64,000 nucleotides of DNA, taken from Epsilonproteobacteria bacterium tcs-49. GTDB taxonomy: Bacteria; Campylobacterota; Campylobacteria; Campylobacterales; Sulfurovaceae. The stretch's first letter is position 1; each line of letters starts with the position of its first letter. The stretch lies in assembly GCA_002049495.1 (NCBI GenBank), contig LLYS01000003.1, positions 62,001 through 126,000 on the forward strand, given 5' to 3'. Both the position numbers and the translations under genes were made by a program. The notes under the pieces were generated by a model, which made no database searches, had not been told where the DNA came from, and saw only the letters and a list, made by a program, of their open reading frames with translations. This document shows positions 1-64,000 of this stretch, in pieces.

Positions 1-401
1 GAGACCGTTTTCCCCTCTTTGTCGATAACCTTGGAGCGCGAATAGATCAAAGAGGTCTTCTCCTCCTGCTTTGCCAATGCCTCGAAGGAGGTTTGCAGTT
101 TACTGCGGTCCCACAGATCGTCACAGTCAAGAAAAGCCACCCATTCCCCGCTGCATTGAGAGATCGCCAGGTTTCTCGCTTTTCCCAACGGAGTAAACTC
201 CGGAGCATAGAAGTATTTGATCCGGGAGTCGTCATAGGAGTGGACGATCCGGGCACTTTCATCCGTGGATTGGTTGTCCCAAAATACGATCTCCCAATTG
301 TTGTAACTTTGATCGATGACGCTTTGAATCGCCTCACGTAGATAGGTATCACTGTTGTAACAGTTCATAATCACGGAAACCAGGGGCCGGCTACTATGCA
401 T
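1..401 (-). CDS. Family 2 glycosyltransferase (3' part outside window)
   Basis: Only the N-terminal ~133 residues are inside the window; the reading frame runs open off the left edge. I translated it from the ATG at 401. It shows the GT-A start of family 2 glycosyltransferases: a VSVIMNCYN strand-loop near residue 8, a WDNQSTDES nucleotide-binding segment, GKARNLAI, and AFLDCDDLW carrying the metal-binding DxD-like acidic cluster. It would transfer a sugar from a nucleotide donor at the cytoplasmic face of the membrane. The start overlaps the end of the upstream aminotransferase gene by 8 bases, so the two are probably co-translated. Donor and acceptor cannot be told from the sequence. Confidence 0.88.
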   Translation of the reverse strand, partial: MHSSRPLVSVIMNCYNSDTYLREAIQSVIDQSYNNWEIVFWDNQSTDESARIVHSYDDSRIKYFYAPEFTPLGKARNLAISQCSGEWVAFLDCDDLWDRSKLQTSFEALAKQEEKTSLIYSRSKVIDKEGKTV

Positions 402-1497
402 AAAACCCTTTCACCGTTTGGATTACCCTGTCTTGTTCTTCTGTTGTTAAATCAACATGGCACGGCAGGGTCAAGATGCTTTCGTATACGTCTTCCGTTA
501 CGGGTAGGTCATATCCCGTTTTATACTTTGTAAGGAGATGGTTGGGCTTGTAATGGACTCCGCACTCTATGTTGTTTGCCAGCAGGTGCTCTCTGAGGCC
601 ATCCCTGTCCTTTGCCCGTATCACAAAGATATGGGGAAGAATCTGTTCAAAGTCAAAATCAGGCAATGTAACCTCTTCACAATTTGCGAAGACGGCTATA
701 TAGCGACTTGCTATCTGCTGCCGTTTCTTTTTAAACTGTTCTATCCTCCCAAGCTGGACTATCCCTATTGCGGCCATAATATTGCTCATGTGGTATCTAA
801 ACCCCTGTTCGCGTACGTCAAAATCCCAACTTCTTCGCCCCGCGTATCTTTGATCCGTATCCTTTTCCACACCCAGCAATCGCGCATCCTGTACCCTTCT
901 CACCACGGCAGGGTCACTTGAGAGGACCGCACCCCCCTCTCCGGAAGTTATGTTTTTGATACCGTCAAAACTGAAACAGACGATATCGCCTTTTGTACCC
1001 ACAAGCTCCCCGTCACGGCGACTCCCGAAAGCTTGCGCCGCATCCTCGACGACCCTTAACCCAAACTCTTGTGCAAGTTCATACACCGCTTCCATACCTT
1101 TGGAGCTGCTGGCATAGTGTACCGGCATAATAGCTTTGGTATTTTCGGTTATCCGGGCTCTTGCGTCTTTGACGTCCAGAAAAAGTGTATCGGGCCGCAC
1201 TTCACAGGGAACGGGGGTGGCCCCGGTAGCGGAGATCGCCTGAAATGAAGCCACGTAGGTCAACGAAGGAACCAGTACCTCATCGCCCGCTCCAAACCCC
1301 AGAACACTCAAAGCCAGGTGCAGTGCGGCCGTTCCCGTATTGACACAGACGACCTCCATATCCGTTTGCAAATAAGCTTGTATCTGCGTTTCAAACCGCT
1401 GTACCTCTTCCCCCATGCCCAGATACTCTTTATCCAGCACCTGCAAGACCGCTTCTTTCTCAAAATCGGAGATAGATGATTTGGAAAGTCTTATCAT
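394..1497 (-). CDS. DegT/DnrJ/EryC1/StrS-family sugar aminotransferase
   Basis: A 367-residue PLP enzyme of the family that aminates keto-sugars linked to nucleotides. Visible are the NTGTAALH phosphate-binding segment (53-60), EDAAQAFGS (151-159) and the Schiff-base lysine K181 in FDGIKNITSGEGG. Length is normal for the family. It lies downstream of the CDP-glucose genes rfbF/rfbG and an RmlC-like epimerase, so a 4-keto-6-deoxy sugar is a plausible substrate. It lacks the length and extra cysteines of RfbH-type dehydrases, so it is more likely a simple transaminase. The substrate is inference. Confidence 0.9.
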   Translation of the reverse strand: MIRLSKSSISDFEKEAVLQVLDKEYLGMGEEVQRFETQIQAYLQTDMEVVCVNTGTAALHLALSVLGFGAGDEVLVPSLTYVASFQAISATGATPVPCEVRPDTLFLDVKDARARITENTKAIMPVHYASSSKGMEAVYELAQEFGLRVVEDAAQAFGSRRDGELVGTKGDIVCFSFDGIKNITSGEGGAVLSSDPAVVRRVQDARLLGVEKDTDQRYAGRRSWDFDVREQGFRYHMSNIMAAIGIVQLGRIEQFKKKRQQIASRYIAVFANCEEVTLPDFDFEQILPHIFVIRAKDRDGLREHLLANNIECGVHYKPNHLLTKYKTGYDLPVTEDVYESILTLPCHVDLTTEEQDRVIQTVKGFYA

Positions 1498-1513
1498 GTA
1501 ATATCTATCCTCA

Positions 1514-2320
1514 TTAAATTTTATATAAATTTTTACAAAATTTATTGTATGAATTCATACACTGTGCACTTATATGATTCAATACTTTTTCAGATACCTC
1601 TATTTCTTTTTTATTAATCCTTATCGATTTATCACTGAGTTTATTCATAAACTTATCTTTTGAACAATAATTAAGTGCTTTATGAATCTCTTCATCAGTA
1701 AAATCTAAATCAAAATACGTAGATACTAACTTAATAAACTCAAACTGTTTTTGCATATAATCTTTAAAGTCCAAACAAATGACATTTTCTTTATTGTTTG
1801 TAGAAAACTCTGACCAACTGTTATTGAAGTCATTAAACCTTTTTATCAAGTTATATTTTTGATTATAGAATTCAAATTCACTTATTTCGTCAAGCCTTTT
1901 AGGTACCTCCTCTTGATTGGTATTTAAAGAATGTCTTAAATAGGATGTTACCTGTTCTCTGGGGTTGCGACTTAAAATAATATATTTTAATTTATTTTTT
2001 CTAATAGCTGGAATATTAAAAAAAGCTTTATTTGTATGCCAGAAAGCTGGAGAACCTTTGCCAAAGTTGATACTTCTATAATCCAGTGGTGCTGAGTTTT
2101 TCACATAGCTTCTGTAAAGCATATCGTCGACAAAAATTTCTCCGGGTATATTATGTTTCATACATGTCGCCGAATTTATGACCGCATGCAACCAATTATA
2201 CCCTGCTCTTGGCAAACTTGCTATCGCATATTGTTGTTCATTTGGTATTGTGAAATAGAAATTTTTCATATTTAACAAATTTGCTTTTATGTTTTTTAGT
2301 AGTGCTTTATTTATACTCAT
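1514..2320 (-). CDS. Putative sulfotransferase-family protein
   Basis: 268 residues, clearly more AT-rich than its neighbours. Near residues 34-43 there is a P-loop-like SLPRAGYNW segment in the position of the 5'-phosphosulfate loop of PAPS sulfotransferases. LSRNPREQVTSYLRH, with R118 and S126, matches the 3'-phosphate binding motif. The usual lysine of the first loop is an arginine. The likely role is sulfation of a surface glycan using PAPS in the cytoplasm. Its start overlaps the end of the RmlC-like gene by 4 bases. A non-sulfotransferase member of this fold is possible. Confidence 0.62.
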   Translation of the reverse strand: MSINKALLKNIKANLLNMKNFYFTIPNEQQYAIASLPRAGYNWLHAVINSATCMKHNIPGEIFVDDMLYRSYVKNSAPLDYRSINFGKGSPAFWHTNKAFFNIPAIRKNKLKYIILSRNPREQVTSYLRHSLNTNQEEVPKRLDEISEFEFYNQKYNLIKRFNDFNNSWSEFSTNNKENVICLDFKDYMQKQFEFIKLVSTYFDLDFTDEEIHKALNYCSKDKFMNKLSDKSIRINKKEIEVSEKVLNHISAQCMNSYNKFCKNLYKI

Positions 2321-2757
2321 TCTGTAACTCCATCTTCATTTTTTTGCAAATTCCAGCAATAATTAATTTCGTCAAAAGGAATATTAATAGCTTCGTTAGG
2401 CTCATGCTCCATATTTGCAAGGTTTAACAACATATTATACCTCCCAAGACCTTTAAAAGCCATCCACAATCCGGGTTTTACGGTTAACCTTTGGTAATTA
2501 TCCTGCGATAGCTTCACGCTGAAAAACTCCTTTGCCTCTTCGCTGTAAACGACAAATTCGATCTCACCGATAGGGACGACGAGATTCAGTGTCATCTGCT
2601 TGTGCTGTTTCCAGCCTTTGATCTCTCCCCGGCCAATAGTCGAAAAGTAAGCTTCTCCGAACCCGTTATAGCCATTGTCGCTTTTTTTCATCCCGTGAAA
2701 GATATCCCCTTTGGGGTGGTGTATCTGCTTTAAAGGGGTTAAAATCACTCCGTCCAT
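2317..2757 (-). CDS. RmlC-like (dTDP-4-dehydrorhamnose 3,5-epimerase family) cupin
   Basis: 146 residues forming a cupin of the RmlC superfamily. FHGMKKSD near residue 20, GWKQHKQMTLNLVVP around 48-62 with a candidate active-site histidine H52, and a beta-rich C-terminal half fit small sugar-nucleotide epimerases and isomerases. It follows rfbG with a 13-base overlap. It probably acts on the CDP-4-keto-6-deoxyglucose made by RfbF/RfbG, epimerising carbon 3 and/or 5. It is shorter than classic RmlC (about 180 residues), so its exact chemistry is uncertain. Confidence 0.7.
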   Translation of the reverse strand: MDGVILTPLKQIHHPKGDIFHGMKKSDNGYNGFGEAYFSTIGRGEIKGWKQHKQMTLNLVVPIGEIEFVVYSEEAKEFFSVKLSQDNYQRLTVKPGLWMAFKGLGRYNMLLNLANMEHEPNEAINIPFDEINYCWNLQKNEDGVTE

Positions 2758-3845
2758 AATAATCCTTTTTGCCGGGCTGTATCCTCATACTCCTCTATCT
2801 GGGCCAGTGTCTTTTGAAAAATATCCTCTTGGGTTCTGTAGTAGGTATAGTACCACTCCCCGGTAAACCTGATAGTATCTTTATAGGCAAGACTCGCTTG
2901 CCATTTGAGGTAAAAGAGCGCTTTGTCACAGTTGAGCTTTAAAAGCCCCGCTTCATGAAAGGGCAGATTGTCCGTCACCTTGTACGCATCTGCCGCATGC
3001 TCAAAGTGCCAATACCTGCTTAGATCCACCAGCAGCTCCTCCACCGTACGGTTCTGTTCCGCTCTGGGGCCGAAATTAAACCCCTCGCCCTCCAGTGCGG
3101 CACCCTCATAAAGTGCCTGCCCCAGATTCAGGTAGCCGCTGAGCGGTTCAAGTACATGCTGCCAGGGGCGCGTTGCTTTCGGAGCTCTGATCTCGACGAC
3201 ATCGCCTTCACTCCATGCAAGCATACAATCGACGACTATTCTATCCTTTGCCCAGTCTCCGCCGCCGATGACATTGCCGGCACGTCCGACCGCCAGTTTG
3301 ACCTTGCTGCCTTCTTGTTTGAAAAAGGAGTGGTAGTAGGATTTGATGATCAGCTCCGCGGCCCCTTTACTGCCGCTGTAGATATCCTTACCGCCCATTT
3401 TATCATCCTCTTTATAACCCCATACCTGCTCCACGTTATCATAGGCTTTATCGCTGGTGATGATAACCGCCACACACTCATGATTGCTTATCTTCAACGC
3501 TTCAAGGATGTTGGCCGTTCCCATAACGTTTGAGGAGATCGTCTCTATGGGATCGCTATAGGAGACAGAAACGATAGGCTGGGCGGCAAGGTGAAATACA
3601 AACTCCGGCTTCTCGGAGGTGATGATCTCCGTGACCCGCTCAAGGTTTCGGATATCCTCCCGATAGTGTCGTATCTGCTCCTTCAGTCCCAACTCTTCAA
3701 ACATCGACGGCGTGGTCGGGACATCTTTGGAAACACCCACAACTTCGGCTCCCAGTTTTATCAGCCAGGTCGTAAGCCAACTGCCTTTAAAGCCCGTATG
3801 TCCCGTCACCAGTACCTTTTTACCGTTATAAATATTATGAAACAT
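2745..3845 (-). CDS. rfbG: CDP-glucose 4,6-dehydratase
   Basis: 366-residue extended short-chain dehydrogenase. The Rossmann motif GHTGFKG is at 15-21, HLAAQPIV follows near 85, TSDK is at 130-133, and the catalytic Y156xxxK160 lies in YSGSK. The AAQP and TSDKAYDN signatures are typical of CDP-glucose 4,6-dehydratase. It converts CDP-glucose to CDP-4-keto-6-deoxyglucose. It overlaps the end of rfbF by one base (the shared A of the ATG) and so directly follows the cytidylyltransferase that makes its substrate. Confidence 0.93.
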   Translation of the reverse strand: MFHNIYNGKKVLVTGHTGFKGSWLTTWLIKLGAEVVGVSKDVPTTPSMFEELGLKEQIRHYREDIRNLERVTEIITSEKPEFVFHLAAQPIVSVSYSDPIETISSNVMGTANILEALKISNHECVAVIITSDKAYDNVEQVWGYKEDDKMGGKDIYSGSKGAAELIIKSYYHSFFKQEGSKVKLAVGRAGNVIGGGDWAKDRIVVDCMLAWSEGDVVEIRAPKATRPWQHVLEPLSGYLNLGQALYEGAALEGEGFNFGPRAEQNRTVEELLVDLSRYWHFEHAADAYKVTDNLPFHEAGLLKLNCDKALFYLKWQASLAYKDTIRFTGEWYYTYYRTQEDIFQKTLAQIEEYEDTARQKGLLWTE

Positions 3846-4624
3846 TATCTATCCCATACCTTCCACAGCGCTTTTCCGCCGTCCCACATCCTGTTAAGCG
3901 TCATCTTATCCCTGAGCGTATCCATGGGCATCCAGAACCCCTCGTGCTTATAGGTAAATATCTTTTCGTCTTTGGCAAGGTTTTTTAAAGGAGCCTGCTC
4001 AAAAACGGTCGCGTCGCCTTCGGTAATGTAGTCAAACACCTCCGGCTCGCATACGAAAAACCCCGCATTGATCCAGCTGCCGTCACCCTTTGGTTTTTCC
4101 TGAAATTCCCGGACCCGGTTGTCTTCACCTATATCCAAAGCCCCGAACCTGCCGTCAGGCTGCGCCGAAGTCATCGTCATCGCCCTGCCGTGTGCTTTAT
4201 GAAACTCTACCAGCTGAGTTATATCTATATCCGCTACCCCGTCACCGTAGGTGAGCATAAACGGCTCATCGCCGACAAATTTTTGGGCCCTTTTGATCCG
4301 CCCCCCGGTCATGCTCTCATGCCCCGTATCAAGAAGCGTCACCTTCCAGGGTTCGCTGGAGTTGTTGTGCACTTCCATCTTGCCGTCTTTGAGATCGATG
4401 GTCACATCGCTTTGGTGCAGAAAATAGTTGGCGAAATACTCCTTAATGTAGTATCCTTTATACCCTAACAACACGACAAAATCGTTAAAACCGTATGTGG
4501 AGTATATCTTCATAATATGCCACAGTATGGGCTTTCCGCCGATCTCGACCATCGGTTTGGGCCGGATATCGGTCTCTTCGCTCAATCTCGTACCAAATCC
4601 GCCGGCCAATAGTAGTACTTTCAT
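3845..4624 (-). CDS. rfbF: Glucose-1-phosphate cytidylyltransferase
   Basis: 259 residues, the standard length. The nucleotidyltransferase signature GGFGTRL is at 8-14 with RPKPM just after it. SAQPDGRFGAL, FQEKP and the C-terminal GFWMPMDTLRDK are characteristic of RfbF. It forms CDP-glucose from CTP and glucose-1-phosphate, feeding rfbG directly downstream. The stop codon of the preceding gene abuts its ATG (TAG then ATG), so translation is tightly coupled. Confidence 0.95.
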   Translation of the reverse strand: MKVLLLAGGFGTRLSEETDIRPKPMVEIGGKPILWHIMKIYSTYGFNDFVVLLGYKGYYIKEYFANYFLHQSDVTIDLKDGKMEVHNNSSEPWKVTLLDTGHESMTGGRIKRAQKFVGDEPFMLTYGDGVADIDITQLVEFHKAHGRAMTMTSAQPDGRFGALDIGEDNRVREFQEKPKGDGSWINAGFFVCEPEVFDYITEGDATVFEQAPLKNLAKDEKIFTYKHEGFWMPMDTLRDKMTLNRMWDGGKALWKVWDR

Positions 4625-6478
4625 CTATCTCATCCTTTGCAAAAGTTGTTTCCATTGTTTAAAATCGCTGTCAAGGTTTAAAAAATCCGCGCTTTCACTC
4701 GTTTCACCCTCCGTGTCAAACCCCTTCACGGCAGAGGAAAGCCCGGTGGCGTTCGTGACTGTCCGCAAAAGTTCGTTTTCCGTCACGGCTGCCAGATTTA
4801 CCTGGGACAGCGTATTGAAAGTGATCGTTTTTTTACCGCTTACAATACTTTCAAACAGCACCGAGGAGCTATTGGCGACAAATACCCACTCCACCCGGTA
4901 TAAATATTCGTTGATATTACCATATTTTATCTCATATTCGGGAAAGCCCTGCAGACTTTTCAGGATCGAACCGACATCAAAAAACGGATGGGGCTTGATC
5001 CATATTCGCTTGACCCTCTCCCGCATCGCCCCATACGCGTCACGCAGCATGATAAGCTGCTCCAGCGCTTCTTCACGGTTTATCGGTGTAACGACCAGCA
5101 GGGTCCCCTCTCCCTCCGGCGCTGCCCGGGGCGTTTTTTTCAAGTGCATAAACCGCTGCGCTTCGATATCTACGAGCCTTTTCGCCGCTATGCCCTGCTC
5201 CAAAAAGCTTGCTTTTGACAGCGGTCCGTTTACCCCTACCTCGTCGGGAAGCGGATAGGGGTACTTTTCATCGGAATATGTGCGTGGATCGTTAAAAAAC
5301 TTCAACATCATCGGCTTTATGAGTGCGTGGACGGTCCCCACCGTATGCACGCCGTATCTTTTGGCTGTTTGCGTCAGCACGGTTTCCCAGCCCTGCATCT
5401 CCATCAGGTAGATAAGGTTTTTTCCTTTCCGCTCTTTGCAAATAGCGTCAAACACGGCACCGAGTATGCGATGGCGCAAATATACGGTCCCGCTTATGGA
5501 GGTTTCCCACTCATCCCGCAAGAGAAAATACAGATTCAAGTTTCCCCCGGGCAGCTGAAACAGCTCCCTGTCAAGCAGCTTTTTATTACGTATCGCCTCC
5601 CGAAAGGATTTGACTACGGTGAACATCAACCCGCTCACACCAAGATGCTCTTCGATCAGCGCATAGGTACTGCTGTTTCCTGCCCTGTAGGTTTTGACTT
5701 TATCGACGGCGTCTCTGAACCCCAGGCGGGGATTTGCCACATAAAAAAACAGATAATCAAGCGTAACCCCGTTTAAAACGTCGTGCAAACCTTTGAAATA
5801 CCGGCTTGTATACACGGGACTTGCTTCATCTTCCAAATTGGGGAAATAGGTTAGTAACGTACAGTTTGCAACGGGCCGTACGTTTGAAAGCCGCTTGCAT
5901 GCCATCACCCTGTATAGATGCTTTGCGAGACCGTTGGCATGGTTGAGGAGAGTGTTGTTTTTAATATTTTGCAGTATGCTTTTTTTCCCATTCGAAGCAA
6001 GGGAGTCCCAGTATCCAATTCCGCAGGCGGAAGCAAGATCCTTAAGCGTTTTGGCCACCTCCGCATCTCCCCCGACATAACCGAGCCCGGTAACCTTTCT
6101 TTGAACGATCAGCTCCTCAAGCAGCAGCAGCTTAAAGGTTTTTATAACGGCACGGGAAGACTTTTTTAAAATGTTTTTCTCCGCTATCAGAGTACTCCAC
6201 CAGTAGTTCACTCCGTCACGGTCCAGGTGTTCAAAAACCGTTTTTACACCGATTTTTTGAAACGGAAAACGGTACACAAACTCAAGATACCGCTCTTTGA
6301 GCTCCTTTTCACGGGTGCGCAGCATCTCAGACAGGTCGACCCTACCGCAGCCCTGCTTTAGCAGCGTTGCCAGTTGTGAAGCGTCGGCCCCTCCGAAATC
6401 ACAAACCAGATCGCCGCTACCGGGTGTCTGTCCGTCAAGCCCGGTATGCTTTCCATCCAATATGAGCAGTTGCGGCAT
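4625..6478 (-). CDS. Surface-carbohydrate biosynthesis protein, TIGR04326-like, GT-B-type C-terminus
   Basis: 617 residues. I recognise it by general pattern as the TIGR04326 type of protein found in surface-polysaccharide cassettes; I could not run a profile search. The N-terminal third is helical with a YWWSTLIAEKN segment near 100. The C-terminal third has features of GT-B glycosyl/glycerophosphate transferases: LLVVTPINREEAL, WIKPHP, and NSSSVLFESIVSGKKTITF, which resembles the nucleotide-binding end of CDP-glycerol- or KpsC-like enzymes. It sits between the CMP-sugar cassette and rfbF. A role in transferring an activated acidic sugar is a guess. Confidence 0.6.
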   Translation of the reverse strand: MPQLLILDGKHTGLDGQTPGSGDLVCDFGGADASQLATLLKQGCGRVDLSEMLRTREKELKERYLEFVYRFPFQKIGVKTVFEHLDRDGVNYWWSTLIAEKNILKKSSRAVIKTFKLLLLEELIVQRKVTGLGYVGGDAEVAKTLKDLASACGIGYWDSLASNGKKSILQNIKNNTLLNHANGLAKHLYRVMACKRLSNVRPVANCTLLTYFPNLEDEASPVYTSRYFKGLHDVLNGVTLDYLFFYVANPRLGFRDAVDKVKTYRAGNSSTYALIEEHLGVSGLMFTVVKSFREAIRNKKLLDRELFQLPGGNLNLYFLLRDEWETSISGTVYLRHRILGAVFDAICKERKGKNLIYLMEMQGWETVLTQTAKRYGVHTVGTVHALIKPMMLKFFNDPRTYSDEKYPYPLPDEVGVNGPLSKASFLEQGIAAKRLVDIEAQRFMHLKKTPRAAPEGEGTLLVVTPINREEALEQLIMLRDAYGAMRERVKRIWIKPHPFFDVGSILKSLQGFPEYEIKYGNINEYLYRVEWVFVANSSSVLFESIVSGKKTITFNTLSQVNLAAVTENELLRTVTNATGLSSAVKGFDTEGETSESADFLNLDSDFKQWKQLLQRMR

Positions 6479-6486
6479 CTTGTATG

Positions 6487-7167
6487 TTACGGTTCCTGCC
6501 GGCGGGAAACTTCGGCAAATACGGTACAGGGTATCCCGTCCGAACCTTTAATGTACAGCGGCGCTACAACGATCTGTGAAATTCGTGATTGTTTATCCAC
6601 ACAGCGCAAATCCATATCCTCCAGCAATAAGACGGGGTGCCGGGGATCTAAAAACGCTTTATGGGCTTTTCTGCCAAGCATCCTGTCCGTAAAGCTTGAA
6701 ACCGAGACCGAGTCAAAGCCAAGCATCTTTAAGCGGGGAAATCGTCGTCGCAACAGTTCGGCCAGTTCCGGGGCGAACCCGTAGTTTTGTAAAACATAGG
6801 ACTTGTCATCCCGGTTTTCACAGGCTCCGGTTTTAACGATCAGCATATCGACGCTGTTATCCTCGACTCCCTCGAGCTGCTCTATAAGCTCCTCATATAT
6901 AACATAGGAGCGTGGCTGCAACTCTACCAGCAAAGGGTTGGTAACAAACCAGGTCTCGGGGGTAAAATGTTCTATGCCAAAATCAGTATCGTAAAAATGG
7001 CAGGGCATATCCAGGTGGGTGCCCGCATGGGTTGTCGTATGGATCCAGGTGTTGTTTGCGGGATCTCCCTTTTCCATTGAGGAGGTTTTATATATCTCTA
7101 CCCGATCTCTGTCTCCGTAGGTCGGCGTATCTTCACCCAGATCGTATGATAATCTAACGTATTTCAT
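6487..7167 (-). CDS. Cyclase-family (KynB-like fold) metal-dependent hydrolase
   Basis: 226 residues of the cyclase family (PF04199), which includes arylformamidases. The signature HxGTHxD is seen as H47, H51 and D53, with H57 nearby; these are the usual metal ligands. Members hydrolyse amides or lactones. The gene overlaps the upstream SDR gene and follows a set of CMP-sugar-acid genes, so lactone or formamide hydrolysis on a sugar acid is a reasonable hypothesis. Tryptophan degradation is unlikely, since no other kynurenine genes are near. The substrate is unknown. Confidence 0.8.
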   Translation of the reverse strand: MKYVRLSYDLGEDTPTYGDRDRVEIYKTSSMEKGDPANNTWIHTTTHAGTHLDMPCHFYDTDFGIEHFTPETWFVTNPLLVELQPRSYVIYEELIEQLEGVEDNSVDMLIVKTGACENRDDKSYVLQNYGFAPELAELLRRRFPRLKMLGFDSVSVSSFTDRMLGRKAHKAFLDPRHPVLLLEDMDLRCVDKQSRISQIVVAPLYIKGSDGIPCTVFAEVSRRQEP

Positions 7168-8056
7168 TATCCCGGGTTATCTCATCATTGATATTTCGGA
7201 TGCAATCCACGAGCCCCTGCCCAAGATCGATAAACGGGTTGGTCACGAGTTTTTTTGCAAGGTTTGGATGAAAATGGTACGGTGTCACCCTATAGTGGCC
7301 TTTGTACTCTTTGGCGTTGAACTCGATCTCCACCCGATCATCCAGTATCTCTTTGATCATATACAACAAGTCCCGCATCTTCAACCGCTCAACCCCTGTC
7401 AAAATGATATGCTCATTGATATAGCGCCGATCTTCCAGAATATCCACAGACAGCCTCGCGGCATCGCTTGCGTGGATATACTCGCGCACCTCTTCTCCAT
7501 CCCCTTTATGAACGATCTTTCCATCTTCAAGTGCCGCTTTGAGTATCTTGTAGATACCGTTATGGTGATCCGCTCTTTCACCGTAGAGAGAGCCGTAGCG
7601 AACGATCGTGTACTCCAGCCCGTAGCGGGAAAAGTACTCCTCAATGATCTTTTCGGAAGTGTGTTTGCTGATTCCGTAAAAAGAGCCTTTTTTACTAAAC
7701 GCATACGCACTGCTTGCATATACGAACCTTTCTACCCCCCTCTTTTTACAAGCTTCGAGAATATTGATGTTGCCCATAACGTTTAGCTGAAAGGTTGTTA
7801 CCGGCATTTTGATCGCATCGTTGAGATCGGCCAGACCGGCGAAGTTGTACACGATATCCGTATCTTGTGTTATCGTCTCCTCAATTGCCGACGGATCGGT
7901 TATATCGCAATGGACGAACGCATTATGCCGTGTATCGTGCCTGGGCTCGTAGATATCGGCTATGGTCACGTTGTATCCGCGCTTGGCCAATTCATCTACG
8001 ACATAACTCCCCAAAAAGCCGCTTCCGCCAAAAACGATCACCTTCTTATCTTGCAT
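7154..8056 (-). CDS. NAD-dependent epimerase/dehydratase (extended SDR)
   Basis: 300 residues with the Rossmann motif GGSGFLG at 10-16, a NFAGLAD segment near 71, and catalytic Y127xxxK131 in YGISK. This is an extended SDR acting on a nucleotide-sugar or activated sugar acid. Its start overlaps the end of the 2-hydroxyacid dehydrogenase gene by 11 bases, and its end overlaps the cyclase gene by 14, so the whole cassette is translationally coupled. Whether it is an epimerase, dehydratase or reductase cannot be read from the sequence. Confidence 0.85.
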   Translation of the reverse strand: MQDKKVIVFGGSGFLGSYVVDELAKRGYNVTIADIYEPRHDTRHNAFVHCDITDPSAIEETITQDTDIVYNFAGLADLNDAIKMPVTTFQLNVMGNINILEACKKRGVERFVYASSAYAFSKKGSFYGISKHTSEKIIEEYFSRYGLEYTIVRYGSLYGERADHHNGIYKILKAALEDGKIVHKGDGEEVREYIHASDAARLSVDILEDRRYINEHIILTGVERLKMRDLLYMIKEILDDRVEIEFNAKEYKGHYRVTPYHFHPNLAKKLVTNPFIDLGQGLVDCIRNINDEITRDNEIR

Positions 8057-8975
8057 AAAAATATTCCTTTAAATGAGAAATTGCACTTCTGCCCATAGCC
8101 AGTACGGCCTCATTTGCGTTGCCTCCGATATGCGGGGTGCAATATAGATTGGGCAAAGAAACCAGCTCGGCATCTTCGGGCGGTTCGGTTTCAAAAACAT
8201 CCAAAGCCGCCCCGGCGATGGAACCTTTTTGCAGTGCATCTCTCAAAGCATCTTCATTGACGATACCGCCCCTTGCCGTATTGATCAGGATACTGTTTTG
8301 CTTCATCGCGGCAAGCGCTTTGTCATCGATAAGGTTTTTTGTTTCTTCGGTCAAGGGTGTATGGATGGTGATGATATCCGCATTGGCGTAGATATACTCC
8401 TTTGACACCTCTTCGAGCTTATACTCTTCATAATACTCCTGCTGGGGTATTATATCGTTAACCAGGATTCTGCAGTTAAATGGTTGTAAAAGCCGGACAA
8501 CCTCCTTGCCGATATGACCGACACCGATGATTCCTACCGTTTTCCCCGTAAGCTGCTCTCCGCCGCTTTTGTTCCAAACCCCGTCTTTAAGCTGCACCGA
8601 CGTGGGATAAAGGTTTCGTTTCAACCCCAGCATAAACCCAAGCGCCATCTCCGCTACCGACAAGCGGTTGACACCGCCCGTCCAGCCGATAGCGATGCCT
8701 TTTTCCCCACAAAGCTCTTTATCTATATTATCCAATCCGACCCCGTATTTCGATACGATCTTCAAATTTGTACAGCTTGCGATAAACTCACTGTCCACGG
8801 CTTCCAAACCGACTACGACGCCGTCCGCATCTCCAACGAACCGGTGCAGTTTTTCTCCCTTTAACCGCTCCCCGGATTCGTTGAGTACGACCGTGTCAAA
8901 TGCGGCTCGTATCTCTTTTTGCAGGATCGGATGTTTTGAAAAAGAGGGGGACGTGACGGCTATTTTAACACTCAT
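8046..8975 (-). CDS. D-2-hydroxyacid dehydrogenase (phosphoglycerate-dehydrogenase-like)
   Basis: 309 residues from the ATG at 8975. That start is chosen because the family fold begins at SVKIAVTSP; an upstream start at 9038 would add 21 unlikely residues and a long overlap with the aldolase gene. The NAD motif GVGHIG is at 151-156 and the catalytic triad is R235 (NTARGG), E264 and H282 (TPHIGG). It oxidises or reduces a 2-hydroxy/2-keto acid. The ACT-type regulatory domain of biosynthetic SerA is absent. Beside an aldolase and a CMP-synthetase, a sugar-acid substrate is more likely than serine synthesis. Confidence 0.85.
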   Translation of the reverse strand: MSVKIAVTSPSFSKHPILQKEIRAAFDTVVLNESGERLKGEKLHRFVGDADGVVVGLEAVDSEFIASCTNLKIVSKYGVGLDNIDKELCGEKGIAIGWTGGVNRLSVAEMALGFMLGLKRNLYPTSVQLKDGVWNKSGGEQLTGKTVGIIGVGHIGKEVVRLLQPFNCRILVNDIIPQQEYYEEYKLEEVSKEYIYANADIITIHTPLTEETKNLIDDKALAAMKQNSILINTARGGIVNEDALRDALQKGSIAGAALDVFETEPPEDAELVSLPNLYCTPHIGGNANEAVLAMGRSAISHLKEYFYAR

Positions 8976-8982
8976 ACGCAAC

Positions 8983-9858
8983 CTACCAAGGCATCTGTCT
9001 GCCGGTTTTTTTGCGGCACTTGGCGGCAACCTCTTCATCTTCGGGCTTGCAGATCATCACGCCTTCATCGAGCATCTGCTCGAAATCATCATGATGCACC
9101 TGGTTGAGAAAATACAGATCATTATCGAAGCAGACATTTTTTACCTCTTCCCTGATAGCCATCATTTCGGCAGGATAGGGAGGGTCGTGTTGTACGGGAT
9201 ACCCCAGGGACATCCCCATATCTCCCGGTCCCCACTCGGCATAGGACAATCCGGGAACGGCGAGAATCTCTTTTAACTCCTGCAGGCATCTGGTATTTTC
9301 GATCTTGACTCCCATCATCAGCTCTCCCTCCGGGTTCAGAGGCCAAACATCGGCTTTGTACAGATACTTTTCCGGGTCGATGCCCCATACCGGTGCGGCG
9401 ATATCCTGCCCGCCGTGACCGCGTCTTCCCTGAGCCAATCCCTTTTCAAGGCCGAGCTTGACAAAGGAGTAACGGCACGCTTCTATAAACACTTTCACCG
9501 CTTCCGCAGACTCCGCGTGGCACAGAAGTATACCGTGTACTCCCTGGGCCAGTACCTGTTTGACCATCCACGCGTTTGCGAGCATAACATCCCTGTTTGT
9601 AGCGTCGGTAGGCAACTCGGCAAATACCGTCGGCGTTTTATGGCCGCTTTTTGTGGGGCCGCCGTCCACCAGCCCCTTCATGAACTCTCCCACTGCGGTC
9701 ATATTAAACGGAGCGTGTTCCAGATTCAAACGGATAATATCTGCCCACGTTTGAGCAAGTGCCCGCCCGTTTTCATACGTAAACTCACTGGTCGTAATGT
9801 AGTGTACCGGCTGGTTTTGCTCCAGCAGTTCGATCGTTTTATTTATTCTCGCCATCAT
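8983..9858 (-). CDS. HpcH/HpaI-family aldolase
   Basis: 291 residues of the class II pyruvate-type aldolase family. Metal ligands are predicted at E187 (GVKIEN) and D213 (GPGDMGMSLG), with the 26-residue spacing usual for HpcH/HpaI enzymes. GQDIAAPVWG near 150 is also typical of the longer members. Such enzymes join pyruvate to an aldehyde, or cleave the product, giving 2-keto-3-deoxy acids. With a CMP-acid synthetase directly upstream (20-base overlap), it may build or trim an ulosonic-acid-like sugar. It is not adjacent to any aromatic degradation genes. Confidence 0.82.
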   Translation of the reverse strand: MMARINKTIELLEQNQPVHYITTSEFTYENGRALAQTWADIIRLNLEHAPFNMTAVGEFMKGLVDGGPTKSGHKTPTVFAELPTDATNRDVMLANAWMVKQVLAQGVHGILLCHAESAEAVKVFIEACRYSFVKLGLEKGLAQGRRGHGGQDIAAPVWGIDPEKYLYKADVWPLNPEGELMMGVKIENTRCLQELKEILAVPGLSYAEWGPGDMGMSLGYPVQHDPPYPAEMMAIREEVKNVCFDNDLYFLNQVHHDDFEQMLDEGVMICKPEDEEVAAKCRKKTGRQMPW

Positions 9859-10543
9859 TTCCCTTTTTGTTTTCTAAAATTAGCTTTATTAACTCAAACT
9901 GATACGGATAATCGATCAGGATCGATCTCTCGGGAGGCATAGGATAGGGCACAGGCCGCTCTCCTATGAGGTTTTTTTGGGTTTTCAATCTGCCGTAACT
10001 GTTGAAAATAATCCCTTCGTTGTATTTGTATACCGTTTTGTGGTCCGTACTTCGCGTGGATTTTTTGTAATCATCGGGGAAAACGGCCGTTAACCTTCCA
10101 TCATCGTCACTGTATTGCGCAAGCTGGATCGGTGTCTCATAGGTCGTTACCGAAACGACCGGTATCTCCGCACCTTTTTGCAGGTAAAGCTCATATGCGC
10201 CACGTATATCCTCTACCTCGCGTAGCGGCGATGTCGCCAGCATAATCCCCACCGTCCACTCATCAGTGGCCCCCAGCGTTTCAAGCATCTGTTTGAGTAC
10301 GTCGATAATAAAAACCTTATCTCCCGACAGTTCATCGGGTCGCCGGTACCCTTTTGCTCCGTATTGCTCCGATACTCTCAATATCTCTTCATCTTCGGAG
10401 TTAACGTAAACGGCGTCAAACAGCTTGCTCTCCAAAGCTTTTTCTATGGAGTACGCGATCAGCGGTTTTCCCGCTATATCCATAATATTTTTTCGTTTTA
10501 CTCTTTTGGAACCGCCTCTTGCGGGAATTATACATATATTCAC
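9839..10543 (-). CDS. CMP-sugar-acid synthetase (acylneuraminate cytidylyltransferase family)
   Basis: 234 residues. IPARGGSKR near the N-terminus (6-14) is the CTP-binding signature shared by NeuA, KdsB and legionaminate synthetases. RPDELSGD and MLATSPLRE further on also fit. The start is a GTG at 10543, preceded by GGAGAG. It would activate a 2-keto-3-deoxy acid as its CMP derivative. It leads a minus-strand unit whose promoter overlaps that of the divergent AEC gene. The acid is unknown; the following aldolase and dehydrogenase suggest it is not ordinary neuraminic acid. Confidence 0.85.
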   Translation of the reverse strand: MNICIIPARGGSKRVKRKNIMDIAGKPLIAYSIEKALESKLFDAVYVNSEDEEILRVSEQYGAKGYRRPDELSGDKVFIIDVLKQMLETLGATDEWTVGIMLATSPLREVEDIRGAYELYLQKGAEIPVVSVTTYETPIQLAQYSDDDGRLTAVFPDDYKKSTRSTDHKTVYKYNEGIIFNSYGRLKTQKNLIGERPVPYPMPPERSILIDYPYQFELIKLILENKKGNDGENK

Positions 10544-10589
10544 TTTACCACTCTCCTCAAGGCAACATTAACTCAAATCATTGTAAACT

Positions 10590-10618
10590 TTGACACTCTT
10601 AATAGGTATAAATTATAG
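10590..10618 (+). promoter_or_regulatory. Sigma70-type promoter for AEC gene
   Basis: TTGACA at 10590-10595, a 17-base spacer, then TTATAG at 10613-10618, about 40 bases before the TTG start of the transporter. The full -35 consensus is unusually good for this lineage. Confidence 0.55.
10612..10617 (-). promoter_or_regulatory. Candidate -10 box for the CMP-synthetase unit
   Basis: Read on the minus strand this is TATAAT, about 70 bases before the GTG start at 10543. It overlaps the -10 region of the plus-strand promoter, so the two divergent promoters may compete. No clear -35 box is visible. Confidence 0.4.
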
Positions 10619-10657
10619 CGAAAGTACTATTAACACAACCGTAATTGCGGAGTTATT

Positions 10658-11569
10658 TTGGATTTATTTTTTAGCTTGTTTCCCATCGTTTTGATCATAT
10701 CAGCCGGCGTTTTGGCACGAAAGCTTCACATCTTGCGCAGTGAAGACGCACAGGTATTTTTCAAATTTATCATCAATTTCGCTTTCCCCTCGCTGATCTT
10801 TATCAAAGTACATCAACTCGATATCTCCTATAACGATCTTGGAGTTTTACTCGTGGGTTGGTGTGTCGTAACGGCGGCATTGGGCGCAGGCTACATGACC
10901 GGCAAAGCATTGGGCTTTTCAAAACAGACAAGCGCTTTGATCGCTTTCATGTCGGCCTTTGGCAACACGTCCATGCTGGGTTTTCCGATCGTTAACTCAC
11001 TGTATGGCTCCCGGGGACTCAGCTACGCTCTGCTGTTTGACCAGGTATCTTCCTTCCTGCCCTTGATCACACTGGGATCGGCGTGGCTTATATGGAGCAA
11101 TCGCGCAACTTCCGCCACGGGTTCACTGAAACGCTATATCGCTTTTGCTCCGCTAAGCGCTCTTCTTGCAGCCCTCCTTTTCAAGCCCCTGCCCCTTCCG
11201 GGGTTCTTGGGTGAAACCCTGGAGCTTTTGGGGTATACGATCCTCCCGCTTGGACTGTTTGGCATAGGATTGACACTTCAGCTTTACGACATGAGAACAT
11301 ACTGGCGCCCCGTGGGACTCATCCTGGTCTTAAAGATGGTAGCTATCCCCCTGATAGTAATCCTGTTGGTCACATGGTTTGTTCCGGTCGCGACTCTGTA
11401 TTGGAAGACGGCCGTTATGGAGATCGCCATGCCGCCTATGGTTTTAGCGGCGATCATGGCAAGCCATGCGGGATTGCACAGAAGCATCGCTCTTTCTGCA
11501 GCTTCAGCTGGCATCCTTTTGAGCTTTGTTACGATCCCTTTGATCTATACCTTGATGCAGTCGTTATAG
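10658..11569 (+). CDS. AEC-family (auxin efflux carrier) transporter
   Basis: 303-residue membrane protein with roughly ten hydrophobic segments and the AEC-family pattern: N-terminal FPIVLIISAGVLARK, NFAFPSLIF, FGNTSMLGFPIV and a C-terminal EIAMPPMVLAAIMA helix. Bacterial members export or import small organic acids such as malate and malonate. The start is TTG at 10658, with GCGGAG a few bases upstream. It is the only plus-strand gene in the glycan locus. Its end overlaps the convergent HAD phosphatase gene by 6 bases. The substrate is unknown. Confidence 0.85.
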   Translation: MDLFFSLFPIVLIISAGVLARKLHILRSEDAQVFFKFIINFAFPSLIFIKVHQLDISYNDLGVLLVGWCVVTAALGAGYMTGKALGFSKQTSALIAFMSAFGNTSMLGFPIVNSLYGSRGLSYALLFDQVSSFLPLITLGSAWLIWSNRATSATGSLKRYIAFAPLSALLAALLFKPLPLPGFLGETLELLGYTILPLGLFGIGLTLQLYDMRTYWRPVGLILVLKMVAIPLIVILLVTWFVPVATLYWKTAVMEIAMPPMVLAAIMASHAGLHRSIALSAASAGILLSFVTIPLIYTLMQSL

Positions 11570-12193
11570 CGATGACGGATCAAACCGCGCAAAATCGCGG
11601 ATATAGTGTTTTGCTTTTTCTTTGAGTCCTGGATTGTTGAACCCTATAAAATCTACCCCGTTGGCTTCGCTGGCTTCCCAGTCATTGATACTGTCTCCGA
11701 TAAGGCAGCACTCTTTGGCACTGTACCCATTATCGGTGATAATCTTTTTGACGATCTCGTATTTGGCGGTGGGAGACCCCTCAATGGATAAAAAATACCC
11801 GACTATACCAAGCTCGTTACACAGATAGTTCAACTCCTCATGCTCAGCCCCCGATGCAATATGCATTTTGTACCTATCCCTGTTGTTTTGGATAAATTGC
11901 AGCGTTTGGTCGATAAGGTATTTTCTTTTTGTCAACTCATTTTTCGTGATCCGGCCAAAAGCCTCCGCATACTCCTGTACTTCATCTTCCGTGATATTTT
12001 GTCCCAGAATCTCCCGGTAAAAATAGCGTATTTTGTGAAAGCGCGACAAACCTCCGTTGTGCTCATGGTATGCAAGCAGTTTTGCGACCTGTTCTTGCGG
12101 ATAACGCTCAAATATCTTTCCAAAACCGTAGGTTTTAACGGGCACGCTATCAAGTATCACCCCGTCAAAATCAAAGATAATAACCCTTTTCAC
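11564..12193 (-). CDS. HAD-superfamily phosphatase
   Basis: 209 residues. The nucleophile motif FDFDGVILDS at the N-terminus, a small helical cap, ASGAEHEE as motif II and LIGDSINDWEA as motif IV place it among beta-phosphoglucomutase/phosphatase-like HAD proteins. It is the last gene of the nonulosonate-type unit and overlaps the preceding LIC12162-family gene by 4 bases. A likely role is removing phosphate from a sugar-acid intermediate, such as the 9-phosphate step after a NeuB-type synthase, but this is inference. Confidence 0.85.
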   Translation of the reverse strand: MKRVIIFDFDGVILDSVPVKTYGFGKIFERYPQEQVAKLLAYHEHNGGLSRFHKIRYFYREILGQNITEDEVQEYAEAFGRITKNELTKRKYLIDQTLQFIQNNRDRYKMHIASGAEHEELNYLCNELGIVGYFLSIEGSPTAKYEIVKKIITDNGYSAKECCLIGDSINDWEASEANGVDFIGFNNPGLKEKAKHYIRDFARFDPSSL

Positions 12194-13923
12194 CCTTTAC
12201 CCCTCTTGTCTGCCGCCTTCTTAAAAGCCAAAACCCAGTCTCTGGCCCAGTTGTCCGAAGTCCTGGCGTAATGGCGGCAAAACTCCTCTCTGGCGTTTTG
12301 GACTTCCGAAGAATACCACCATCGGTCGATATCGTCGTAGACCGCATTGATATGTTCTGCCGCTTTCTTCTCATCATAATACAAAATGCCGGCATCTATT
12401 AATTTTTGTATAATCTCCGGCTTGCGAAATGAGTAATAGTTCGGATCGATAAAAATCACGGTGGGAAAGTTCATCGCAAGCGTTTCCAAGTATGTAGTAT
12501 GCATATGGTCGCAGACGACAAGCCGTGCTTGCTGCAACTCCCGATGAAATTTTTTTGAATTGTCGCTTACTTTCATCTCGGGGAAACCTTCGGTAACCCT
12601 TTTGGTGACTTCAAATCCGTTGTCCCCAGGTCTCCCCCGAAAAAGAAACCTTTCCACACGACCTGCACTTTGCAAAAAAGAGATCGCCTTGGGGATATAG
12701 GAAAGGGGGAAAGCCGAACTGTTATAAGAGTTTTGCAATCGCATCATATATCTTGGATTCTGCGTTTGCACATACAAGATACTGCCATCTTTATCAGGAG
12801 ATATTTTTTGACATATCTTTTCATGAGTCATGGGAATTGTCTTATTATCTTCTTTCCACCCCCATGTGAAAAACCTATCCACTATTCTTCTCTCATACAT
12901 CTCTGGAGAGTTTAAATAGGCTATACCATATCCTCCTCCGTGGTGAATTAAGACAAGCTTAATATTAGATATATACTCTGCTGTCCAAAATTTATAGACA
13001 TAATTACTATACAGAGCATTTGCAGTTGCATACAGCTTTGTTTTTGGGGGCTTTTTTTTGAGTACCAAACCTCTCATATCCTCATAGCCTTCCATAAAAA
13101 GCATAGGAAAGTTTTGAGGCAGTAGATGATAGAGCAAAGACATAAACTCATCATCTCCACTATATAGCTTTTCCATAGGCTTTCGTTTTGCCATATCTAC
13201 ACTCATCACTATATCATATCGATCATCAAACTCTTCAAAATCTACAGCTCCCCTACTCTCCCACAGTAGCTTCATATAGCTTCGCACACCACCACTAAAG
13301 TATGGAGATGTGATAGTCACCTGAGGTTTATTAAGCCCAAAAAACCTCAGAGCTTTTAAAAAAAGAGTTTTTTTTGCACTTTTAGCTTTGGCACTATATC
13401 TATCTAGCTGACCTATATCACACTCTCTACACTCAAATCTATAGCCCAAAAACTTAAGTATTTGAGAGTAGAGCTGCAGGTTGTACCCATCATCACATAC
13501 TTTTGATACAAAGTCACTATACTCTGTGGGTGTAGCATAGCTTTTTGGAGATAAAAGGATAGTTTCAAACTCTTGATACTCAGATATGAAAGCATTGAGA
13601 GTGTGATATCGATCATAAACTACTTGTATATAGGTATAAAGCCAATTGCCGATGATAATTTCCCAATATCTCTTCGACTTATCAATATTATGTATTTTAT
13701 TTAGAAACTCTGCCAATGAATCAAGAAGTTCATCATATATTTCCCAGCATTTTAAGGAAGCAATGTCTGCTGATGAAGCATCCCACAAAAAAGGAAAGGT
13801 TTCTGAGGGTGTAACGTCATGTCCGAGCTTGCACCACTCACCTAGGAAAAATAATTTTTTTTCTTTACCCAAAAAACTCTCAAGGGCAGTTGTTGCTAAA
13901 AAATACTTGTTAGTAGTACCCAT
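12190..13923 (-). CDS. LIC12162-family putative glycan transferase
   Basis: 577 residues. The start FLATTALESF followed by LFFLGEWC matches, from memory, the LIC12162 family (TIGR04331) of putative transferases found in O-antigen and surface glycan clusters. The second half has GT-B-like elements: FLFRGRPGDNGFEVTKR, DHMHTTYLETLAMNFPTV and a helical tail. It is probably a soluble or peripheral cytoplasmic transferase. The central part of the gene is AT-rich compared with its ends, suggesting mosaic ancestry. No biochemical function is established to my knowledge. Confidence 0.72.
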   Translation of the reverse strand: MGTTNKYFLATTALESFLGKEKKLFFLGEWCKLGHDVTPSETFPFLWDASSADIASLKCWEIYDELLDSLAEFLNKIHNIDKSKRYWEIIIGNWLYTYIQVVYDRYHTLNAFISEYQEFETILLSPKSYATPTEYSDFVSKVCDDGYNLQLYSQILKFLGYRFECRECDIGQLDRYSAKAKSAKKTLFLKALRFFGLNKPQVTITSPYFSGGVRSYMKLLWESRGAVDFEEFDDRYDIVMSVDMAKRKPMEKLYSGDDEFMSLLYHLLPQNFPMLFMEGYEDMRGLVLKKKPPKTKLYATANALYSNYVYKFWTAEYISNIKLVLIHHGGGYGIAYLNSPEMYERRIVDRFFTWGWKEDNKTIPMTHEKICQKISPDKDGSILYVQTQNPRYMMRLQNSYNSSAFPLSYIPKAISFLQSAGRVERFLFRGRPGDNGFEVTKRVTEGFPEMKVSDNSKKFHRELQQARLVVCDHMHTTYLETLAMNFPTVIFIDPNYYSFRKPEIIQKLIDAGILYYDEKKAAEHINAVYDDIDRWWYSSEVQNAREEFCRHYARTSDNWARDWVLAFKKAADKRGKG

Positions 13924-14734
13924 AACATTTTCCTTTGAGATGGGCGATAAGCTTTTGCCTTAAGTCATCTGCCATTAACGGTGCATCATCTACTACAATA
14001 TCCTTTAAATCAATGTTAGAATTAGGAAATTGATTTTTTAATAATCTCCAAATATTTTGTGCTCGAAGTTTGTTGATACCTTCATCTTTTGGAGAAGTGT
14101 TTAATCTATTGTTAAGCTTCATTTTTATCTCATTGATATTCAAATTTACCCCCAGAAAATTTGATAAATCAGTAAAATATTTATCTGGACAATTTACCAT
14201 ATCTTCATATTTTAAAATACAAATATTTTCTTTTCCAAACAGCTCTTGATATACTTCTATAATTTCATCATAATAATAATCTGGTAAATAAATCGGCTTT
14301 CTTTTATAAAAAACCATTGGTGTTCTATCGTAATCAATACATTTTTCTAAATTATGTATCAACTTATCACTCTGAACACTATATTTATAAAATGAAAGTA
14401 TTGCCTTAAGAGGATCTCTTAATGTAATTAATATTTTTGTATTTGGTTGTATTTTTTTGATTCTGATAGCTTGTTGATAAAGATTGCCTACAATAGAAAA
14501 AGCTTCAGATGAAATTAAGTTAATCTTATCTTTGGACATTAAAGAATTAACTTTATCTACTATTTCTTCGTTTATTTCATTAAAGACAAGATCATCACTA
14601 TAGTGCCATTGAATTAACCACTGTGGATAATCATCTTCTGTCTTAGCAATATAGTTTATATTTTTATCTGATTGAAAAATTTCCTCTTGTAAAAAACTTG
14701 TTCCTGTTTTTCCCTTACCAATATGAATAATCAA
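13910..14734 (-). CDS. Sulfotransferase-domain protein
   Basis: 274 residues, strongly AT-rich. IHIGKGKTGTSFLQ at the N-terminus is a PAPS 5'-phosphosulfate loop with K9, and LITLRDPLKAILSFYKYS with R106 and S114 is the 3'-phosphate motif. Both core motifs are better preserved than in the sulfotransferase at 1514-2320. It overlaps the LIC12162-family gene by 14 bases and follows the radical SAM gene directly. The likely reaction is O-sulfation of a glycan intermediate with PAPS. Confidence 0.78.
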   Translation of the reverse strand: MIIHIGKGKTGTSFLQEEIFQSDKNINYIAKTEDDYPQWLIQWHYSDDLVFNEINEEIVDKVNSLMSKDKINLISSEAFSIVGNLYQQAIRIKKIQPNTKILITLRDPLKAILSFYKYSVQSDKLIHNLEKCIDYDRTPMVFYKRKPIYLPDYYYDEIIEVYQELFGKENICILKYEDMVNCPDKYFTDLSNFLGVNLNINEIKMKLNNRLNTSPKDEGINKLRAQNIWRLLKNQFPNSNIDLKDIVVDDAPLMADDLRQKLIAHLKGKCYGYY

Positions 14735-14737
14735 CTA

Positions 14738-15817
14738 CTACTCTCCAGTATTTTGTTTTCTATTAATGTAGTTCTCAACTATAATATCCCTATCCCCAAC
14801 TTTTGCAGGTTCATCAGGTATCATTTTTCTTGGATAATAACACAATTTACAAACTTTCATCGTTTTAAAACCATCTTTTTGGTTGTGAATATCTCTAATT
14901 TTATTGAGCCTTTCCCCGTGCCATATATCATAAATGGTTTCTTCATATGCATCCCCGATAATCTCTTCACCATCTTCATCATTGCTGCACATCATAACTT
15001 GTCCATCACTGCCTACCACTACTCTTTGATACAGTTGAGGGCAAGCAAAGTTTTCTTCGTAAACTATATCACTGTCTTTTCGTAGATAGTCTATCAGCGG
15101 GTTATAAGATACAAGGTCTACTAGTGGCGCTATAGTTTCGTAGTACTTTGTAGGATTTGGTCTGATCGCTGGCCAAATACCTTGTACTTTAATGGTAGGC
15201 TTCACTAAGTTATTGTCATCTTTATACTTTTTTATCTTCTCTAGCCTTCTTATAGTATCTTCAAATTTCAGTGGTTTTCTTATTTTATCATACTCTTCAT
15301 CAACTCCATCTATAGATATTGTTATCCAATCAATCCCCGCATCAACACATTTCTTGAAAAAATCAAGCTCTAAATTACCACCATGGGTAAGAGTGGAAAC
15401 TTCTTTTAGTCCTTTGTCTTTTGCGTACTTAATACAGTCAATAAAATTTTTGTGAAGTGTTGCTTCCCCTCTGAGACTAAGCCTTAAAGCAAAAACTTTT
15501 CCTGATATTTCATCAACTATTTTTTTGAAAAGTTCAAAATCCATAAAGCCTTTTTTGACTTTATTTTTAAACTCATCTGTTATTGTATAACACATAGGAC
15601 ATTTTAGATTACAAGCTGAAGCTAGCTCTAGGTCAACTAAAAGAGGGTACTCTAAGACTTCTCTTTTTTTAGGCATCTCAACCCACTTTTGTCTATAGTC
15701 TTTGTACTCATCTTCCCAGCCTATAGCCATTTTTTTAGAAAACTCTTTGGTTCTTTCAACTGTATCAAGTTCAAAATGGCCTTTATTGACCGGTATATAT
15801 TTTTCTTCACTATCCAT
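14738..15817 (-). CDS. Radical SAM protein with SPASM-type C-terminus
   Basis: 359 residues. The radical SAM cluster is C69, C73 and C76 in ACNLKCPMC, with DWITISIDG as the following strand. The C-terminal third has ACPQLYQR, MMCSNDEDG and CKLC cysteines, as in SPASM domains holding extra iron-sulfur clusters. These enzymes modify peptides, sugars or lipids by radical chemistry. It lies between a sugar methyltransferase and a sulfotransferase, so a glycan modification such as deoxygenation, epimerisation or dehydrogenation is plausible. Confidence 0.85.
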   Translation of the reverse strand: MDSEEKYIPVNKGHFELDTVERTKEFSKKMAIGWEDEYKDYRQKWVEMPKKREVLEYPLLVDLELASACNLKCPMCYTITDEFKNKVKKGFMDFELFKKIVDEISGKVFALRLSLRGEATLHKNFIDCIKYAKDKGLKEVSTLTHGGNLELDFFKKCVDAGIDWITISIDGVDEEYDKIRKPLKFEDTIRRLEKIKKYKDDNNLVKPTIKVQGIWPAIRPNPTKYYETIAPLVDLVSYNPLIDYLRKDSDIVYEENFACPQLYQRVVVGSDGQVMMCSNDEDGEEIIGDAYEETIYDIWHGERLNKIRDIHNQKDGFKTMKVCKLCYYPRKMIPDEPAKVGDRDIIVENYINRKQNTGE

Positions 15818-15827
15818 TTATACTCCC

Positions 15828-16922
15828 TTAGCGTATTTCATCAAGCCTGAGGTACACATTATCAAATGCCCTTGCCAGCCTGTCGTATTTACAAATTTCA
15901 TATGCCAAAATCTTATTGTTATTATCCCACGGATATTCACAAAACCTATTGGGCGGTATATCGCTTTCCACTTTAAAGCAATTATTACAAGGAATCTTTT
16001 CCACCCTGTTAACTACAAAAAAGTGCCCGCCCTTTTTCAAAATGTCGTATGACATAGCAAAATATTTTGCTATCTGCTGCTGCGTCATCTCTTGAAACGA
16101 GTGTGTATTTACCACAAGGTCTACACTGTTTTTTTTCAATAATTTTATCTGTTCAGGCACCATAAAAATAAAATCGTAATCACCAATTTCAAAATCCATA
16201 CTTTTGACTTCATGCGGCATCAGTATCTTGGCATCAGGGAAGGTATTGGCGATAAAAGGTATCGCATGGGCCAAGGTTTCGGGTAGATCAATATCAATTA
16301 TTTGAGCACCTTGTATCTTTTTATGCAAAAGCGAAAACAAGTTACCGTTGCCACCACCTATCTCCACGATTCTTTGTTTATTTTTCAAATCCGTCAAATA
16401 CTGTAAAATATTATAATAATAGTATGATTTCACAACATGAAAATTTGGATCTTTCTTAAACTCCCTTTGATAATCCCGCTCCATTTCCGCATAGGATTTA
16501 AAAATGCCATCTTTGTCCTGCATGCGCAAAAAGTTAATCCTATACGTAGAAAGGTCCGGGTCGGACAGGGGATCATGATTCATAACCAGATCCAACGCTT
16601 TCTTGAAATCCATATTATTTTGTTTTTTCAACCCAAACTTGCGGGCAAGATACTTCTTCAATGCCGTGGGATCCTTCACTGCTCTGGCAATTCTACTTTT
16701 TATATAACCTAAAGGATCTTTCTTCAAAGAGATTTGAGAATGGTAAAATCCCGATTTGCCGTCAAGGATGATAGCATTACCGATTATGTCGATATTTACG
16801 GCTTCCGCATGAAACTTCCAGTAATCACTTTTCACCACTTCGGTATTCGAGACGCTAAACTCATCTGATGATAAAAAGCTTTTGTACCTTTCAATAAAAT
16901 CGCTATCTACATTATACGTCAT
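15828..16922 (-). CDS. Putative sugar O-methyltransferase
   Basis: 364 residues. The SAM-binding motif VEIGGGNGNLF is at about 186-196, followed by IIDIDLPET. The long helical N-terminus and the SFQEMTQQQIAKYF segment are typical of the putative sugar O-methyltransferases found in surface-glycan clusters. It probably methylates a hydroxyl of a lipid- or nucleotide-bound sugar in the cytoplasm. Genes on both sides are glycan-modifying enzymes. The acceptor is unknown. Confidence 0.78.
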   Translation of the reverse strand: MTYNVDSDFIERYKSFLSSDEFSVSNTEVVKSDYWKFHAEAVNIDIIGNAIILDGKSGFYHSQISLKKDPLGYIKSRIARAVKDPTALKKYLARKFGLKKQNNMDFKKALDLVMNHDPLSDPDLSTYRINFLRMQDKDGIFKSYAEMERDYQREFKKDPNFHVVKSYYYYNILQYLTDLKNKQRIVEIGGGNGNLFSLLHKKIQGAQIIDIDLPETLAHAIPFIANTFPDAKILMPHEVKSMDFEIGDYDFIFMVPEQIKLLKKNSVDLVVNTHSFQEMTQQQIAKYFAMSYDILKKGGHFFVVNRVEKIPCNNCFKVESDIPPNRFCEYPWDNNNKILAYEICKYDRLARAFDNVYLRLDEIR

Positions 16923-16944
16923 CCCGACTCCATCTGTTTTTTTA

Positions 16945-17919
16945 TCATATCATAACTTCATAATATGGATTGATACTGCCGCCGAAACTGAGTTTGAACC
17001 ACCCTCTGTTGGGAGAGTTGATCCCCTCCATGTCCACCTCTTTGATACCCATTGCCGCGAGCTCCTTGAAGCCGTCCCAAAAGCTTATCGTCCCCTTGTA
17101 GCGCTCCTGCGCCTCCGGATTCGGTGCGCCGAAAAGATAGTACGCTCTTTTTTCGTCATAGCAGTAAATGGTGATATACATGATTGCGCCTTCACTATTG
17201 CGCGAAGTGAGTAAAAACGCTTTGTCACCGTCCATAAGAGAAGCTATCAAGTCTTTCATCCGTTGGAGCTTCTGCTCATCGGATTGGACCCCCTGCTCGA
17301 TCATCAAGCGGCGGTAAAATTCGATAAAAAGTTCTACATCGTCTGTTTTTTTACTATAGGCGCCTTTTTTTTGAGCTTCTCTGATGTTGCGCTGCCTGAG
17401 CGTCTCAAAGCCCTTGAAAAGTTCGCTGTCGTTTTCCTCCTCACAGTTTTGCAGGGAGGATATATCTACATAGCTTGTATATCTCAAATCCAGTTTATAC
17501 TTTTGCGAATCATCATCACTGTGGTAATTATACCACAGAAAGGGCCGCATATCTTCAAACTGGGGGGAGAGGGGAAACTCCATGGAGTCATATCTGTCAT
17601 TTAAAAATTCGATAATCTTCTCGCTAATCCTAAACCGCTCCGCTGTGGCTTTAGCTTCTTTTTGGGTATCGTCGGGAAGAAACAAGATACCGCCGTAAAT
17701 GACAAGGTCATCCATAATGATGCGGCGGCCGTCATCGGATAGCAGACAGGAAAACAGTGCTTTGGTCCTGCTGCCTTTTTGCACCGCGATACGCTCAAAA
17801 GGAACGCCGCAGGAGCGCAGATACAAACTGCTGGAAAAAACCGTCCCCTGCGCAGAAAGCCGTACCAGCTCGTCCCATAACGCGTCATCCTCCACTGTTT
17901 CTATAGAGTATTTAGCCAT
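16945..17919 (-). CDS. FemAB/GNAT-like acyltransferase
   Basis: 324 residues with the double-GNAT layout of FemAB/BioF2-type proteins: an N-terminal half with a GGILFLPDD strand, then LRQRNIREAQKKG near the middle, and a C-terminal half ending in MYITIYCYDEKRAYYLFGAPNPEAQ and GWFKLSFGG. Such proteins transfer an aminoacyl or acyl group to an amino sugar or peptide. In this unit it may N-acylate an amino group of the nonulosonate or a related sugar. The start overlaps the DUF4910 gene by 8 bases. Confidence 0.72.
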   Translation of the reverse strand: MAKYSIETVEDDALWDELVRLSAQGTVFSSSLYLRSCGVPFERIAVQKGSRTKALFSCLLSDDGRRIIMDDLVIYGGILFLPDDTQKEAKATAERFRISEKIIEFLNDRYDSMEFPLSPQFEDMRPFLWYNYHSDDDSQKYKLDLRYTSYVDISSLQNCEEENDSELFKGFETLRQRNIREAQKKGAYSKKTDDVELFIEFYRRLMIEQGVQSDEQKLQRMKDLIASLMDGDKAFLLTSRNSEGAIMYITIYCYDEKRAYYLFGAPNPEAQERYKGTISFWDGFKELAAMGIKEVDMEGINSPNRGWFKLSFGGSINPYYEVMI

Positions 17920-19219
17920 CTGTAACCTTTATCACGGTATTTTTTTCCTCCAGGATTTTCACCTCCTCATACAGCATCTCTATGGGTACTCCTATTTTTT
18001 GACTGATCTCATGCAAGCTCGCTTTCCCGTCCATGTAAAACAGGCACCAAAGCCTCATATCAAGCGCGGAGACACTGCTCCCCGGCAGTATCGCCCCTCC
18101 GGTTTTCGGATAGAGGTCGTGCTTGCTCAGCATCACTTCACAATTGGGATAGAGGTTTTGATAGGTAATGTTTCTGTCCATCTTTTCCAAAAGCTGCAGA
18201 TAAAGATTGACGCTTCTGTTCAAATTTTCCGCCGTTACGAACGTTAGATCATCCAGCGAGTTGTGATAGCCCTCATATTCGTAATACTTGTCTTTACTGA
18301 TGGTCGTGCAGTTTATACGAAATCCCTGTGAACTATACTGGCGCTCGTCGCTGCCATGAATATCGAAGGGATAGGTGCAATACTCTATTCCGTTTTCCTT
18401 AAACACCTCCTCTACCATCGCATTGAGAAAATGCTCCTGCTGCCACGTCTGCTTATAACCGAATTTCCCCGGTCCCCCGCAAGTGGTCAATACCAAGCCG
18501 GCTTTGATCTTTTGCATCGCCTTCTCATTGTTTGCACAATATGAAATAGCCCCTATGGTCTCCGGGACGAAAATGATACGGTAGCTGTGTTCCAAACTTT
18601 CACGCTTTTGCAAAAGCTCCCTGGCAATTATCGCGGTCGCTACGACTCCGCTTAAGCTGTCGTTGGCCATAGAGGGGTGGCAGATATAGCAAGAAAGCAG
18701 ATACTCCTCACTGCTTTTTCCCTCTATTTTCAACTCCCCGACGCTCAAAGCCCCCTCGCTAAACGCAGCGTCTATATAGACTTCATACTCCTCTTCGTCG
18801 TTAAAATACCGCATATAATCATCGTAACTTAAGCAAAACCCCCAGTTACGGTCATAGTAGCTTGTTCGGTAGGGGATCGCTTCAGGCAGGTCAGGCAGAT
18901 AGTGCAGATGCTCTTTGAGTTTGGAAAACCTCATCTTTTCATGGACGGGCGCGGAGTAGCTGACCACGTGCAGGTTGGATTCTTGAAAATCGACCACCTT
19001 TTCACCCTTGGAGTTTTTGATCCACGCATCGGCGATATGCCACTCCTGCGGTATCTGCCAGTCATACACCTGCTGTCCCGAAGGATACTCTATGATATCA
19101 AGCGGGACGATCTCTTGCAGTATCCGCAGCGTTTCGCGGTTCCCCTCTCCCGTTATGCTTCTGGTTATGGGAAAGAGTCGTTTTAGATATTTATCTATCT
19201 CCGCACGGCAATCTACCAT
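17912..19219 (-). CDS. DUF4910 aminopeptidase-like protein
   Basis: 435 residues. N-terminal LFPITRSITGEGNRETL, GQQVYDWQIP and later YICHPSMANDSLSGV are hallmarks of the DUF4910 aminopeptidase-like domain, which has an M28-type zinc peptidase fold. A winged-helix-like tail follows after about residue 360 (MRLWCLFYMDGKASLHEI). It overlaps the NeuB-like gene by 7 bases. Family members occur often in surface-glycan loci; removal of an amino-acid or acyl substituent from a sugar is a possible role, but no activity is proven to my knowledge. Confidence 0.78.
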   Translation of the reverse strand: MVDCRAEIDKYLKRLFPITRSITGEGNRETLRILQEIVPLDIIEYPSGQQVYDWQIPQEWHIADAWIKNSKGEKVVDFQESNLHVVSYSAPVHEKMRFSKLKEHLHYLPDLPEAIPYRTSYYDRNWGFCLSYDDYMRYFNDEEEYEVYIDAAFSEGALSVGELKIEGKSSEEYLLSCYICHPSMANDSLSGVVATAIIARELLQKRESLEHSYRIIFVPETIGAISYCANNEKAMQKIKAGLVLTTCGGPGKFGYKQTWQQEHFLNAMVEEVFKENGIEYCTYPFDIHGSDERQYSSQGFRINCTTISKDKYYEYEGYHNSLDDLTFVTAENLNRSVNLYLQLLEKMDRNITYQNLYPNCEVMLSKHDLYPKTGGAILPGSSVSALDMRLWCLFYMDGKASLHEISQKIGVPIEMLYEEVKILEEKNTVIKVTDG

Positions 19220-20274
19220 TCAAACATACTCCACTTTATCACGTCGTCTTCCTCGATATCACGTACGGCGGTTTTGCCCAAAAGCTCATCGATGAATTTC
19301 GGGCTGACTCCATGCGCCGGTCTTTTAAACGTCAAGTCTTCCCGCTCAATCACTTTGCCTGCGGGGATCCCTTTGGCCGCGACCAGGCTGCGCCTTGCAT
19401 TATCCCGTGATACCTTTTCATCCTCCAGCGCTTCTACTTTGAAACTTCCCAGGATTTCAAAGGTGCGTCGGAGATTTTCCCTCCACAGCAGCAGATCGTT
19501 TTTATCCATCGCATGGTAGTGATCATTACCCGGCAGGGTTTTATCGTGGGTAAAGTGTTTTTCTATGATGACGCTGCCCAGTAAAGTCGCCATTTCACAC
19601 ACCTTCATATCCTGCGGAAGCGTATGATCGCTGTAACCGATAATCTTGTCGGGAAACGCTTTTTTCAACCCCGTGATCATCCCCAGGTTCGCGTTCTCAT
19701 CCGGAGTCGGATAGTTCAGTACGCAGTGCAGCAGTGCCAGCGGATTCCCCGCTTTTTCTATCCAGCTGACGGCTTCTTGTATCTCATGCAGCTCACTTGC
19801 CCCCGTTGAGAGGATAATGGGTTTGCCGAAACCGCAGATATATTCGATAAAAGGTTTATTGGTCAAATCACTTGAAGAGATTTTAAACACATCCATCATT
19901 TCGTTGAGGAAGGTGGCGGATTCTATGTCAAAAGGCGTACTCATAAATTCAATCCCCATACTGTCGCAGTACCGTTTCAACTCCTCCATCTCGCCTTTCC
20001 AGAATTTATCATGCTTGGTAAAAAGCTCATACTGCGTTTTTGTGGGTTCTTTGGACGTATCCCAGTACGCGGGAGAATCCTTCGAAGCGATAGTATCGGC
20101 TTTGTAGGTTTGAAACTTGATCGCATCCGCACCCCCCTCTTTCGCTTCATCCACAAGTCTTTTTGCCGTATCCATGCAACCTTCGTGATTAACCCCCGCT
20201 TCAGCGATGATATAGGGAGGGACCAGCTTTGCCTCACACGGATTCGTGTTTTCAAATAGTTGTTTAATCTTCAT
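19213..20274 (-). CDS. NeuB-family nonulosonate synthase (sialic/legionaminic/pseudaminic type)
   Basis: 353 residues from the ATG at 20274, chosen because GGAGAG sits just upstream; a TTG 12 bases earlier is inside that ribosome-binding site. Motifs are YIIAEAGVNHEG (21-32), DAIKFQTYKAD, FDIESATFL, SDHT and a C-terminal SAF (antifreeze-like) domain from about 290. It condenses phosphoenolpyruvate with a six-carbon N-acyl amino sugar to a nine-carbon ulosonic acid. Neighbouring PseG-like and SpsF-like genes support a legionaminate- or pseudaminate-like product. Which one cannot be fixed from sequence alone. Confidence 0.92.
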   Translation of the reverse strand: MKIKQLFENTNPCEAKLVPPYIIAEAGVNHEGCMDTAKRLVDEAKEGGADAIKFQTYKADTIASKDSPAYWDTSKEPTKTQYELFTKHDKFWKGEMEELKRYCDSMGIEFMSTPFDIESATFLNEMMDVFKISSSDLTNKPFIEYICGFGKPIILSTGASELHEIQEAVSWIEKAGNPLALLHCVLNYPTPDENANLGMITGLKKAFPDKIIGYSDHTLPQDMKVCEMATLLGSVIIEKHFTHDKTLPGNDHYHAMDKNDLLLWRENLRRTFEILGSFKVEALEDEKVSRDNARRSLVAAKGIPAGKVIEREDLTFKRPAHGVSPKFIDELLGKTAVRDIEEDDVIKWSMFEW

Positions 20275-20953
20275 CGTTCTCTCCAAATATTTTGATCAAT
20301 TGTTTTGACGGCGTCTCCATCGCTATATCGCGCATCGCCAATTTATAGTAATCTTCAAAAGTGTCCACGTCAAACCTCATCTCCGGATGGTGCAGCTCTT
20401 TTTCCGGCGGATCAAAAGTTTTTATCGCAAATCTTTGGCTATTATCCCAGATATAGGAAAAACAGTGCTCTTTATGCACATCTTCACGGACATTTTCATA
20501 CAGGTAGCGCAACGTTTCAACGCTCACGATCTCCGCTCCCAGTCCGTCGGGATACCGGTTGCCTCTGGGGATATGATTAAATGCGTAATCGCATCTGTTT
20601 TGTTCGTAAAATTCTATCAGGTTATCGATCTCATGTCCATCTACCAAGGGGTTGTCCGCGCACACCCTGACGATACGTGTCGCCCGGTGACGCACAGCCG
20701 CCCCGTAGAACCGCTTGAGTACGTTGTTTTCCTCGCCGCGATATACGGGAAAGCCCAAAGATGCGGCATACTTTTCCAAAATATCGTTTTCTCTCTCGCG
20801 GGAGGTGGCCAAAACAACCTCATCTGCAAGCTTAGCGGTTGCGGCCCTTTGAAGCACCCATTCGATAACAGGTTTGCCGTGCAGGGAAAGCATCATTTTA
20901 TTGGGCAGTCTGGTCGAGCCCATTCTGGCTTGAATCAATATAACCGTTTTCAA
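20264..20953 (-). CDS. SpsF-like cytidylyltransferase
   Basis: 229 residues. ILIQARMGSTRLP at 5-17 is the nucleotidyltransferase signature of the SpsF/CMP-Kdo-synthetase-like group, followed by DEVVLATS and RVCADNPLVD. The start is TTG at 20953, overlapping the stop of the upstream fusion gene as TTGA, with GGAG upstream. It probably supplies the CMP-activation step for the nonulosonate made by the NeuB-like enzyme, or forms another cytidylyl sugar. Confidence 0.82.
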   Translation of the reverse strand: MKTVILIQARMGSTRLPNKMMLSLHGKPVIEWVLQRAATAKLADEVVLATSRERENDILEKYAASLGFPVYRGEENNVLKRFYGAAVRHRATRIVRVCADNPLVDGHEIDNLIEFYEQNRCDYAFNHIPRGNRYPDGLGAEIVSVETLRYLYENVREDVHKEHCFSYIWDNSQRFAIKTFDPPEKELHHPEMRFDVDTFEDYYKLAMRDIAMETPSKQLIKIFGENDED

Positions 20954-22539
20954 TCCAAAAGCTCCATAATTTTTTGTACCACCCGTTTTTTATTTTCCCG
21001 AAAAGCATACTTTTTGATATTGAGAAACAGTAAATAGCGATAATCGGCATCGTTTAAAAGCTTTTCAAAGGCTTTCGTGATAGCTTCCGGCGTTGTCTTT
21101 GGGTCATATACGCCGAGATTGATAAAGCCCCTTTCCAAAGATGCGAAGCTGTGTGTTCCCTCCCTGTCGTGATGCGAAACGACGATGGAGGGAATATTCA
21201 TATCCGCCAATTCATACACCGTTCGCCCGTTTGCGCTCAAAGCGATCTGTGTTTTTTCCATGATTTTCGATATCACCCCGCTTGCGTAGGTAAACTCTAT
21301 CTTGTCATATTCAAGCTTGTCAATATACTGCTCCAGCTCCTTTTTAAACAGGTAACCCGATCCGCATACCACATATATCTTTATCTCTCTTTTTTTCGCT
21401 ATCTCGATGATCGATTGCAACGTCACCATGGTCAGGTTGTTTTGGTCCGTCCCCCCGAACGTCAAAAGAATCGAGCTTATATTTTCCATAAATTCATGGG
21501 GCTGGGCATCATCAAACTCATCTCTGAGCGTTGTAAACCTGTGCCCCCACATATAGTGTTCACCCTCGAGCTGCGGGGTTTCATAGAGTTCGTTAAATAC
21601 GATATCGGCATACCCGGAACCGCTGCCCAGGTCCTCAAAGTTAACCACCCGTACGCCTCGCTCTTTTAACACCTTTACATCTGCTTTTTGCGTATTTAAA
21701 ACGTCATTGACGACCATATCGGGTTTTAACTCCACTATCGTTTGCAGTGGATCCGGGGTGGCGATCACCTTGTAGTCTTTGGCCGCGATTCTCTCAACGG
21801 CTATCTCATACACGCTGTCGCACACAAAGATCACTTCGTGATCACTGATCTCATGGGCCAGTGCCAGGGACCTGTATATATGCCCCATCCCTATCTCCGT
21901 ACTTCCTATGACGTGAAAGACTATTCGCTTTCTTTGCAGCACTTTTTCGCACACCCACCAATCCTGATAACTTTCGATCTCGATGGATTTTTCACTTTCG
22001 ATGACAAAGGGTGTGATCTTTTGCATGTTTTTGTATTTCCTGTTGAGGAAAACGAACGCTTTCAACTCTTCAAAGTAGTCGCTTCCTCCGACTTTTTCAA
22101 GCACACCGCCCTCTTTTTTGAGCAGATTGCTCGTATCTTTTTTGACCGAAAGCAGCACCTGTTCTCTATCCTCCCGGAAAGCGTTATACGCATTTTGCAA
22201 AATATCGATACCGATAAGCGTCGCATTCGCCCGGTAGATCAAAAGGTCCTCTTGGTCCCTGTCTTTTACGATATTTATAACGGTTTCGATAATATTTTCG
22301 GAGGTCAGGGAAAGTGTCGTACTTTTGTAGTGGGCGACTCCGTTGCGCTCTGATATAAGGCTTATCTCCTCCGAGTCGGTAACAACAAGAATATTTGCGT
22401 TGCGCACTAGCTGTTTTGAAGTATCTATCGCTCGCTGGATCAACGTGGTACCGTTGAGCTTTTTAATAAGCTGATCGGGTATTACCGCATTTTTCTTAAT
22501 CGCCGTAATTATGATCAGTAACCGGGAATTATCTTCCAC
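20950..22539 (-). CDS. Fusion: degenerate CMP-synthetase-like domain plus PseG-like domain
   Basis: 529 residues from the GTG at 22539, chosen because GGAGG lies 7 bases upstream; a TTG at 22557 is further up with no such site. Residues ~5-205 resemble acylneuraminate cytidylyltransferases but lack the usual ARxGSxR loop, which is replaced by TAIKKNAVIPDQ. Residues ~206-529 resemble PseG, the UDP-sugar hydrolase of pseudaminate synthesis, with GMGHIYRS near 220, LLTFGGTDQNN and SANGRTVYELA. It heads the nonulosonate unit. Likely role: release of the amino-deoxy sugar from UDP before the NeuB-like condensation. Confidence 0.75.
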   Translation of the reverse strand: MEDNSRLLIIITAIKKNAVIPDQLIKKLNGTTLIQRAIDTSKQLVRNANILVVTDSEEISLISERNGVAHYKSTTLSLTSENIIETVINIVKDRDQEDLLIYRANATLIGIDILQNAYNAFREDREQVLLSVKKDTSNLLKKEGGVLEKVGGSDYFEELKAFVFLNRKYKNMQKITPFVIESEKSIEIESYQDWWVCEKVLQRKRIVFHVIGSTEIGMGHIYRSLALAHEISDHEVIFVCDSVYEIAVERIAAKDYKVIATPDPLQTIVELKPDMVVNDVLNTQKADVKVLKERGVRVVNFEDLGSGSGYADIVFNELYETPQLEGEHYMWGHRFTTLRDEFDDAQPHEFMENISSILLTFGGTDQNNLTMVTLQSIIEIAKKREIKIYVVCGSGYLFKKELEQYIDKLEYDKIEFTYASGVISKIMEKTQIALSANGRTVYELADMNIPSIVVSHHDREGTHSFASLERGFINLGVYDPKTTPEAITKAFEKLLNDADYRYLLFLNIKKYAFRENKKRVVQKIMELLD

Positions 22540-22668
22540 TAATTTTCCTCCGTCCAAAGTATGCGCGGATTACTCAAGGGCCCTGCCGTTTTTTCTGCTA
22601 GATACACCAACGTTAAACCTTTATGCGCACACTTACTGGTAATAAAAAAGTTTCTCATAAATAAAATA

Positions 22669-22674
22669 ATTATA
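22669..22674 (-). promoter_or_regulatory. Candidate -10 box of the nonulosonate unit
   Basis: TATAAT on the minus strand, about 130 bases before the GTG at 22539. A T-rich tract is nearby but there is no clear -35. It lies in the 212-base gap after the SGNH-like gene, the first sizeable gap downstream of metK. Confidence 0.4.
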
Positions 22675-22719
22675 TCGAAACTGCTATAAGCAAAGGTTGA
22701 AACCCCCTCGACAAACGGT

Positions 22720-22733
22720 AACCTCAGGAGGTT
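22720..22733. terminator. Short inverted repeat, possible terminator
   Basis: AACCT and AGGTT flank a four-base centre. A T-run follows on the plus strand and an A-run precedes on the minus strand. It lies just past the end of the SGNH-like gene. As a minus-strand terminator it lacks a U-tract, so this is weak. Confidence 0.25.
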
Positions 22734-22751
22734 CTGTTTTTAACCGACCCC

Positions 22752-23816
22752 TCACAAGATATGCATATTTCGAAAGATCTTTTTATATACATGCTCTCTC
22801 GGATGATTTTTATCATAAAAATCCTCGCTTCTTAACCCCAGTTCATACGGATCATAACTGCCATAGGTTTGCACTCCGTTTTTCCGGAAAAAACGTAAAA
22901 TCTCCTTTTGATACTGTTTAAAGTTGCCGCTTTCAACTATATAGTCGTAAAACAGCGGATGGAAGGGAGCAAAGAACACAATAACCTTTACATTTTTTTG
23001 TTTTAAATATTCCAAAAAATATTTCATTGTTTTAAAATTGTGCAGCGCCTTGTAGTGCAAACATTTACTCTGTTCACTGTTTTGTTTGCACTGGGCTATG
23101 CTTTGATTAACTTTACTCTCAACACTTTTTGCATCCCGGCGATGAAACTTTGCATATGGATAATACACTTCCCCGTTGGGTCCTACGGCCATATGTTTGA
23201 TTTTATGCGCATAAAGTTTTTCCAGGTCAGAAGCCGTAATCAGCTGTTCTGAACTGTTCAAGTGCCTATTCATACATGATTTTGCATTTTCCTTTGTTAT
23301 CTCATAATTAAATAGTGCATTGAATTTACCCGTTTCGATCGAACTATCGTCAAGAAGCTGCTTAAACCGCGCTATGGATATTTTCCCATCAAACACCCAC
23401 GGATCAATCCCTATAATCACGGCTTTTGGAAAGGGGGTGTCCTCTTTATTGAAATAACTTATCACGCGAGCGTAATGATCCAGTTTTGCCGTACCCGTCG
23501 TTGCATTTAGATAATTGGCATCTCCAATATCTATAAACTCTTTGCGCAACAACATCGTCCTGGAAGAGCCGATCGCAAGAACATCTATTTTCTGTTTTCG
23601 TATATATTCTTTATATATTTTCTCAACTCTATTGACCGCGATCTTGTTTTGAGAAACGTATTTGCCCTCAAGCAGGTTTTTGACAATGCTGCTACTCGAT
23701 TTTTGAGAAAAAATACCGAGTGAATCGCACTGAAAATTAAACACCGCTATGGAACCGGCTAATACCGTAAAGATGATCCCGCTTACTGTAAGCCAATGTT
23801 TATATCCCATCTGCAT
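22752..23816 (-). CDS. SGNH/AlgJ-like membrane-anchored protein, partner of MBOAT
   Basis: 354 residues from the ATG at 23816, two bases after the MBOAT stop codon; an upstream start at 23906 would overlap the MBOAT gene by 88 bases. An N-terminal membrane segment (about 8-28) precedes an extracytoplasmic domain. AIGSSRTML near residue 88 looks like the SGNH nucleophile block and DKNHPREH near the C-terminus like the Asp-x-x-His block. Paired with MBOAT, this is the arrangement of AlgI/AlgJ and related systems that O-acetylate exported polysaccharides. Confidence 0.72.
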   Translation of the reverse strand: MQMGYKHWLTVSGIIFTVLAGSIAVFNFQCDSLGIFSQKSSSSIVKNLLEGKYVSQNKIAVNRVEKIYKEYIRKQKIDVLAIGSSRTMLLRKEFIDIGDANYLNATTGTAKLDHYARVISYFNKEDTPFPKAVIIGIDPWVFDGKISIARFKQLLDDSSIETGKFNALFNYEITKENAKSCMNRHLNSSEQLITASDLEKLYAHKIKHMAVGPNGEVYYPYAKFHRRDAKSVESKVNQSIAQCKQNSEQSKCLHYKALHNFKTMKYFLEYLKQKNVKVIVFFAPFHPLFYDYIVESGNFKQYQKEILRFFRKNGVQTYGSYDPYELGLRSEDFYDKNHPREHVYKKIFRNMHIL

Positions 23817-23818
23817 AT

Positions 23819-25282
23819 TTAAAACCTGAAATATAAAAATTCTGATTTTCCGCTCAACATTAAAAACCCGGCTAAAAACAAAATACTGAAATATACCGCA
23901 TTCCATGCGGAGGGTTGGAACTTTTTCATCTTTTCATTTGAATTTGTAAAAAGCAGCACCGTCACAAACGCAAACACAATCATCATTTCCCCAGCTTTGC
24001 CCATCCCCAATACGGGCATCATCTCCCCAAAAGCGATACCTTTTTGTTCCAAAAAGGAGAGGTGACGCACCAAGAAACCGGGTAAAACGATACCGCTTGC
24101 GGACATACCGAACATCGCTTTTATCACTCTCCATGCGTCGGCAAAACTTTCCGCTCTAAAAAACACCCATGTGATATTGACAAAATTGAATGTAACCAGC
24201 CAGGCAACCCATGCCCACAGCTTTAATCCGAGTGAACTCCATATTCGGTGAATGATCATCGCGATGCCGTGCAACCCTCCCCAAACGACAAAGGTCCACC
24301 CCGCACCGTGCCACAGCCCCCCTATAAGAAATGTCGTAAACAGATTCGTATATGTTCTCACACTTCCCTTTTTATTTCCCCCCAGCGGGATATATATGTA
24401 ATCCCTTAAAAAGCGCGAAAGCGTAATGTGCCATCTTCGCCAAAAATCTTGTATATCAAGGGCTTTGTACGGAGAGTTAAAATTGATCGGCAAACGGATA
24501 TTAAATAAAAGGGCGGACCCCATTGCCATATCCATATAACCGCTAAAATCAAAATACAGCTGAAACGTATAGGACAGACTTGTGGCCCATGCCTCAAAAA
24601 ACGTCAATGCCTCTTGCCCGTCAAATCCGGCGTTTGCCCAAATTGCAAAGGTGTCCGCAATAGCTACTTTTTTAAAAAGACCGATGGAGAATATAAAAAG
24701 CCCGACTGCTATATTCCGATACTTGACAACCTTGTTTTTTGTATTGTGAAACTGCGGCATCATCTCTTTATGATGTACGATCGGACCGGCTATCAGTTGG
24801 GGGAAAAAACTGACAAACACAGCATAGTTTAAAAAGTCGTATTCCCCTGTCTCACCCTTGTAACTATCTACTAAATAAGCGATCTGCTGAAATGTAAAGA
24901 AACTAATGGCAAGGGGGAGCGCAAGGTTTAAACTCGGGATATCACCTGCCGGCATCCAATAGTTTATGTTATTAATGAAAAAATCTGCATATTTAAAATA
25001 ACCCAGAGCAAGCAGGTTACTTGTTATCCCCACGCCAAGAAGCTTTCTTCTGTTTTTAAATATCGACCCCTTCCCAAGAGCGGTTCCGATTGCAAAATTA
25101 AAAAGCATCGATCCAAGAATCAAAGGAAGATATATAAGATTCCACCAACTGTAAAAAAACAAACTTGCAAAAACAAGCCACGCTTTGGCGGCTACCGTCA
25201 AGCGCTGCTTGTTAAGATAAAAATAAACAAAGAATGTTATCGGTAAAAAAAGAAAGATAAATTCATAAGAGTTAAAAAGCAA
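23819..25282 (-). CDS. MBOAT-family O-acyltransferase (AlgI/DltB-like)
   Basis: 487 residues with about ten or more membrane segments. The MBOAT core is present: QLIAGPIVHHKEM, LYFDFSGYMDMAMG, FNSPYKALDIQDFWRRWHITLSRFLRDYIYIPLGG, here shown only as landmarks within about residues 165-310, and GGLWHGAGW with the conserved histidine. It moves an acyl group, usually acetyl, across the membrane for attachment to a glycan. The adjacent SGNH-like gene is the expected partner. Confidence 0.93.
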   Translation of the reverse strand: MLFNSYEFIFLFLPITFFVYFYLNKQRLTVAAKAWLVFASLFFYSWWNLIYLPLILGSMLFNFAIGTALGKGSIFKNRRKLLGVGITSNLLALGYFKYADFFINNINYWMPAGDIPSLNLALPLAISFFTFQQIAYLVDSYKGETGEYDFLNYAVFVSFFPQLIAGPIVHHKEMMPQFHNTKNKVVKYRNIAVGLFIFSIGLFKKVAIADTFAIWANAGFDGQEALTFFEAWATSLSYTFQLYFDFSGYMDMAMGSALLFNIRLPINFNSPYKALDIQDFWRRWHITLSRFLRDYIYIPLGGNKKGSVRTYTNLFTTFLIGGLWHGAGWTFVVWGGLHGIAMIIHRIWSSLGLKLWAWVAWLVTFNFVNITWVFFRAESFADAWRVIKAMFGMSASGIVLPGFLVRHLSFLEQKGIAFGEMMPVLGMGKAGEMMIVFAFVTVLLFTNSNEKMKKFQPSAWNAVYFSILFLAGFLMLSGKSEFLYFRF

Positions 25283-25316
25283 ACAGGTCCTTATAAATGT
25301 TCATATTATAGCTTTT

Positions 25317-26492
25317 TTATATTTCCAAAAGCGCTTCCTTGGTTGCTTTTAGCATATACTCAAAATCATTCTCACTCATCCACAGGTGAAAGGGGAAGGA
25401 GATCATATTATCAAAAAACTCATCCGTGTTCGGACAGTCGGCCTGGCCAAACCCCAGTTTCTCGTAAAGGGGATAGCGGTTGAGCGGGTAATACTGCACG
25501 ACGCACTTGATGCCCTTTTCAAACGCCAGTTTGGACATGAGCTCATCTCTTTTTCCGTTTTTCACATACGCAGCTAAAAGGTGATAATTGTGCTGCTTGC
25601 TCTCCACCCGGTGAAACTCCAGATCGTCAAATTCGCTTAGCTCATCGATGAAACGCAAAGCTCGCTTGCGTTTTGTAGCATTCATCTCATCCAGTCTCCC
25701 AAGAAGCTTTGTCCCCAGGGCACACTCCGCTTCTCCAAGGCAGTAGTTGTTGGGCATCAGCACCTTGCCATCAAGCATCGGCAGATCCACATTGCCCATC
25801 GCCGGCTTCCAGTAGTGCTCCCGCTCAAAGTCATAGCCACAGTGGCCGTTGTGGCGCAGCATCGGGATAATATCCGCGTACTTTTGCTCCCCGACCGTCA
25901 GCATGCCGCCCTCGCCGAGGGTTGTGATGTTTTTGTGGGAGTGAAAGGAAAAAATCCCGAAATCACCGAATGTACCGGCTTTTTTCCCCTCTATCTCCGT
26001 TCCCATCGCCTGCGCTACGTCCTCTATAAGCAGCACTCCGTTTTCCTTGGCGAATTGGGCGATCTGTTCAATCTCCGGAATCATATACCCGTAAAGGTGT
26101 ACCACGATGATAGCCTTTGTTTTCGGCCCCATGCACTTTTTAATACTCTCCAGCGTTACAACGCGTGTTTGAAAATCGATATCCGCCCATACGGGTTTTG
26201 CTCCCTTTTTCACAAAAGGGTAAACGCTTGACGTAAAAGTGTGCGACGGTGCGATCACCTCATCACCCTCTTCAAACAGACACATCTGCGCCGCCATCTC
26301 TAAAGCGGCAGTGGCGTTGCAGACGGAAAAGGCAAAACGGTTTCCGTTATACCGGCAAAACGCATCCTCAAACGCATCCTTATGTCTGCCCTGCGTCAGG
26401 TTCTCGTCACTGTTCATAACCTCTGCAACCAGCTCCTGCTCCTGTTTGGTATATTTATGTCCTCTACCGCTGAAATTGATCTTTACATCCAT
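25317..26492 (-). CDS. DegT-family PLP aminotransferase, possible KdnA analogue
   Basis: 391 residues. The PLP lysine is K187 in FSFHSHKNITTLGEGG; IEDVAQAMGTEIEG (156-169) and CNATAALEMAA are the other conserved blocks. It follows the KdnB-like dehydrogenase gene with a 5-base gap. In Shewanella, KdnB oxidises Kdo at carbon 8 and the DegT enzyme KdnA aminates it to 8-amino-Kdo. The gene pair here matches that logic, but this aminotransferase is not obviously close to KdnA by eye, so another oxidised sugar could be the substrate. Confidence 0.85.
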   Translation of the reverse strand: MDVKINFSGRGHKYTKQEQELVAEVMNSDENLTQGRHKDAFEDAFCRYNGNRFAFSVCNATAALEMAAQMCLFEEGDEVIAPSHTFTSSVYPFVKKGAKPVWADIDFQTRVVTLESIKKCMGPKTKAIIVVHLYGYMIPEIEQIAQFAKENGVLLIEDVAQAMGTEIEGKKAGTFGDFGIFSFHSHKNITTLGEGGMLTVGEQKYADIIPMLRHNGHCGYDFEREHYWKPAMGNVDLPMLDGKVLMPNNYCLGEAECALGTKLLGRLDEMNATKRKRALRFIDELSEFDDLEFHRVESKQHNYHLLAAYVKNGKRDELMSKLAFEKGIKCVVQYYPLNRYPLYEKLGFGQADCPNTDEFFDNMISFPFHLWMSENDFEYMLKATKEALLEI

Positions 26493-26497
26493 AAACT

Positions 26498-27574
26498 CTA
26501 CATCCTTTTGAACACTTCTTTGACTTTATTATAACTCAACACCTCTTTAAACTCCTCCCCAAGCGCATTGGCCAAAGGTTTTTCATGGATAACGGTCGAA
26601 TCATAAAGCTTTCGGTACATCTCCTCCTTCAGATCTGCGGCGATGCCTTTGGGGATCCGTATGCCCTGCTTCTCGGCCAGTTCAAAAAACTCCCCGTATT
26701 CCCGGGGGTAAAACTCCTCCATAGCGTTCATCGTCATACAGTTTCCTATGCAGTGGTGGGTTTCCAAAACGACGCTAAGACCCGCGGAAAAAGGGTGAAC
26801 GACCCCCACGAAGCTATTGGCTATTGCGCACCCTCCCAGATAGGAAGCCACCATGAGTTTTTCACGGTTTTCATCACTCATCATATCATCGCTGCCGAAC
26901 ACCTCTTTGCAAAGCGTGATCGCTTGATGGGAGAAGGCGTCCCCGACGGCGTTTCTGTAGCGTCCCCCCAGGGATTCGATACAGTGGATATAAGTATCCA
27001 TTCCCGTATAGAAATACTGATCCCTGGGGACCGTTTTCGTCAAATCCGGATCGAGAATGAGTTGGTCATAGATGGTGTAGTGGCTGTTCATCCCCAGTTT
27101 CAAGCCCGTTTTTGAATTGGTCATCACGCACGTTCTGCTCGCTTCCGCACCGGTACCCGAAATTGTCGGTATCCCTATTTTATACACGGCAGGATTCTTG
27201 ACCAGATCCCACCCCTGATAATCCTCGGCTTTTCCCGGATTTGTCAAGAGATTGGCCACGGCTTTTCCCGTATCCAGGGTACTTCCCCCCCCTACGGCGA
27301 CGATCGCTTTGGGCAGTGTCTTTTCCTGCTCTTCCAACCTGCTTTTAAACGCGTCTATAAACTCTGTCTTTGGCTCATCTTCGGTTTGAACGAAAAACAC
27401 TACATCTTCGTTTTTAAGCGGCAGCCTCTCTATCAAAGCACTGTCTTTGAAAAATTCATCGATAAAATACACGCTGTAGTCACTTGTACTTTCGATTTCA
27501 TTTAACAGTTCACCAAGCCCGTCAATACTGCCCTTGCCGAACATATAGCGTAGTACGTTTTTTGAATTGTTCAT
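26498..27574 (-). CDS. Iron-containing alcohol dehydrogenase, KdnB-like (3-deoxy-octulosonate 8-oxidase family)
   Basis: 358 residues of the group III metal-dependent alcohol dehydrogenases. GGGS at 95-98 binds NAD(P); the metal ligands D193, H197, H260 and H274 are all visible. The central block YQGWDLVKNPAV, GTGAEASRT and FYTGMDTYIHCIES closely resembles Shewanella KdnB as I remember it. KdnB oxidises the C8 hydroxyl of Kdo to an aldehyde. Its stop overlaps the start of nothing, but its start overlaps the epimerase stop by 4 bases. A homologous ulosonic acid could be the true substrate. Confidence 0.82.
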   Translation of the reverse strand: MNNSKNVLRYMFGKGSIDGLGELLNEIESTSDYSVYFIDEFFKDSALIERLPLKNEDVVFFVQTEDEPKTEFIDAFKSRLEEQEKTLPKAIVAVGGGSTLDTGKAVANLLTNPGKAEDYQGWDLVKNPAVYKIGIPTISGTGAEASRTCVMTNSKTGLKLGMNSHYTIYDQLILDPDLTKTVPRDQYFYTGMDTYIHCIESLGGRYRNAVGDAFSHQAITLCKEVFGSDDMMSDENREKLMVASYLGGCAIANSFVGVVHPFSAGLSVVLETHHCIGNCMTMNAMEEFYPREYGEFFELAEKQGIRIPKGIAADLKEEMYRKLYDSTVIHEKPLANALGEEFKEVLSYNKVKEVFKRM

Positions 27575-28506
27575 ATCTTCATTACCCCTTGTTCAAAGTT
27601 CACGAGTTCTTGCAAACCCAAAAGTTTTCGCATCTTGCCGTTGTCGCACAGGGAACCGTACACGTCCCCTTTTCTCGCAGGCTCATACTTGGGCGGCTGC
27701 GTATGCCCGTATTTTTTTGCGATCGTGGCAAAAATATCGTTTACCGTCGTTTTTCGGCCCGTGCCTATGCAGATCACCTCTCCCGAAATATCATCCGTGT
27801 TCATAGCGGCGATATTTGCTTTTACCACGTCCTGTACATAGACAAAGTCCCTGTACTGTGTACCGTCTCCGTATATCGTAGGGGTTTTTCCCTGCCGCAG
27901 CATGGTATCGAAAATGGAGATTACCCCGCTGTATTCGCTGTCTGCCCTCTGCCCCGGACCGTAAACGTTGAAGTATCTCAAAGCAACCGTCTCAACACCG
28001 TAAGTCGAGCTATAAAGCTTCAGATACCGTTCCGCCATCATCTTCTCATACCCATACGGCGAGACGGGTTTTTCGGGGGAATTTTCATTTTTGGGCATAC
28101 TTTTTTCATCTCCGTATATGGCCGCACTGCTTGAGAAAACAACCCTTTTCGCTCCGGCTTGCCTCGCCGCTTCCAAAAGATTCAGCGTTCCCTGAAGATT
28201 AACCCTCCCCGTACGCAGCGGATCGGCCATGGACTCCTGTACCGATACTATAGCCGCCAAATGGTAAATATGCGTAATCGCGTTTTCGGCGATAAACGCA
28301 TAAAGCCGCTCATAATCGCATATATCGATCTTTTGAAAGATAAACCGATCGGAAAATGTTTCCGAAAACTCTTCGATATTCTCCAAACATCCACCGGACA
28401 TATCATCTAAGGCATACACGGTATCTTCGCTAAAGTGCAACATCTCTTTGACCAGATGTGAACCGATGAATCCCGCCGCACCCGTTATGAGAATGTTTTT
28501 ACCCAT
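27571..28506 (-). CDS. GalE/WbpP-like NAD-dependent sugar-nucleotide epimerase
   Basis: 311 residues, extended SDR. GAAGFIG at 9-15, HLAAIVSVQES near 82-92, SSSAAIYGD, and Y151xxxK155 in SPYGYEK are the expected epimerase landmarks. It probably interconverts UDP-hexoses or UDP-hexuronates at carbon 4. UDP-glucose (GalU) and UDP-glucuronate (Ugd) made upstream in the locus are candidate substrates. It overlaps the ABC transporter gene by 8 bases. Confidence 0.87.
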   Translation of the reverse strand: MGKNILITGAAGFIGSHLVKEMLHFSEDTVYALDDMSGGCLENIEEFSETFSDRFIFQKIDICDYERLYAFIAENAITHIYHLAAIVSVQESMADPLRTGRVNLQGTLNLLEAARQAGAKRVVFSSSAAIYGDEKSMPKNENSPEKPVSPYGYEKMMAERYLKLYSSTYGVETVALRYFNVYGPGQRADSEYSGVISIFDTMLRQGKTPTIYGDGTQYRDFVYVQDVVKANIAAMNTDDISGEVICIGTGRKTTVNDIFATIAKKYGHTQPPKYEPARKGDVYGSLCDNGKMRKLLGLQELVNFEQGVMKI

Positions 28507-30229
28507 ACTCTACGACTCTTCCGTTTTCAAGCTTAATGATCTTATCGCATTTTTCCACCGTGCTTAATCGGTGTGCGATCATGATGATCGTCCTTTTACC
28601 GCTCATGGCGTCTATCGCTTTCATCACTTCGGCCTCCGTGCTGTTGTCCAGCGCGCTGGTCGCCTCATCCAGCACCAGCACTTCCGGCTCATGGTACAGC
28701 GCCCTTGCGATCCCAAGCCGCTGCCTTTGCCCTCCGGAGAGCCGCACGCCCCTTTCTCCGATGATCGTTTCATAACCGTTTTCCAAACCGCTTACAAACT
28801 CGTGCACCTGCGCCATCTTAGCTACCTTCTCCACCTGTGCACTATCTATCTGCTCCTTGTCGATACCAAAAGCGATGTTACTCGCTATCGTATCATCAGC
28901 AAGAAAAATACTTTGAGGCACATACCCGATACTGTTTTGCCACTGGCGTATATTGGAACCATCCAGCACCGTTGCGTCAACGATCAGTTTTCCTGAAGAG
29001 GGGGTAAGAAGTCCGAGTATCACATCCACGAAAGTACTTTTACCGGCACCCGTCGTCCCGATTACCCCTACCGTGCTGTTTGCTCCGATCGCCAAACTCA
29101 CATCCGTCAAGGCAGGGGTTTGGGTATTTTTATAATAAAAAGATATGTTTTCCAGCTTTAAGTTGTGCTTTAAACTCAATCGCGTAAAATCGTTTCTGAT
29201 ATCCGCCTTCTCTTCTTTTCCAAGGTCCTGCAGCACTGCATCAAGTGCGGCGTTACCAAAGCGCAGCATGGACAGCGAGGCGTATATTGTATTGACTGCG
29301 GGTTTAAGCTTTAGCGCCCCCAACGCGTACAATCCCAGCACCGGCAGCAGTCTCCCCAGGTCGCTCCCGTCGCTCATCAGCGCATACATGGCAATCGCGA
29401 GCAAGGAACCAAAGGCTATCACCTCTACAAAAAACTTCGGCACTTGTGAAAGGGTTTGATTAATCGATTGATACCGTGAAAAATCAACCGAAGGGGTTTT
29501 GAAACTATCCAGATAAACTTCTTCACGCCCTAAAACTTTTAAATCCTTTATCCCTCCGATAGTTTCTGAAACGATCTTAAACCTTTGTGAATTGGCTTTG
29601 GCGCGCTCTTTTCCGATGTGAGAAACATATTTTCTCACCGTCGTGTACATCAGAATATAGAACCCTCCAAAGATTCCCGCCAGAATCGCGGCGAGCATAG
29701 GGTCAACCGCCACTAAAAAGATGATCAGAGCCAATGTGAGAGTACTGTACGTTACCAGTCTCAGTGCAGGCTGCAAAACCTGATTGATCATCAAATCCAC
29801 TTCGGAAAGAATCGTTTTTGAGATATCGCTACTGTTACGCGCCAAAAAATAGTCATAGGGTTGGTGAAGGTACTTACGCAGCAGCTTTTTGCCGATGCTG
29901 TGGCGCCGCATGTTTGAAAATTTAAAAAGTGCGTAATAGGTAAAACTTTTAACCGCGGCACTGACCAGCAGCGTCACTAACGCGAATACTCCTAAAAATA
30001 TCAAAAATGAATTCTTATCGCTGAAACCGCCGAAACCGTACACGGCGGATAAATACCTGTTTGTCTCAAGCATTTCCGGTTTGCCCAGTACGGAAAGAAA
30101 CGGCATGATCGACCCCACGCCCAAAACTTCAAAAAACGCCATGACGATCATGAGCAGAGATAACAGCAGCGCTCTTTTACGCTCATGGGCGGACAGCAGC
30201 TGCCACAGTTTTTTATAGGTTTGAATCAT
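28499..30229 (-). CDS. ABC transporter, fused permease and ATPase, PglK-like glycolipid flippase
   Basis: 576 residues: six-helix membrane domain (about 1-310) and an ATPase with Walker A GTTGAGKS (391-398), LSGGQ (497-501) and Walker B LVLDE (518-522). Overall layout and the IGYVPQ/IARALY.EPEVLVLDEATSALD blocks resemble Campylobacter PglK, which flips undecaprenyl-linked oligosaccharide for N-glycosylation. MsbA-type lipid A export is the alternative. Its place in a glycan operon, 8 kb from pglB, favours a glycolipid flippase. Confidence 0.8.
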   Translation of the reverse strand: MIQTYKKLWQLLSAHERKRALLLSLLMIVMAFFEVLGVGSIMPFLSVLGKPEMLETNRYLSAVYGFGGFSDKNSFLIFLGVFALVTLLVSAAVKSFTYYALFKFSNMRRHSIGKKLLRKYLHQPYDYFLARNSSDISKTILSEVDLMINQVLQPALRLVTYSTLTLALIIFLVAVDPMLAAILAGIFGGFYILMYTTVRKYVSHIGKERAKANSQRFKIVSETIGGIKDLKVLGREEVYLDSFKTPSVDFSRYQSINQTLSQVPKFFVEVIAFGSLLAIAMYALMSDGSDLGRLLPVLGLYALGALKLKPAVNTIYASLSMLRFGNAALDAVLQDLGKEEKADIRNDFTRLSLKHNLKLENISFYYKNTQTPALTDVSLAIGANSTVGVIGTTGAGKSTFVDVILGLLTPSSGKLIVDATVLDGSNIRQWQNSIGYVPQSIFLADDTIASNIAFGIDKEQIDSAQVEKVAKMAQVHEFVSGLENGYETIIGERGVRLSGGQRQRLGIARALYHEPEVLVLDEATSALDNSTEAEVMKAIDAMSGKRTIIMIAHRLSTVEKCDKIIKLENGRVVEYG

Positions 30230-30265
30230 CGGTTTACAACCATCCTTCTGCCGTTTGTTTCTTTT

Positions 30266-31453
30266 TTACCATTTGACCCCGCGGAAAATCACGTCTTTAC
30301 GGATATTGCTTTTATATTTCGCCACGGTTTTAAACATCCCCTCCATCACTTCGGGAGTCAGGTAGTGCGGTTCCACGCCGATCTCTTGCAACCCCTGGTA
30401 AACGGGATTGTAGTAGTGCTCCTCTTTTTCTTTTCGCGGGTTTTCTATATTTTTGATCTCGACTCCATAGCCAAGCTTGTCGCCTACTGTTTTGGTCAAT
30501 TGGGCAAGTTCATTGACGCTGAAGGTTTCCATGATCTGGTTAAAAATCCGCAGTTCACCCTTTTTCGCTGGGGTTCGCACGGAGGCGCCCACGCACTGCA
30601 GCGTATCTTTGATATTGAGGTATCCTCTGGTCTGTCCGCCCTGACCGTATACCGTCAAAGGATAACCGACAACCGCCTGGGTGATGAATCTGTTGACGAT
30701 GGTACCGAAGATTTCATCGTAGTTAAAAATGGTTTTTAACCGATCATCGATCAAAGATTCCTCCGTTTCAATCCCGTAAACGGGACCCTGCATCAAGTCC
30801 GTAGCCTTCAGATCCCACATGCGCACGCCGAACCAGAAAAGGTCGGTATCCATGATTTTCGTGGTATGGTAAAGCGAACTCGCCTGTCTGGGATAGAGAA
30901 ATTTATCTTTTCTGCCCTTGTGTTCTATCTCAAGCCACCCCTCTTCGATATCTATCTCGGGCGTTCCGTATTCGCCCATGGTTCCTATCTTTATCATATG
31001 GGTATCGGGGCTGAGATCTTTTAGCGCAAACATGAGGTTGTTGGTAACAAGCAGATTGTTCGAAAGGGTTTTGTTGGCGTATTTGTAATTGAGCAGCGAA
31101 TAGGGCGCAGAGGGCTGCTCCGCATAGTGGATTACCGTTTCGGGTGCTCCCGTGAACTTTTTATCGACGCACCACTGGTACTGCACTCTCCCGTCAAAAA
31201 GACTCCGCATCACCTCCGGATCGGTCAGATCACCGATAACGACCTTGATCTCTTTTCCGGTTTTTTCATACCAGATTTTCGCCCGCTCGATAAGCGTGGG
31301 CACGCCGTAGAGCATCCCTACGTCAAGCTCCGTACATGCGTTTCTGCGCAGATAGTTGTCCACGACCGTTACCTCGTGACCTTCATTTGAAAACTTCATC
31401 GCCGTAGGCCAGCCGAGGTATCCGTCTCCTCCAAGTACTAATATATGAGCCAT
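30266..31453 (-). CDS. UDP-sulfoquinovose synthase (SQD1/Agl3 family)
   Basis: 395 residues. Compared by memory with plant SQD1: the nucleotide loop GGDGYLGW (8-15), EQPSAPYSL (112-120), KIGTMGEYGTP with T158, and catalytic Y195xxxK199 all match. So do DLMQGPVYG, VYGQGGQTRGYL, FNQIMETFSVNELA and EEHYYNP. The enzyme joins sulfite to UDP-glucose through a 4-keto-glucose-5-ene intermediate, giving UDP-sulfoquinovose. Directly upstream are genes able to yield sulfite (CysH and a persulfide dioxygenase). Plants and phototrophs use it for sulfolipid; Sulfolobus Agl3 uses it for N-glycans. Confidence 0.9.
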   Translation of the reverse strand: MAHILVLGGDGYLGWPTAMKFSNEGHEVTVVDNYLRRNACTELDVGMLYGVPTLIERAKIWYEKTGKEIKVVIGDLTDPEVMRSLFDGRVQYQWCVDKKFTGAPETVIHYAEQPSAPYSLLNYKYANKTLSNNLLVTNNLMFALKDLSPDTHMIKIGTMGEYGTPEIDIEEGWLEIEHKGRKDKFLYPRQASSLYHTTKIMDTDLFWFGVRMWDLKATDLMQGPVYGIETEESLIDDRLKTIFNYDEIFGTIVNRFITQAVVGYPLTVYGQGGQTRGYLNIKDTLQCVGASVRTPAKKGELRIFNQIMETFSVNELAQLTKTVGDKLGYGVEIKNIENPRKEKEEHYYNPVYQGLQEIGVEPHYLTPEVMEGMFKTVAKYKSNIRKDVIFRGVKW

Positions 31454-31479
31454 TATTATCCCTTCTTTACGTTATTTTA

Positions 31480-32790
31480 TTATATCGTGTAATATATATT
31501 TTCTTGCTTTTGCACGCTATTGAGGTATGAGATAGCCGCTATGGATTTAAACCCGAATTCACACTCGAAAGTATACGGTTTTGTTCGGTCAAAGGCGTAG
31601 TCTTTAATTGCGCTCAGTCCCAATCGTATATGCCTTTCTCCTTCGGTTTGACAATTTTTTGCAAAGGAGATGAAGACCATATTATCATCTATCATCTCTT
31701 TTTTGACAATATTCAAACTTTCAACGGGAAAGCCCGCCTTGACCCACGCATTGATATCGGTATTGATGATATGGGTAATCCTGTCAATCCCGACCCTTGC
31801 CAGCTTTATCTGCACCTCTTTAAGCATCTGGTTCTTATGTTCCACCCTGGGAAGCAGCAATACATACTCCTTCTCCTGATCCAGCAGCGATCCGGCTATC
31901 AGCGAAATGTTGGCGTTATAGTAGATATTGATGGAACCTTTGATATGTGCCGTCGCGAAGGAGTAGGGATCACGCAGGTCGATAATCGTGTACTTCTGCG
32001 GATCTTTTGCCACCAAAGCGGGATCCAACAGGTTTATACTGTTGGCGGAGGGGATTTTGGCCGGCCCCTGCAGGTTCACAAGACTCATCTTCTTGAAATG
32101 TTCCGGCGTTTCTATAACCATCGCATCAAGGTTGTTTTTATACTTCTGCTCATTTTGTGCGGCTAAAGCGAAGCTTTGGTTTGTCTTTTTTTCGATCCCG
32201 ACGGTACTCATGAAATGCGACTTGAGATCCTTGCCGCAGAACGTACCGCCCATATGCGAAGGCAGTACGATAATGTCGTCGGAAAGCCCGTGCAGCTTCA
32301 CCGCACTTTGATAGGATTGTTCCAGCAGCTGTTCTTTCAACTCCTCTCCAAGCAGATCGGGACGCCCTATGTCGCCTATGAAAAGAAAATCCCCGGTAAA
32401 GACGATCTTTTCCACACCCTCTTCTTGCAGCAGAAAGCTCAGACAAAAGGGAGTGTGTCCCGGGGTTTCTAGCACTTTAAAGTTCAAGCTGCCCACAGGT
32501 AGTTCCGCTCCCTCTTTGGCCTTGATGGTTTCAAACTCGGCTGAAACATTGTGCGCGTACACGTTTTTTGCCCCGGTACTTTCGGCAAGGGCCGCGTGTC
32601 CCCCTACAAAATCGGCGTGGGGGTGGGTATTGAGGATATATTTCGGAATTAACCCGTATTGGTTGATATACTCTACATAATCACCGATATCCCGCTTAGG
32701 GTCGATTATACAGACCTCTTTGCTTTTCTCGCACCCTACGATATAGGAAACGTGGGCTAAGCCTTCATCTACAAAATGTTTCAGTATCAT
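31480..32790 (-). CDS. Persulfide dioxygenase-like metallo-beta-lactamase with inactive rhodanese domain
   Basis: 436 residues. N-terminal MBL domain: H56, H58 and D60 in THPHAD, H112 in TPGHT, D134 in FTGD and H179, as in ETHE1/CstB-type non-haem iron persulfide dioxygenases, which oxidise glutathione or protein persulfide to sulfite. A rhodanese domain follows (about 265-370; IIDLRDPYSFATAHIKGS), but the catalytic cysteine loop reads LLLPRVEHKN, so it is probably a non-catalytic domain. It ends 26 bases before the UDP-sulfoquinovose synthase gene, which consumes sulfite. Confidence 0.85.
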   Translation of the reverse strand: MILKHFVDEGLAHVSYIVGCEKSKEVCIIDPKRDIGDYVEYINQYGLIPKYILNTHPHADFVGGHAALAESTGAKNVYAHNVSAEFETIKAKEGAELPVGSLNFKVLETPGHTPFCLSFLLQEEGVEKIVFTGDFLFIGDIGRPDLLGEELKEQLLEQSYQSAVKLHGLSDDIIVLPSHMGGTFCGKDLKSHFMSTVGIEKKTNQSFALAAQNEQKYKNNLDAMVIETPEHFKKMSLVNLQGPAKIPSANSINLLDPALVAKDPQKYTIIDLRDPYSFATAHIKGSINIYYNANISLIAGSLLDQEKEYVLLLPRVEHKNQMLKEVQIKLARVGIDRITHIINTDINAWVKAGFPVESLNIVKKEMIDDNMVFISFAKNCQTEGERHIRLGLSAIKDYAFDRTKPYTFECEFGFKSIAAISYLNSVQKQENIYYTI

Positions 32791-32801
32791 CTCTATCCCT
32801 T

Positions 32802-33851
32802 TTACAATTCCAGGTTCTCAATTACCTTATGCTCTATGAGGTACTGTTTGATTTCAGCGACGCTCATGCACTTTTCGTTTGCGCTGATATAGGGGTTTGT
32901 CACCTTTTTGCTTGTTATATTTTCATAACTGTCGTAATCGATATCCTCATACATCGGTGGAATGGCCGGTTTCACCACAAACATATTGTCCAGCTCATAC
33001 GCTTTTGCCGTTTCCGGCACGGTCATCAACTCTTCATACAGCTTTTCCCCGGGTTTGGAACCGATAATTTCGATCTCGATCTCTTCGGGTTTTCTGCCAA
33101 ACTGCGGTGCGACGATCTCGATCATCGCCTGTGCCAGATCCGTAATCCTCATCACCGGCATCTTCGTCACGAACACCTCCCCGCCGATAGCCAGCTTTGA
33201 TGCCTCAAGCACCAGCGCAACCGCTTCTTCTATGGTCATGATAAAGCGGGTCATCTGTTCATCGGTGATCGTGATCTTTTTGCCGTCTCTTATCTGTTTG
33301 TAAAAAATGGGAGCTACGGAACCTTTGGAACCGATAACGTTTCCAAAGCGGGTACTGCTAAAAACGATATCCCTATTGCAACGGATATTCAGCGCCGAAC
33401 TCATCAGCCGCTCTCCCAAGAGTTTGGTCGTCCCCATTACATTCGTGGGATTGACCGCTTTGTCGCTGCTGGTATAGATCACCCGTTCGCACCGCTGTGA
33501 TTCAAGCGCAGCCTGGATGACGTTTGAGGTGCCGTCCGCGTTGGTTTTTACCGCATCCAGAGGGCTGACTTCGCTGATAATGACGTGTTTCATCGCCGCC
33601 GTATGCAAAATAATATCCACGTCTTTGCACAGATAGGTCAAGCTATTCAAATCCCGAATGTCACAGAAAAAACCGTTGTATCTTTTTTCTCCACGGTACT
33701 CGTCGTTGAGGAAAAACAGCGCGGCTTCGTTATTGTCAATCGCCTTGATCTCTTTGACGCCACACTCAAGAAGCTGCTTTATCAACTCTTTGCCGATCGT
33801 TCCCGCCGCGCCGGTGATCAACACCTTTTTATTATTGTATAAATCTTTCAC
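32802..33851 (-). CDS. FlaA1/PseB-type UDP-sugar 4,6-dehydratase
   Basis: 349 residues. Rossmann loop GAAGTIGKE (14-22), HTAAMKHV (83-90), SSDKAVNPTNVMGTTK (128-143) in which M139 takes the place of the usual tyrosine, and FGNVIGSKGSV. These are hallmarks of FlaA1, PseB and CapE, which dehydrate and sometimes epimerise UDP-GlcNAc. It may start the branch leading to the 2,4-diamino-trideoxy sugar needed by the NeuB/PseG-like genes, or make a bacillosamine-type precursor. It overlaps the GT2 gene by 4 bases. Confidence 0.88.
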   Translation of the reverse strand: MKDLYNNKKVLITGAAGTIGKELIKQLLECGVKEIKAIDNNEAALFFLNDEYRGEKRYNGFFCDIRDLNSLTYLCKDVDIILHTAAMKHVIISEVSPLDAVKTNADGTSNVIQAALESQRCERVIYTSSDKAVNPTNVMGTTKLLGERLMSSALNIRCNRDIVFSSTRFGNVIGSKGSVAPIFYKQIRDGKKITITDEQMTRFIMTIEEAVALVLEASKLAIGGEVFVTKMPVMRITDLAQAMIEIVAPQFGRKPEEIEIEIIGSKPGEKLYEELMTVPETAKAYELDNMFVVKPAIPPMYEDIDYDSYENITSKKVTNPYISANEKCMSVAEIKQYLIEHKVIENLEL

Positions 33852-34498
33852 GCCTTCACTCCAAATAATCTGTATTGTATATATGTTTTAACCACTATGA
33901 AAAACTGCGGCAGATGCTCCCACGCCACTCTTCTGGGTTTATCGACCACGGGAAGATCAACGGCGATTTCGCAGCTTCGCATCCCCTTTTGAAAGCACTC
34001 CAGGTGCAGCAATCCGCAGGTACACTTGCCCGAAAAGGACAACTGTTTGGCAAAACTTGCACGAATAGCTCTAAAACCCGTTCCCGCATCCTGTAATTTT
34101 TCCCCCGTGAAAACATTCGCCGTTTTCAGCAAAATCCGCTCGGAGAACCTTGCGATATTGGGTCTTTTGCCATATACGATATCGCACGTACCCTCCTTGA
34201 TCGGAGCGATCAGTTTATCGATATCTTCGGGTTTATGCTCTCCGTCGGCATCCATAGTTACGATTATATCCCCCCGAGCCGTGGCGATTCCTCTTTTTAC
34301 ACTATAGAGGTAGCCCCGGTTGGTACCGTTTTGTAAAAAGCGGACGCCCTTGTAAGCATCGGGATCAAGATAGCTGTTAACGGGAATTTCACTTCCGTCG
34401 TCAATCACGATAATATCCTGGTAACCGCCCAACTTGCCCAATACGTTCTCCAATCTCCCTTTTTCATTGTACACGGGGATAACGACCGAAACACTCAC
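33848..34498 (-). CDS. Family 2 glycosyltransferase, dolichol-phosphate-mannose-synthase-like
   Basis: About 216 residues from the GTG at 34498, which overlaps the CysH stop as GTGA; an alternative start at 34537 would give 229 residues. VVIPVYNEKG, IVIDDGS and TMDADGEHKPED give the GT-A donor site. There is no C-terminal membrane segment. Similar proteins transfer sugar from a nucleotide donor to polyprenyl phosphate or to a lipid-linked acceptor. Sitting between CysH and the dehydratase in the sulfoquinovose unit, it is the nearest candidate for adding sulfoquinovose, which is inference. Confidence 0.82.
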   Translation of the reverse strand: MSVSVVIPVYNEKGRLENVLGKLGGYQDIIVIDDGSEIPVNSYLDPDAYKGVRFLQNGTNRGYLYSVKRGIATARGDIIVTMDADGEHKPEDIDKLIAPIKEGTCDIVYGKRPNIARFSERILLKTANVFTGEKLQDAGTGFRAIRASFAKQLSFSGKCTCGLLHLECFQKGMRSCEIAVDLPVVDKPRRVAWEHLPQFFIVVKTYIQYRLFGVKA

Positions 34499-35133
34499 AG
34501 GTGCAATCCACACTCCGTTTTTGTCGTATCCGACCATCGTCCTTCCCTGCCGCTTCCCGCTTTCGTACAGGGTTCACAGCCGATACTTTCATAGCCCTGG
34601 TTAAACAAAGGGTGCAGCGGAAGATTTCGCTCATGGATATAGGTAAACACCTCTTGCGCACTCCACTCAAATACGGGAAGCACTTTGTAAATCCCTCTTT
34701 TGTCCCTTTGGATCGGACTCATCCCTTCTCTGACATTGCTTTGGTCTTTACGCAGGGCGCTGAACCAGCATTTAATATTGTTATTTTCCAGAAATTCGTC
34801 CAAAACGATGACTTTGTTATCCCGGCAACACCGTTCCACATCCTTAATTTCACCCCCTTTGTCCATATAGGCGGCTTTGTCCAGGTTGCTTTTCAAGCGG
34901 AGAAAAAAAAGATCTCTATACATATGCCGCAATCTTTGAAAATACTCCACGGTATCTTCAAACAAAAAGCCCGTGTCTACAAAAATCACCGGAATATTGC
35001 AGCGGGATCGGTGGATAAGGTCGATCAGCAACGATGCCGTTGCCCCGCAGGAAGTGGTAGCTATCGTTTGATTGTTGTATTTTTTATACCACTCCTGAAT
35101 TACCGACAGTGATTTTTCTACATTATCACTCAT
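34495..35133 (-). CDS. cysH: Phosphoadenylyl/adenylyl-sulfate reductase (assimilatory, [4Fe-4S] type)
   Basis: 212 residues from the ATG at 35133 (AAGAGG upstream). C102-C103 and C186xxC189 form the APS-reductase iron-sulfur cluster motif, GREGRW follows, and the C-terminal ECGLH holds the catalytic cysteine C208. It reduces APS (or PAPS) to sulfite with thioredoxin. Usually it serves cysteine synthesis, yet here it lies four genes upstream of UDP-sulfoquinovose synthase with no sulfite reductase nearby, so it may supply sulfite for the sulfonated sugar. It overlaps the Nudix gene by 8 bases. Confidence 0.92.
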   Translation of the reverse strand: MSDNVEKSLSVIQEWYKKYNNQTIATTSCGATASLLIDLIHRSRCNIPVIFVDTGFLFEDTVEYFQRLRHMYRDLFFLRLKSNLDKAAYMDKGGEIKDVERCCRDNKVIVLDEFLENNNIKCWFSALRKDQSNVREGMSPIQRDKRGIYKVLPVFEWSAQEVFTYIHERNLPLHPLFNQGYESIGCEPCTKAGSGREGRWSDTTKTECGLHL

Positions 35134-35695
35134 GCATCCTCTTTTCAAAAAACCAGTAAAACGCGAACATCAAACCCGGCGTTTTGGCTTTGCTTTCGTC
35201 ATAAACAAAACCTTTCGCTTCACGCAAAGGCAGATACTCCAACTCGATCATCTCCTGGTGGATCCCTCCGCCCTCATGCGCTTTGTCGCTTGCATCCACT
35301 TCGCAGTAGTACAGGTGCTGCTTCGCCCCCGAAACGCCCACGTTGGTAAAAAACGACGTGATCTTTTCTATGCGCTCGGGTTCCACGCGGTAGCCGCACT
35401 CCTCATCGATCTCTTCCAGAGCAATCTGCACCAAAGAGCACTCCTTATCGATGATTCCGGCACACAGTTCATAGGTATAGAGATGTTTTTTGTGCGTCAA
35501 ATACACCGGAGGCCGGAACTGCTTGACCAGAACAAACGCCTCTTTCTGCCGGTGATACAGCAGTACGGCCACGCTGTCGTGGCTTTGCACCGCTTCCCAC
35601 GACTTTTTTTCACCCCCTTGCCTATAGTGCAAAGACAGGGGTTTGATAAAGCGCGGATTGCGCAGCGTGTCCGTATAAAACTCCGTGATCTTCAC
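35126..35695 (-). CDS. Nudix hydrolase, UDP-sugar/ADP-sugar pyrophosphatase type
   Basis: 189 residues. The Nudix box begins at CAGIIDKE and ends in LEEIDEECGY. VAVLLYHRQKEAFVLVKQFRPPVY, GVSGAKQHLYY and PGLMFAFYWF resemble mammalian NUDT14, a UDP-sugar diphosphatase. It would hydrolyse a nucleotide-sugar pyrophosphate and could trim excess UDP- or ADP-sugar. It starts 6 bases after the end of metK and leads into cysH, so it belongs to the same transcript. Confidence 0.82.
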   Translation of the reverse strand: MKITEFYTDTLRNPRFIKPLSLHYRQGGEKKSWEAVQSHDSVAVLLYHRQKEAFVLVKQFRPPVYLTHKKHLYTYELCAGIIDKECSLVQIALEEIDEECGYRVEPERIEKITSFFTNVGVSGAKQHLYYCEVDASDKAHEGGGIHQEMIELEYLPLREAKGFVYDESKAKTPGLMFAFYWFFEKRMHE

Positions 35696-35701
35696 GAGCG
35701 T

Positions 35702-36901
35702 CTACGCCTTGAGCTTTTCAAAAAGCTCCAAATGATCAAGCTGTTCCCACGGGTAGTCGCTTTGCCCCACCTGTCCCCGACTTGCCACGTCGGCGTAGGT
35801 AAAGGTTTCCTCGCTGGGCTTATCCAGATCAAACTGCTTGGTAATCCACATGGGCGTCAAGGGAAAGTGCTCCATCACAAACTCGGACAACACGTCGTCG
35901 TTGACTTTCATATACGTTCCCATGGTATCCACGCTTACCGAGGTGGGTTTCGCCAACCCGATAGCGTAAGAGATCTGAACGATACACTTTTTGGCCAGAC
36001 CCGCGGCGACGATATGCTTGGCCAGCCAGCGCGCGGCGTAGAGTCCGCTTCGGTCCACCTTCGTATAATCCTTGCTCGATTGCGCTCCTCCACCGATAGG
36101 CGCGTAGCCGCCGAAACTGTCCACGATCAGTTTTCTTCCGGTCAAACCGCTGTCGTGCAGCGGCGAGTGGGAAACGTAACGTCCCGTGGGGTTAATGTGG
36201 ATGATCGTTTCTTCGGGATCGTACAGGCTCGTGGGCAGTCCCGTATCGTCGATAAGACCGTGGATCAGTTTTCGCACCTCTTCGATACTCATCGATTCCG
36301 TACACGGGGCGGAGACGACGATGGTGTGGATCTTTTGCGGTCTGCACTCTTCAAAGTTTTCCTTGGTGCCGTAATCCACCGTTACCTGCGTTTTGATATC
36401 CACGCCCAGCTTGTGGGGGTGGTTCAGCGCGTAGTGGTACACCTTGTCCGCGAGCATCCGGGCGTAGGTAATCGCGCTTGGCATCAGATCCGCCGTTTCG
36501 CTTGATGCGTAGCCGAACATGATCCCCTGATCCCCAGCGCCGATCTCGCCGCTTTCTTGATCAACCCCCTGACTGATGTCGGGGGATTGCTGGTTGAGCA
36601 GCACTTCGACTTTCACATCCTCGGGGTGCAAACACTGCTCGTGGGTAAACTTGCCTTTGCCGTTATACCCGATCTTCGCAAGCGCTTCTTTGACGATCTG
36701 CTCATACTCGGCATCGCTGAGTTCCAGCTGCGATTTGATTTCGCCGCCGATGACGACGTTTTTCCCCGCTACGAACACTTCACTGGCCACACGCGCGGCG
36801 GGATCGGCCATAATATGCCGGTCGACGATAGTGTCGGCGATGATATCCGCGCATTTGTCCGGATGTCCCGGACTGACGATTTCACTGGTAAATAGATACA
36901 T
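35702..36901 (-). CDS. metK: S-adenosylmethionine synthetase
   Basis: 399 residues, close to the usual length. GHPDKCADIIAD near 13, QESGEIGAGDQGIMFGYA near 115 and GGGAQSSKDYTKVDRSGLYAARW in the last third (landmarks only) are diagnostic. It makes S-adenosylmethionine from methionine and ATP in the cytoplasm. It is the first gene after a promoter-like region and is followed with tiny gaps by the Nudix, cysH and sulfoquinovose genes. The locus contains a methyltransferase and a radical SAM enzyme that use its product. Confidence 0.97.
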   Translation of the reverse strand: MYLFTSEIVSPGHPDKCADIIADTIVDRHIMADPAARVASEVFVAGKNVVIGGEIKSQLELSDAEYEQIVKEALAKIGYNGKGKFTHEQCLHPEDVKVEVLLNQQSPDISQGVDQESGEIGAGDQGIMFGYASSETADLMPSAITYARMLADKVYHYALNHPHKLGVDIKTQVTVDYGTKENFEECRPQKIHTIVVSAPCTESMSIEEVRKLIHGLIDDTGLPTSLYDPEETIIHINPTGRYVSHSPLHDSGLTGRKLIVDSFGGYAPIGGGAQSSKDYTKVDRSGLYAARWLAKHIVAAGLAKKCIVQISYAIGLAKPTSVSVDTMGTYMKVNDDVLSEFVMEHFPLTPMWITKQFDLDKPSEETFTYADVASRGQVGQSDYPWEQLDHLELFEKLKA

Positions 36902-36937
36902 ATGTTTCCTATCCTTTGAGAAAAATTGCTTTATTTT

Positions 36938-36943
36938 ACTATA
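36938..36943 (-). promoter_or_regulatory. Candidate -10 box for metK unit
   Basis: TATAGT on the minus strand, 37 bases before the metK ATG, with TTTACC 16 bases further upstream as a weak -35. This would drive metK and everything down to about 22750. Confidence 0.4.
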
Positions 36944-37049
36944 GCGGCACTTGTATTTTGGTAAAGCCGCGCAAAACCCTAGCTAAAATCGCCCTTTTAC
37001 GGACGCGGTTTCAAGGATATACAACGCTTCGATACCGTTTCCTCCTCTG

Positions 37050-38435
37050 TCACCGACTCTTCTCTTTTCTTTCATAATCGTCATGCAGCCGCTCGATATC
37101 GTCTTCGGCAATATACTCTCCTACCTGTGCTTCTATCATTACCACGGGTATTTTGCCGTAGTTCGCCAACCGGTGCTGCTGTCCCATTTTGATATAGGTG
37201 CTTTCATTGGGCCGAAGAAGCTTGGTCTCTTCGCCTATCGTTACCGTCGCCGTTCCGCTGACGACGATCCAGTGTTCGTTTCTGTGAAAATGCTTTTGCA
37301 GGCTTAAGCGCTTGCCGGGTTTGACTTCAATCCTTTTTATCTTATACCCGCTGGTATCTTCCAAAACGGTAAACGTCCCCCAGGGGCGATGCGCGGTCCG
37401 GTGCACGTTGTGCAGCTGACTGTCGCGCTCTTTTAACTTTTCGACCACCTTCTTTACCTTTTGTCCGCTTCCCTTTTTCCCGACCAGTACGGCATCTCCC
37501 GTATCAACAACGATCGTATCCTCCATATCAACGGTCGCAACGATGCGTTCTTTGGCATAGATGAAGTTATTTTTGCTATCTACCGCTATGTGCCGGGGAC
37601 TTTCCGTATTGCCGTTTTCATCTTTTGGAAGCTCCTCGTATAACGAATCGAAACTTCCCATATCCGACCAGCCGAAATCGCCCGCAACCATTTTGACTTT
37701 TTTTGAATGCTCCATCACCGCATGGTCGATACTTTTGGAAGGGATCTTTTCCATATCCTCAAGACGTATCCTCATATGACCGTTACATATCCTGCCGGCA
37801 AACGCTTGCTGCGCGGCGCTGAAAATCTCCGGAGCGTATCTTTGCAGCTCCTTTAAAAAAACCCCCGCTTTAAAGCAGAACATTCCGCTGTTCCAGTAAC
37901 AGTTCCCCTCCCCTATATATTTTTGCGCCTGCTTGAGATCGGGCTTTTCGTGAAACCGCGTCACCTCTCCGTCAGAACGCGCCTCTATATACCCATAACC
38001 CGTCTCCGGCTCTGTCGGAGTGATTCCGAAAGTGACTAAACTGCCCTCCTGAGCCCGTTTCCTGGCTTCCGTCACCGCGGCTTCATACCGGCTGCCGTCT
38101 TTGATCAGATGATCCGACGGGGTGACGAGAACGACCGTTTCCTCCTCCATCGCCATACACGCCATGGCGATCGCCGGGGCGGTATTTTTGCCCACGGGTT
38201 CGAGCAGATAGCGGTTTTGGGTCTTTCCCAGTTCCTCAAGCTGATCAAGCGCCAAAAAGTAATGTTCCGTATTGGAAACGATAAACTGTTCTTCGCAAAG
38301 CGATGCGTTACGCTCGACGGTATCTTGAAACAGGGATCGATTATGCATGATCTTGACAAACTGCTTTGGCAGCAAAGCCCGGCTGACGGGCCACAGCCTC
38401 GTACCGCTGCCGCCGCACAATATAAGATTTACCAT
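37050..38435 (-). CDS. manC: Mannose-1-phosphate guanylyltransferase / mannose-6-phosphate isomerase
   Basis: 461 residues, bifunctional layout. LILCGGSGTRLWPVSR at the N-terminus and RFHEKPD belong to the GDP-mannose pyrophosphorylase domain. From about residue 345 a cupin domain (HRPWGTFTVLED, GKRLSLQKHFHRNEHW) is the type II isomerase. It makes GDP-mannose for glycan assembly. It follows the pglB-like gene by 30 bases. No GDP-mannose-modifying genes (gmd, fcl) lie in the window. Confidence 0.95.
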   Translation of the reverse strand: MVNLILCGGSGTRLWPVSRALLPKQFVKIMHNRSLFQDTVERNASLCEEQFIVSNTEHYFLALDQLEELGKTQNRYLLEPVGKNTAPAIAMACMAMEEETVVLVTPSDHLIKDGSRYEAAVTEARKRAQEGSLVTFGITPTEPETGYGYIEARSDGEVTRFHEKPDLKQAQKYIGEGNCYWNSGMFCFKAGVFLKELQRYAPEIFSAAQQAFAGRICNGHMRIRLEDMEKIPSKSIDHAVMEHSKKVKMVAGDFGWSDMGSFDSLYEELPKDENGNTESPRHIAVDSKNNFIYAKERIVATVDMEDTIVVDTGDAVLVGKKGSGQKVKKVVEKLKERDSQLHNVHRTAHRPWGTFTVLEDTSGYKIKRIEVKPGKRLSLQKHFHRNEHWIVVSGTATVTIGEETKLLRPNESTYIKMGQQHRLANYGKIPVVMIEAQVGEYIAEDDIERLHDDYERKEKSR

Positions 38436-38465
38436 ATTACGCCTTTATCCAAACGATAGTTTTCA

Positions 38466-40622
38466 TCATATTTTCAATTTATATATCTTTGCCCACGGTG
38501 AAAGTATTATCGGTTCGAAAAGCGTTTTATCGTAATTTTCCAAAATATAGAGTTGGAAATACAGCGAATTGTAGGTTTGTTCATCCACGATAACGAAGGT
38601 GTTGTAACTTTTTAAGAATAGGACGTTCAACCCCTGGGCATGGAACCGCTGCACCTTCGTTTGCAGACCGCTTTGTTCATACCGGGTCTGCACAAACCGC
38701 TTTACGGGTACGCTGGAATCGCCTATTTGCAAAACCGCTTCTTTTTTATCCATCTTGAGATTTTTCGCAAAATATAAAAACTGCCGATCCTGCTTGACCT
38801 GCTGCGTCATGTAAAAGAACGGCCGTTCATAGGATTTACCCGTCATCAGGTCCAGGTTGCTGAACAATCCGACGGTCGGGTAGATACTGAGCATCCGATA
38901 GGGCAGATACAGGTAGATATCGCGCGTCTTCTCGGGGAGCTTGATACGCTCCAGCTGCAGGCTTTGCAAAAAGAGGTTGGTATCTTTAAACCCGTGGTTT
39001 AGCGTCATCTGCTCTATCGTGGGCGCGATGGGTTCCCTTTGCTCTTCGGGCAGATCCCTGTTTTTCTCCTTGCGGGCATAATCCCTTTCGGTATATTCCA
39101 CCTCCAGACGCGCCATCTGCGCCGCGGCGAGCTGCGACTGCGTTAAAACAAAGCTGACCGGAAAATTTGCGCTCCCCCTGTGCTTTCCTCCGTCGATCAG
39201 GGTTTTCACATCGCTGTAGTAGCGCACGGGATAGCCGTAATCCCACCATGTCACGACATAATCTTCCCGCTGTGCCATGTTGCCGAACTTTTCAAGCAGC
39301 TGTACCTCCTGCTTGTTAAAGACCGGACCGATGTGGCTGTTATACCGTTTCACATGCAAAAGATTGGGCAGCAATATCAAAATACTCAATCCCCCCGCCG
39401 CGATATAGCGCAAGGAGCGGTGCCGCATATACGACGTTGTTTGCATAATCAAAAAACCGATCCCCAAAGCCATGATCGGTACGGCGTAGATGGTAAAGCG
39501 CAACCCGCTGTTCAGGGCCAAAAACCCAAGCCCGACCATCGGCAGCGCCAGCAGCATAATGCGATGTTTATAACATAGCCACACATACCCCGCAAGAGAA
39601 AGAACAAAAGTGATCTGATGCCCGCTGATACGGTTGGCAAAAAGTTCAAAGGAGATATTTCCGGCTTCACGGATCGTTTGCATTACGGTAAAAAAGTGCA
39701 GCCGCAAATCCTCCTGTGAAGTCACGGTCGTATTTTGAAACACGTAACCTTGCAGTTTGTTCCAAATGGGATCGAACCCTCCCGTTATAAAAAACGCCGC
39801 AACCGACACGCCGAAAAACAGATAAAGGTACTTTCCCGCTTTTTCTCTCGTAAACAGCAGATAGAGGACGATAACGAGACCCAGGCGGATCAACCCGTCT
39901 GTCATAAGCGTAGCAAGCAGCATCAACGTTATAAGTTCTATTTCATACCTGATGGAGTGTTTTTTATACACTCTAAACCCCGCATACAGCAAAATGAACA
40001 CGATAAACGCAAACTCCAAAGCATAGCTTTGGGGATACCACCAGCGATAAACCAAAATATCCAGTGCGGCGATAAGTTGATACATACGAAGCCGTGTCTG
40101 ATACGCCCCCACTAAAGACCACAGCAGAACCGTAGGCAGCACGATATTGAGCATATCGGTATCGTAATACCCCGCCATGGTACGGTTATAATAACTCCAC
40201 GCGATGGAGGCTAACAGCGCGGCGACAAACCCGCTGGCCGTCTCTTGTATATCCCGTGCCAAAAGGATAATGGGAACAACGATCAAAGAACCGAGAAAAA
40301 CCGGCATATAAAAGATAATCGCTTCAAAGTCAAAGGGCAAGACCTGAGCAACAAATGCCGTCAGCTGTGAAGCTGCCTGCCTCACCGGAGAGCGGTCATA
40401 CTCCTGATGCCCCCCCTGCAAAATATCTCTGGCTCCCTCCGCCCAGAAATACCCGTCGTTGGTATTGATCATAAAGCTGCCGTTATGACGGTAACTTTCC
40501 ATATCACCGTTTTGGTATACCCAAAGCAGTCGGACCCCTACGGAAAAAAGATAAGCCAGCAGCAGAAGCACAAGTACCGTTTTATGCTGCTGTATCCATT
40601 TCATATACTTTGTATTTGCCAT
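38466..40622 (-). CDS. pglB: Oligosaccharyltransferase PglB/STT3
   Basis: 718 residues: about 13 membrane helices (1-430) then a periplasmic domain. All known functional motifs of bacterial PglB are visible: D56 in NDGYFWAEGARD, D154 and D156 in YYDTDM, E319 in the TIRE motif, R375, WWDYG at 459-463 and the MxxI motif M577/I580. The C-terminus NYDKTLFE...KIYKLKI also matches Campylobacter PglB. It transfers lipid-linked glycan to asparagine in exported proteins. Placement among manC, ugd and galU ties it to this glycan locus. Confidence 0.95.
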   Translation of the reverse strand: MANTKYMKWIQQHKTVLVLLLLAYLFSVGVRLLWVYQNGDMESYRHNGSFMINTNDGYFWAEGARDILQGGHQEYDRSPVRQAASQLTAFVAQVLPFDFEAIIFYMPVFLGSLIVVPIILLARDIQETASGFVAALLASIAWSYYNRTMAGYYDTDMLNIVLPTVLLWSLVGAYQTRLRMYQLIAALDILVYRWWYPQSYALEFAFIVFILLYAGFRVYKKHSIRYEIELITLMLLATLMTDGLIRLGLVIVLYLLFTREKAGKYLYLFFGVSVAAFFITGGFDPIWNKLQGYVFQNTTVTSQEDLRLHFFTVMQTIREAGNISFELFANRISGHQITFVLSLAGYVWLCYKHRIMLLALPMVGLGFLALNSGLRFTIYAVPIMALGIGFLIMQTTSYMRHRSLRYIAAGGLSILILLPNLLHVKRYNSHIGPVFNKQEVQLLEKFGNMAQREDYVVTWWDYGYPVRYYSDVKTLIDGGKHRGSANFPVSFVLTQSQLAAAQMARLEVEYTERDYARKEKNRDLPEEQREPIAPTIEQMTLNHGFKDTNLFLQSLQLERIKLPEKTRDIYLYLPYRMLSIYPTVGLFSNLDLMTGKSYERPFFYMTQQVKQDRQFLYFAKNLKMDKKEAVLQIGDSSVPVKRFVQTRYEQSGLQTKVQRFHAQGLNVLFLKSYNTFVIVDEQTYNSLYFQLYILENYDKTLFEPIILSPWAKIYKLKI

Positions 40623-40693
40623 CCTCTTCCTTTAGTTGTTTTTACCCGGTACCGCCTGAGACGCCCGTCCTCAAACGGTTCCCCATAGCCGAC

Positions 40694-42022
40694 TTAGGAG
40701 CGTACTCCGATTTGATAATACTCAAATCCCCTCTTTCTGAGCTTTTGCATATCGTATTGATTTCTTCCGTCAAAGATAACGGGGTGTTTTAAGCGTTTGA
40801 TCATCTCTTCAAAATCGGGACTGCGGAACTCCTTCCACTCCGTTACCAAAAGCATCGCTTCGCTGCCGTTTAACGCATCGTATTTGCTTTGGACGTACTC
40901 AACGTTTTCATTATCTTTAAGGTAACATTCCCGCGCCTCTTTAAACGCTTTGGGATCGTACGCTTTGATCTTTGCTCCGCGGCTTGTCAATTCATCGATG
41001 ATCGTAATGGAGCTGGCCTCGCGCATATCGTCGGTTTCGGGTTTGAAGCTCAAGCCCCACAGCGCAAAAGTCATACCGCCGAGATCTTCGCCGAAGCGTT
41101 TGATCACTTTGTTTGAAAGCACTTTCTTCTGTTCATAGTTTACCGCCTCTACCGCATCGAGAATCTTTGGCGTATAACCGTACTCTTTGGACGTTTTGGC
41201 TAAAGCCTGCACATCTTTGGGGAAACAGCTGCCCCCGTACCCGCATCCGGGATAGATAAAACTAAAACCGATACGGGTGTCGCTTCCGATCCCCACGCGC
41301 ACCTTGTTCACATCCGCGCCGACCCGCTCGCAGATGTTGCTGATCTCGTTCATAAAGCTGATCTTGGTTGCCAGCATAGCGTTTGCCGTATATTTGGTCA
41401 TCTCTGCGGATTTAACGTCCATCTCGATAAAACGGTCGTTCTTTTTCAAAAAGGGGCTGTACAGTTCCCGCATCACCTCTATGGCATCTTCATTGTCCGC
41501 CCCGATCACGATACGATCGGGACGCATAAAATCACTCACCGCCGCGCCCTCTTTTAAAAACTCGGGGTTGCTGATTACGTCAAAGCTCAGGCTGGAACCA
41601 CGCTTTTCAAGCTCTTGCTGCACGGTATAACGCACCTTTTCAGCGGTACCGACGGGAACGGTGGACTTGTCGATGATATAGGTATGTTTATCCATATGCT
41701 CCCCGATGCTTTTCGCCACGGCCAGGACATAGCGCAGATCCGCGCTGCCGTCTTCGCCCATGGGCGTTCCCACGGCGATAAAGCAGATTTCGCTTCGGAC
41801 AAGGGCTTGCTTGATATCGGTAGTAAAATGCAGCCGTCCGGCGTGGTGGTTTTCCACGACCATCGGCTCCAGCCCCGGTTCATAGATGGGGATATTTCCC
41901 TTTTGCAGATTTTCCACCTTTGCCTCGTCGATATCCACACAGGTCACCTCATTCCCCATCTCCGCAAAACAGGTGCCCGTCACAAGCCCCACATACCCCG
42001 TACCGATCACGCTAATTTTCAT
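40694..42022 (-). CDS. ugd: UDP-glucose 6-dehydrogenase
   Basis: 442 residues. N-terminal [16 protein letters not shown] is the NAD site, [11 protein letters not shown] and [11 protein letters not shown] follow, and [14 protein letters not shown] contains the catalytic cysteine. It oxidises UDP-glucose to UDP-glucuronate. GalU two genes upstream makes UDP-glucose. It overlaps the Wzz-like gene by 11 bases. The 70-base gap after it, before pglB, shows no clear regulatory feature. Confidence 0.96.
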
Positions 42023-42596
42023 AATTTTCCTTTCGCATACTTAAAGCAAACTCTTTCAAAAAAACCAAAAAAATCGCTACCGCGAGAGCCGCCGCAAACG
42101 CCACTTCAACGATCAACTTTCGTTTTGGCGTGTTGATCGGCTTGTCTGAGACGCTGATTTCGGTTACGGGCTTGGTCATGGAAAATATTTGAAAACCCCG
42201 GAGTTTCCCTTCGTGGCGCTCCAAAATAAAATCCATACCGCTTTGCAGTACTGACTTGATCCGTTCCGGTTCCCGTCCCATCGCGCTAAGTGTGAGCAAA
42301 GAGCGGCTGCCCTTTGGACTTTCGGCGCTGATTGGAAACTTCTTTTCCACGATCACAGCCAGATCGTCGGCATTGTCCAAAGCGCGCGCGCCGAACTGTT
42401 CTCCGTATATCTCTCCGATTTCGACAAGTACCGAACCTTTATATACGGGAGGAGGGTTCTTGCTCCATGCATAAAGCGCGGCAGCGATAGTCACCGCCGC
42501 GGTAAAAAGCACAATAAACACTTTATGCCTCCACAGCATTTCAAACACCGCTTTCAAATCGACCTCATCTTCTTGAATATGCCGCCTATGCTCCAT
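42012..42596 (-). CDS. Wzz/chain-length-determinant-like inner-membrane protein
   Basis: 194 residues. [27 protein letters not shown] near the N-terminus is the classical Wzz start, with a membrane helix at about 30-48; a second helix lies at about 165-183. The periplasmic part between them is short (about 115 residues) compared with typical Wzz (about 250), so it is a reduced member or an accessory to a polymerase or exporter. It overlaps galU by 11 bases. Confidence 0.75.
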
Positions 42597-43413
42597 CGAT
42601 TGCCTTTCCGTAAAAATAGTTCGTCGCTTCCACGAAGCCCTCTATACTGCCGCAGTCAAAGCGCTTGCCCTCAAAGCGGTACGCCAGCACTTTTCCCCCT
42701 TTGGCCTGCTGTAAAAGCGCGTCGGTGATCTGGATCTCCCCGCCCTTTCCCGGCTTCGTTTTTTCAAGGATATCAAAAATATCGGGGGTCAGGATGTAGC
42801 GGCCGATGATCGCCAGATTCGACGGTGCCTCCTCGGGCTCGGGTTTTTCGACCATATCGTCGATTTCAAAAAGCCCCTTTTCGATCTCTTTGCCCGCGAT
42901 GACGCCGTATCTGTTGGTCTGATCTTTGGGCACCTCTTCGATAGCGACAATAGAGCAGCGGTACCTTTCATACACGCGCATCATCTGCCGCAATACGCTT
43001 TCCCCCCTATTATCGCACAGGTCATCGGCCAGCACGACGCCGAAAGCTTCCTCGCCGATAAGTGTGCGCCCCGTCAGGATCGCGTGTCCGAGCCCCTTCA
43101 TCTGCTTTTGTCTGGTGTAGCTGAAGGTACAGCTTTCGATCAATTCGCGGATTTTGGTCAGGTATCCCTCTTTGCTCGTTCCTTTGATCTGGTGTTCCAA
43201 CTCGTAGCTGATATCAAAATGATCCTCGATCGCCCTCTTTCCCCGTCCGGTGACGATCGCCATGGTTTCCATCCCGGCACTCACCGCCTCTTCGACGCCG
43301 TACTGGATCAGCGGCTTATTAACCACCGGCAGCATCTCTTTAGGCATCGCTTTGGTCGCGGGCAGAAACCTCGTCCCGTATCCGGCGGCGGGAAATAAAC
43401 ACTTCTTGATCAA
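42586..43413 (-). CDS. galU: UTP-glucose-1-phosphate uridylyltransferase
   Basis: 275 residues. FPAAGYGTRFLPATKAMPKEMLPVVNKP spans the nucleotide-binding start (landmark, residues 7-34), and EEVPKDQTNRYGVI, MVEKPEPEEAPSNLAIIGRYI and GGEIQITDAL are diagnostic. It makes UDP-glucose, the precursor both for Ugd and for the UDP-sulfoquinovose synthase encoded further down the locus. It is the first gene of the glycan locus. Confidence 0.97.
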   Translation of the reverse strand: MIKKCLFPAAGYGTRFLPATKAMPKEMLPVVNKPLIQYGVEEAVSAGMETMAIVTGRGKRAIEDHFDISYELEHQIKGTSKEGYLTKIRELIESCTFSYTRQKQMKGLGHAILTGRTLIGEEAFGVVLADDLCDNRGESVLRQMMRVYERYRCSIVAIEEVPKDQTNRYGVIAGKEIEKGLFEIDDMVEKPEPEEAPSNLAIIGRYILTPDIFDILEKTKPGKGGEIQITDALLQQAKGGKVLAYRFEGKRFDCGSIEGFVEATNYFYGKAIDGA

Positions 43414-43429
43414 AAAAGCTCCTTCGCGA

Positions 43430-43479
43430 TATAGATAATTTTTTTAAGGTTATTTTAGCCAAATAGTGCTTTATCTATA
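43430..43479. repeat. Inverted repeat in the galU upstream region
   Basis: TATAGATAA at 43430-43438 and its exact complement TTATCTATA at 43471-43479, 32 bases apart. The arm at 43479-43471 reads as a -10-like element on the minus strand. It may be an operator or only AT-rich coincidence. Confidence 0.3.
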
Positions 43480-43563
43480 ATGCGCCACCGTTACAATCTG
43501 AAATGTAATAAAGTTTCGGTAAAATAGCGTAATACTCTAAACAGATAAAACAAGGAGAGCCCA

Positions 43564-44907
43564 ATCAAAAAGGACAGCTTTTTACTGGAGCAGTTAGACC
43601 GGTATATCGAAGATAGCGAAAACAACTATCTCCACATATCCGAAATTGCCAACATCCTCAAAGAGCTTGGGGATGAAGAGTTTAACAGCTATATTAAAAA
43701 ACTGCCCTCGGAGATTTTGGGGGATCTCTCTTTGGAGTTGCCCGACCGCTATTTCGACGATATCGTCAACGGTACCACGGTCGATGATTTGACCGTTGCG
43801 GTCAAAGAGCTTGAAAGTGACGACAAAACCGACTTTTTACAAGAGATCGAAGAGGTTGACGAAGATATCGCGCGCCAAGTCTTCGCCAACCTGGACAAGG
43901 CGGAACAGGCCAATATCTCCAAACTGAAAGATTACGGCGAAGAGGTCGCCGGGGCGTATATGCAAACGGAGATGTTTACCGCCAATATCGAAGAAAAGAT
44001 CAGCGACGCCATCGACAGGTTCAAAGCGCTCAAGCTCGAACAGAAGCTTGAAAATGTCCACAACCTGTTTATCACCCATTATAATAAGCTGATCCACGTG
44101 ATCCCGCTTGAGGATCTGCTGACCTTTGATTTTGACAAGCGTTTTGACGAATTGATCGACCCCTATAACGCGCCTGCGTACCAATACGCCATCGATACCG
44201 ACCGTATCGCCGACGTGATCAAAAAGTTTGAAGAGTACGACCTGCCCGTCATCCCCGTCCTTGACAGCAGCGGCACGCTGATCGGCCGGATCACCTCCGA
44301 TGATGTCTACGACATCATCTCCGATCAGGCCACGGAGCAGATGTACCACCTGGCGGGGGTGGACGACGACGCGGAGGAGGATGACGATATTTTTGACGCG
44401 GGGCGCAAGCGCAGTGTTTGGCTCTTTATCAATCTGCTTACCGCCATCGCCGCCTCTTTGGTGATCGGACTGTTTGAAAGCACCCTGCAAAGCTACGTGG
44501 CGCTGGCGGTGCTCATGCCCATCGTCGCGTCCATGGGCGGCAACGCGGGTACGCAGACGCTTACCGTCGTGGTTCGGCAGCTCGCCCTTGGGGATATCTC
44601 CCCCAAAAACGCCTACTCCACCATCAAAAAAGAGCTCATCATCGCGCTGTTTAACGGCATGGGTTTTGCATTGGTGATGGGGATTATCGCCTTTGCGTGG
44701 TTCGGTGAATCGATGCTTGGTATCGTCATCGCCATGTCGATGGTGATCAACCTTTTTGCCGCGGGGTTTTTCGGCTCCGTCGTCCCGCTGGCACTCAAAC
44801 GCTTAGGCGTCGATCCCGCCGTAGGCAGCACCGTGGTGTTGACCACCGTTACCGACATCGTCGGTTTTTTCAGCTTTTTAGGGCTGGCAAATTATATATT
44901 ACTTTAA
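43564..44907 (+). CDS. mgtE: Magnesium transporter MgtE (non-standard start codon)
   Basis: 447 residues if read from ATC at 43564. The frame is open from a stop at 43546-43548, GGAG lies 6 bases before that ATC, and the encoded DSFLLEQLDRYIE start suits MgtE. The first standard start is a TTG at 43717, which would remove about 51 residues of the N domain and has no ribosome-binding site. The CBS pair spans about 120-250; five membrane helices follow, with PIVASMGGNAGTQT, the conserved pore region. It is a Mg2+ channel gated by intracellular Mg2+. Confidence 0.9.
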   Translation: MKKDSFLLEQLDRYIEDSENNYLHISEIANILKELGDEEFNSYIKKLPSEILGDLSLELPDRYFDDIVNGTTVDDLTVAVKELESDDKTDFLQEIEEVDEDIARQVFANLDKAEQANISKLKDYGEEVAGAYMQTEMFTANIEEKISDAIDRFKALKLEQKLENVHNLFITHYNKLIHVIPLEDLLTFDFDKRFDELIDPYNAPAYQYAIDTDRIADVIKKFEEYDLPVIPVLDSSGTLIGRITSDDVYDIISDQATEQMYHLAGVDDDAEEDDDIFDAGRKRSVWLFINLLTAIAASLVIGLFESTLQSYVALAVLMPIVASMGGNAGTQTLTVVVRQLALGDISPKNAYSTIKKELIIALFNGMGFALVMGIIAFAWFGESMLGIVIAMSMVINLFAAGFFGSVVPLALKRLGVDPAVGSTVVLTTVTDIVGFFSFLGLANYILL

Positions 44908-44922
44908 AGGAATACAACACGA

Positions 44923-45975
44923 ATGGAACTGTTGCTTCTCTACTTTTTTTTAGCCATCGGCATCTCTTTTTTATGCTCCGTTTTGGAATCGGTACTGCTT
45001 TCGATAAACATGTCCTATGTGGCGGTTTTGGAAGAGCACAGCCCCAAAGCGGGAAAAATATTTAAACATCTGAAAGAAAATATCAATAAATCTATCGCTT
45101 CGATTTTGATCCTCAACACCATCGCCCACACCCTCGGCGCCGCCGGAGTCGGTGCCCAGGCCGAAGCGGTTTTTGGCAGCGAAGTGATGTTTTGGGTTTC
45201 GATCGTTTTGACCTTCGCGATCCTTTTTATCTCCGAAATCATCCCAAAAACCATCGGAGCGATCTATTACAAAGAGTTGGCCGTCCCCTCGGCGTATCTG
45301 ATCAACTTTTTCGTCTTTATCACCTACCCCATCATCCTGACCACGCTCTTTATCACCGATAAAATCTCCAAAAACAAAGGCGGCGGCGAAGCGCTGAGCA
45401 AGGATGAACTGATCCATACCACGCTCATCAGTGAAAACGAAGGGGTGATCGATGAGCATGAAAGCGACGTTATCGAAAACGTTTTGCAGATGGATGAGAT
45501 CAAGATTCAAGATATCGCAACGCCCCGAAGCGTCGTGTTTGCGCTGGAGGAGAATATGCCTATCAAAGAGTGCCTGCAGCAAAAGTCGCTTTTTAACTTT
45601 TCACGAATCCCCGTTTACAAAGACACCATCGACAATATCACGGGGCTTGTGCTGACAAAAAAACTTTTCCAGGAAGCTTTTAACGACGTGGGTCAAACCG
45701 TGGGAGAGGTCAAGGATGAACTCTTTGCGATCAATAAAAATATCCCCGTTTCCAAAGCGCTGAATCTTTTTATCAAGCGAAAAGAGCATATGTTTTTGGT
45801 GGTGGATAATTATGAACAGACCGAAGGGATCGTCACGCTGGAAGATTGTATCGAAACGCTCCTTGGCGTCGAGATTATGGATGAAAGCGACAGCGTGGAG
45901 GATATGCGCGAATTGGCAAAACAGCAGATGCGCCTGAAGCGCAAACTCCGAGAGGATGGCTCCACGAAAGCCTAG
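44923..45975 (+). CDS. CNNM-domain (DUF21) and CBS-pair membrane protein
   Basis: 350 residues. The N-terminal CNNM/DUF21 membrane domain (about 1-180) has SVLESVLLSINMSY and LFISEIIPKTIGAIY. A CBS pair follows (about 190-325; MDEIKIQDIATPR, FSRIPVYKD, GIVTLEDCIETLLG). The CorC/HlyC C-terminal domain is absent. It is related to CorB/CorC proteins implicated in Mg2+ or Co2+ export. It lies 15 bases after mgtE, so a two-gene divalent-cation operon is likely. Confidence 0.9.
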   Translation: MELLLLYFFLAIGISFLCSVLESVLLSINMSYVAVLEEHSPKAGKIFKHLKENINKSIASILILNTIAHTLGAAGVGAQAEAVFGSEVMFWVSIVLTFAILFISEIIPKTIGAIYYKELAVPSAYLINFFVFITYPIILTTLFITDKISKNKGGGEALSKDELIHTTLISENEGVIDEHESDVIENVLQMDEIKIQDIATPRSVVFALEENMPIKECLQQKSLFNFSRIPVYKDTIDNITGLVLTKKLFQEAFNDVGQTVGEVKDELFAINKNIPVSKALNLFIKRKEHMFLVVDNYEQTEGIVTLEDCIETLLGVEIMDESDSVEDMRELAKQQMRLKRKLREDGSTKA

Positions 45976-45994
45976 TACCCGAAGAAGGTACTAG
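45972..45994. terminator. Hairpin between convergent genes
   Basis: CTAGTACC (45972-45979) and GGTACTAG (45987-45994) form a perfect 8-bp stem with a 7-base loop. It overlaps the stop of the CNNM/CBS gene and faces the convergent coiled-coil genes. No long T-tract follows on either strand. Confidence 0.5.
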
Positions 45995-45997
45995 CGG

Positions 45998-46444
45998 CTA
46001 CTGCGCTACCTCTTTACGGGCTTTTTCCAACCCCTTTTCAAAACGTTCGTAACTTTGCAGCGCGCCGCGCTTGACATCTTTCCACGCCGCTTTGGAGCTT
46101 TGCTTCATCTCTCCGTAGGCTTGGGAGAGTTCGTTGCGCTGTTGGCGCAGCTGCCTCATCGTTTTACGGTAGCGCTGCTTTGTCGCCTCGGACATGGAGT
46201 CCCAGTTTTTCTCCACCCTTTGTTCCAACCGCTCCATACGGCGGTCCGCTTTTTCAAGGTAAGGTTTCATCTCCCCGACCGCCTGTTTTCTTTTATTCAC
46301 CGTGTACTCTTTGAGCGTTTGCTCAAACTCTCTGGCTTCCTTTTCAACCTCCTGCAGATCCGCTTTGACGCCGCCTTTGTGATCCGACGCCGCAAGCGGG
46401 GAGACAAGCAGCAGCATTGCCGAAACGATATATACTATTCTCAT
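45998..46444 (-). CDS. Exported coiled-coil protein
   Basis: 148 residues from the ATG at 46444, preceded by GGGAG and overlapping the previous stop by one base (TAATG); an upstream start at 46510 would bury the signal peptide. MRIVYIVSAMLLLVSPLAAS is a clear Sec signal peptide. The rest is highly charged and predicted as long helices with heptad-like spacing (YLEKADRRMERLEQRVEKNW). I do not recognise a specific family. It probably acts in the periplasm. Confidence 0.7.
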   Translation of the reverse strand: MRIVYIVSAMLLLVSPLAASDHKGGVKADLQEVEKEAREFEQTLKEYTVNKRKQAVGEMKPYLEKADRRMERLEQRVEKNWDSMSEATKQRYRKTMRQLRQQRNELSQAYGEMKQSSKAAWKDVKRGALQSYERFEKGLEKARKEVAQ

Positions 46445-46746
46445 TACTGCTCCCTTTTTTGGGAAAATTGCCGTTTCGCATCCTCTATGGAGGCGCTCAG
46501 ATCTTCCCATGCGCTTTCAAAACCCTGTTTTAAACTATCCAGGGCACCGCTGGTAGAGGTTTTCAACTCCTCGTACTGCCGGGCAAGCCGCTCCTTTTGG
46601 CTTTGGAGTTTTTGCACATCTTCATTGAGTTTTATCTTTGTATCCGCATCGGCCTCTTTGGCTTTTGCCTGTAGTTTTTCCAGCTCGGCTTGCATCTGAG
46701 CCAAGCGTGCTTCGGTTTTTTCTTTATATGCTTGTGAGAGTTCCAA
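46444..46746 (-). CDS. Small cytoplasmic coiled-coil protein
   Basis: 100 residues, almost entirely charged heptad-repeat helix (ARLAQMQAELEKLQAKAKEAD, LQSQKERLARQYEELKT), with no signal peptide. The last third, ALDSLKQGFESAWEDLSASI, resembles the end of the next protein (ALQSYERFEKGLEKARKEV), so the two may be related or form a pair. Function unknown; similar small coiled-coil proteins are annotated as stress-related in other bacteria. Confidence 0.65.
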   Translation of the reverse strand: MELSQAYKEKTEARLAQMQAELEKLQAKAKEADADTKIKLNEDVQKLQSQKERLARQYEELKTSTSGALDSLKQGFESAWEDLSASIEDAKRQFSQKREQ

Positions 46747-46813
46747 TCGCTTTCCTTTTTTTGCTTATCGCATGAGCCCGCTTAGGGCAACTGTGGAAAG
46801 ACTTTTACAGGTT

Positions 46814-46829
46814 CCGCACCGGGGTGCGG
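46814..46829. repeat. GC-rich palindrome
   Basis: CCGCACC, two bases, GGTGCGG. The same arms recur at 57212-57228. It sits in the 121-base gap between the D-2-hydroxyacid dehydrogenase and the coiled-coil pair and could be a transcription stop. Confidence 0.4.
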
Positions 46830-46867
46830 CCCGTTATTCATTGTACTGGCATGAACTTAATGGAAAG

Positions 46868-47809
46868 TTAAAGGGTATGATCGCGCTTGAAATCGATAAT
46901 GTTTTGCTCGATCCCCTCAAGAAGAAGATTCCTCGCCTCTACGCTGGTCCAGGCGATGTGGGGCGTGATTAAAAGGCGCTGCTTGTTTTGTACCCGCATC
47001 AAGGCGCTGTCGTTTGGCAGGGGCTCCTTTGTGGTCACGTCCAGCCCCGCGTAGATCTCTTTTTGGTCCACGACTTTTGCCAAATCCTCCTCGTTGATGA
47101 TCCCTCCGCGGCCGAGGTTGAGCACTACGGCTCCCTTTGGCAGCAGCTCCAGCTCCTTTTGTCCCAGCAGGTCTTTTGTCTGCTCATTCAGCGGAGCGTG
47201 CACACTGACAACCGAGGAGGTTTCCATCAGCCGCTCCAGCTCCACGCGGTTATAGGGTTGATCGCTGTTTTGGCCGCTGGTGGAATAATACTGCACGTGC
47301 GCCCCAAACGCCGTGGCGATCTTGGCCACTTCCCGGCCGATGGCACCCATACCGATGATCCCCCACTTTTTACCCGCAATCTCGTAAAAGGGTCTGGACA
47401 CGTTGGTAAAAAGCCGTGATTCCTCCCAGTGCCCCTCTTTGACAAAGCCGTCGTAGTACCCCATCTTCTCCAGCAGGTAAAAGAGCATACTAAACGTGTG
47501 CTGCGCCACGCTTTTGGTGGAATACCCCGCCACGTTGGTAACGCGGATACCCTTTTTCTCCGCATACTCCAAATCGACGTTATTCATCCCCGTCGCGGCG
47601 ATACAGATCAATCTAAGGTTTGCACACGCATCCATCACCGCTTTGTCGATGACCACCTTATTCGTTATGACGATCGCACTCGATCCGATCCGCTCAACCG
47701 TTTCCCCGGGGGCGGTTTTGGCATAACATGTTACCTCCCCGTGCTTTTCAAAGATGGAAAGATCGACGTCGTCTCCGAGGGTTTGTGCATCCAGTATAGT
47801 GATTTTCAT
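46868..47809 (-). CDS. D-2-hydroxyacid dehydrogenase (hydroxypyruvate/glycerate type)
   Basis: 313 residues. GMGAIGREVAK (about 154-164) binds NAD, and the catalytic residues are the arginine in NLGRGG, the glutamate in TTKEPL and the histidine in ITPHIAW. ATGMNNVDLEYAEKKGI is typical of glycerate/hydroxypyruvate reductases. It interconverts a 2-keto acid and its D-2-hydroxy acid. It stands alone, with 99 bases separating it from rplT. The physiological substrate is uncertain. Confidence 0.87.
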   Translation of the reverse strand: MKITILDAQTLGDDVDLSIFEKHGEVTCYAKTAPGETVERIGSSAIVITNKVVIDKAVMDACANLRLICIAATGMNNVDLEYAEKKGIRVTNVAGYSTKSVAQHTFSMLFYLLEKMGYYDGFVKEGHWEESRLFTNVSRPFYEIAGKKWGIIGMGAIGREVAKIATAFGAHVQYYSTSGQNSDQPYNRVELERLMETSSVVSVHAPLNEQTKDLLGQKELELLPKGAVVLNLGRGGIINEEDLAKVVDQKEIYAGLDVTTKEPLPNDSALMRVQNKQRLLITPHIAWTSVEARNLLLEGIEQNIIDFKRDHTL

Positions 47810-47880
47810 AATTGTAGTTCCTTGCGTAAAATTTAGTCTATTATAGCAAGTGAATAAAGGAGAAAGGGTTAATCGTACGT

Positions 47881-47899
47881 GCGGGAGAGATGCTCCCGC
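47881..47899 (-). terminator. Hairpin downstream of rplT
   Basis: GCGGGAG, five bases, CTCCCGC, about 10 bases past the rplT stop codon in the direction of transcription. It is probably the end of the thrS-infC-rpmI-rplT transcript, although there is no long U-tract. Confidence 0.5.
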
Positions 47900-47908
47900 G
47901 TTGATGTT

Positions 47909-48265
47909 TTACTTGTTGAGTGCTTCTTTTGCCGTATTTACGACGTTAGTGAAGTTTTCCGGACTGTTCATCGCCATATCCGCAAGAACTTTTCTGTCAA
48001 GTTCTACGTTGGCAAGGCTGAGCCCGTGCATAAATCTTGAATAGGAGATATCGTTGAGTCTACAAGCTGCATTGATTCTTGTGATCCAAAGTTTTCTAAA
48101 ATCTCTTTTCTTTCTTTTTCTGTCTCTAAAAGCGTGCTGTAAAGAGCCCTCTACCTGCTCTTTGGCTTTTTTAAAGTGTTTTCTTCTACCGCTGTAGTAA
48201 CCTTTGGCCTGCTTCAAGACCTTCTTGTGTCGTGCTTTTCTAATCGTACCTGTTTTTACTCTCAT
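47909..48265 (-). CDS. rplT: 50S ribosomal protein L20
   Basis: 118 residues, standard length. [29 protein letters not shown] (N-terminal landmark, residues 4-32) and [19 protein letters not shown] are diagnostic. It binds 23S rRNA early in 50S assembly and in other bacteria represses the infC-rpmI-rplT operon by binding its mRNA. Hairpins in the gaps upstream may be relevant to that control. Confidence 0.98.
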
Positions 48266-48301
48266 TGTTTTTCCTTTACCTTGTCAAGTTGTTTAAAGGT
48301 G

Positions 48302-48318
48302 TTTATCCTAGGGATAAA
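48302..48318 (-). promoter_or_regulatory. Palindrome in the rpmI-rplT gap
   Basis: TTTATCC, three bases, GGATAAA in the 87-base gap before rplT. It could be an mRNA hairpin used in translational control or processing. Confidence 0.3.
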
Positions 48319-48352
48319 ACTTGCCCGTTTAGGGGTTCCTCGTGCTTTGTGC

Positions 48353-48547
48353 CTACGCACCCATCATTTTTTTCACTCTGGCGACATCCGCTTCGTGAAT
48401 GCTTTGAGGGTTTCTCAGCTCTCTTTTTCTTTTATTGCTCATCTTTGTCAAGATGTGGCTTCTAAAAGCTGAACCTCTTTTAATGCTACCGCCTTTTTTG
48501 AGTTTAAAACGCTTTGTAGCACTTTTGTTGCTCTTCATCTTTGGCAT
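48353..48547 (-). CDS. rpmI: 50S ribosomal protein L35
   Basis: 64 residues with the conserved [15 protein letters not shown] start and [13 protein letters not shown]. Small, very basic, part of the 50S subunit. It lies between infC and rplT, the normal order. Confidence 0.98.
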
Positions 48548-48596
48548 ATTTTCCTCCTTTATAGATTTAATTCACGCACTAGCCGTGGGATTCATC

Positions 48597-48639
48597 CCTG
48601 CAACCGCCGATGCGGTTCAGGCAGCTTCGCTACGGCGAA
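48597..48639 (-). promoter_or_regulatory. Tandem hairpins in the infC-rpmI gap
   Basis: 48597-48621 forms CCTG(C)AACCGC-CGAT-GCGGTTCAGG with one bulged base. Adjacent 48626-48639 forms TTCGC-TACG-GCGAA. Both lie between the infC stop and rpmI. They may be attenuator or L20-responsive structures, or RNA processing sites. Confidence 0.4.
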
Positions 48640-48654
48640 CGTGAAAAGGTTTCG

Positions 48655-49182
48655 TTACTTTTTCTTTTTGGGCACGGTATACATGTTGATATACCGCCCC
48701 TCGTGAAAGGGTTTTTTCTCCAGATCGGCCAGATCCTCGACCATGGGCCATACTCTGTTGAGGACCTCTACGCCCGCTTCCGGGTTGCCCATTTCACGGC
48801 CTTTGAGAAAGACTCGGAACTTCACGTGTTTGCCCTTTTCCAAAAAGCCTCGCGCCTGTTTCACTTTAAAAGCGATATCGTTGTCGGCGATTTTGACGCT
48901 GAGTTTTACCTCTTTGACATCGATCTTTTTCTGCTTCTTCTTCGCTTCTTTCTGCTTTTTCTCTTTTTGGTACTTGAACTTCCCGTAATCCATCACTTTG
49001 GCGACGGGAGGTTTGGCGTTTGCGGACATGAGCACAAGATCCATACCCTTTTCGTCGGCTATATTTTGCGCTTCCTCTCGAGAGATGATCCCGTACTGGG
49101 TTCCGTCATCGTCGATGCACCGCAACTCTCTGGCTCGGATGTCCTCGTTTAGTAACGTATCGTCTTTTTTATTTCTACTCAA
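48655..49182 (-). CDS. infC: Translation initiation factor IF-3
   Basis: 175 residues, starting with TTG at 49182 that overlaps the thrS stop as TTGA; GAGGG lies just upstream. [40 protein letters not shown] (landmark), and [16 protein letters not shown] are diagnostic. IF-3 keeps ribosomal subunits apart and proofreads start codons. Rare start codons are a known feature of infC, where they allow autoregulation; TTG here fits that pattern. Confidence 0.97.
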
Positions 49183-50987
49183 AGTATACCCTCATCTAAG
49201 TTCTCCTTCATTTTTTGCAAAAATGCCTCTTTTCCGATATCGAATTTCTCTTTCCTGCGCCGGTCGCGGATCGCCAGGGTTTGGTTTTTCACCTCTTCAT
49301 CCCCCACGATCGCCACATAAGGCACCCTTTGCTTCTCTGCGTTTCTAATCCGCTTGTTCAAGCTGTCGTTGCGATCATACACTTCACTGTCGATACCCAT
49401 CTCGATCAGACGGGCTTTGAGCGCATGCGCATACTCGCTATGGTCAGCGGAGATCGGTACGAAGATAACCTGCGTGGGCGCGATAAAGAAGGGAAACTCC
49501 CCCGCGTAGTGTTCGGTCAGGATCGCGATGAAACGCTCAAAGGAGCCAAGGACCGCGCGGTGGATCATCACCGGGCGTTTATGCTCCCCGTCTTCGTCCA
49601 CGAAATCCAGATCGAAGCGCTCGGGCAGGTTAAAATCTACCTGTATTGTACCACATTGCCACTTTCTGCCCAAAGCGTCGGTGATTTTGATATCGATCTT
49701 GGGTCCGTAAAACGCCCCGCCGCCCTCATCGATGCCGTAGGGCAGATTGTTTTCATCCAGGGCGTCTTTGAGCCCCTGGGTCGCGCTTTCCCAGATAGCG
49801 TCCTCCCCGATCGCTTTTTCCGGTTTGGTGGAAACTTCCATGGTGTAATCAAACTCGAACTTTTTCATCACGCTATCCACAAACTCCACCACTTCCAGCA
49901 CGCTGGATTTGATCTGGGAAGGGGTACAGAAGATGTGCGCGTCATCCTGGGTGAATTCCCGGACGCGCAGTAGGCCGTGCAGTACGCCGCTTTTTTCATG
50001 GCGGTGCACCACCCCGTATTCAAAAAATTTCATGGGCAGATCGCGGTAACTGTGTACGCCGTGTTTAAACATCTTGATATGCCCGATACAGTTCATGGGC
50101 TTGATGCCGTATTCGCGCTCATCGATGTTGGTCAGGTACATATTTTCCCCGTAGCAGGCGTAGTGGCCGCTTTTTTGCCACATCTCAGAATCCAGAATTT
50201 CGGGACCGCGCACCGGTTCGTAACCGCGCTTTCTGTGGGCTTTAAAGAGCATATCCTCAAGCTTGCTGCGCAGTCTCGCCCCCTTGGGCAGCCAGAAGGG
50301 AAGCCCCGCCCCGCTTTGCTCGTCGAACATGAACAGATCCATATCGTTGCCAAGCTTGCGGTGGTCGCGCTTCTTGGCTTCCTCGATCATACTCAGGTGC
50401 GCCTGCAGCGCTTCCTTGTCCGCAAAGGCGATCCCGTAGATGCGGGTAAGCATCTCATTATTTTCATCGCCGCCGAGATACGCCCCGGCAATCTTTGTCA
50501 ATTTAAAATTTTTAAGATATTTGATATTGGGGACGTGGGGACCGCGGCACAGATCCTCAAACTCCCCCTGGGCGTAGATGGAGACCTCATCGCCGGGGAT
50601 CTTTTTAAGCACTTCCCGCTTCAAATCGTCTCCGGCAAACTTTTGCTCCGCTTCGCTTTTAGAGATGGAGTATTTGGTGATATCATAGCTTTTATTCAGC
50701 AGTTTTTTCATCCGCTTTTCGATATTTTTCATATCTTTGTCGCTGATGGGCTCTTTGACGCGAAAATCGTAGTAAAATCCCTCTTCCACGACGGGGCCGA
50801 CGAAAAACTGCGCTTCGGGGTAGAGATCCTTGATCGCTTGTGCCATCAGGTGCGCCGTAGAGTGGCGGATCACCTCCAGGGCTTTTTCGCTGTTGTCAAA
50901 GTAAACCGGGTCCAACCCCTCGGGGTTTTGCACGCTTTGCGTATCGACAAGTTCCCCGTTTTGAATATATGCAATGATATCGCTCAA
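49179..50987 (-). CDS. thrS: Threonyl-tRNA synthetase
   Basis: 602 residues. Class II motifs: [33 protein letters not shown] region (about 318-350), [14 protein letters not shown], and [15 protein letters not shown] as motif 3. The editing domain has [12 protein letters not shown] and the zinc ligands are the usual Cys-His-His set ([11 protein letters not shown]). The N-terminal TGS domain is short or lost, as seen in many Campylobacterota. It charges tRNA-Thr. Confidence 0.97.
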
Positions 50988-51040
50988 ACTTTTTCCTTAT
51001 TGCTGTATTGCTTTATTAAATGTAAAAAATGGTTAAAATA

Positions 51041-51115
51041 TGGTGACCACAACTGGATTTGAACCAGTGACCCCTACCATGTCAAGGTAGTGCTCTACCG
51101 CTGAGCTATGCGGTC
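51041..51115 (-). tRNA. tRNA-Val (anticodon GAC)
   Basis: Cloverleaf read on the minus strand: acceptor GACCGCA with TGTGGTC, D arm GCTC...GAGC, anticodon stem CTACC/GGTAG with loop TTGACAT, T arm ACTGG-TTCAAAT-CCAGT, discriminator A and an encoded CCA end. Anticodon GAC reads valine GUC/GUU. Confidence 0.95.
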
Positions 51116-51143
51116 ATTCTGTTTGTAGAACAAAATGGAGGAG

Positions 51144-51149
51144 AGTATA
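51144..51149 (-). promoter_or_regulatory. Candidate -10 box for tRNA-Val
   Basis: TATACT on the minus strand, 28 bases before the tRNA 5' end. Confidence 0.4.
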
Positions 51150-51184
51150 TCACATTTAATCTTTATTTAAAGTTAAAATAGTGA

Positions 51185-51264
51185 TATAATCGCTGTGTTA
51201 TTTTTCTGAAATTATAGCGTAAAAAACTTTAAATATGCTGATTATAAGATAAGAAGTGTATAAT
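51185..51264 (+). promoter_or_regulatory. Two candidate -10 boxes for ilvD
   Basis: TATAAT at 51185-51190 and again at 51259-51264 on the plus strand. The second leaves about 35 bases to the ATG with GCAGGAG as ribosome-binding site. The region is AT-rich, so chance matches are possible. No leader peptide rich in branched-chain codons is visible. Confidence 0.4.
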
Positions 51265-51299
51265 AAATATAGATTTAGTAATTTTTGCAGGAGTAACTT

Positions 51300-52994
51300 A
51301 TGCGAAGCAATGAAGTAAAAAAGGGGTTCAACCGAGCGCCCCACCGTTCGCTTTTTCGCGCGACGGGTTTAAAGGACGAAGATTTTGACAAACCCTTTAT
51401 CGGGGTGGCCAACTCCTTTATCGAAGTGATCCCGGGTCACTTTTTTTTGGATGAAGTTTCCAAAATTATCAAAGACGAGATCAGAAAAAACGACTGCGTG
51501 CCCTTTGAGTTCAACACCATCGGCGTCGACGACGGGATCGCTATGGGGCACGACGGAATGCTCTATAGCCTCCCCAGCCGCGAATTGATCGCCAACTCCG
51601 TCGAAACGGTGATGAACGCCCACAAGTTTGACGCCATGATCGCCGTTCCCAACTGTGACAAGATCGTCCCCGGGATGATCATGGGCGCGCTTCGCGTGGA
51701 CGTACCCACCGTGTTTGTCAGCGGCGGGCCCATGAAAGCGGGCCACCTCAAAGACGGTACCCCCATCGATCTGGCTTCAGCCTTTGAAGCGGTGGGGCAG
51801 TATGAAAAGGGCAACATCGACGATGAAAAACTCCACGAGATCGAGTGCAACGCCTGCCCCGGCGGCGGGAGCTGTTCGGGGATGTTTACGGCCAATTCCA
51901 TGAATACGCTGATGGAAGCGATGGGGATCGCCCTGCCGGGCAACGGTACGATCCTGGCGCTTACACCCCAGCGCGAAGAGCTCTTTAGAAAAGCCGCGCG
52001 CCGCATCTGCGAAATCGCCAAGGATGAGCTCCAAAGCGAAAAGTTCAAACTGCGCAACATCCTCAACGAAAAAGCGGTCAAAAACGCTTTTGCCGTGGAT
52101 ATGGCCATGGGCGGCAGCTCCAACACGGTTTTGCATATGCTCGCCATCGCCAAGGAAGCCGGGGTGGATTTTGACCTGTCCAAGATCAACGAGATCAGTA
52201 AAAACGTGGCGCATATCGCCAAGATCAGTCCCAGCCTCAGCACCGTACACATGGAAGATATCAACCGCGCGGGCGGGGTCAACGCCGTGATGCATGAGAT
52301 GAACAAGCGAGGCGAGGGCGTGCTCTTTACCGACAACCTTACCGTTACGGGCGAAACCCTGGGGGACCGCATCAAAGACGCGAAGATTTTGGATGAGCAG
52401 ATCATCCACCCCATCGATAAACCCTACAGCCCCGTGGGCGGACTGGCGATCCTGTACGGCAACCTGGCCCGTGAGGGCGCGGTTATCAAAACCGCCGGGA
52501 TCACCGGAGAGCGCGCCTTTACCGGAAAAGCGGTCTGCTTTGACGGACAGCCCGAGGCGATCGAGGGGATCATCGACGGCAAGGTCCAAGCCGGTGACGT
52601 GGTCGTTATCCGCTACGAAGGTCCCAAAGGCGGACCGGGGATGCAGGAGATGCTCAGCCCCACCAGTTTGATTATGGGGATGGGCCTTGGCGACAAGGTC
52701 GCACTTATCACCGACGGACGATTCAGCGGCGCCACCAGAGGGGCCAGCATCGGCCACGTCAGTCCCGAAGCCGCAGAGGGCGGTATGATCGGCTTGCTGC
52801 AAGACGGGGATGAGATCCATATCGACGTGGACAACTACATCTTGGAGGTCAACCTCAGCGACGAAGAGATCACCAAGCGAAAAGCGGCGTTTGTGCCTAA
52901 GAAAAAGCCCCTGAGCTCACGCTGGCTCGGACAGTACAGAGCGCTGGTCACCAACGCTTCCAACGGCGCCATGCTGCGTTCGGACATGGAGTAG
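51300..52994 (+). CDS. ilvD: Dihydroxy-acid dehydratase
   Basis: 564 residues. NCDKIVPGM holds the first iron-sulfur cysteine (about 122), [16 protein letters not shown] the second (about 195), and [10 protein letters not shown] near the C-terminus is diagnostic. It converts 2,3-dihydroxy-isovalerate and -methylvalerate to keto acids in valine and isoleucine synthesis, in the cytoplasm. Confidence 0.98.
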
Positions 52995-52997
52995 ACG

Positions 52998-53234
52998 ATG
53001 GGGAAAAGGCTACTAAAAGAGATTATTATCTTTACGGTGCTGCTTGTCATCCTGGCGGTGATGCAGCACAGCGACCTCACCAGCGATCCGGCCGCACGCT
53101 TTGAAACGATGGCCACCATGGGCAACTACTCCCACCCCTTTTTATGGACCGCGGTCGTTTACCTGCTGCTGGCGGGGCTGCGGGGATTTATGGGGCTCAT
53201 TATCCGCACGACGAAAAGCGACAAGGAGAAGTAG
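52998..53234 (+). CDS. Small membrane protein, function unknown
   Basis: 78 residues starting 3 bases after ilvD. Two hydrophobic stretches (EIIIFTVLLVILAVM near 8-22 and WTAVVYLLLAGLRGFMGLII near 50-70) flank a polar loop; the tail is charged. Both ends probably face the cytoplasm. It is likely co-transcribed with ilvD. I recognise no family. Its stop abuts the end of the convergent FIST-GGDEF-EAL gene. Confidence 0.7.
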   Translation: MGKRLLKEIIIFTVLLVILAVMQHSDLTSDPAARFETMATMGNYSHPFLWTAVVYLLLAGLRGFMGLIIRTTKSDKEK

Positions 53235-55748
53235 CTACTTCTCCGGCAGCGGCACGGGCTTTCCAAGCAAAAATCCCTGGAAAGAGTCCACGCCGATATC
53301 CACCGCCTTTTCCAGTACCTCCTGGGAGTGGATAAACTCCCCGATCGTTTTCGCCCCCAGCTTTTTGGCAAAGATAGTGATCGTCTCGGCGATCATCAGG
53401 GAGTTGGGATCGGTGTGGATATTTTTCATAATGGAACCGTCGATCTTGATATATTCGGGCTGGAGTTCCAAAAGGTAGGAGAAGTTGGCATACCCGCTGC
53501 CAAAATCATCGATGGCGATCTCTACGCCCATCCCTTTCATCTCATCCAGAAACTCATGGACCCGTTCAAAATTTTTAATATACTCGCTCTCTACGATTTC
53601 AAAGATGACACGGTCGGCAAGGCGGTACCTTTGCAGTGTTTTTTTGATAAATTCGCTCACCTCCGCGTTAGCCATATCCTCATAGGTCAGATTCAGCGAA
53701 AACTTCTCTTTTTTGGAGGCGAAGGTTTCGCACGCCTGCTGTACCACCAGCTTGGTCAACTTGTGGTAATCCCCGTTTTTCTTAGCGATATCGAGAAAGA
53801 AAAAGGGTGAGATGACCTCCCCCTCTTCACTTTCGATACGCATCAGGGTCTCATACTTTTTCTCCTCGCCGTTGGTAAGGATCGGCTGGAAGTAGGTTTT
53901 GACCCGATCCTGCTCTATCGCTTTTTTGACCACTTTGGTCCAGTGGATATTTTGCTCGATGCGCTTTTCCAACTCCAGTTCGTTGCGGTATTCGCGGTAA
54001 ACCGCCCCCTCCTGTTTGGCTTTGACCAGCGCCATACTGGCGTGTTCGAGCAAACTGCTGGTTTTATACGCAAAGCCCATGGCGGCACTGAGGTAGATAT
54101 CCACCGCGTCGCCGTCCATCTCCACGGTAAAGGTGGTCGCTTTTATCTTTTCGTCGATCTTTTCTATGATCGCTTCGCAGTGGCTTTTGTCGGTGGGTTT
54201 TTTATTTAAGATCGCAAACTCGTCCCCGGAGACGCGAAAAAGCATCAATCCCGTATCGGCGACGGTCTCTTGCAAAATCTGCGCAAGCTTTTGCAGCACC
54301 AGATCCCCACGGGTGATGCCGTAGAGATCGTTGATATCTTTAAAATTGTTGGCATCGATCAGAACCAGCGCATAATTCTTTTGCTTTTTTTCGATCGATT
54401 TGAGCAGCAGCGTCCGGTTGCCCAGCATGGTCAGATCGTCGTAATAGACCCGCTGCAGCAGCTTTTTATTGTTTTTGCGCAACTGCGTTGTTTTATCGTA
54501 AACGCTTTGTTCCAACTCTTTGTTGAGGCGGTTCAACTGACGCGACGTCTGTCCGATGAGGGTACTGAGCGCTTTGATCGTTTTTTGCGGCCTGGTCGTA
54601 AGTACATACCTCTTCGGAGAAAAGTTTTGAGGGGTTTTGGGGTTTTCCGAAAAGGCGATCAGGGTCAGGGTGTGGTTCAGCAGGTGGTACCTGCCGCTTT
54701 TGGGTTCACGGAAAAACTCCGAGCTGCTCAGACAGCCGCTGAGGGGGCTTACCCGATTCAGCGCTTCAAGTTCCAGAGGAAACATATCGTGCAGCAGCTG
54801 CTCCCTGGCGCTGCAGGCGTAGATAAAAGTCGCTTCCGGGGAGGAGGTGCAAAGCCTCTGCGCCAAGGCGTCCTTTTGTTCCAGTATCGATTCCACGTTG
54901 CCAAATCCGAAATAAACCTGCTCCCCCTCACATACCTTTGCGGCCGTTTCCAGGGAGCCGTCTTCGCGGCGGTTCAAAACGGCTCTGGCGACGGTGATCC
55001 CCTCACGCTCCGTCAGGAGGGGAAATTCCGTTCCCGTCCCGGGAAACTCCCGGGCGATATCTTCGCCGAGGTAGGTGGCGTAAACCTGCAGCGCATCGGT
55101 ATCGTCGATGGAGCAGATACGGTTTTGCTCGGCTTTGGTGATGCGCATCGGCATCCCGATACTCTCCCAACCGAAGCTGTAATCGCTGTGAACCCGAAGC
55201 TTTTCTCCGTGGAAAGAAACCGCAACCGCACCGTTGGTGATGATTTTTTCATGGGTAAAGACAAATCCCTCCCCCGGCTTTTTGGCCGAACCCGCCAAGC
55301 CCCCCGCCAGCGGTACGCCCCCGTGGACCTGTTCCAACTGCTCCAGATAACTTTCCGCATCAAAGCCCCCCGTCGTCGCAAAGGTAACGACGGCTTTGAG
55401 CTGATCGGAAAGGATGGAGCGGGCCATCAAACGGCCGATACTCGTCGCGCTCAAATCCCCGCCTCCGGCATACACCTTGATCCGGCTGTGTTCAAAAGCG
55501 GTGAAGTTGATCAGTGTTTGTCCCGCACTGACCCCCTGGCGGGTCAACCCCGCCTTGGTCGTCATCCCGACGATCTGCGCTTTTGGGAGTTTGAAGCTCA
55601 GATCGCTGATAAGTCCCTGGATAAAATCTTTATCGCAGCTTCCGGTAAAGATTTGGATAAGAAGGTTTTGCTCACTTTCCAGCGCGTGGGAGTGGATAAA
55701 TTGAAACAGGTCTTTCTTGTGACTGTAAAACTTGTTGAGTGTTTTCAT
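53235..55748 (-). CDS. FIST sensory domain with GGDEF and EAL domains
   Basis: 837 residues. About 1-380 is a FIST_N/FIST_C input domain (FATTGGFDAESYLEQL, GTGTEFPLL, YACSAREQLL). A short coiled coil (about 395-430) leads to a GGDEF domain whose signature is SGDEF, then an EAL domain from about 595 with ETLMR in place of EALLR and an intact DDFGSGYANF. No transmembrane segment is seen, so it should be cytoplasmic. It is likely a cyclic-di-GMP phosphodiesterase responding to a small ligand, possibly an amino acid; activity of the GGDEF half is doubtful. Confidence 0.9.
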   Translation of the reverse strand: MKTLNKFYSHKKDLFQFIHSHALESEQNLLIQIFTGSCDKDFIQGLISDLSFKLPKAQIVGMTTKAGLTRQGVSAGQTLINFTAFEHSRIKVYAGGGDLSATSIGRLMARSILSDQLKAVVTFATTGGFDAESYLEQLEQVHGGVPLAGGLAGSAKKPGEGFVFTHEKIITNGAVAVSFHGEKLRVHSDYSFGWESIGMPMRITKAEQNRICSIDDTDALQVYATYLGEDIAREFPGTGTEFPLLTEREGITVARAVLNRREDGSLETAAKVCEGEQVYFGFGNVESILEQKDALAQRLCTSSPEATFIYACSAREQLLHDMFPLELEALNRVSPLSGCLSSSEFFREPKSGRYHLLNHTLTLIAFSENPKTPQNFSPKRYVLTTRPQKTIKALSTLIGQTSRQLNRLNKELEQSVYDKTTQLRKNNKKLLQRVYYDDLTMLGNRTLLLKSIEKKQKNYALVLIDANNFKDINDLYGITRGDLVLQKLAQILQETVADTGLMLFRVSGDEFAILNKKPTDKSHCEAIIEKIDEKIKATTFTVEMDGDAVDIYLSAAMGFAYKTSSLLEHASMALVKAKQEGAVYREYRNELELEKRIEQNIHWTKVVKKAIEQDRVKTYFQPILTNGEEKKYETLMRIESEEGEVISPFFFLDIAKKNGDYHKLTKLVVQQACETFASKKEKFSLNLTYEDMANAEVSEFIKKTLQRYRLADRVIFEIVESEYIKNFERVHEFLDEMKGMGVEIAIDDFGSGYANFSYLLELQPEYIKIDGSIMKNIHTDPNSLMIAETITIFAKKLGAKTIGEFIHSQEVLEKAVDIGVDSFQGFLLGKPVPLPEK

Positions 55749-55850
55749 GAAACCGGACTTACCTTCACTGCGAAATGGATCTCTTATTCATTAGTAGGTC
55801 AGATTCTATCGAAACTAGCGCGGTATTTTTTTGAGAAAGCAAAAGTAGTT

Positions 55851-55869
55851 GCGGGACTTAAAGTCCCGC
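55851..55869 (-). terminator. Hairpin overlapping the prfA stop codon
   Basis: GCGGGACTT and AAGTCCCGC are separated by a single base; the stem includes the last codons and stop of prfA. Downstream bases are only modestly T-rich on the minus strand. Confidence 0.5.
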
Positions 55870-56922
55870 CTCTTTGATCGCCATCGCCTGCTCATCGGCG
55901 ATAAGCGGATCGACCAGGAGGTCAAGATTGCCGTCTTGTACGACCTCCGTTAAACTATACAGCGTCAAATTGATACGGTGGTCGGTGATCCGGTTTTGCG
56001 GATAGTTGTAGGTTCGTATCCGCTCACTCCGATCCCCGCTGCCCACCTGCGATTTTCTTGCCGCGGCGTTGGCGTCCATCTGCTCTTTCATCTGCTGTTC
56101 GTAGATGCGCGCTTTAAGCACCTTCATCGCTTTATCGCGGTTTTTGTGCTGGGATTTCTCATCCTGGATAGCCACCACCACGCCCGTGGGAACGTGGGTC
56201 AGGCGCACCGCACTGTCGGTGGTGTTGACCGACTGCCCCCCGCAGCCGCTGGAGCGGTACACGTCCATCTTGATATCGTTGGGGTTGAGCTCCACCTCCA
56301 CGTCATCGACCTCGGGCATCACCGCCACGGTCACCGCGGAGGTGTGTACGCGCCCCTGTGATTCCGTTTCGGGAACCCGCTGCACGCGGTGCGTACCCGC
56401 TTCATACTTCAGCCGGGAGTACGCGCCTTCACCTTTGACAAGGGCGATAAGCTCCTTGTAACCGCCGGCGTTGCTGTCGTTGCTGCTGACGATCTCGACT
56501 TTCCAGCCGCGCTGTTCGGCGTATCTGGCATAGGCTTTAAACAGGTCTTCCACGAAAAGCGCCGATTCGTCGCCGCCGGTTCCCGCCCGCATCTCCAGAT
56601 AAATATTTTTATCGTCGTTGGGATCTTTGGGCAGCATAAGCAGCTTGATCTGCTCGTGCAACTCCTCCAGCTCCGGTTCGAGCTCGCGCAGCTCCTCTTT
56701 GGCAAGTCCGCCGAGTTCCCTGTCTTCAAGCAGTTCGCGATTCTCTTTGATACTGTCGCTGACGAAGATGTAGCGCTGCGCCTTTTCCACCAGTTCGCGC
56801 AGATCGGACTGCTCCTTGGAAAGCGCCGTCATCTTCTTCACGTCTCCGGTGATTTCCGGGGAGCTGAGCAGTTCGTTGATCTCATTGTAGCGGTCTATAA
56901 AGGGTTGTAATTTTGTTTTCAT
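55858..56922 (-). CDS. prfA: Peptide chain release factor 1
   Basis: 354 residues. The GGQ peptidyl-hydrolysis motif is in [18 protein letters not shown] (about 230), and [20 protein letters not shown] precedes it. RF1 releases peptides at UAA and UAG. Its presence means UAG is a normal stop in this organism, relevant to the interrupted dGTPase gene downstream. GGAGAG lies 7 bases before its ATG. Confidence 0.97.
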
Positions 56923-56936
56923 CTATATCTCTCCTT

Positions 56937-56959
56937 TTTGCCGGGCAATGCCTGGCAAA
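56937..56959 (-). promoter_or_regulatory. Long hairpin directly upstream of prfA
   Basis: An 11-bp near-perfect stem (one G-T pair) formed by TTTGCCGGGCA and TGCCTGGCAAA around one central base. In the minus-strand mRNA it ends just before AAAAAGGAGAG, the prfA ribosome-binding site, so it could influence initiation or mark a transcript end. Confidence 0.4.
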
Positions 56960-57210
56960 AACTCCTTTCACTAAAGCTTCAGCCTTGCCTCAGCTTCACT
57001 TCGAAGACGGCAAAGCCGCTTCTACGCTTCGTACTTGATCTCTCATGTTTTTCGCGAACAAAGTCCGCTAAAAACCTCTAAAGCCTCGCCCTTGGCTCGG
57101 CTCCGCTGCGAGCGAGCAAAGCTCACTCTCCGCTTCGTTTTCCGCTTCCCTAATTGTACACTTGCATTTTTATGATTTGATTTTTATTTTCTGATTGTGT
57201 CAAATGAGTC

Positions 57211-57229
57211 CCCGCACCGGCGGTGCGGG
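57211..57229 (-). terminator. GC-rich hairpin after rpsT
   Basis: CCCGCACC, three bases, GGTGCGGG; perfect 8-bp stem about 40 bases past the rpsT stop. Lacks a U-tract. Shares its arms with the palindrome at 46814-46829. Confidence 0.45.
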
Positions 57230-57268
57230 ATTGTCTAGGGAGTTGTTATTTTTATAGAAAAGGAGGAT

Positions 57269-57535
57269 TTAGCTTTCCAAGCTATTTACCATTTTTGCCA
57301 ATCTGCTTACTTTTCTCGCAGCGGTATTTTTCTTGATGATCTTTTTGCTTACGAATTTTTGGAACTCTTTGTCCGCCGTCGCAAGCGCTTTTTGCGCATC
57401 TTCTTTCTTCCCTGCCGCTACCGCTTCTTTTACGGCTCTGGAGATGTTGCTGATTCTTGTTCTGTAGAATCTGTTTCTTTCCGTTCTTACTTTTGTTTGT
57501 CTGATTCTTTTGATCGTTGACTTGTGGTGTGCCAT
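57269..57535 (-). CDS. rpsT: 30S ribosomal protein S20
   Basis: 88 residues, very basic, with the conserved [13 protein letters not shown] start and [16 protein letters not shown]. It binds 16S rRNA in the 30S subunit. Divergent from glmM, with a 151-base AT-rich gap that should hold both promoters. Confidence 0.98.
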
Positions 57536-57686
57536 CTTTTACTTCCTTTTCATGATTCTTTGATTAAAATAGTTGTGAAATAATATCTGAATTTATTTAA
57601 ATTACTATTAAAATGTTTTGGTAAAAAATTATTTCAGTTATTTGCGTGTGCTATAATTGCACTACTTTGATTTTACGGAGGAATTT

Positions 57687-59030
57687 ATGGGGAAACTTTT
57701 CGGTACCGACGGCGTCCGGGGCAAAGCGGGCGTCAAACTCACCGCGCAGGTGGCGATGAAGCTGGCCATGGCCGCGGGAATACACTTTCAAAAGCACTCA
57801 AAGACTAAAAAAATCCTTGTGGGCAAAGATACCAGAAGAAGCGGCTATATGATCGAAAACGCCATCGTCAGCGGTTTGACCGCGGTGGGCTACAACGTCG
57901 TTCAAATCGGCCCCATGCCCACTCCCGCGATCGCATTTTTAACCCAGGATATGCGCTGTGACGGCGGCATCATGATCAGTGCCAGCCACAACCCCTACTA
58001 CGACAACGGGATCAAGTTTTTCGACTCCAACGGCGACAAACTCCAAGAGTGCGACGAAAGCGCCATCGAATCGATTTACGATAATTGCGACCTCATCGAA
58101 CAGGCCCAGGAGATCGATGAAAAGATAGGTTCCTCCAAACGTATCGACGACGTAATCGGACGCTACATCGTACACATCAAAAACTCTTTTCCCAAAGATT
58201 TGACTTTGGGCAACCTGCGTATCGTGGTCGACACCGCCAACGGCGCGGCATACAAAACCGCCCCGACGGTTCTGCGCGAACTGGGCGCGGAAGTGTTTGT
58301 CGTGGGCAACGATCCCGACGGCTTCAACATCAACGAAGGCTGCGGCGCCATGCATCCGCAAACCGCTGCGAAAGCGGTGCGGGAATACCGTGCCGATATC
58401 GGTTTGGCGCTGGACGGCGACGCGGACCGGCTGGTGGTCATCGATGAGAACGGCCGGCAGCTTGAGGGTGATTTGCTGCTTGGCGTACTGGCAAAATACC
58501 TCAAAGATGAGGGCAAACTGCAAAACGGCGGCGTAGTGGCTACGGTGATGAGCAACCAGGGCTTAGAGGACTTTTTGAAAGCGGAGAACCTCACTCTCGA
58601 TCGCGCCAAAGTGGGAGATAAATATGTTTTGGAAGTGATGAAGCGCGACGGTTACAACTTCGGCGGCGAACAAAGCGGCCACATCATCTTCAGCGATTTT
58701 GCCAAAACCGGCGACGGCCTGGTCAGCGCCCTGCAGGTCCTGGCGTATATCGTGCGCAGCGGCAAGCGCGTCAGCGAAGCCTTTGACCTTTTTGAAATCT
58801 ATCCCAGCAAACTGGTCAATATCAACGTAGAGGAAAAGCCTCCCCTGGATAAAATCGAAGGGGCGCAGGAGGTACTGCAAAAGATAGAGGATGCGGGAAT
58901 GCGCCAGCTGGTACGCTACTCGGGTACGGAAAACAAGATGCGGATTTTGATCGAGGGCAAAGATGTCAAAACCGTCGAAAAGCATATGGAGCGGACCGTT
59001 GCCTTTTTCAAATCCAAACTTTCGTCGTAG
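57687..59030 (+). CDS. glmM: Phosphoglucosamine mutase
   Basis: 447 residues from the ATG at 57687, preceded by CGGAGGAA; an upstream start at 57657 would precede the ribosome-binding site. [12 protein letters not shown] is the family N-terminus. The phosphoserine loop is [15 protein letters not shown], the metal loop DGDADR and the phosphate-binding tail [11 protein letters not shown]. It converts glucosamine-6-phosphate to glucosamine-1-phosphate for UDP-GlcNAc synthesis, feeding peptidoglycan and the glycan locus. Confidence 0.98.
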
Positions 59031-59478
59031 CACGCTCGTTTTTACCCTGCTTTTTCTCGGGGTACTTATCACCGATCAAAATATCAAGCGCCTCTTTTTG
59101 GAGGGGCTGTTTTACGAGGGGGAGTGCCTCTCCTTTACCCTCGCGCTGAACAAGGGCGTCGCCTTCTCCATGTTCGCCTTTTTGGGCCCCTATCTCAAGT
59201 GGATCCAAACTTTTTTGCTTTTGGGAATCTTTATCTACATCATTTGGCAGCGGTACCTGCAGCGCTACCCCGTGGCTCTGGCGTTGATCCTGGCTTCGGG
59301 TATAAGCAACGTTTACGACCGCTTCATGCACGGAGGAGTCGTGGATTACGTCTACTGGCACTGCGGCTTTGAGTTCGCCATTTTCAACCTCGCCGACGTA
59401 TTGATCGATATCGGCGTGGTGATGATGATCTATCTCCTGTGGCGGGAGGAGCGGCAAAAAGGAGAATGCGATGATTGA
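58963..59478 (+). CDS. lspA: Lipoprotein signal peptidase
   Basis: 171 residues from the ATG at 58963, or 159 from a TTG at 58999 that has GGAG upstream; both overlap glmM. Four membrane helices are visible. The catalytic aspartates are in [16 protein letters not shown] and [19 protein letters not shown] is the third conserved block. It cleaves prolipoprotein signal peptides in the inner membrane. Confidence 0.93.
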
Positions 59479-60940
59479 TTACGGCACCAAACTCACCACC
59501 CACCGTCAACACTACCCCATCAAAGAGCTCAACGACTCGGTCGAAAGCGACCGGGGGCGCATCATCTCCGCTCCCGCTTTTCGCAGGCTGCAAAAACGCA
59601 CGCAGGTGTTTCCCCTGGAACTCAACGCCGCGGTGCGCAGCCGCTTGACCCATTCGCTGTAGGTGGCGCAAACCAGCCGCTTTATCGCAAAATCGGTGTT
59701 GGAAAAGTTGCGACAAAGCGGGGAATATGAGCGCTGCGGACTGCGGGGCTTGGAAAACGCCTTTGTCTCCACCGCGGAGATGGCCAGCCTTGCCCACGAT
59801 ATCGGCAATCCGCCCTTTGGACACTTTGCCGAAGGAGTGATCGAGGAGTGGATCAAAACCCGCGCGCTGCCCCTGCTTGACTCCCTCTACCCCGATCTAA
59901 GCCAGGACGCCAAAGCCCTCAAAGAGAAGTTGACCGAGGATTTGCGAAACTTCGACGGCAACGCCCAGGCGATCCGCATCGTTACAAAACTGCAGCGCCT
60001 CAATCTCTCCTATACCCAGATCGCGTCCATTCTCAAATATACCCGCGCGGCCCATGAACCCCGACCGGACGAAACAGAGCCCTTATCCTACCTGCGGAAA
60101 AAGCCCGGTTTTTACTACAGCGAGCGGGAAGTGGTCGCAAAGGTGATAAAAGCTCTGGATACGGCACCCGGACACCGCTTCCCCCTGACCTATATCATGG
60201 AAGCCGCCGATGATATCTCCTACCTCACCGCCGACCTGGAAGATGCGGTGGATAAGGGGATCATTTCCATGGAGCGAATCGTGTCGCTGGTAGATGTTCA
60301 CTGCGAGCAAAAGCGCAAGGAGGGGTTTGATACGCGGTTTTTACAGGAGTTGATCCACAAACATTATGAACGGGCCAGCAAAAACGAGGAGGAGCCCTAC
60401 CGCTTCAACCTCTTTTTGACGCTGACCCGCGCCGAACTGATCCGCAAGCTGGTGGATTTTGTCAGCGACGCGTATCTTGCCAACCATGAAGCGGTTTTTG
60501 CGGGCAGTTTCGACGGCGCTTTGCTTGAGAGCGACCCCCACGACCCCCGCTGCGTAGCGGTGAAAATTTTACAAGAGATCTCCGTTGCACATATCTACAA
60601 CAACCGCTCCATCGAGGATATGGAGCTGCAAAGCTACCGCATCATCCACTCGCTGCTGGAGTTTTTCAAACCTCTGCTGGAGGTAGATGCGGGGCAGATG
60701 CGAAAACTGCGTGAGGGGGAGCGCGTGGGGCACCTGCTGGCGCCAAAGCTTTATCAGCGCCTCTCAAAGAAGCAAAAGGTCGCGTACCAAAGCGCGGTAT
60801 ACGAAATCGAACAAAGCGACCAAAGCGGGGAGCAAAAGCAGCTGCTGGAGTGGTACTACCGGGTCCGGCTGATTCTTGATTACGTCAGCGGTATGACCGA
60901 TGATTACGCATTAAGCGAGTATGAAACCCTTTTACTTTAA
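59471..60940 (+). pseudogene. dgt: Deoxyguanosinetriphosphate triphosphohydrolase (dGTPase), in-frame TAG
   Basis: One continuous frame encodes a dGTPase of normal length (about 488 residues) except for a TAG at 59660-59662. The first part ends SRLTHSL and the next codon, where homologues have Glu in THSLEVAQ, is TAG; the frame resumes with VAQTSR. The HD-domain histidine H61 is before the stop and LAHDIGNPPFGH after it, so neither half can hold the whole active site. A GTG follows the stop directly. A GAG-to-TAG change or a base-call error explains it. The rest looks undecayed. Confidence 0.88.
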
Positions 60941-60991
60941 AATAGTAAAGATGTTATGGGGATGTAACTTTATATATGAAAAGGATAGTTT

Positions 60992-61504
60992 ATGATTAGC
61001 AAAAAGATGACAAAAGCACTCAACGGACAATTGAACAAAGAGTACCACTCCGCCTATATCTACCTGGGACTGAGCGCCTGGGCGAGCGAAAAAGGCTACA
61101 ACGGCTGTGCCAGCTGGTTTATGGTGCAGTATCAAGAGGAGGTCGCCCACGGGATGAAACTGTTTAACTACCTTGACGAGCAGGGTGCGAGTATCGAACT
61201 CAAAGATATCAAAGCGTTCAATTTTGCGGGAACGACACTGCTTGAAGCCTTCGAAGAAGCTTTTGCCCACGAACAGAAGATGACGGGCTGGCTCAACGAA
61301 CTCAGCGATCTGGCGATGAAGGAGAAGGACCACGCCACCTACAACATGCTGCAGTGGTATGTCATGGAGCAGGTGGAAGAGGAAGCGCTTTTTAGCGATA
61401 TTATCGATAAGATGAAGCTTATCGGCGACAACGGTAACGGGCTGTACAACCTGGATAAAGAGTTGGGTCAGCGTACCTTCGTCGACCCAACGACACAGGC
61501 GTAA
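60992..61504 (+). CDS. ftn: Ferritin (non-haem iron storage)
   Basis: 170 residues, four-helix ferritin. Ferroxidase ligands are visible: E17 in NKEYHSAYIYL, E49/E50 and H53 in YQEEVAHG, E94 in HEQKMTGW and Q127 near VMEQVEEE. It oxidises Fe2+ and stores iron as a 24-mer in the cytoplasm. It has its own upstream gap and downstream terminator, so it is likely a single-gene unit. Confidence 0.96.
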   Translation: MISKKMTKALNGQLNKEYHSAYIYLGLSAWASEKGYNGCASWFMVQYQEEVAHGMKLFNYLDEQGASIELKDIKAFNFAGTTLLEAFEEAFAHEQKMTGWLNELSDLAMKEKDHATYNMLQWYVMEQVEEEALFSDIIDKMKLIGDNGNGLYNLDKELGQRTFVDPTTQA

Positions 61505-61512
61505 ACCCTTTG

Positions 61513-61529
61513 CGGGGCACCCTGCCCCG
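61513..61529 (+). terminator. Terminator after ferritin
   Basis: CGGGGCA, loop CCC, TGCCCCG: perfect 7-bp stem a few bases past the stop, followed by a T-rich stretch. Confidence 0.65.
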
Positions 61530-61664
61530 TTAATATTTCCCCCTTTTTATTAACGCAACTTCTGCTTATACTAAAGCCTTTCTTGTAAAAAAAACTTAAA
61601 TAGATTCATCAGTCAAACTTATATACAATGGCACTATCTTGAGTTTATACTGAAAGGATCGACC

Positions 61665-62015
61665 TTGAAAACAGTGATCGCGATTATCTTTTGTCTGGCC
61701 CTGGGAGCATACGCCCAGGATCGGTTGGGAAGCCATTCCAAAGGCTTGACCTACTATAAATATATCATCAAACCCGAATTGGGCATTCCCGGGGATGTCT
61801 TTACCAAAAAGTATACGACTCAAGAGTGGCAAGCGCTCTTTGATGACGGTGCAAAAGGTTTTAAAAAACAGTTTTCTAATGTTTCTCCTAAGTTAGATGC
61901 GTTTTTAGCAAGTGACAAATTCAAACAGATCGCACCGGATTTGAGAGCGTTTACCATCTTTTACGCTCAAGACAGCGGCTATCTGGCCCCATGCGATACG
62001 AAAGAAAGGTTTTAA
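61665..62015 (+). CDS. Small exported protein upstream of sulfide dehydrogenase
   Basis: 116 residues, TTG start at 61665 with GAAAGGA upstream. MKTVIAIIFCLALGAYA is a Sec signal peptide. The mature part has KKYTTQEWQALFDDGAKGF and ends SGYLAPCDTKERF with a single cysteine and no CXXCH haem site. It ends one base before the flavoprotein gene, so the two are certainly coupled. It occupies the place where a cytochrome subunit is often found, but carries no haem motif. Function unknown; likely a periplasmic partner. Confidence 0.72.
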   Translation: MKTVIAIIFCLALGAYAQDRLGSHSKGLTYYKYIIKPELGIPGDVFTKKYTTQEWQALFDDGAKGFKKQFSNVSPKLDAFLASDKFKQIAPDLRAFTIFYAQDSGYLAPCDTKERF

Positions 62016-62016
62016 T

Positions 62017-63354
62017 ATGACACGAAGAGATATTTTAAAGCTCTCCGCCGCCGCTGCCGCGGTAGCACCGACGCTCTCCTTTGCCGCTTCCGAAAGTGGT
62101 AAGCGCAAAACAGCAGATATCGACAGAAGCAGCAAACAGCGGGTGATCGTCTGCGGCGGCGGCTTTGGCGGATTGACGACGGCAAAATATATCAAAGAGT
62201 TTTACCCCGAGGCGGAGGTGATGCTGATTGAGAAAAACTCCCACTTTACCTCCTGCCCCTACAGCAACCTGTGGCTCGGCGGTATCGAGGGAACGTCGCT
62301 GCAAGAACTCTCCTACAGCTATCTGCAAGCGGCCAACAACTTCGGCTACCGCTTTGTCAACGAAACGGTCACCGCCATCGACAAGAAGGCGCAGACGGTC
62401 ACCACCGACGGTCAAACCTACGCCTATGACCGGCTGGTCCTTGCGGGAGGGATCGAGTATGATTACGACAAACTCTTTGCCGATAAAGAGATCGCCAAAG
62501 AGTGCTATATGCACTATCCCCCGGCGATGAAGCCCGGCAGCGAACACTTGAGTTTGAAAAACAAGGTGGAAAACTTTTCCGGGGGCAACTTCATCGTCAC
62601 CGTCCCCGCAGGCGGTTACCGCTGCCCGCCCGCGCCCTACGAGCGCGCCTGCATGATCGCCAACTATTTTAAGAAAAACGGGATCAAGGGCAAAGTGCTG
62701 CTCCTTGACCCCAGGGAAAAACCCGGCGCGAAACCCGAGGGCTTTCTCTACGTCTTTAAGCACCTTTACGCAGATTATATCGAGTATATGCCCATGAGCG
62801 AGATCAAAGATATCGACGCGGCGAACAAGCGTCTGACGATCGAGCGTTTCAATAAAGAAACTTACCTTTATGAAACCCGCGAACTTCCCATGGACGAGGG
62901 CAATATCATCCCACCCATGAAAGCGGCCAAGCTGGTGGAGTTAGCGGGTATCAAGCGCACCCCGCACGGCTGGGCGCAGCTGGAGAAGCTGGGCTTTGCC
63001 AGCGTAAGCGACCCAAGGGTATATGTCGTGGGCGATTCGGGGGGACACCCCTTTCCCAAAAGCGGACATATGGCCAACTCCTGCGGCTATATCGCCGCCA
63101 AGCATATCGCCTACGCCATGCAAGGCAAAGCCGTGGACAAGCGCGCGGATATGCCCTCAAACATCTGCTACTCAATGGTCGGCGAAAATCCGCTGGAGGG
63201 GATCTCGGTGCACCATGAAGTAGAGGTAAAGGGCGGGACGTACAGCGTCAGCGCCCAATCCACCAAGCGCCCCGACGCCAATACCGGCGAGAGTATCAAG
63301 CCGTGGTTTGATGCGATCATGAACGATCTGTTCGGCCCGGCGAAAAACTCTTAA
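62017..63354 (+). CDS. fccB: Flavocytochrome-c-type sulfide dehydrogenase flavoprotein
   Basis: 445 residues. A twin-arginine-like signal (MTRRDILKLSAAAAAVAP) is followed by the FAD loop VIVCGGGFGGLT (43-54). Redox cysteines C80 (TSCPYSN) and C203 (YRCPPAPYE) match the pair in FccB/SoxF that reacts with sulfide. VYVVGDSGGHPFPKSGHMAN is the second FAD region. It oxidises sulfide to sulfur or polysulfide in the periplasm. No haem subunit gene is adjacent, so the electron acceptor must be encoded elsewhere. Confidence 0.92.
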   Translation: MTRRDILKLSAAAAAVAPTLSFAASESGKRKTADIDRSSKQRVIVCGGGFGGLTTAKYIKEFYPEAEVMLIEKNSHFTSCPYSNLWLGGIEGTSLQELSYSYLQAANNFGYRFVNETVTAIDKKAQTVTTDGQTYAYDRLVLAGGIEYDYDKLFADKEIAKECYMHYPPAMKPGSEHLSLKNKVENFSGGNFIVTVPAGGYRCPPAPYERACMIANYFKKNGIKGKVLLLDPREKPGAKPEGFLYVFKHLYADYIEYMPMSEIKDIDAANKRLTIERFNKETYLYETRELPMDEGNIIPPMKAAKLVELAGIKRTPHGWAQLEKLGFASVSDPRVYVVGDSGGHPFPKSGHMANSCGYIAAKHIAYAMQGKAVDKRADMPSNICYSMVGENPLEGISVHHEVEVKGGTYSVSAQSTKRPDANTGESIKPWFDAIMNDLFGPAKNS

Positions 63355-63364
63355 ACGTGCGGCT

Positions 63365-63380
63365 TCCCGCTTTTGCGGGA
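63365..63380 (+). terminator. Hairpin after fccB
   Basis: TCCCGC, loop TTTT, GCGGGA, 10 bases past the fccB stop and before the convergent HAD gene. Confidence 0.5.
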
Positions 63381-63399
63381 GCGCTGCTTTGGGGAAGTT

Positions 63400-64000
63400 T
63401 CAGGATTTCAGATTGGTTAAAAACCCCTGTAACTCCTCTATATTCTCCATGCAGCCTTCACTCCCGCCGTGGTCGGTAAAACCCCAGTTGACCAGAACGT
63501 GCTCGATCCCCGCCGCCTGCGCGGCGCGCTTGTCTTTGTGCGAATCGCCGATAAGCAGCGTGCGGTCTTTGCCGTAGGAGTAGCGCCCCAGCGTCTTTTC
63601 CAGCATTTCGGGGTGGGGTTTGGGGTTTTGTACCATATCCGCCCCGATGATCAGATCAAAGTGGGCGTCCACTTCAAGGTGCGACAGTATGCGCTTGGCA
63701 AAGTCGGTGTGGGCGTTGGTGGCGATGGTGAGGGTATACTCGCGGCTGCACTCTTTTAAAAGTTTTCCCATCCCCTCATACAGCTCCACGCCGACGATGC
63801 AGTTTTCATGGTAATACTCTTCAAAGAGCCGGCTTTGTTCCGCCGTAAAGTGCTTTGTCCCGTAGAAATATTTTGCGGAGTTGATGTCGGGGTCGTTGAG
63901 TGTTTGCAGCATCCGCTTGGGCTCCATAGGCTCTAAACCCAGCTGTGAACGGACGTAGTTGATGGTCTTGGCGATCATCGCCCCCGTATTGACCACCGTC
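63400..64000 (-). CDS. HAD-superfamily phosphatase (5' end outside window)
   Basis: The frame is open to the right edge, where it reads TVVNTGAMIAKT, the end of a DGTVVNTG-type HAD nucleophile loop, so only a few N-terminal residues are missing. Motif II is IATNAHTD, motif III the lysine in NPKPHPEML, and motif IV LIGDSHKDKRAAQ. This is the phosphoglycolate phosphatase (Gph) pattern. The substrate is probably a small phosphate ester such as phosphoglycolate. Confidence 0.85.
   Translation of the reverse strand, partial: TVVNTGAMIAKTINYVRSQLGLEPMEPKRMLQTLNDPDINSAKYFYGTKHFTAEQSRLFEEYYHENCIVGVELYEGMGKLLKECSREYTLTIATNAHTDFAKRILSHLEVDAHFDLIIGADMVQNPKPHPEMLEKTLGRYSYGKDRTLLIGDSHKDKRAAQAAGIEHVLVNWGFTDHGGSEGCMENIEELQGFLTNLKS

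Follow-up and report, generated by a model that had tools for sequence, protein, structure and literature searches.

The genes between positions 30,266 and 35,133 of the window (the whole 64,000-nucleotide stretch analysed here) are tightly packed on the minus strand and lie within a larger set of glycan assembly functions (Table 1). The STT3/PglB-type protein contains the STT3-PglB core domain and reaches 628 bits against the PglB equivalog NF050801, for which the cut-off is 1300. Profiles, PDB matches and residue checks bore out the genes, coordinates and residues that the initial annotation had given for CysH, the persulfide dioxygenase-like protein, the SQD1-type protein and galU; that annotation did not list the CapD-like gene, the PglB-type gene or the window's two sulfotransferase-like genes. 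The sulfotransferase-like genes may also draw on the sulfate activation that this genome encodes. The PglB-like STT3 and the PglK-like flippase make the initial assignment to Campylobacterota plausible. A search of the window and 40 kb of the same contig found no homologue of Sinorhizobium meliloti SqdD or of the genes beside Okeania sqdB, and the context is supported as that of a glycan rather than a sulfolipid, as had been claimed.

Table 1. Features of the glycan locus, in window coordinates.
Feature	Position	Strand	Basis
PglK-like ABC flippase	28499..30229	-	NF050066 391 bits, below cut-off 1000
SQD1-family SDR, Pro101 subfamily; proposed UDP-sugar sulfonate synthase	30266..31453	-	PDB 1qrr/1i24, fingerprint, clade SH-aLRT 100
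Persulfide dioxygenase/sulfurtransferase-like protein with metallo-beta-lactamase and rhodanese domains; proposed source of sulfite	31480..32790	-	PF00753, PF00581
Short CapD/PseB-like dehydratase (PF02719); constant partner of Pro101 SQD1 clade	32802..33851	-	PF02719 E 1e-91
GT2 glycosyltransferase (polyprenyl-phosphate hexose transferase-like), in common with the G414 cassette	33848..34537	-	PF00535; 54% to L133 GT2
CysH, APS-reductase type, CC/CxxC/C cysteines; proposed sulfite source	34495..35133	-	PF01507, NF002537
STT3/PglB-type oligosaccharyltransferase	38466..40622	-	PF21436, PF02516
GalU, UDP-glucose supply	42586..43413	-	TIGR01099 over cut-off

The SQD1-type protein matches the PDB structures of SQD1 with E ~5e-113 and carries the catalytic residues T158, Y195 and K199 (GTMGEYG from 157, YHTTK from 195), conforming to the published [ST]MG ... 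YxxxK active-site fingerprint of SQD1 (PMC8987622). It departs from characterized enzymes at the position of Arg101, a residue essential for activity in archaeal Agl3 (PMC4388408). In our alignment this position is Pro114 of the window protein; proline is likewise found in all 75 clade rows, and arginine in 9 of 9 reference rows. The proline-bearing homologues, the window protein among them, form a single clade with SH-aLRT support of 100 that spans several bacterial phyla. The phylum genomes sampled hold one close match to the window protein (78%), and homologues on viral contigs reach only 38%. The initial annotation described a clear UDP-sulfoquinovose synthase: homology to SQD1 and the catalytic triad stand, whereas the separate subfamily, the loss of Arg101, further changes around the active site and the CapD partner suggest that the protein may not be simply that enzyme. 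Its score of 408.8 bits against the NF041015 equivalog lies below the cut-off of 575. We dropped a reading of this shortfall as excluding a sulfoquinovose synthase, because an Arg-type paralogue from the cyanobacterium Okeania (444 bits) also falls below the cut-off.

A gene for a CapD/PseB-like dehydratase adjoins the Pro101 SQD1 gene in 66 of 69 assessable loci, and the conserved unit is therefore a two-gene CapD-SQD1 cassette. The partner proteins also form a single clade and remain nearly constant while the glycosyltransferases vary between loci; the nearest NCBIfam models are PseB and FnlA. In the nearest relative (G414) the two cassette genes touch, but in the window they are separated by the gene for the persulfide dioxygenase-rhodanese. 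Recurrence of the cassette core in distant bacteria suggests that many of them would place a sulfonated, C-S bonded sugar in their coats and not in lipids.

Two proteins of the locus could generate sulfite. CysH exceeds the NF002537 cut-off (181.6 bits against 154), matches PF01507 and has the iron-sulfur cysteines of the APS type in its CC, CxxC and ECGLH motifs (C102, C103, C186, C189 and C208), with a score below the cut-off of the APS subfamily model TIGR02055. It is the sole CysH of a genome that is 99.9% complete and contains no match to the sulfite reductase family PF01077 at E 0.01. CysH occurs in 89 of 397 genomes of the phylum sample; PF01077 accompanies it in 88 of these, the window's genome being the only exception, and the window CysH is the lowest-scoring and most divergent of the 89. 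The persulfide dioxygenase-rhodanese has its best PDB relatives in 3tp9 and 3r2u, aligned over residues 1-312, and displays a rhodanese-type active-site cysteine loop (CEFGFKS from 410). Among 240 phylum genomes sampled, the 239 others contain no match to it at E<=1e-50. A plasmid search for relatives of either protein returned matches of only ~30-35%.

Sulfur genes recur at cassette loci of other bacteria. Three alphaproteobacteria, such as Psychromarinibacter sediminicola (L084), encode a second, separate CysH within a CapD-SQD1-Epim cassette and a housekeeping CysH elsewhere, and on a Pelagovum plasmid CysH lies directly behind an Arg-type SQD1 homologue; CysH has been recruited to CapD-SQD1 cassettes repeatedly, in two unrelated events. 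At most loci with the cassette, the surrounding 10 kb contain no gene for sulfite formation. Genes for APS kinase and ATP sulfurylase lie near seven cassettes (L037 of Gilvimarinus agarilyticus, L047, L052, L053, L058, L079 and L093); we set these aside as evidence for sulfite supply since sulfotransferases, too, are encoded at L047 and L053. The earlier proposal of a dedicated sulfite supply for the glycan locus is now well supported, because the lone CysH lacks an accompanying PF01077 protein, the alien persulfide dioxygenase gene sits inside the cassette, and other lineages have independently placed a second CysH in theirs.

We propose that the region probably constitutes a CapD-SQD1 cassette, equipped with its own sulfite sources, for a UDP-activated C6-sulfonate sugar of a surface or protein-linked glycan. 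CysH would reduce to sulfite the APS made by the genome's CysD and CysN, and persulfide or thiosulfate may yield further sulfite through the persulfide dioxygenase-rhodanese. The SQD1-type enzyme would oxidize a UDP-sugar at C4, pass through a 5,6-ene, add sulfite at C6 and re-reduce C4, with the CapD-like dehydratase presumably acting in the same pathway. The product could be sulfoquinovose or a close relative such as an amino sugar or C4 epimer; a related sulfo-sugar is considered because Arg101 and other residues of the active-site region have changed and the CapD/PseB-like partner is nearly fixed. After transfer of the sulfo-sugar, the PglK-like protein would carry out flipping, and the STT3-type enzyme might then attach the sugar to protein. 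The pathway is favoured by the retained SQD1 fingerprint, the constant CapD, the missing sulfite reductase, the persulfide dioxygenase insertion, the cassette copies of CysH, the Pelagovum arrangement and the retention of an Arg-type homologue beside the Pro-type one in Okeania and Erythrobacter; counting against it are the clade-wide absence of Arg101, the many loci that lack a sulfite gene and the possible use of sulfate activation by the sulfotransferase-like genes. More tentatively, CapD and the Pro101 SQD1 could represent an undescribed, horizontally spread route to a new sulfonated nucleotide sugar, distinct from plain sulfoquinovose, for capsules, O-antigens and protein glycans, to which lineages repeatedly attach CysH or persulfide dioxygenase sulfite generators.

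It is somewhat unlikely that the window protein simply makes UDP-sulfoquinovose from UDP-glucose while the CapD-like gene contributes to another, deoxyamino sugar within this glycan. GalU would supply the substrate, and both the fingerprint and the nearby sulfite genes fit this reading; against it stand a clade made up entirely of Pro101 members, a CapD partner that stays near-constant while glycosyltransferases change, and genomes such as those of Okeania and Erythrobacter, which keep an Arg-type homologue alongside the Pro-type one. One specific form of the CapD-SQD1 proposal, unlikely as it stands, divides the work: the CapD-like enzyme would make a 4-keto or 5,6-ene UDP-GlcNAc to which the SQD1-like enzyme adds sulfite, yielding a UDP-6-sulfo amino sugar. 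The constant pairing agrees with this route, as does the affinity of the partner to PseB, FnlA and other PF02719 enzymes, which are UDP-GlcNAc dehydratases, but the substrate is putative and ordinary 4,6-dehydratases share the motif of the CapD-like partner. Pen and Pal, which proceed through a UDP-GlcNAc 5,6-ene, offer a two-enzyme precedent by analogy (PMC8987622).

Loss of Arg101, proline at the same position in a remote haloarchaeal homologue and the many loci without sulfite genes could also mean that the Pro101 clade uses no sulfite and acts instead as dehydratase or epimerase in the making of an unusual sugar, sulfur genes being nearby for other reasons. We regard this as quite unlikely, given two unrelated arrivals of CysH inside the cassette, the additional housekeeping copy kept by the alphaproteobacteria, and the lack of a sulfite reductase in the window's genome. 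An ordinary assimilatory CysH and a sulfide-detoxifying persulfide dioxygenase-rhodanese, placed in a glycan operon by accident, would be consistent with the window copy being the genome's only CysH and with CysD, CysN, CysC and CysQ being encoded on the same contig. Such an arrangement is very improbable: all 88 other CysH-bearing genomes of the phylum possess PF01077, a housekeeping role is also disfavoured by the bottom rank of the window CysH, and the dioxygenase gene is lodged within an otherwise conserved gene pair.

The most familiar sulfonated sugars are those of the sulfolipid of plants and cyanobacteria and of a small number of archaeal N-glycans. If the proposed CapD-SQD1 pathway is correct, C-S bonded sugars occur in surface glycans of bacteria from several phyla. 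They would then make up a part of the sulfur cycle that has gone unrecognised, feed organisms that degrade sulfosugars and give the coat a charge that sulfatases cannot strip away. The cassette also offers a testable answer to where the sulfite for such a sugar originates. The literature searched held no report of such a sulfonated sugar in a bacterial glycan, and nothing relevant on sulfoquinovosamine, on sulfonated sugars of O-antigens or capsules, or on SQD1 in Campylobacterota; for sulfofucose, a 2025 paper states that the biosynthetic pathway is not known (PMC12421959).

Compared with the sulfolipid enzymes Arabidopsis SQD1 and S. meliloti SqdB, the window protein shares the fold family and TMG...YxxxK, is ~36-41% identical to bacterial SqdB-type proteins and keeps the equivalents of His95, Glu147, Tyr148, Tyr182, His183 and Lys186. 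It differs in having proline for Arg101 and in F97Y, P178A, L184T and V/I211P, and its neighbours are glycan genes with CapD, in contrast to the sqdD/sqdX of SqdB loci. Agl3 of Sulfolobus acidocaldarius, which provides sulfoquinovose for archaeal N-glycans, resembles our proposal in serving a glycan and not a lipid, and its host, like the window's genome, has an STT3-type transferase. Agl3 is, however, archaeal and dependent on the arginine that the window protein lacks, and the paper on it mentions neither a CapD nor a CysH partner (PMC4388408). In Pen/Pal of Bacillus, which form a pseudaminic acid precursor, two SDRs, one of them CapD/PseB-like, act one after the other by way of a nucleotide sugar 5,6-ene (PMC8987622); that system works without sulfite and with a different second enzyme, and the likeness is one of analogy only. 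The fused persulfide dioxygenase-rhodaneses 3tp9 and 3r2u match the window protein in domain order, metal-ligand motifs and central cysteine region, but the window protein is encoded within a glycan cassette and not in a sulfide-detoxification operon.

The gene encoding the SQD1 homologue belongs to the SQD1 family, Pro101 subfamily, a clade with proline at the position of Arg101 in Agl3 and nearly always accompanied by a CapD-like dehydratase. A scan of 84,980 species, one genome each, using peptide patterns of the window's own protein (hence biased to close relatives, though no pattern included Arg101), gave 74 loci, all except L102 with proline at this position. Of the 73 Pro-form loci, 66 carry a CapD-like gene no more than 3.5 kb away from SQD1 (67 if L133, from the phylum genome G414, is counted). 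In four of the other seven (L055, L059, L073 and L103), SQD1 is no further than 220 bases from a contig edge, and the neighbour is missing only in L081, L092 and L105 among 69 assessable loci. When compared with three WbpM-type dehydratases, the sampled CapD-like partners group as a single clade; the motif SSDKAVNPTNVMG is present in most partners. This constancy, with glycosyltransferases and remaining content that vary between loci, points to a common nucleotide-sugar pathway rather than a common repeat unit. G414, the only other genome with a close SQD1 match among 397 of the phylum, carries GT2 (54%), CapD (84%) and SQD1 (78%) directly consecutively in a capsule-type locus. No description of the CapD-SQD1 cassette was found in the literature covered, which excluded most subscription journals. 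Two viral-collection contigs (L139 and L140) each encode an SQD1 homologue with 38% identity to the window's.

Features of the glycan locus and of related loci
Feature	Location	Strand	Remark
Sulfotransferase-like gene	window 1514-2320	-	sulfotransferase domain
Sulfotransferase-like gene	window 13910-14734	-	sulfotransferase domain
Radical SAM/SPASM protein	window 14738-15817	-	
NeuB-family synthase, cytidylyltransferase-like SpsF, fused SpsG-like protein	window 19213-22557	-	nonulosonic-acid type pathway
SQD1 homologue	window 30266-31453	-	
Metallo-beta-lactamase/rhodanese protein	window 31480-32790	-	
CapD-like gene	window 32802-33851	-	
GT2 gene	window 33848-34537	-	
CysH	window 34495-35133	-	
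CysN, CysD, CysC, CysQ-like gene, permease	L107 (contig 11, 36000-50000), 4942-9460	-	sulfate activation operon
Two APS kinase genes, DHH-type phosphoesterase-like gene	L047 (Cocleimonas flava), 5304-8911		just upstream of cassette

The window (bases 62001-126000 of contig 11) comes from a genome of 2.22 Mb that is 99.9% complete. The genes named in the initial annotation were all found as described, every residue it named was confirmed, and its galU reached the family cut-off. From SQD1 to CysH the genes overlap or are separated by 11-26 bases, with the CapD-like and GT2 genes between the metallo-beta-lactamase/rhodanese gene and CysH. Since an STT3/PglB-type oligosaccharyltransferase and a PglK-like flippase are encoded in the locus, a protein-linked glycan is a plausible destination; Wzz and NeuB-family genes indicate that other glycan routes are encoded besides, and the nonulosonic-acid type pathway shares the cassette's locus.

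The genome encodes two PF01507 proteins, the window CysH and a CysD grouped with CysN, CysC, a CysQ-like gene and a permease on the same contig, about 50 kb away; that operon adjoins another glycan locus, one that encodes a WbpM-like dehydratase. No sulfite reductase (PF01077) was found in the genome, which leaves sulfite from the window CysH without a recognised path to cysteine of the PF01077 type. Across the 397 genomes, CysH occurs in 89 and PF01077 in 160. The two occur together in 88 genomes, leaving only the window's genome with CysH alone; its CysH scores lowest of the 89. Sulfide uptake would, we infer, suffice for an organism exposed to sulfide. For the persulfide dioxygenase-like rhodanese protein, a search of 239 other genomes of the phylum gave no hit at E<=1e-50; its gene separates CapD from SQD1, two genes in direct contact in G414.

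CysH accompanies Epim, SQD1 and CapD in Erythrobacter, a Rhodobacteraceae MAG and Psychromarinibacter, each with a further CysH elsewhere; Salibaculum and Roseovarius have one CysH each and none in the cassette. The three cassette copies form their own clade, to which the window CysH is not close, so CysH was recruited at least two times. One CysH of Arhodomonas lies about 9 kb away from SQD1, in addition to another copy, and on a Pelagovum plasmid CysH stands directly behind an Arg-type SQD1 homologue. CysH lies within 10 kb in four of 73 loci, against about 0.4 expected by chance on our rough estimate of one CysH for every 4 Mb. Most cassettes lack a sulfite gene in their neighbourhood. Because the pattern recurs independently, the proposed dedicated sulfite supply for a sulfonated surface-glycan sugar is better supported than from one window, with the sugar itself left as candidates: sulfoquinovose, sulfofucose (based on epimerase-family genes in about 30 loci) or an amino sugar made via the CapD enzyme. 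Neither an SqdD-like gene nor relatives of the genes beside Okeania sqdB were found in 104 kb of contig.

Sulfate activation may serve sulfation, since two sulfotransferase-like genes (both PF00685, one additionally PF13469) lie in the same large glycan locus; the glycan may thus be sulfated in addition to sulfonated. APS kinase genes near other cassettes accompany sulfotransferases in the loci checked. In L047 the cassette reads CapD-SQD1-epimerase, with a sulfotransferase further downstream. The radical SAM/SPASM gene directly adjoins a sulfotransferase-like gene of the window.

The closest solved-structure relative of the window SQD1 homologue is Arabidopsis SQD1 (E about 5e-113). The fingerprint given for UDP-sulfoquinovose synthases in a review (PMC8987622) is retained, as are equivalents of Agl3 His95, Met145, Glu147, Tyr148, Tyr182 and Lys186. 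Arginine occupies position 101 in SQD1, S. meliloti SqdB, an Okeania Arg-type paralogue and six others, and the Pro form makes up one side of a single branch (SH-aLRT 100) in a 48-row tree; Okeania and Erythrobacter have both forms. The haloarchaeal homologue L116, counted with the Arg group in that tree, actually carries proline; it falls outside the Pro clade at the end of a very long branch, and proline could therefore be the older state. Further clade-specific changes adjoin active-site motifs (F97Y, P178A, L184T, 208 to Met and 211 to Pro). Loss of the arginine could mean a different substrate, a different mode of holding sulfite, or no use of sulfite. As the Agl3 Arg101 to Ala mutant is inactive (PMC4388408) and this residue is missing here, strict membership among UDP-sulfoquinovose synthases is not established, and the initial wording, a "clear" UDP-sulfoquinovose synthase, should be weakened. 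The protein likely operates like an SQD1 module, with Pro114 where Agl3 has Arg101.
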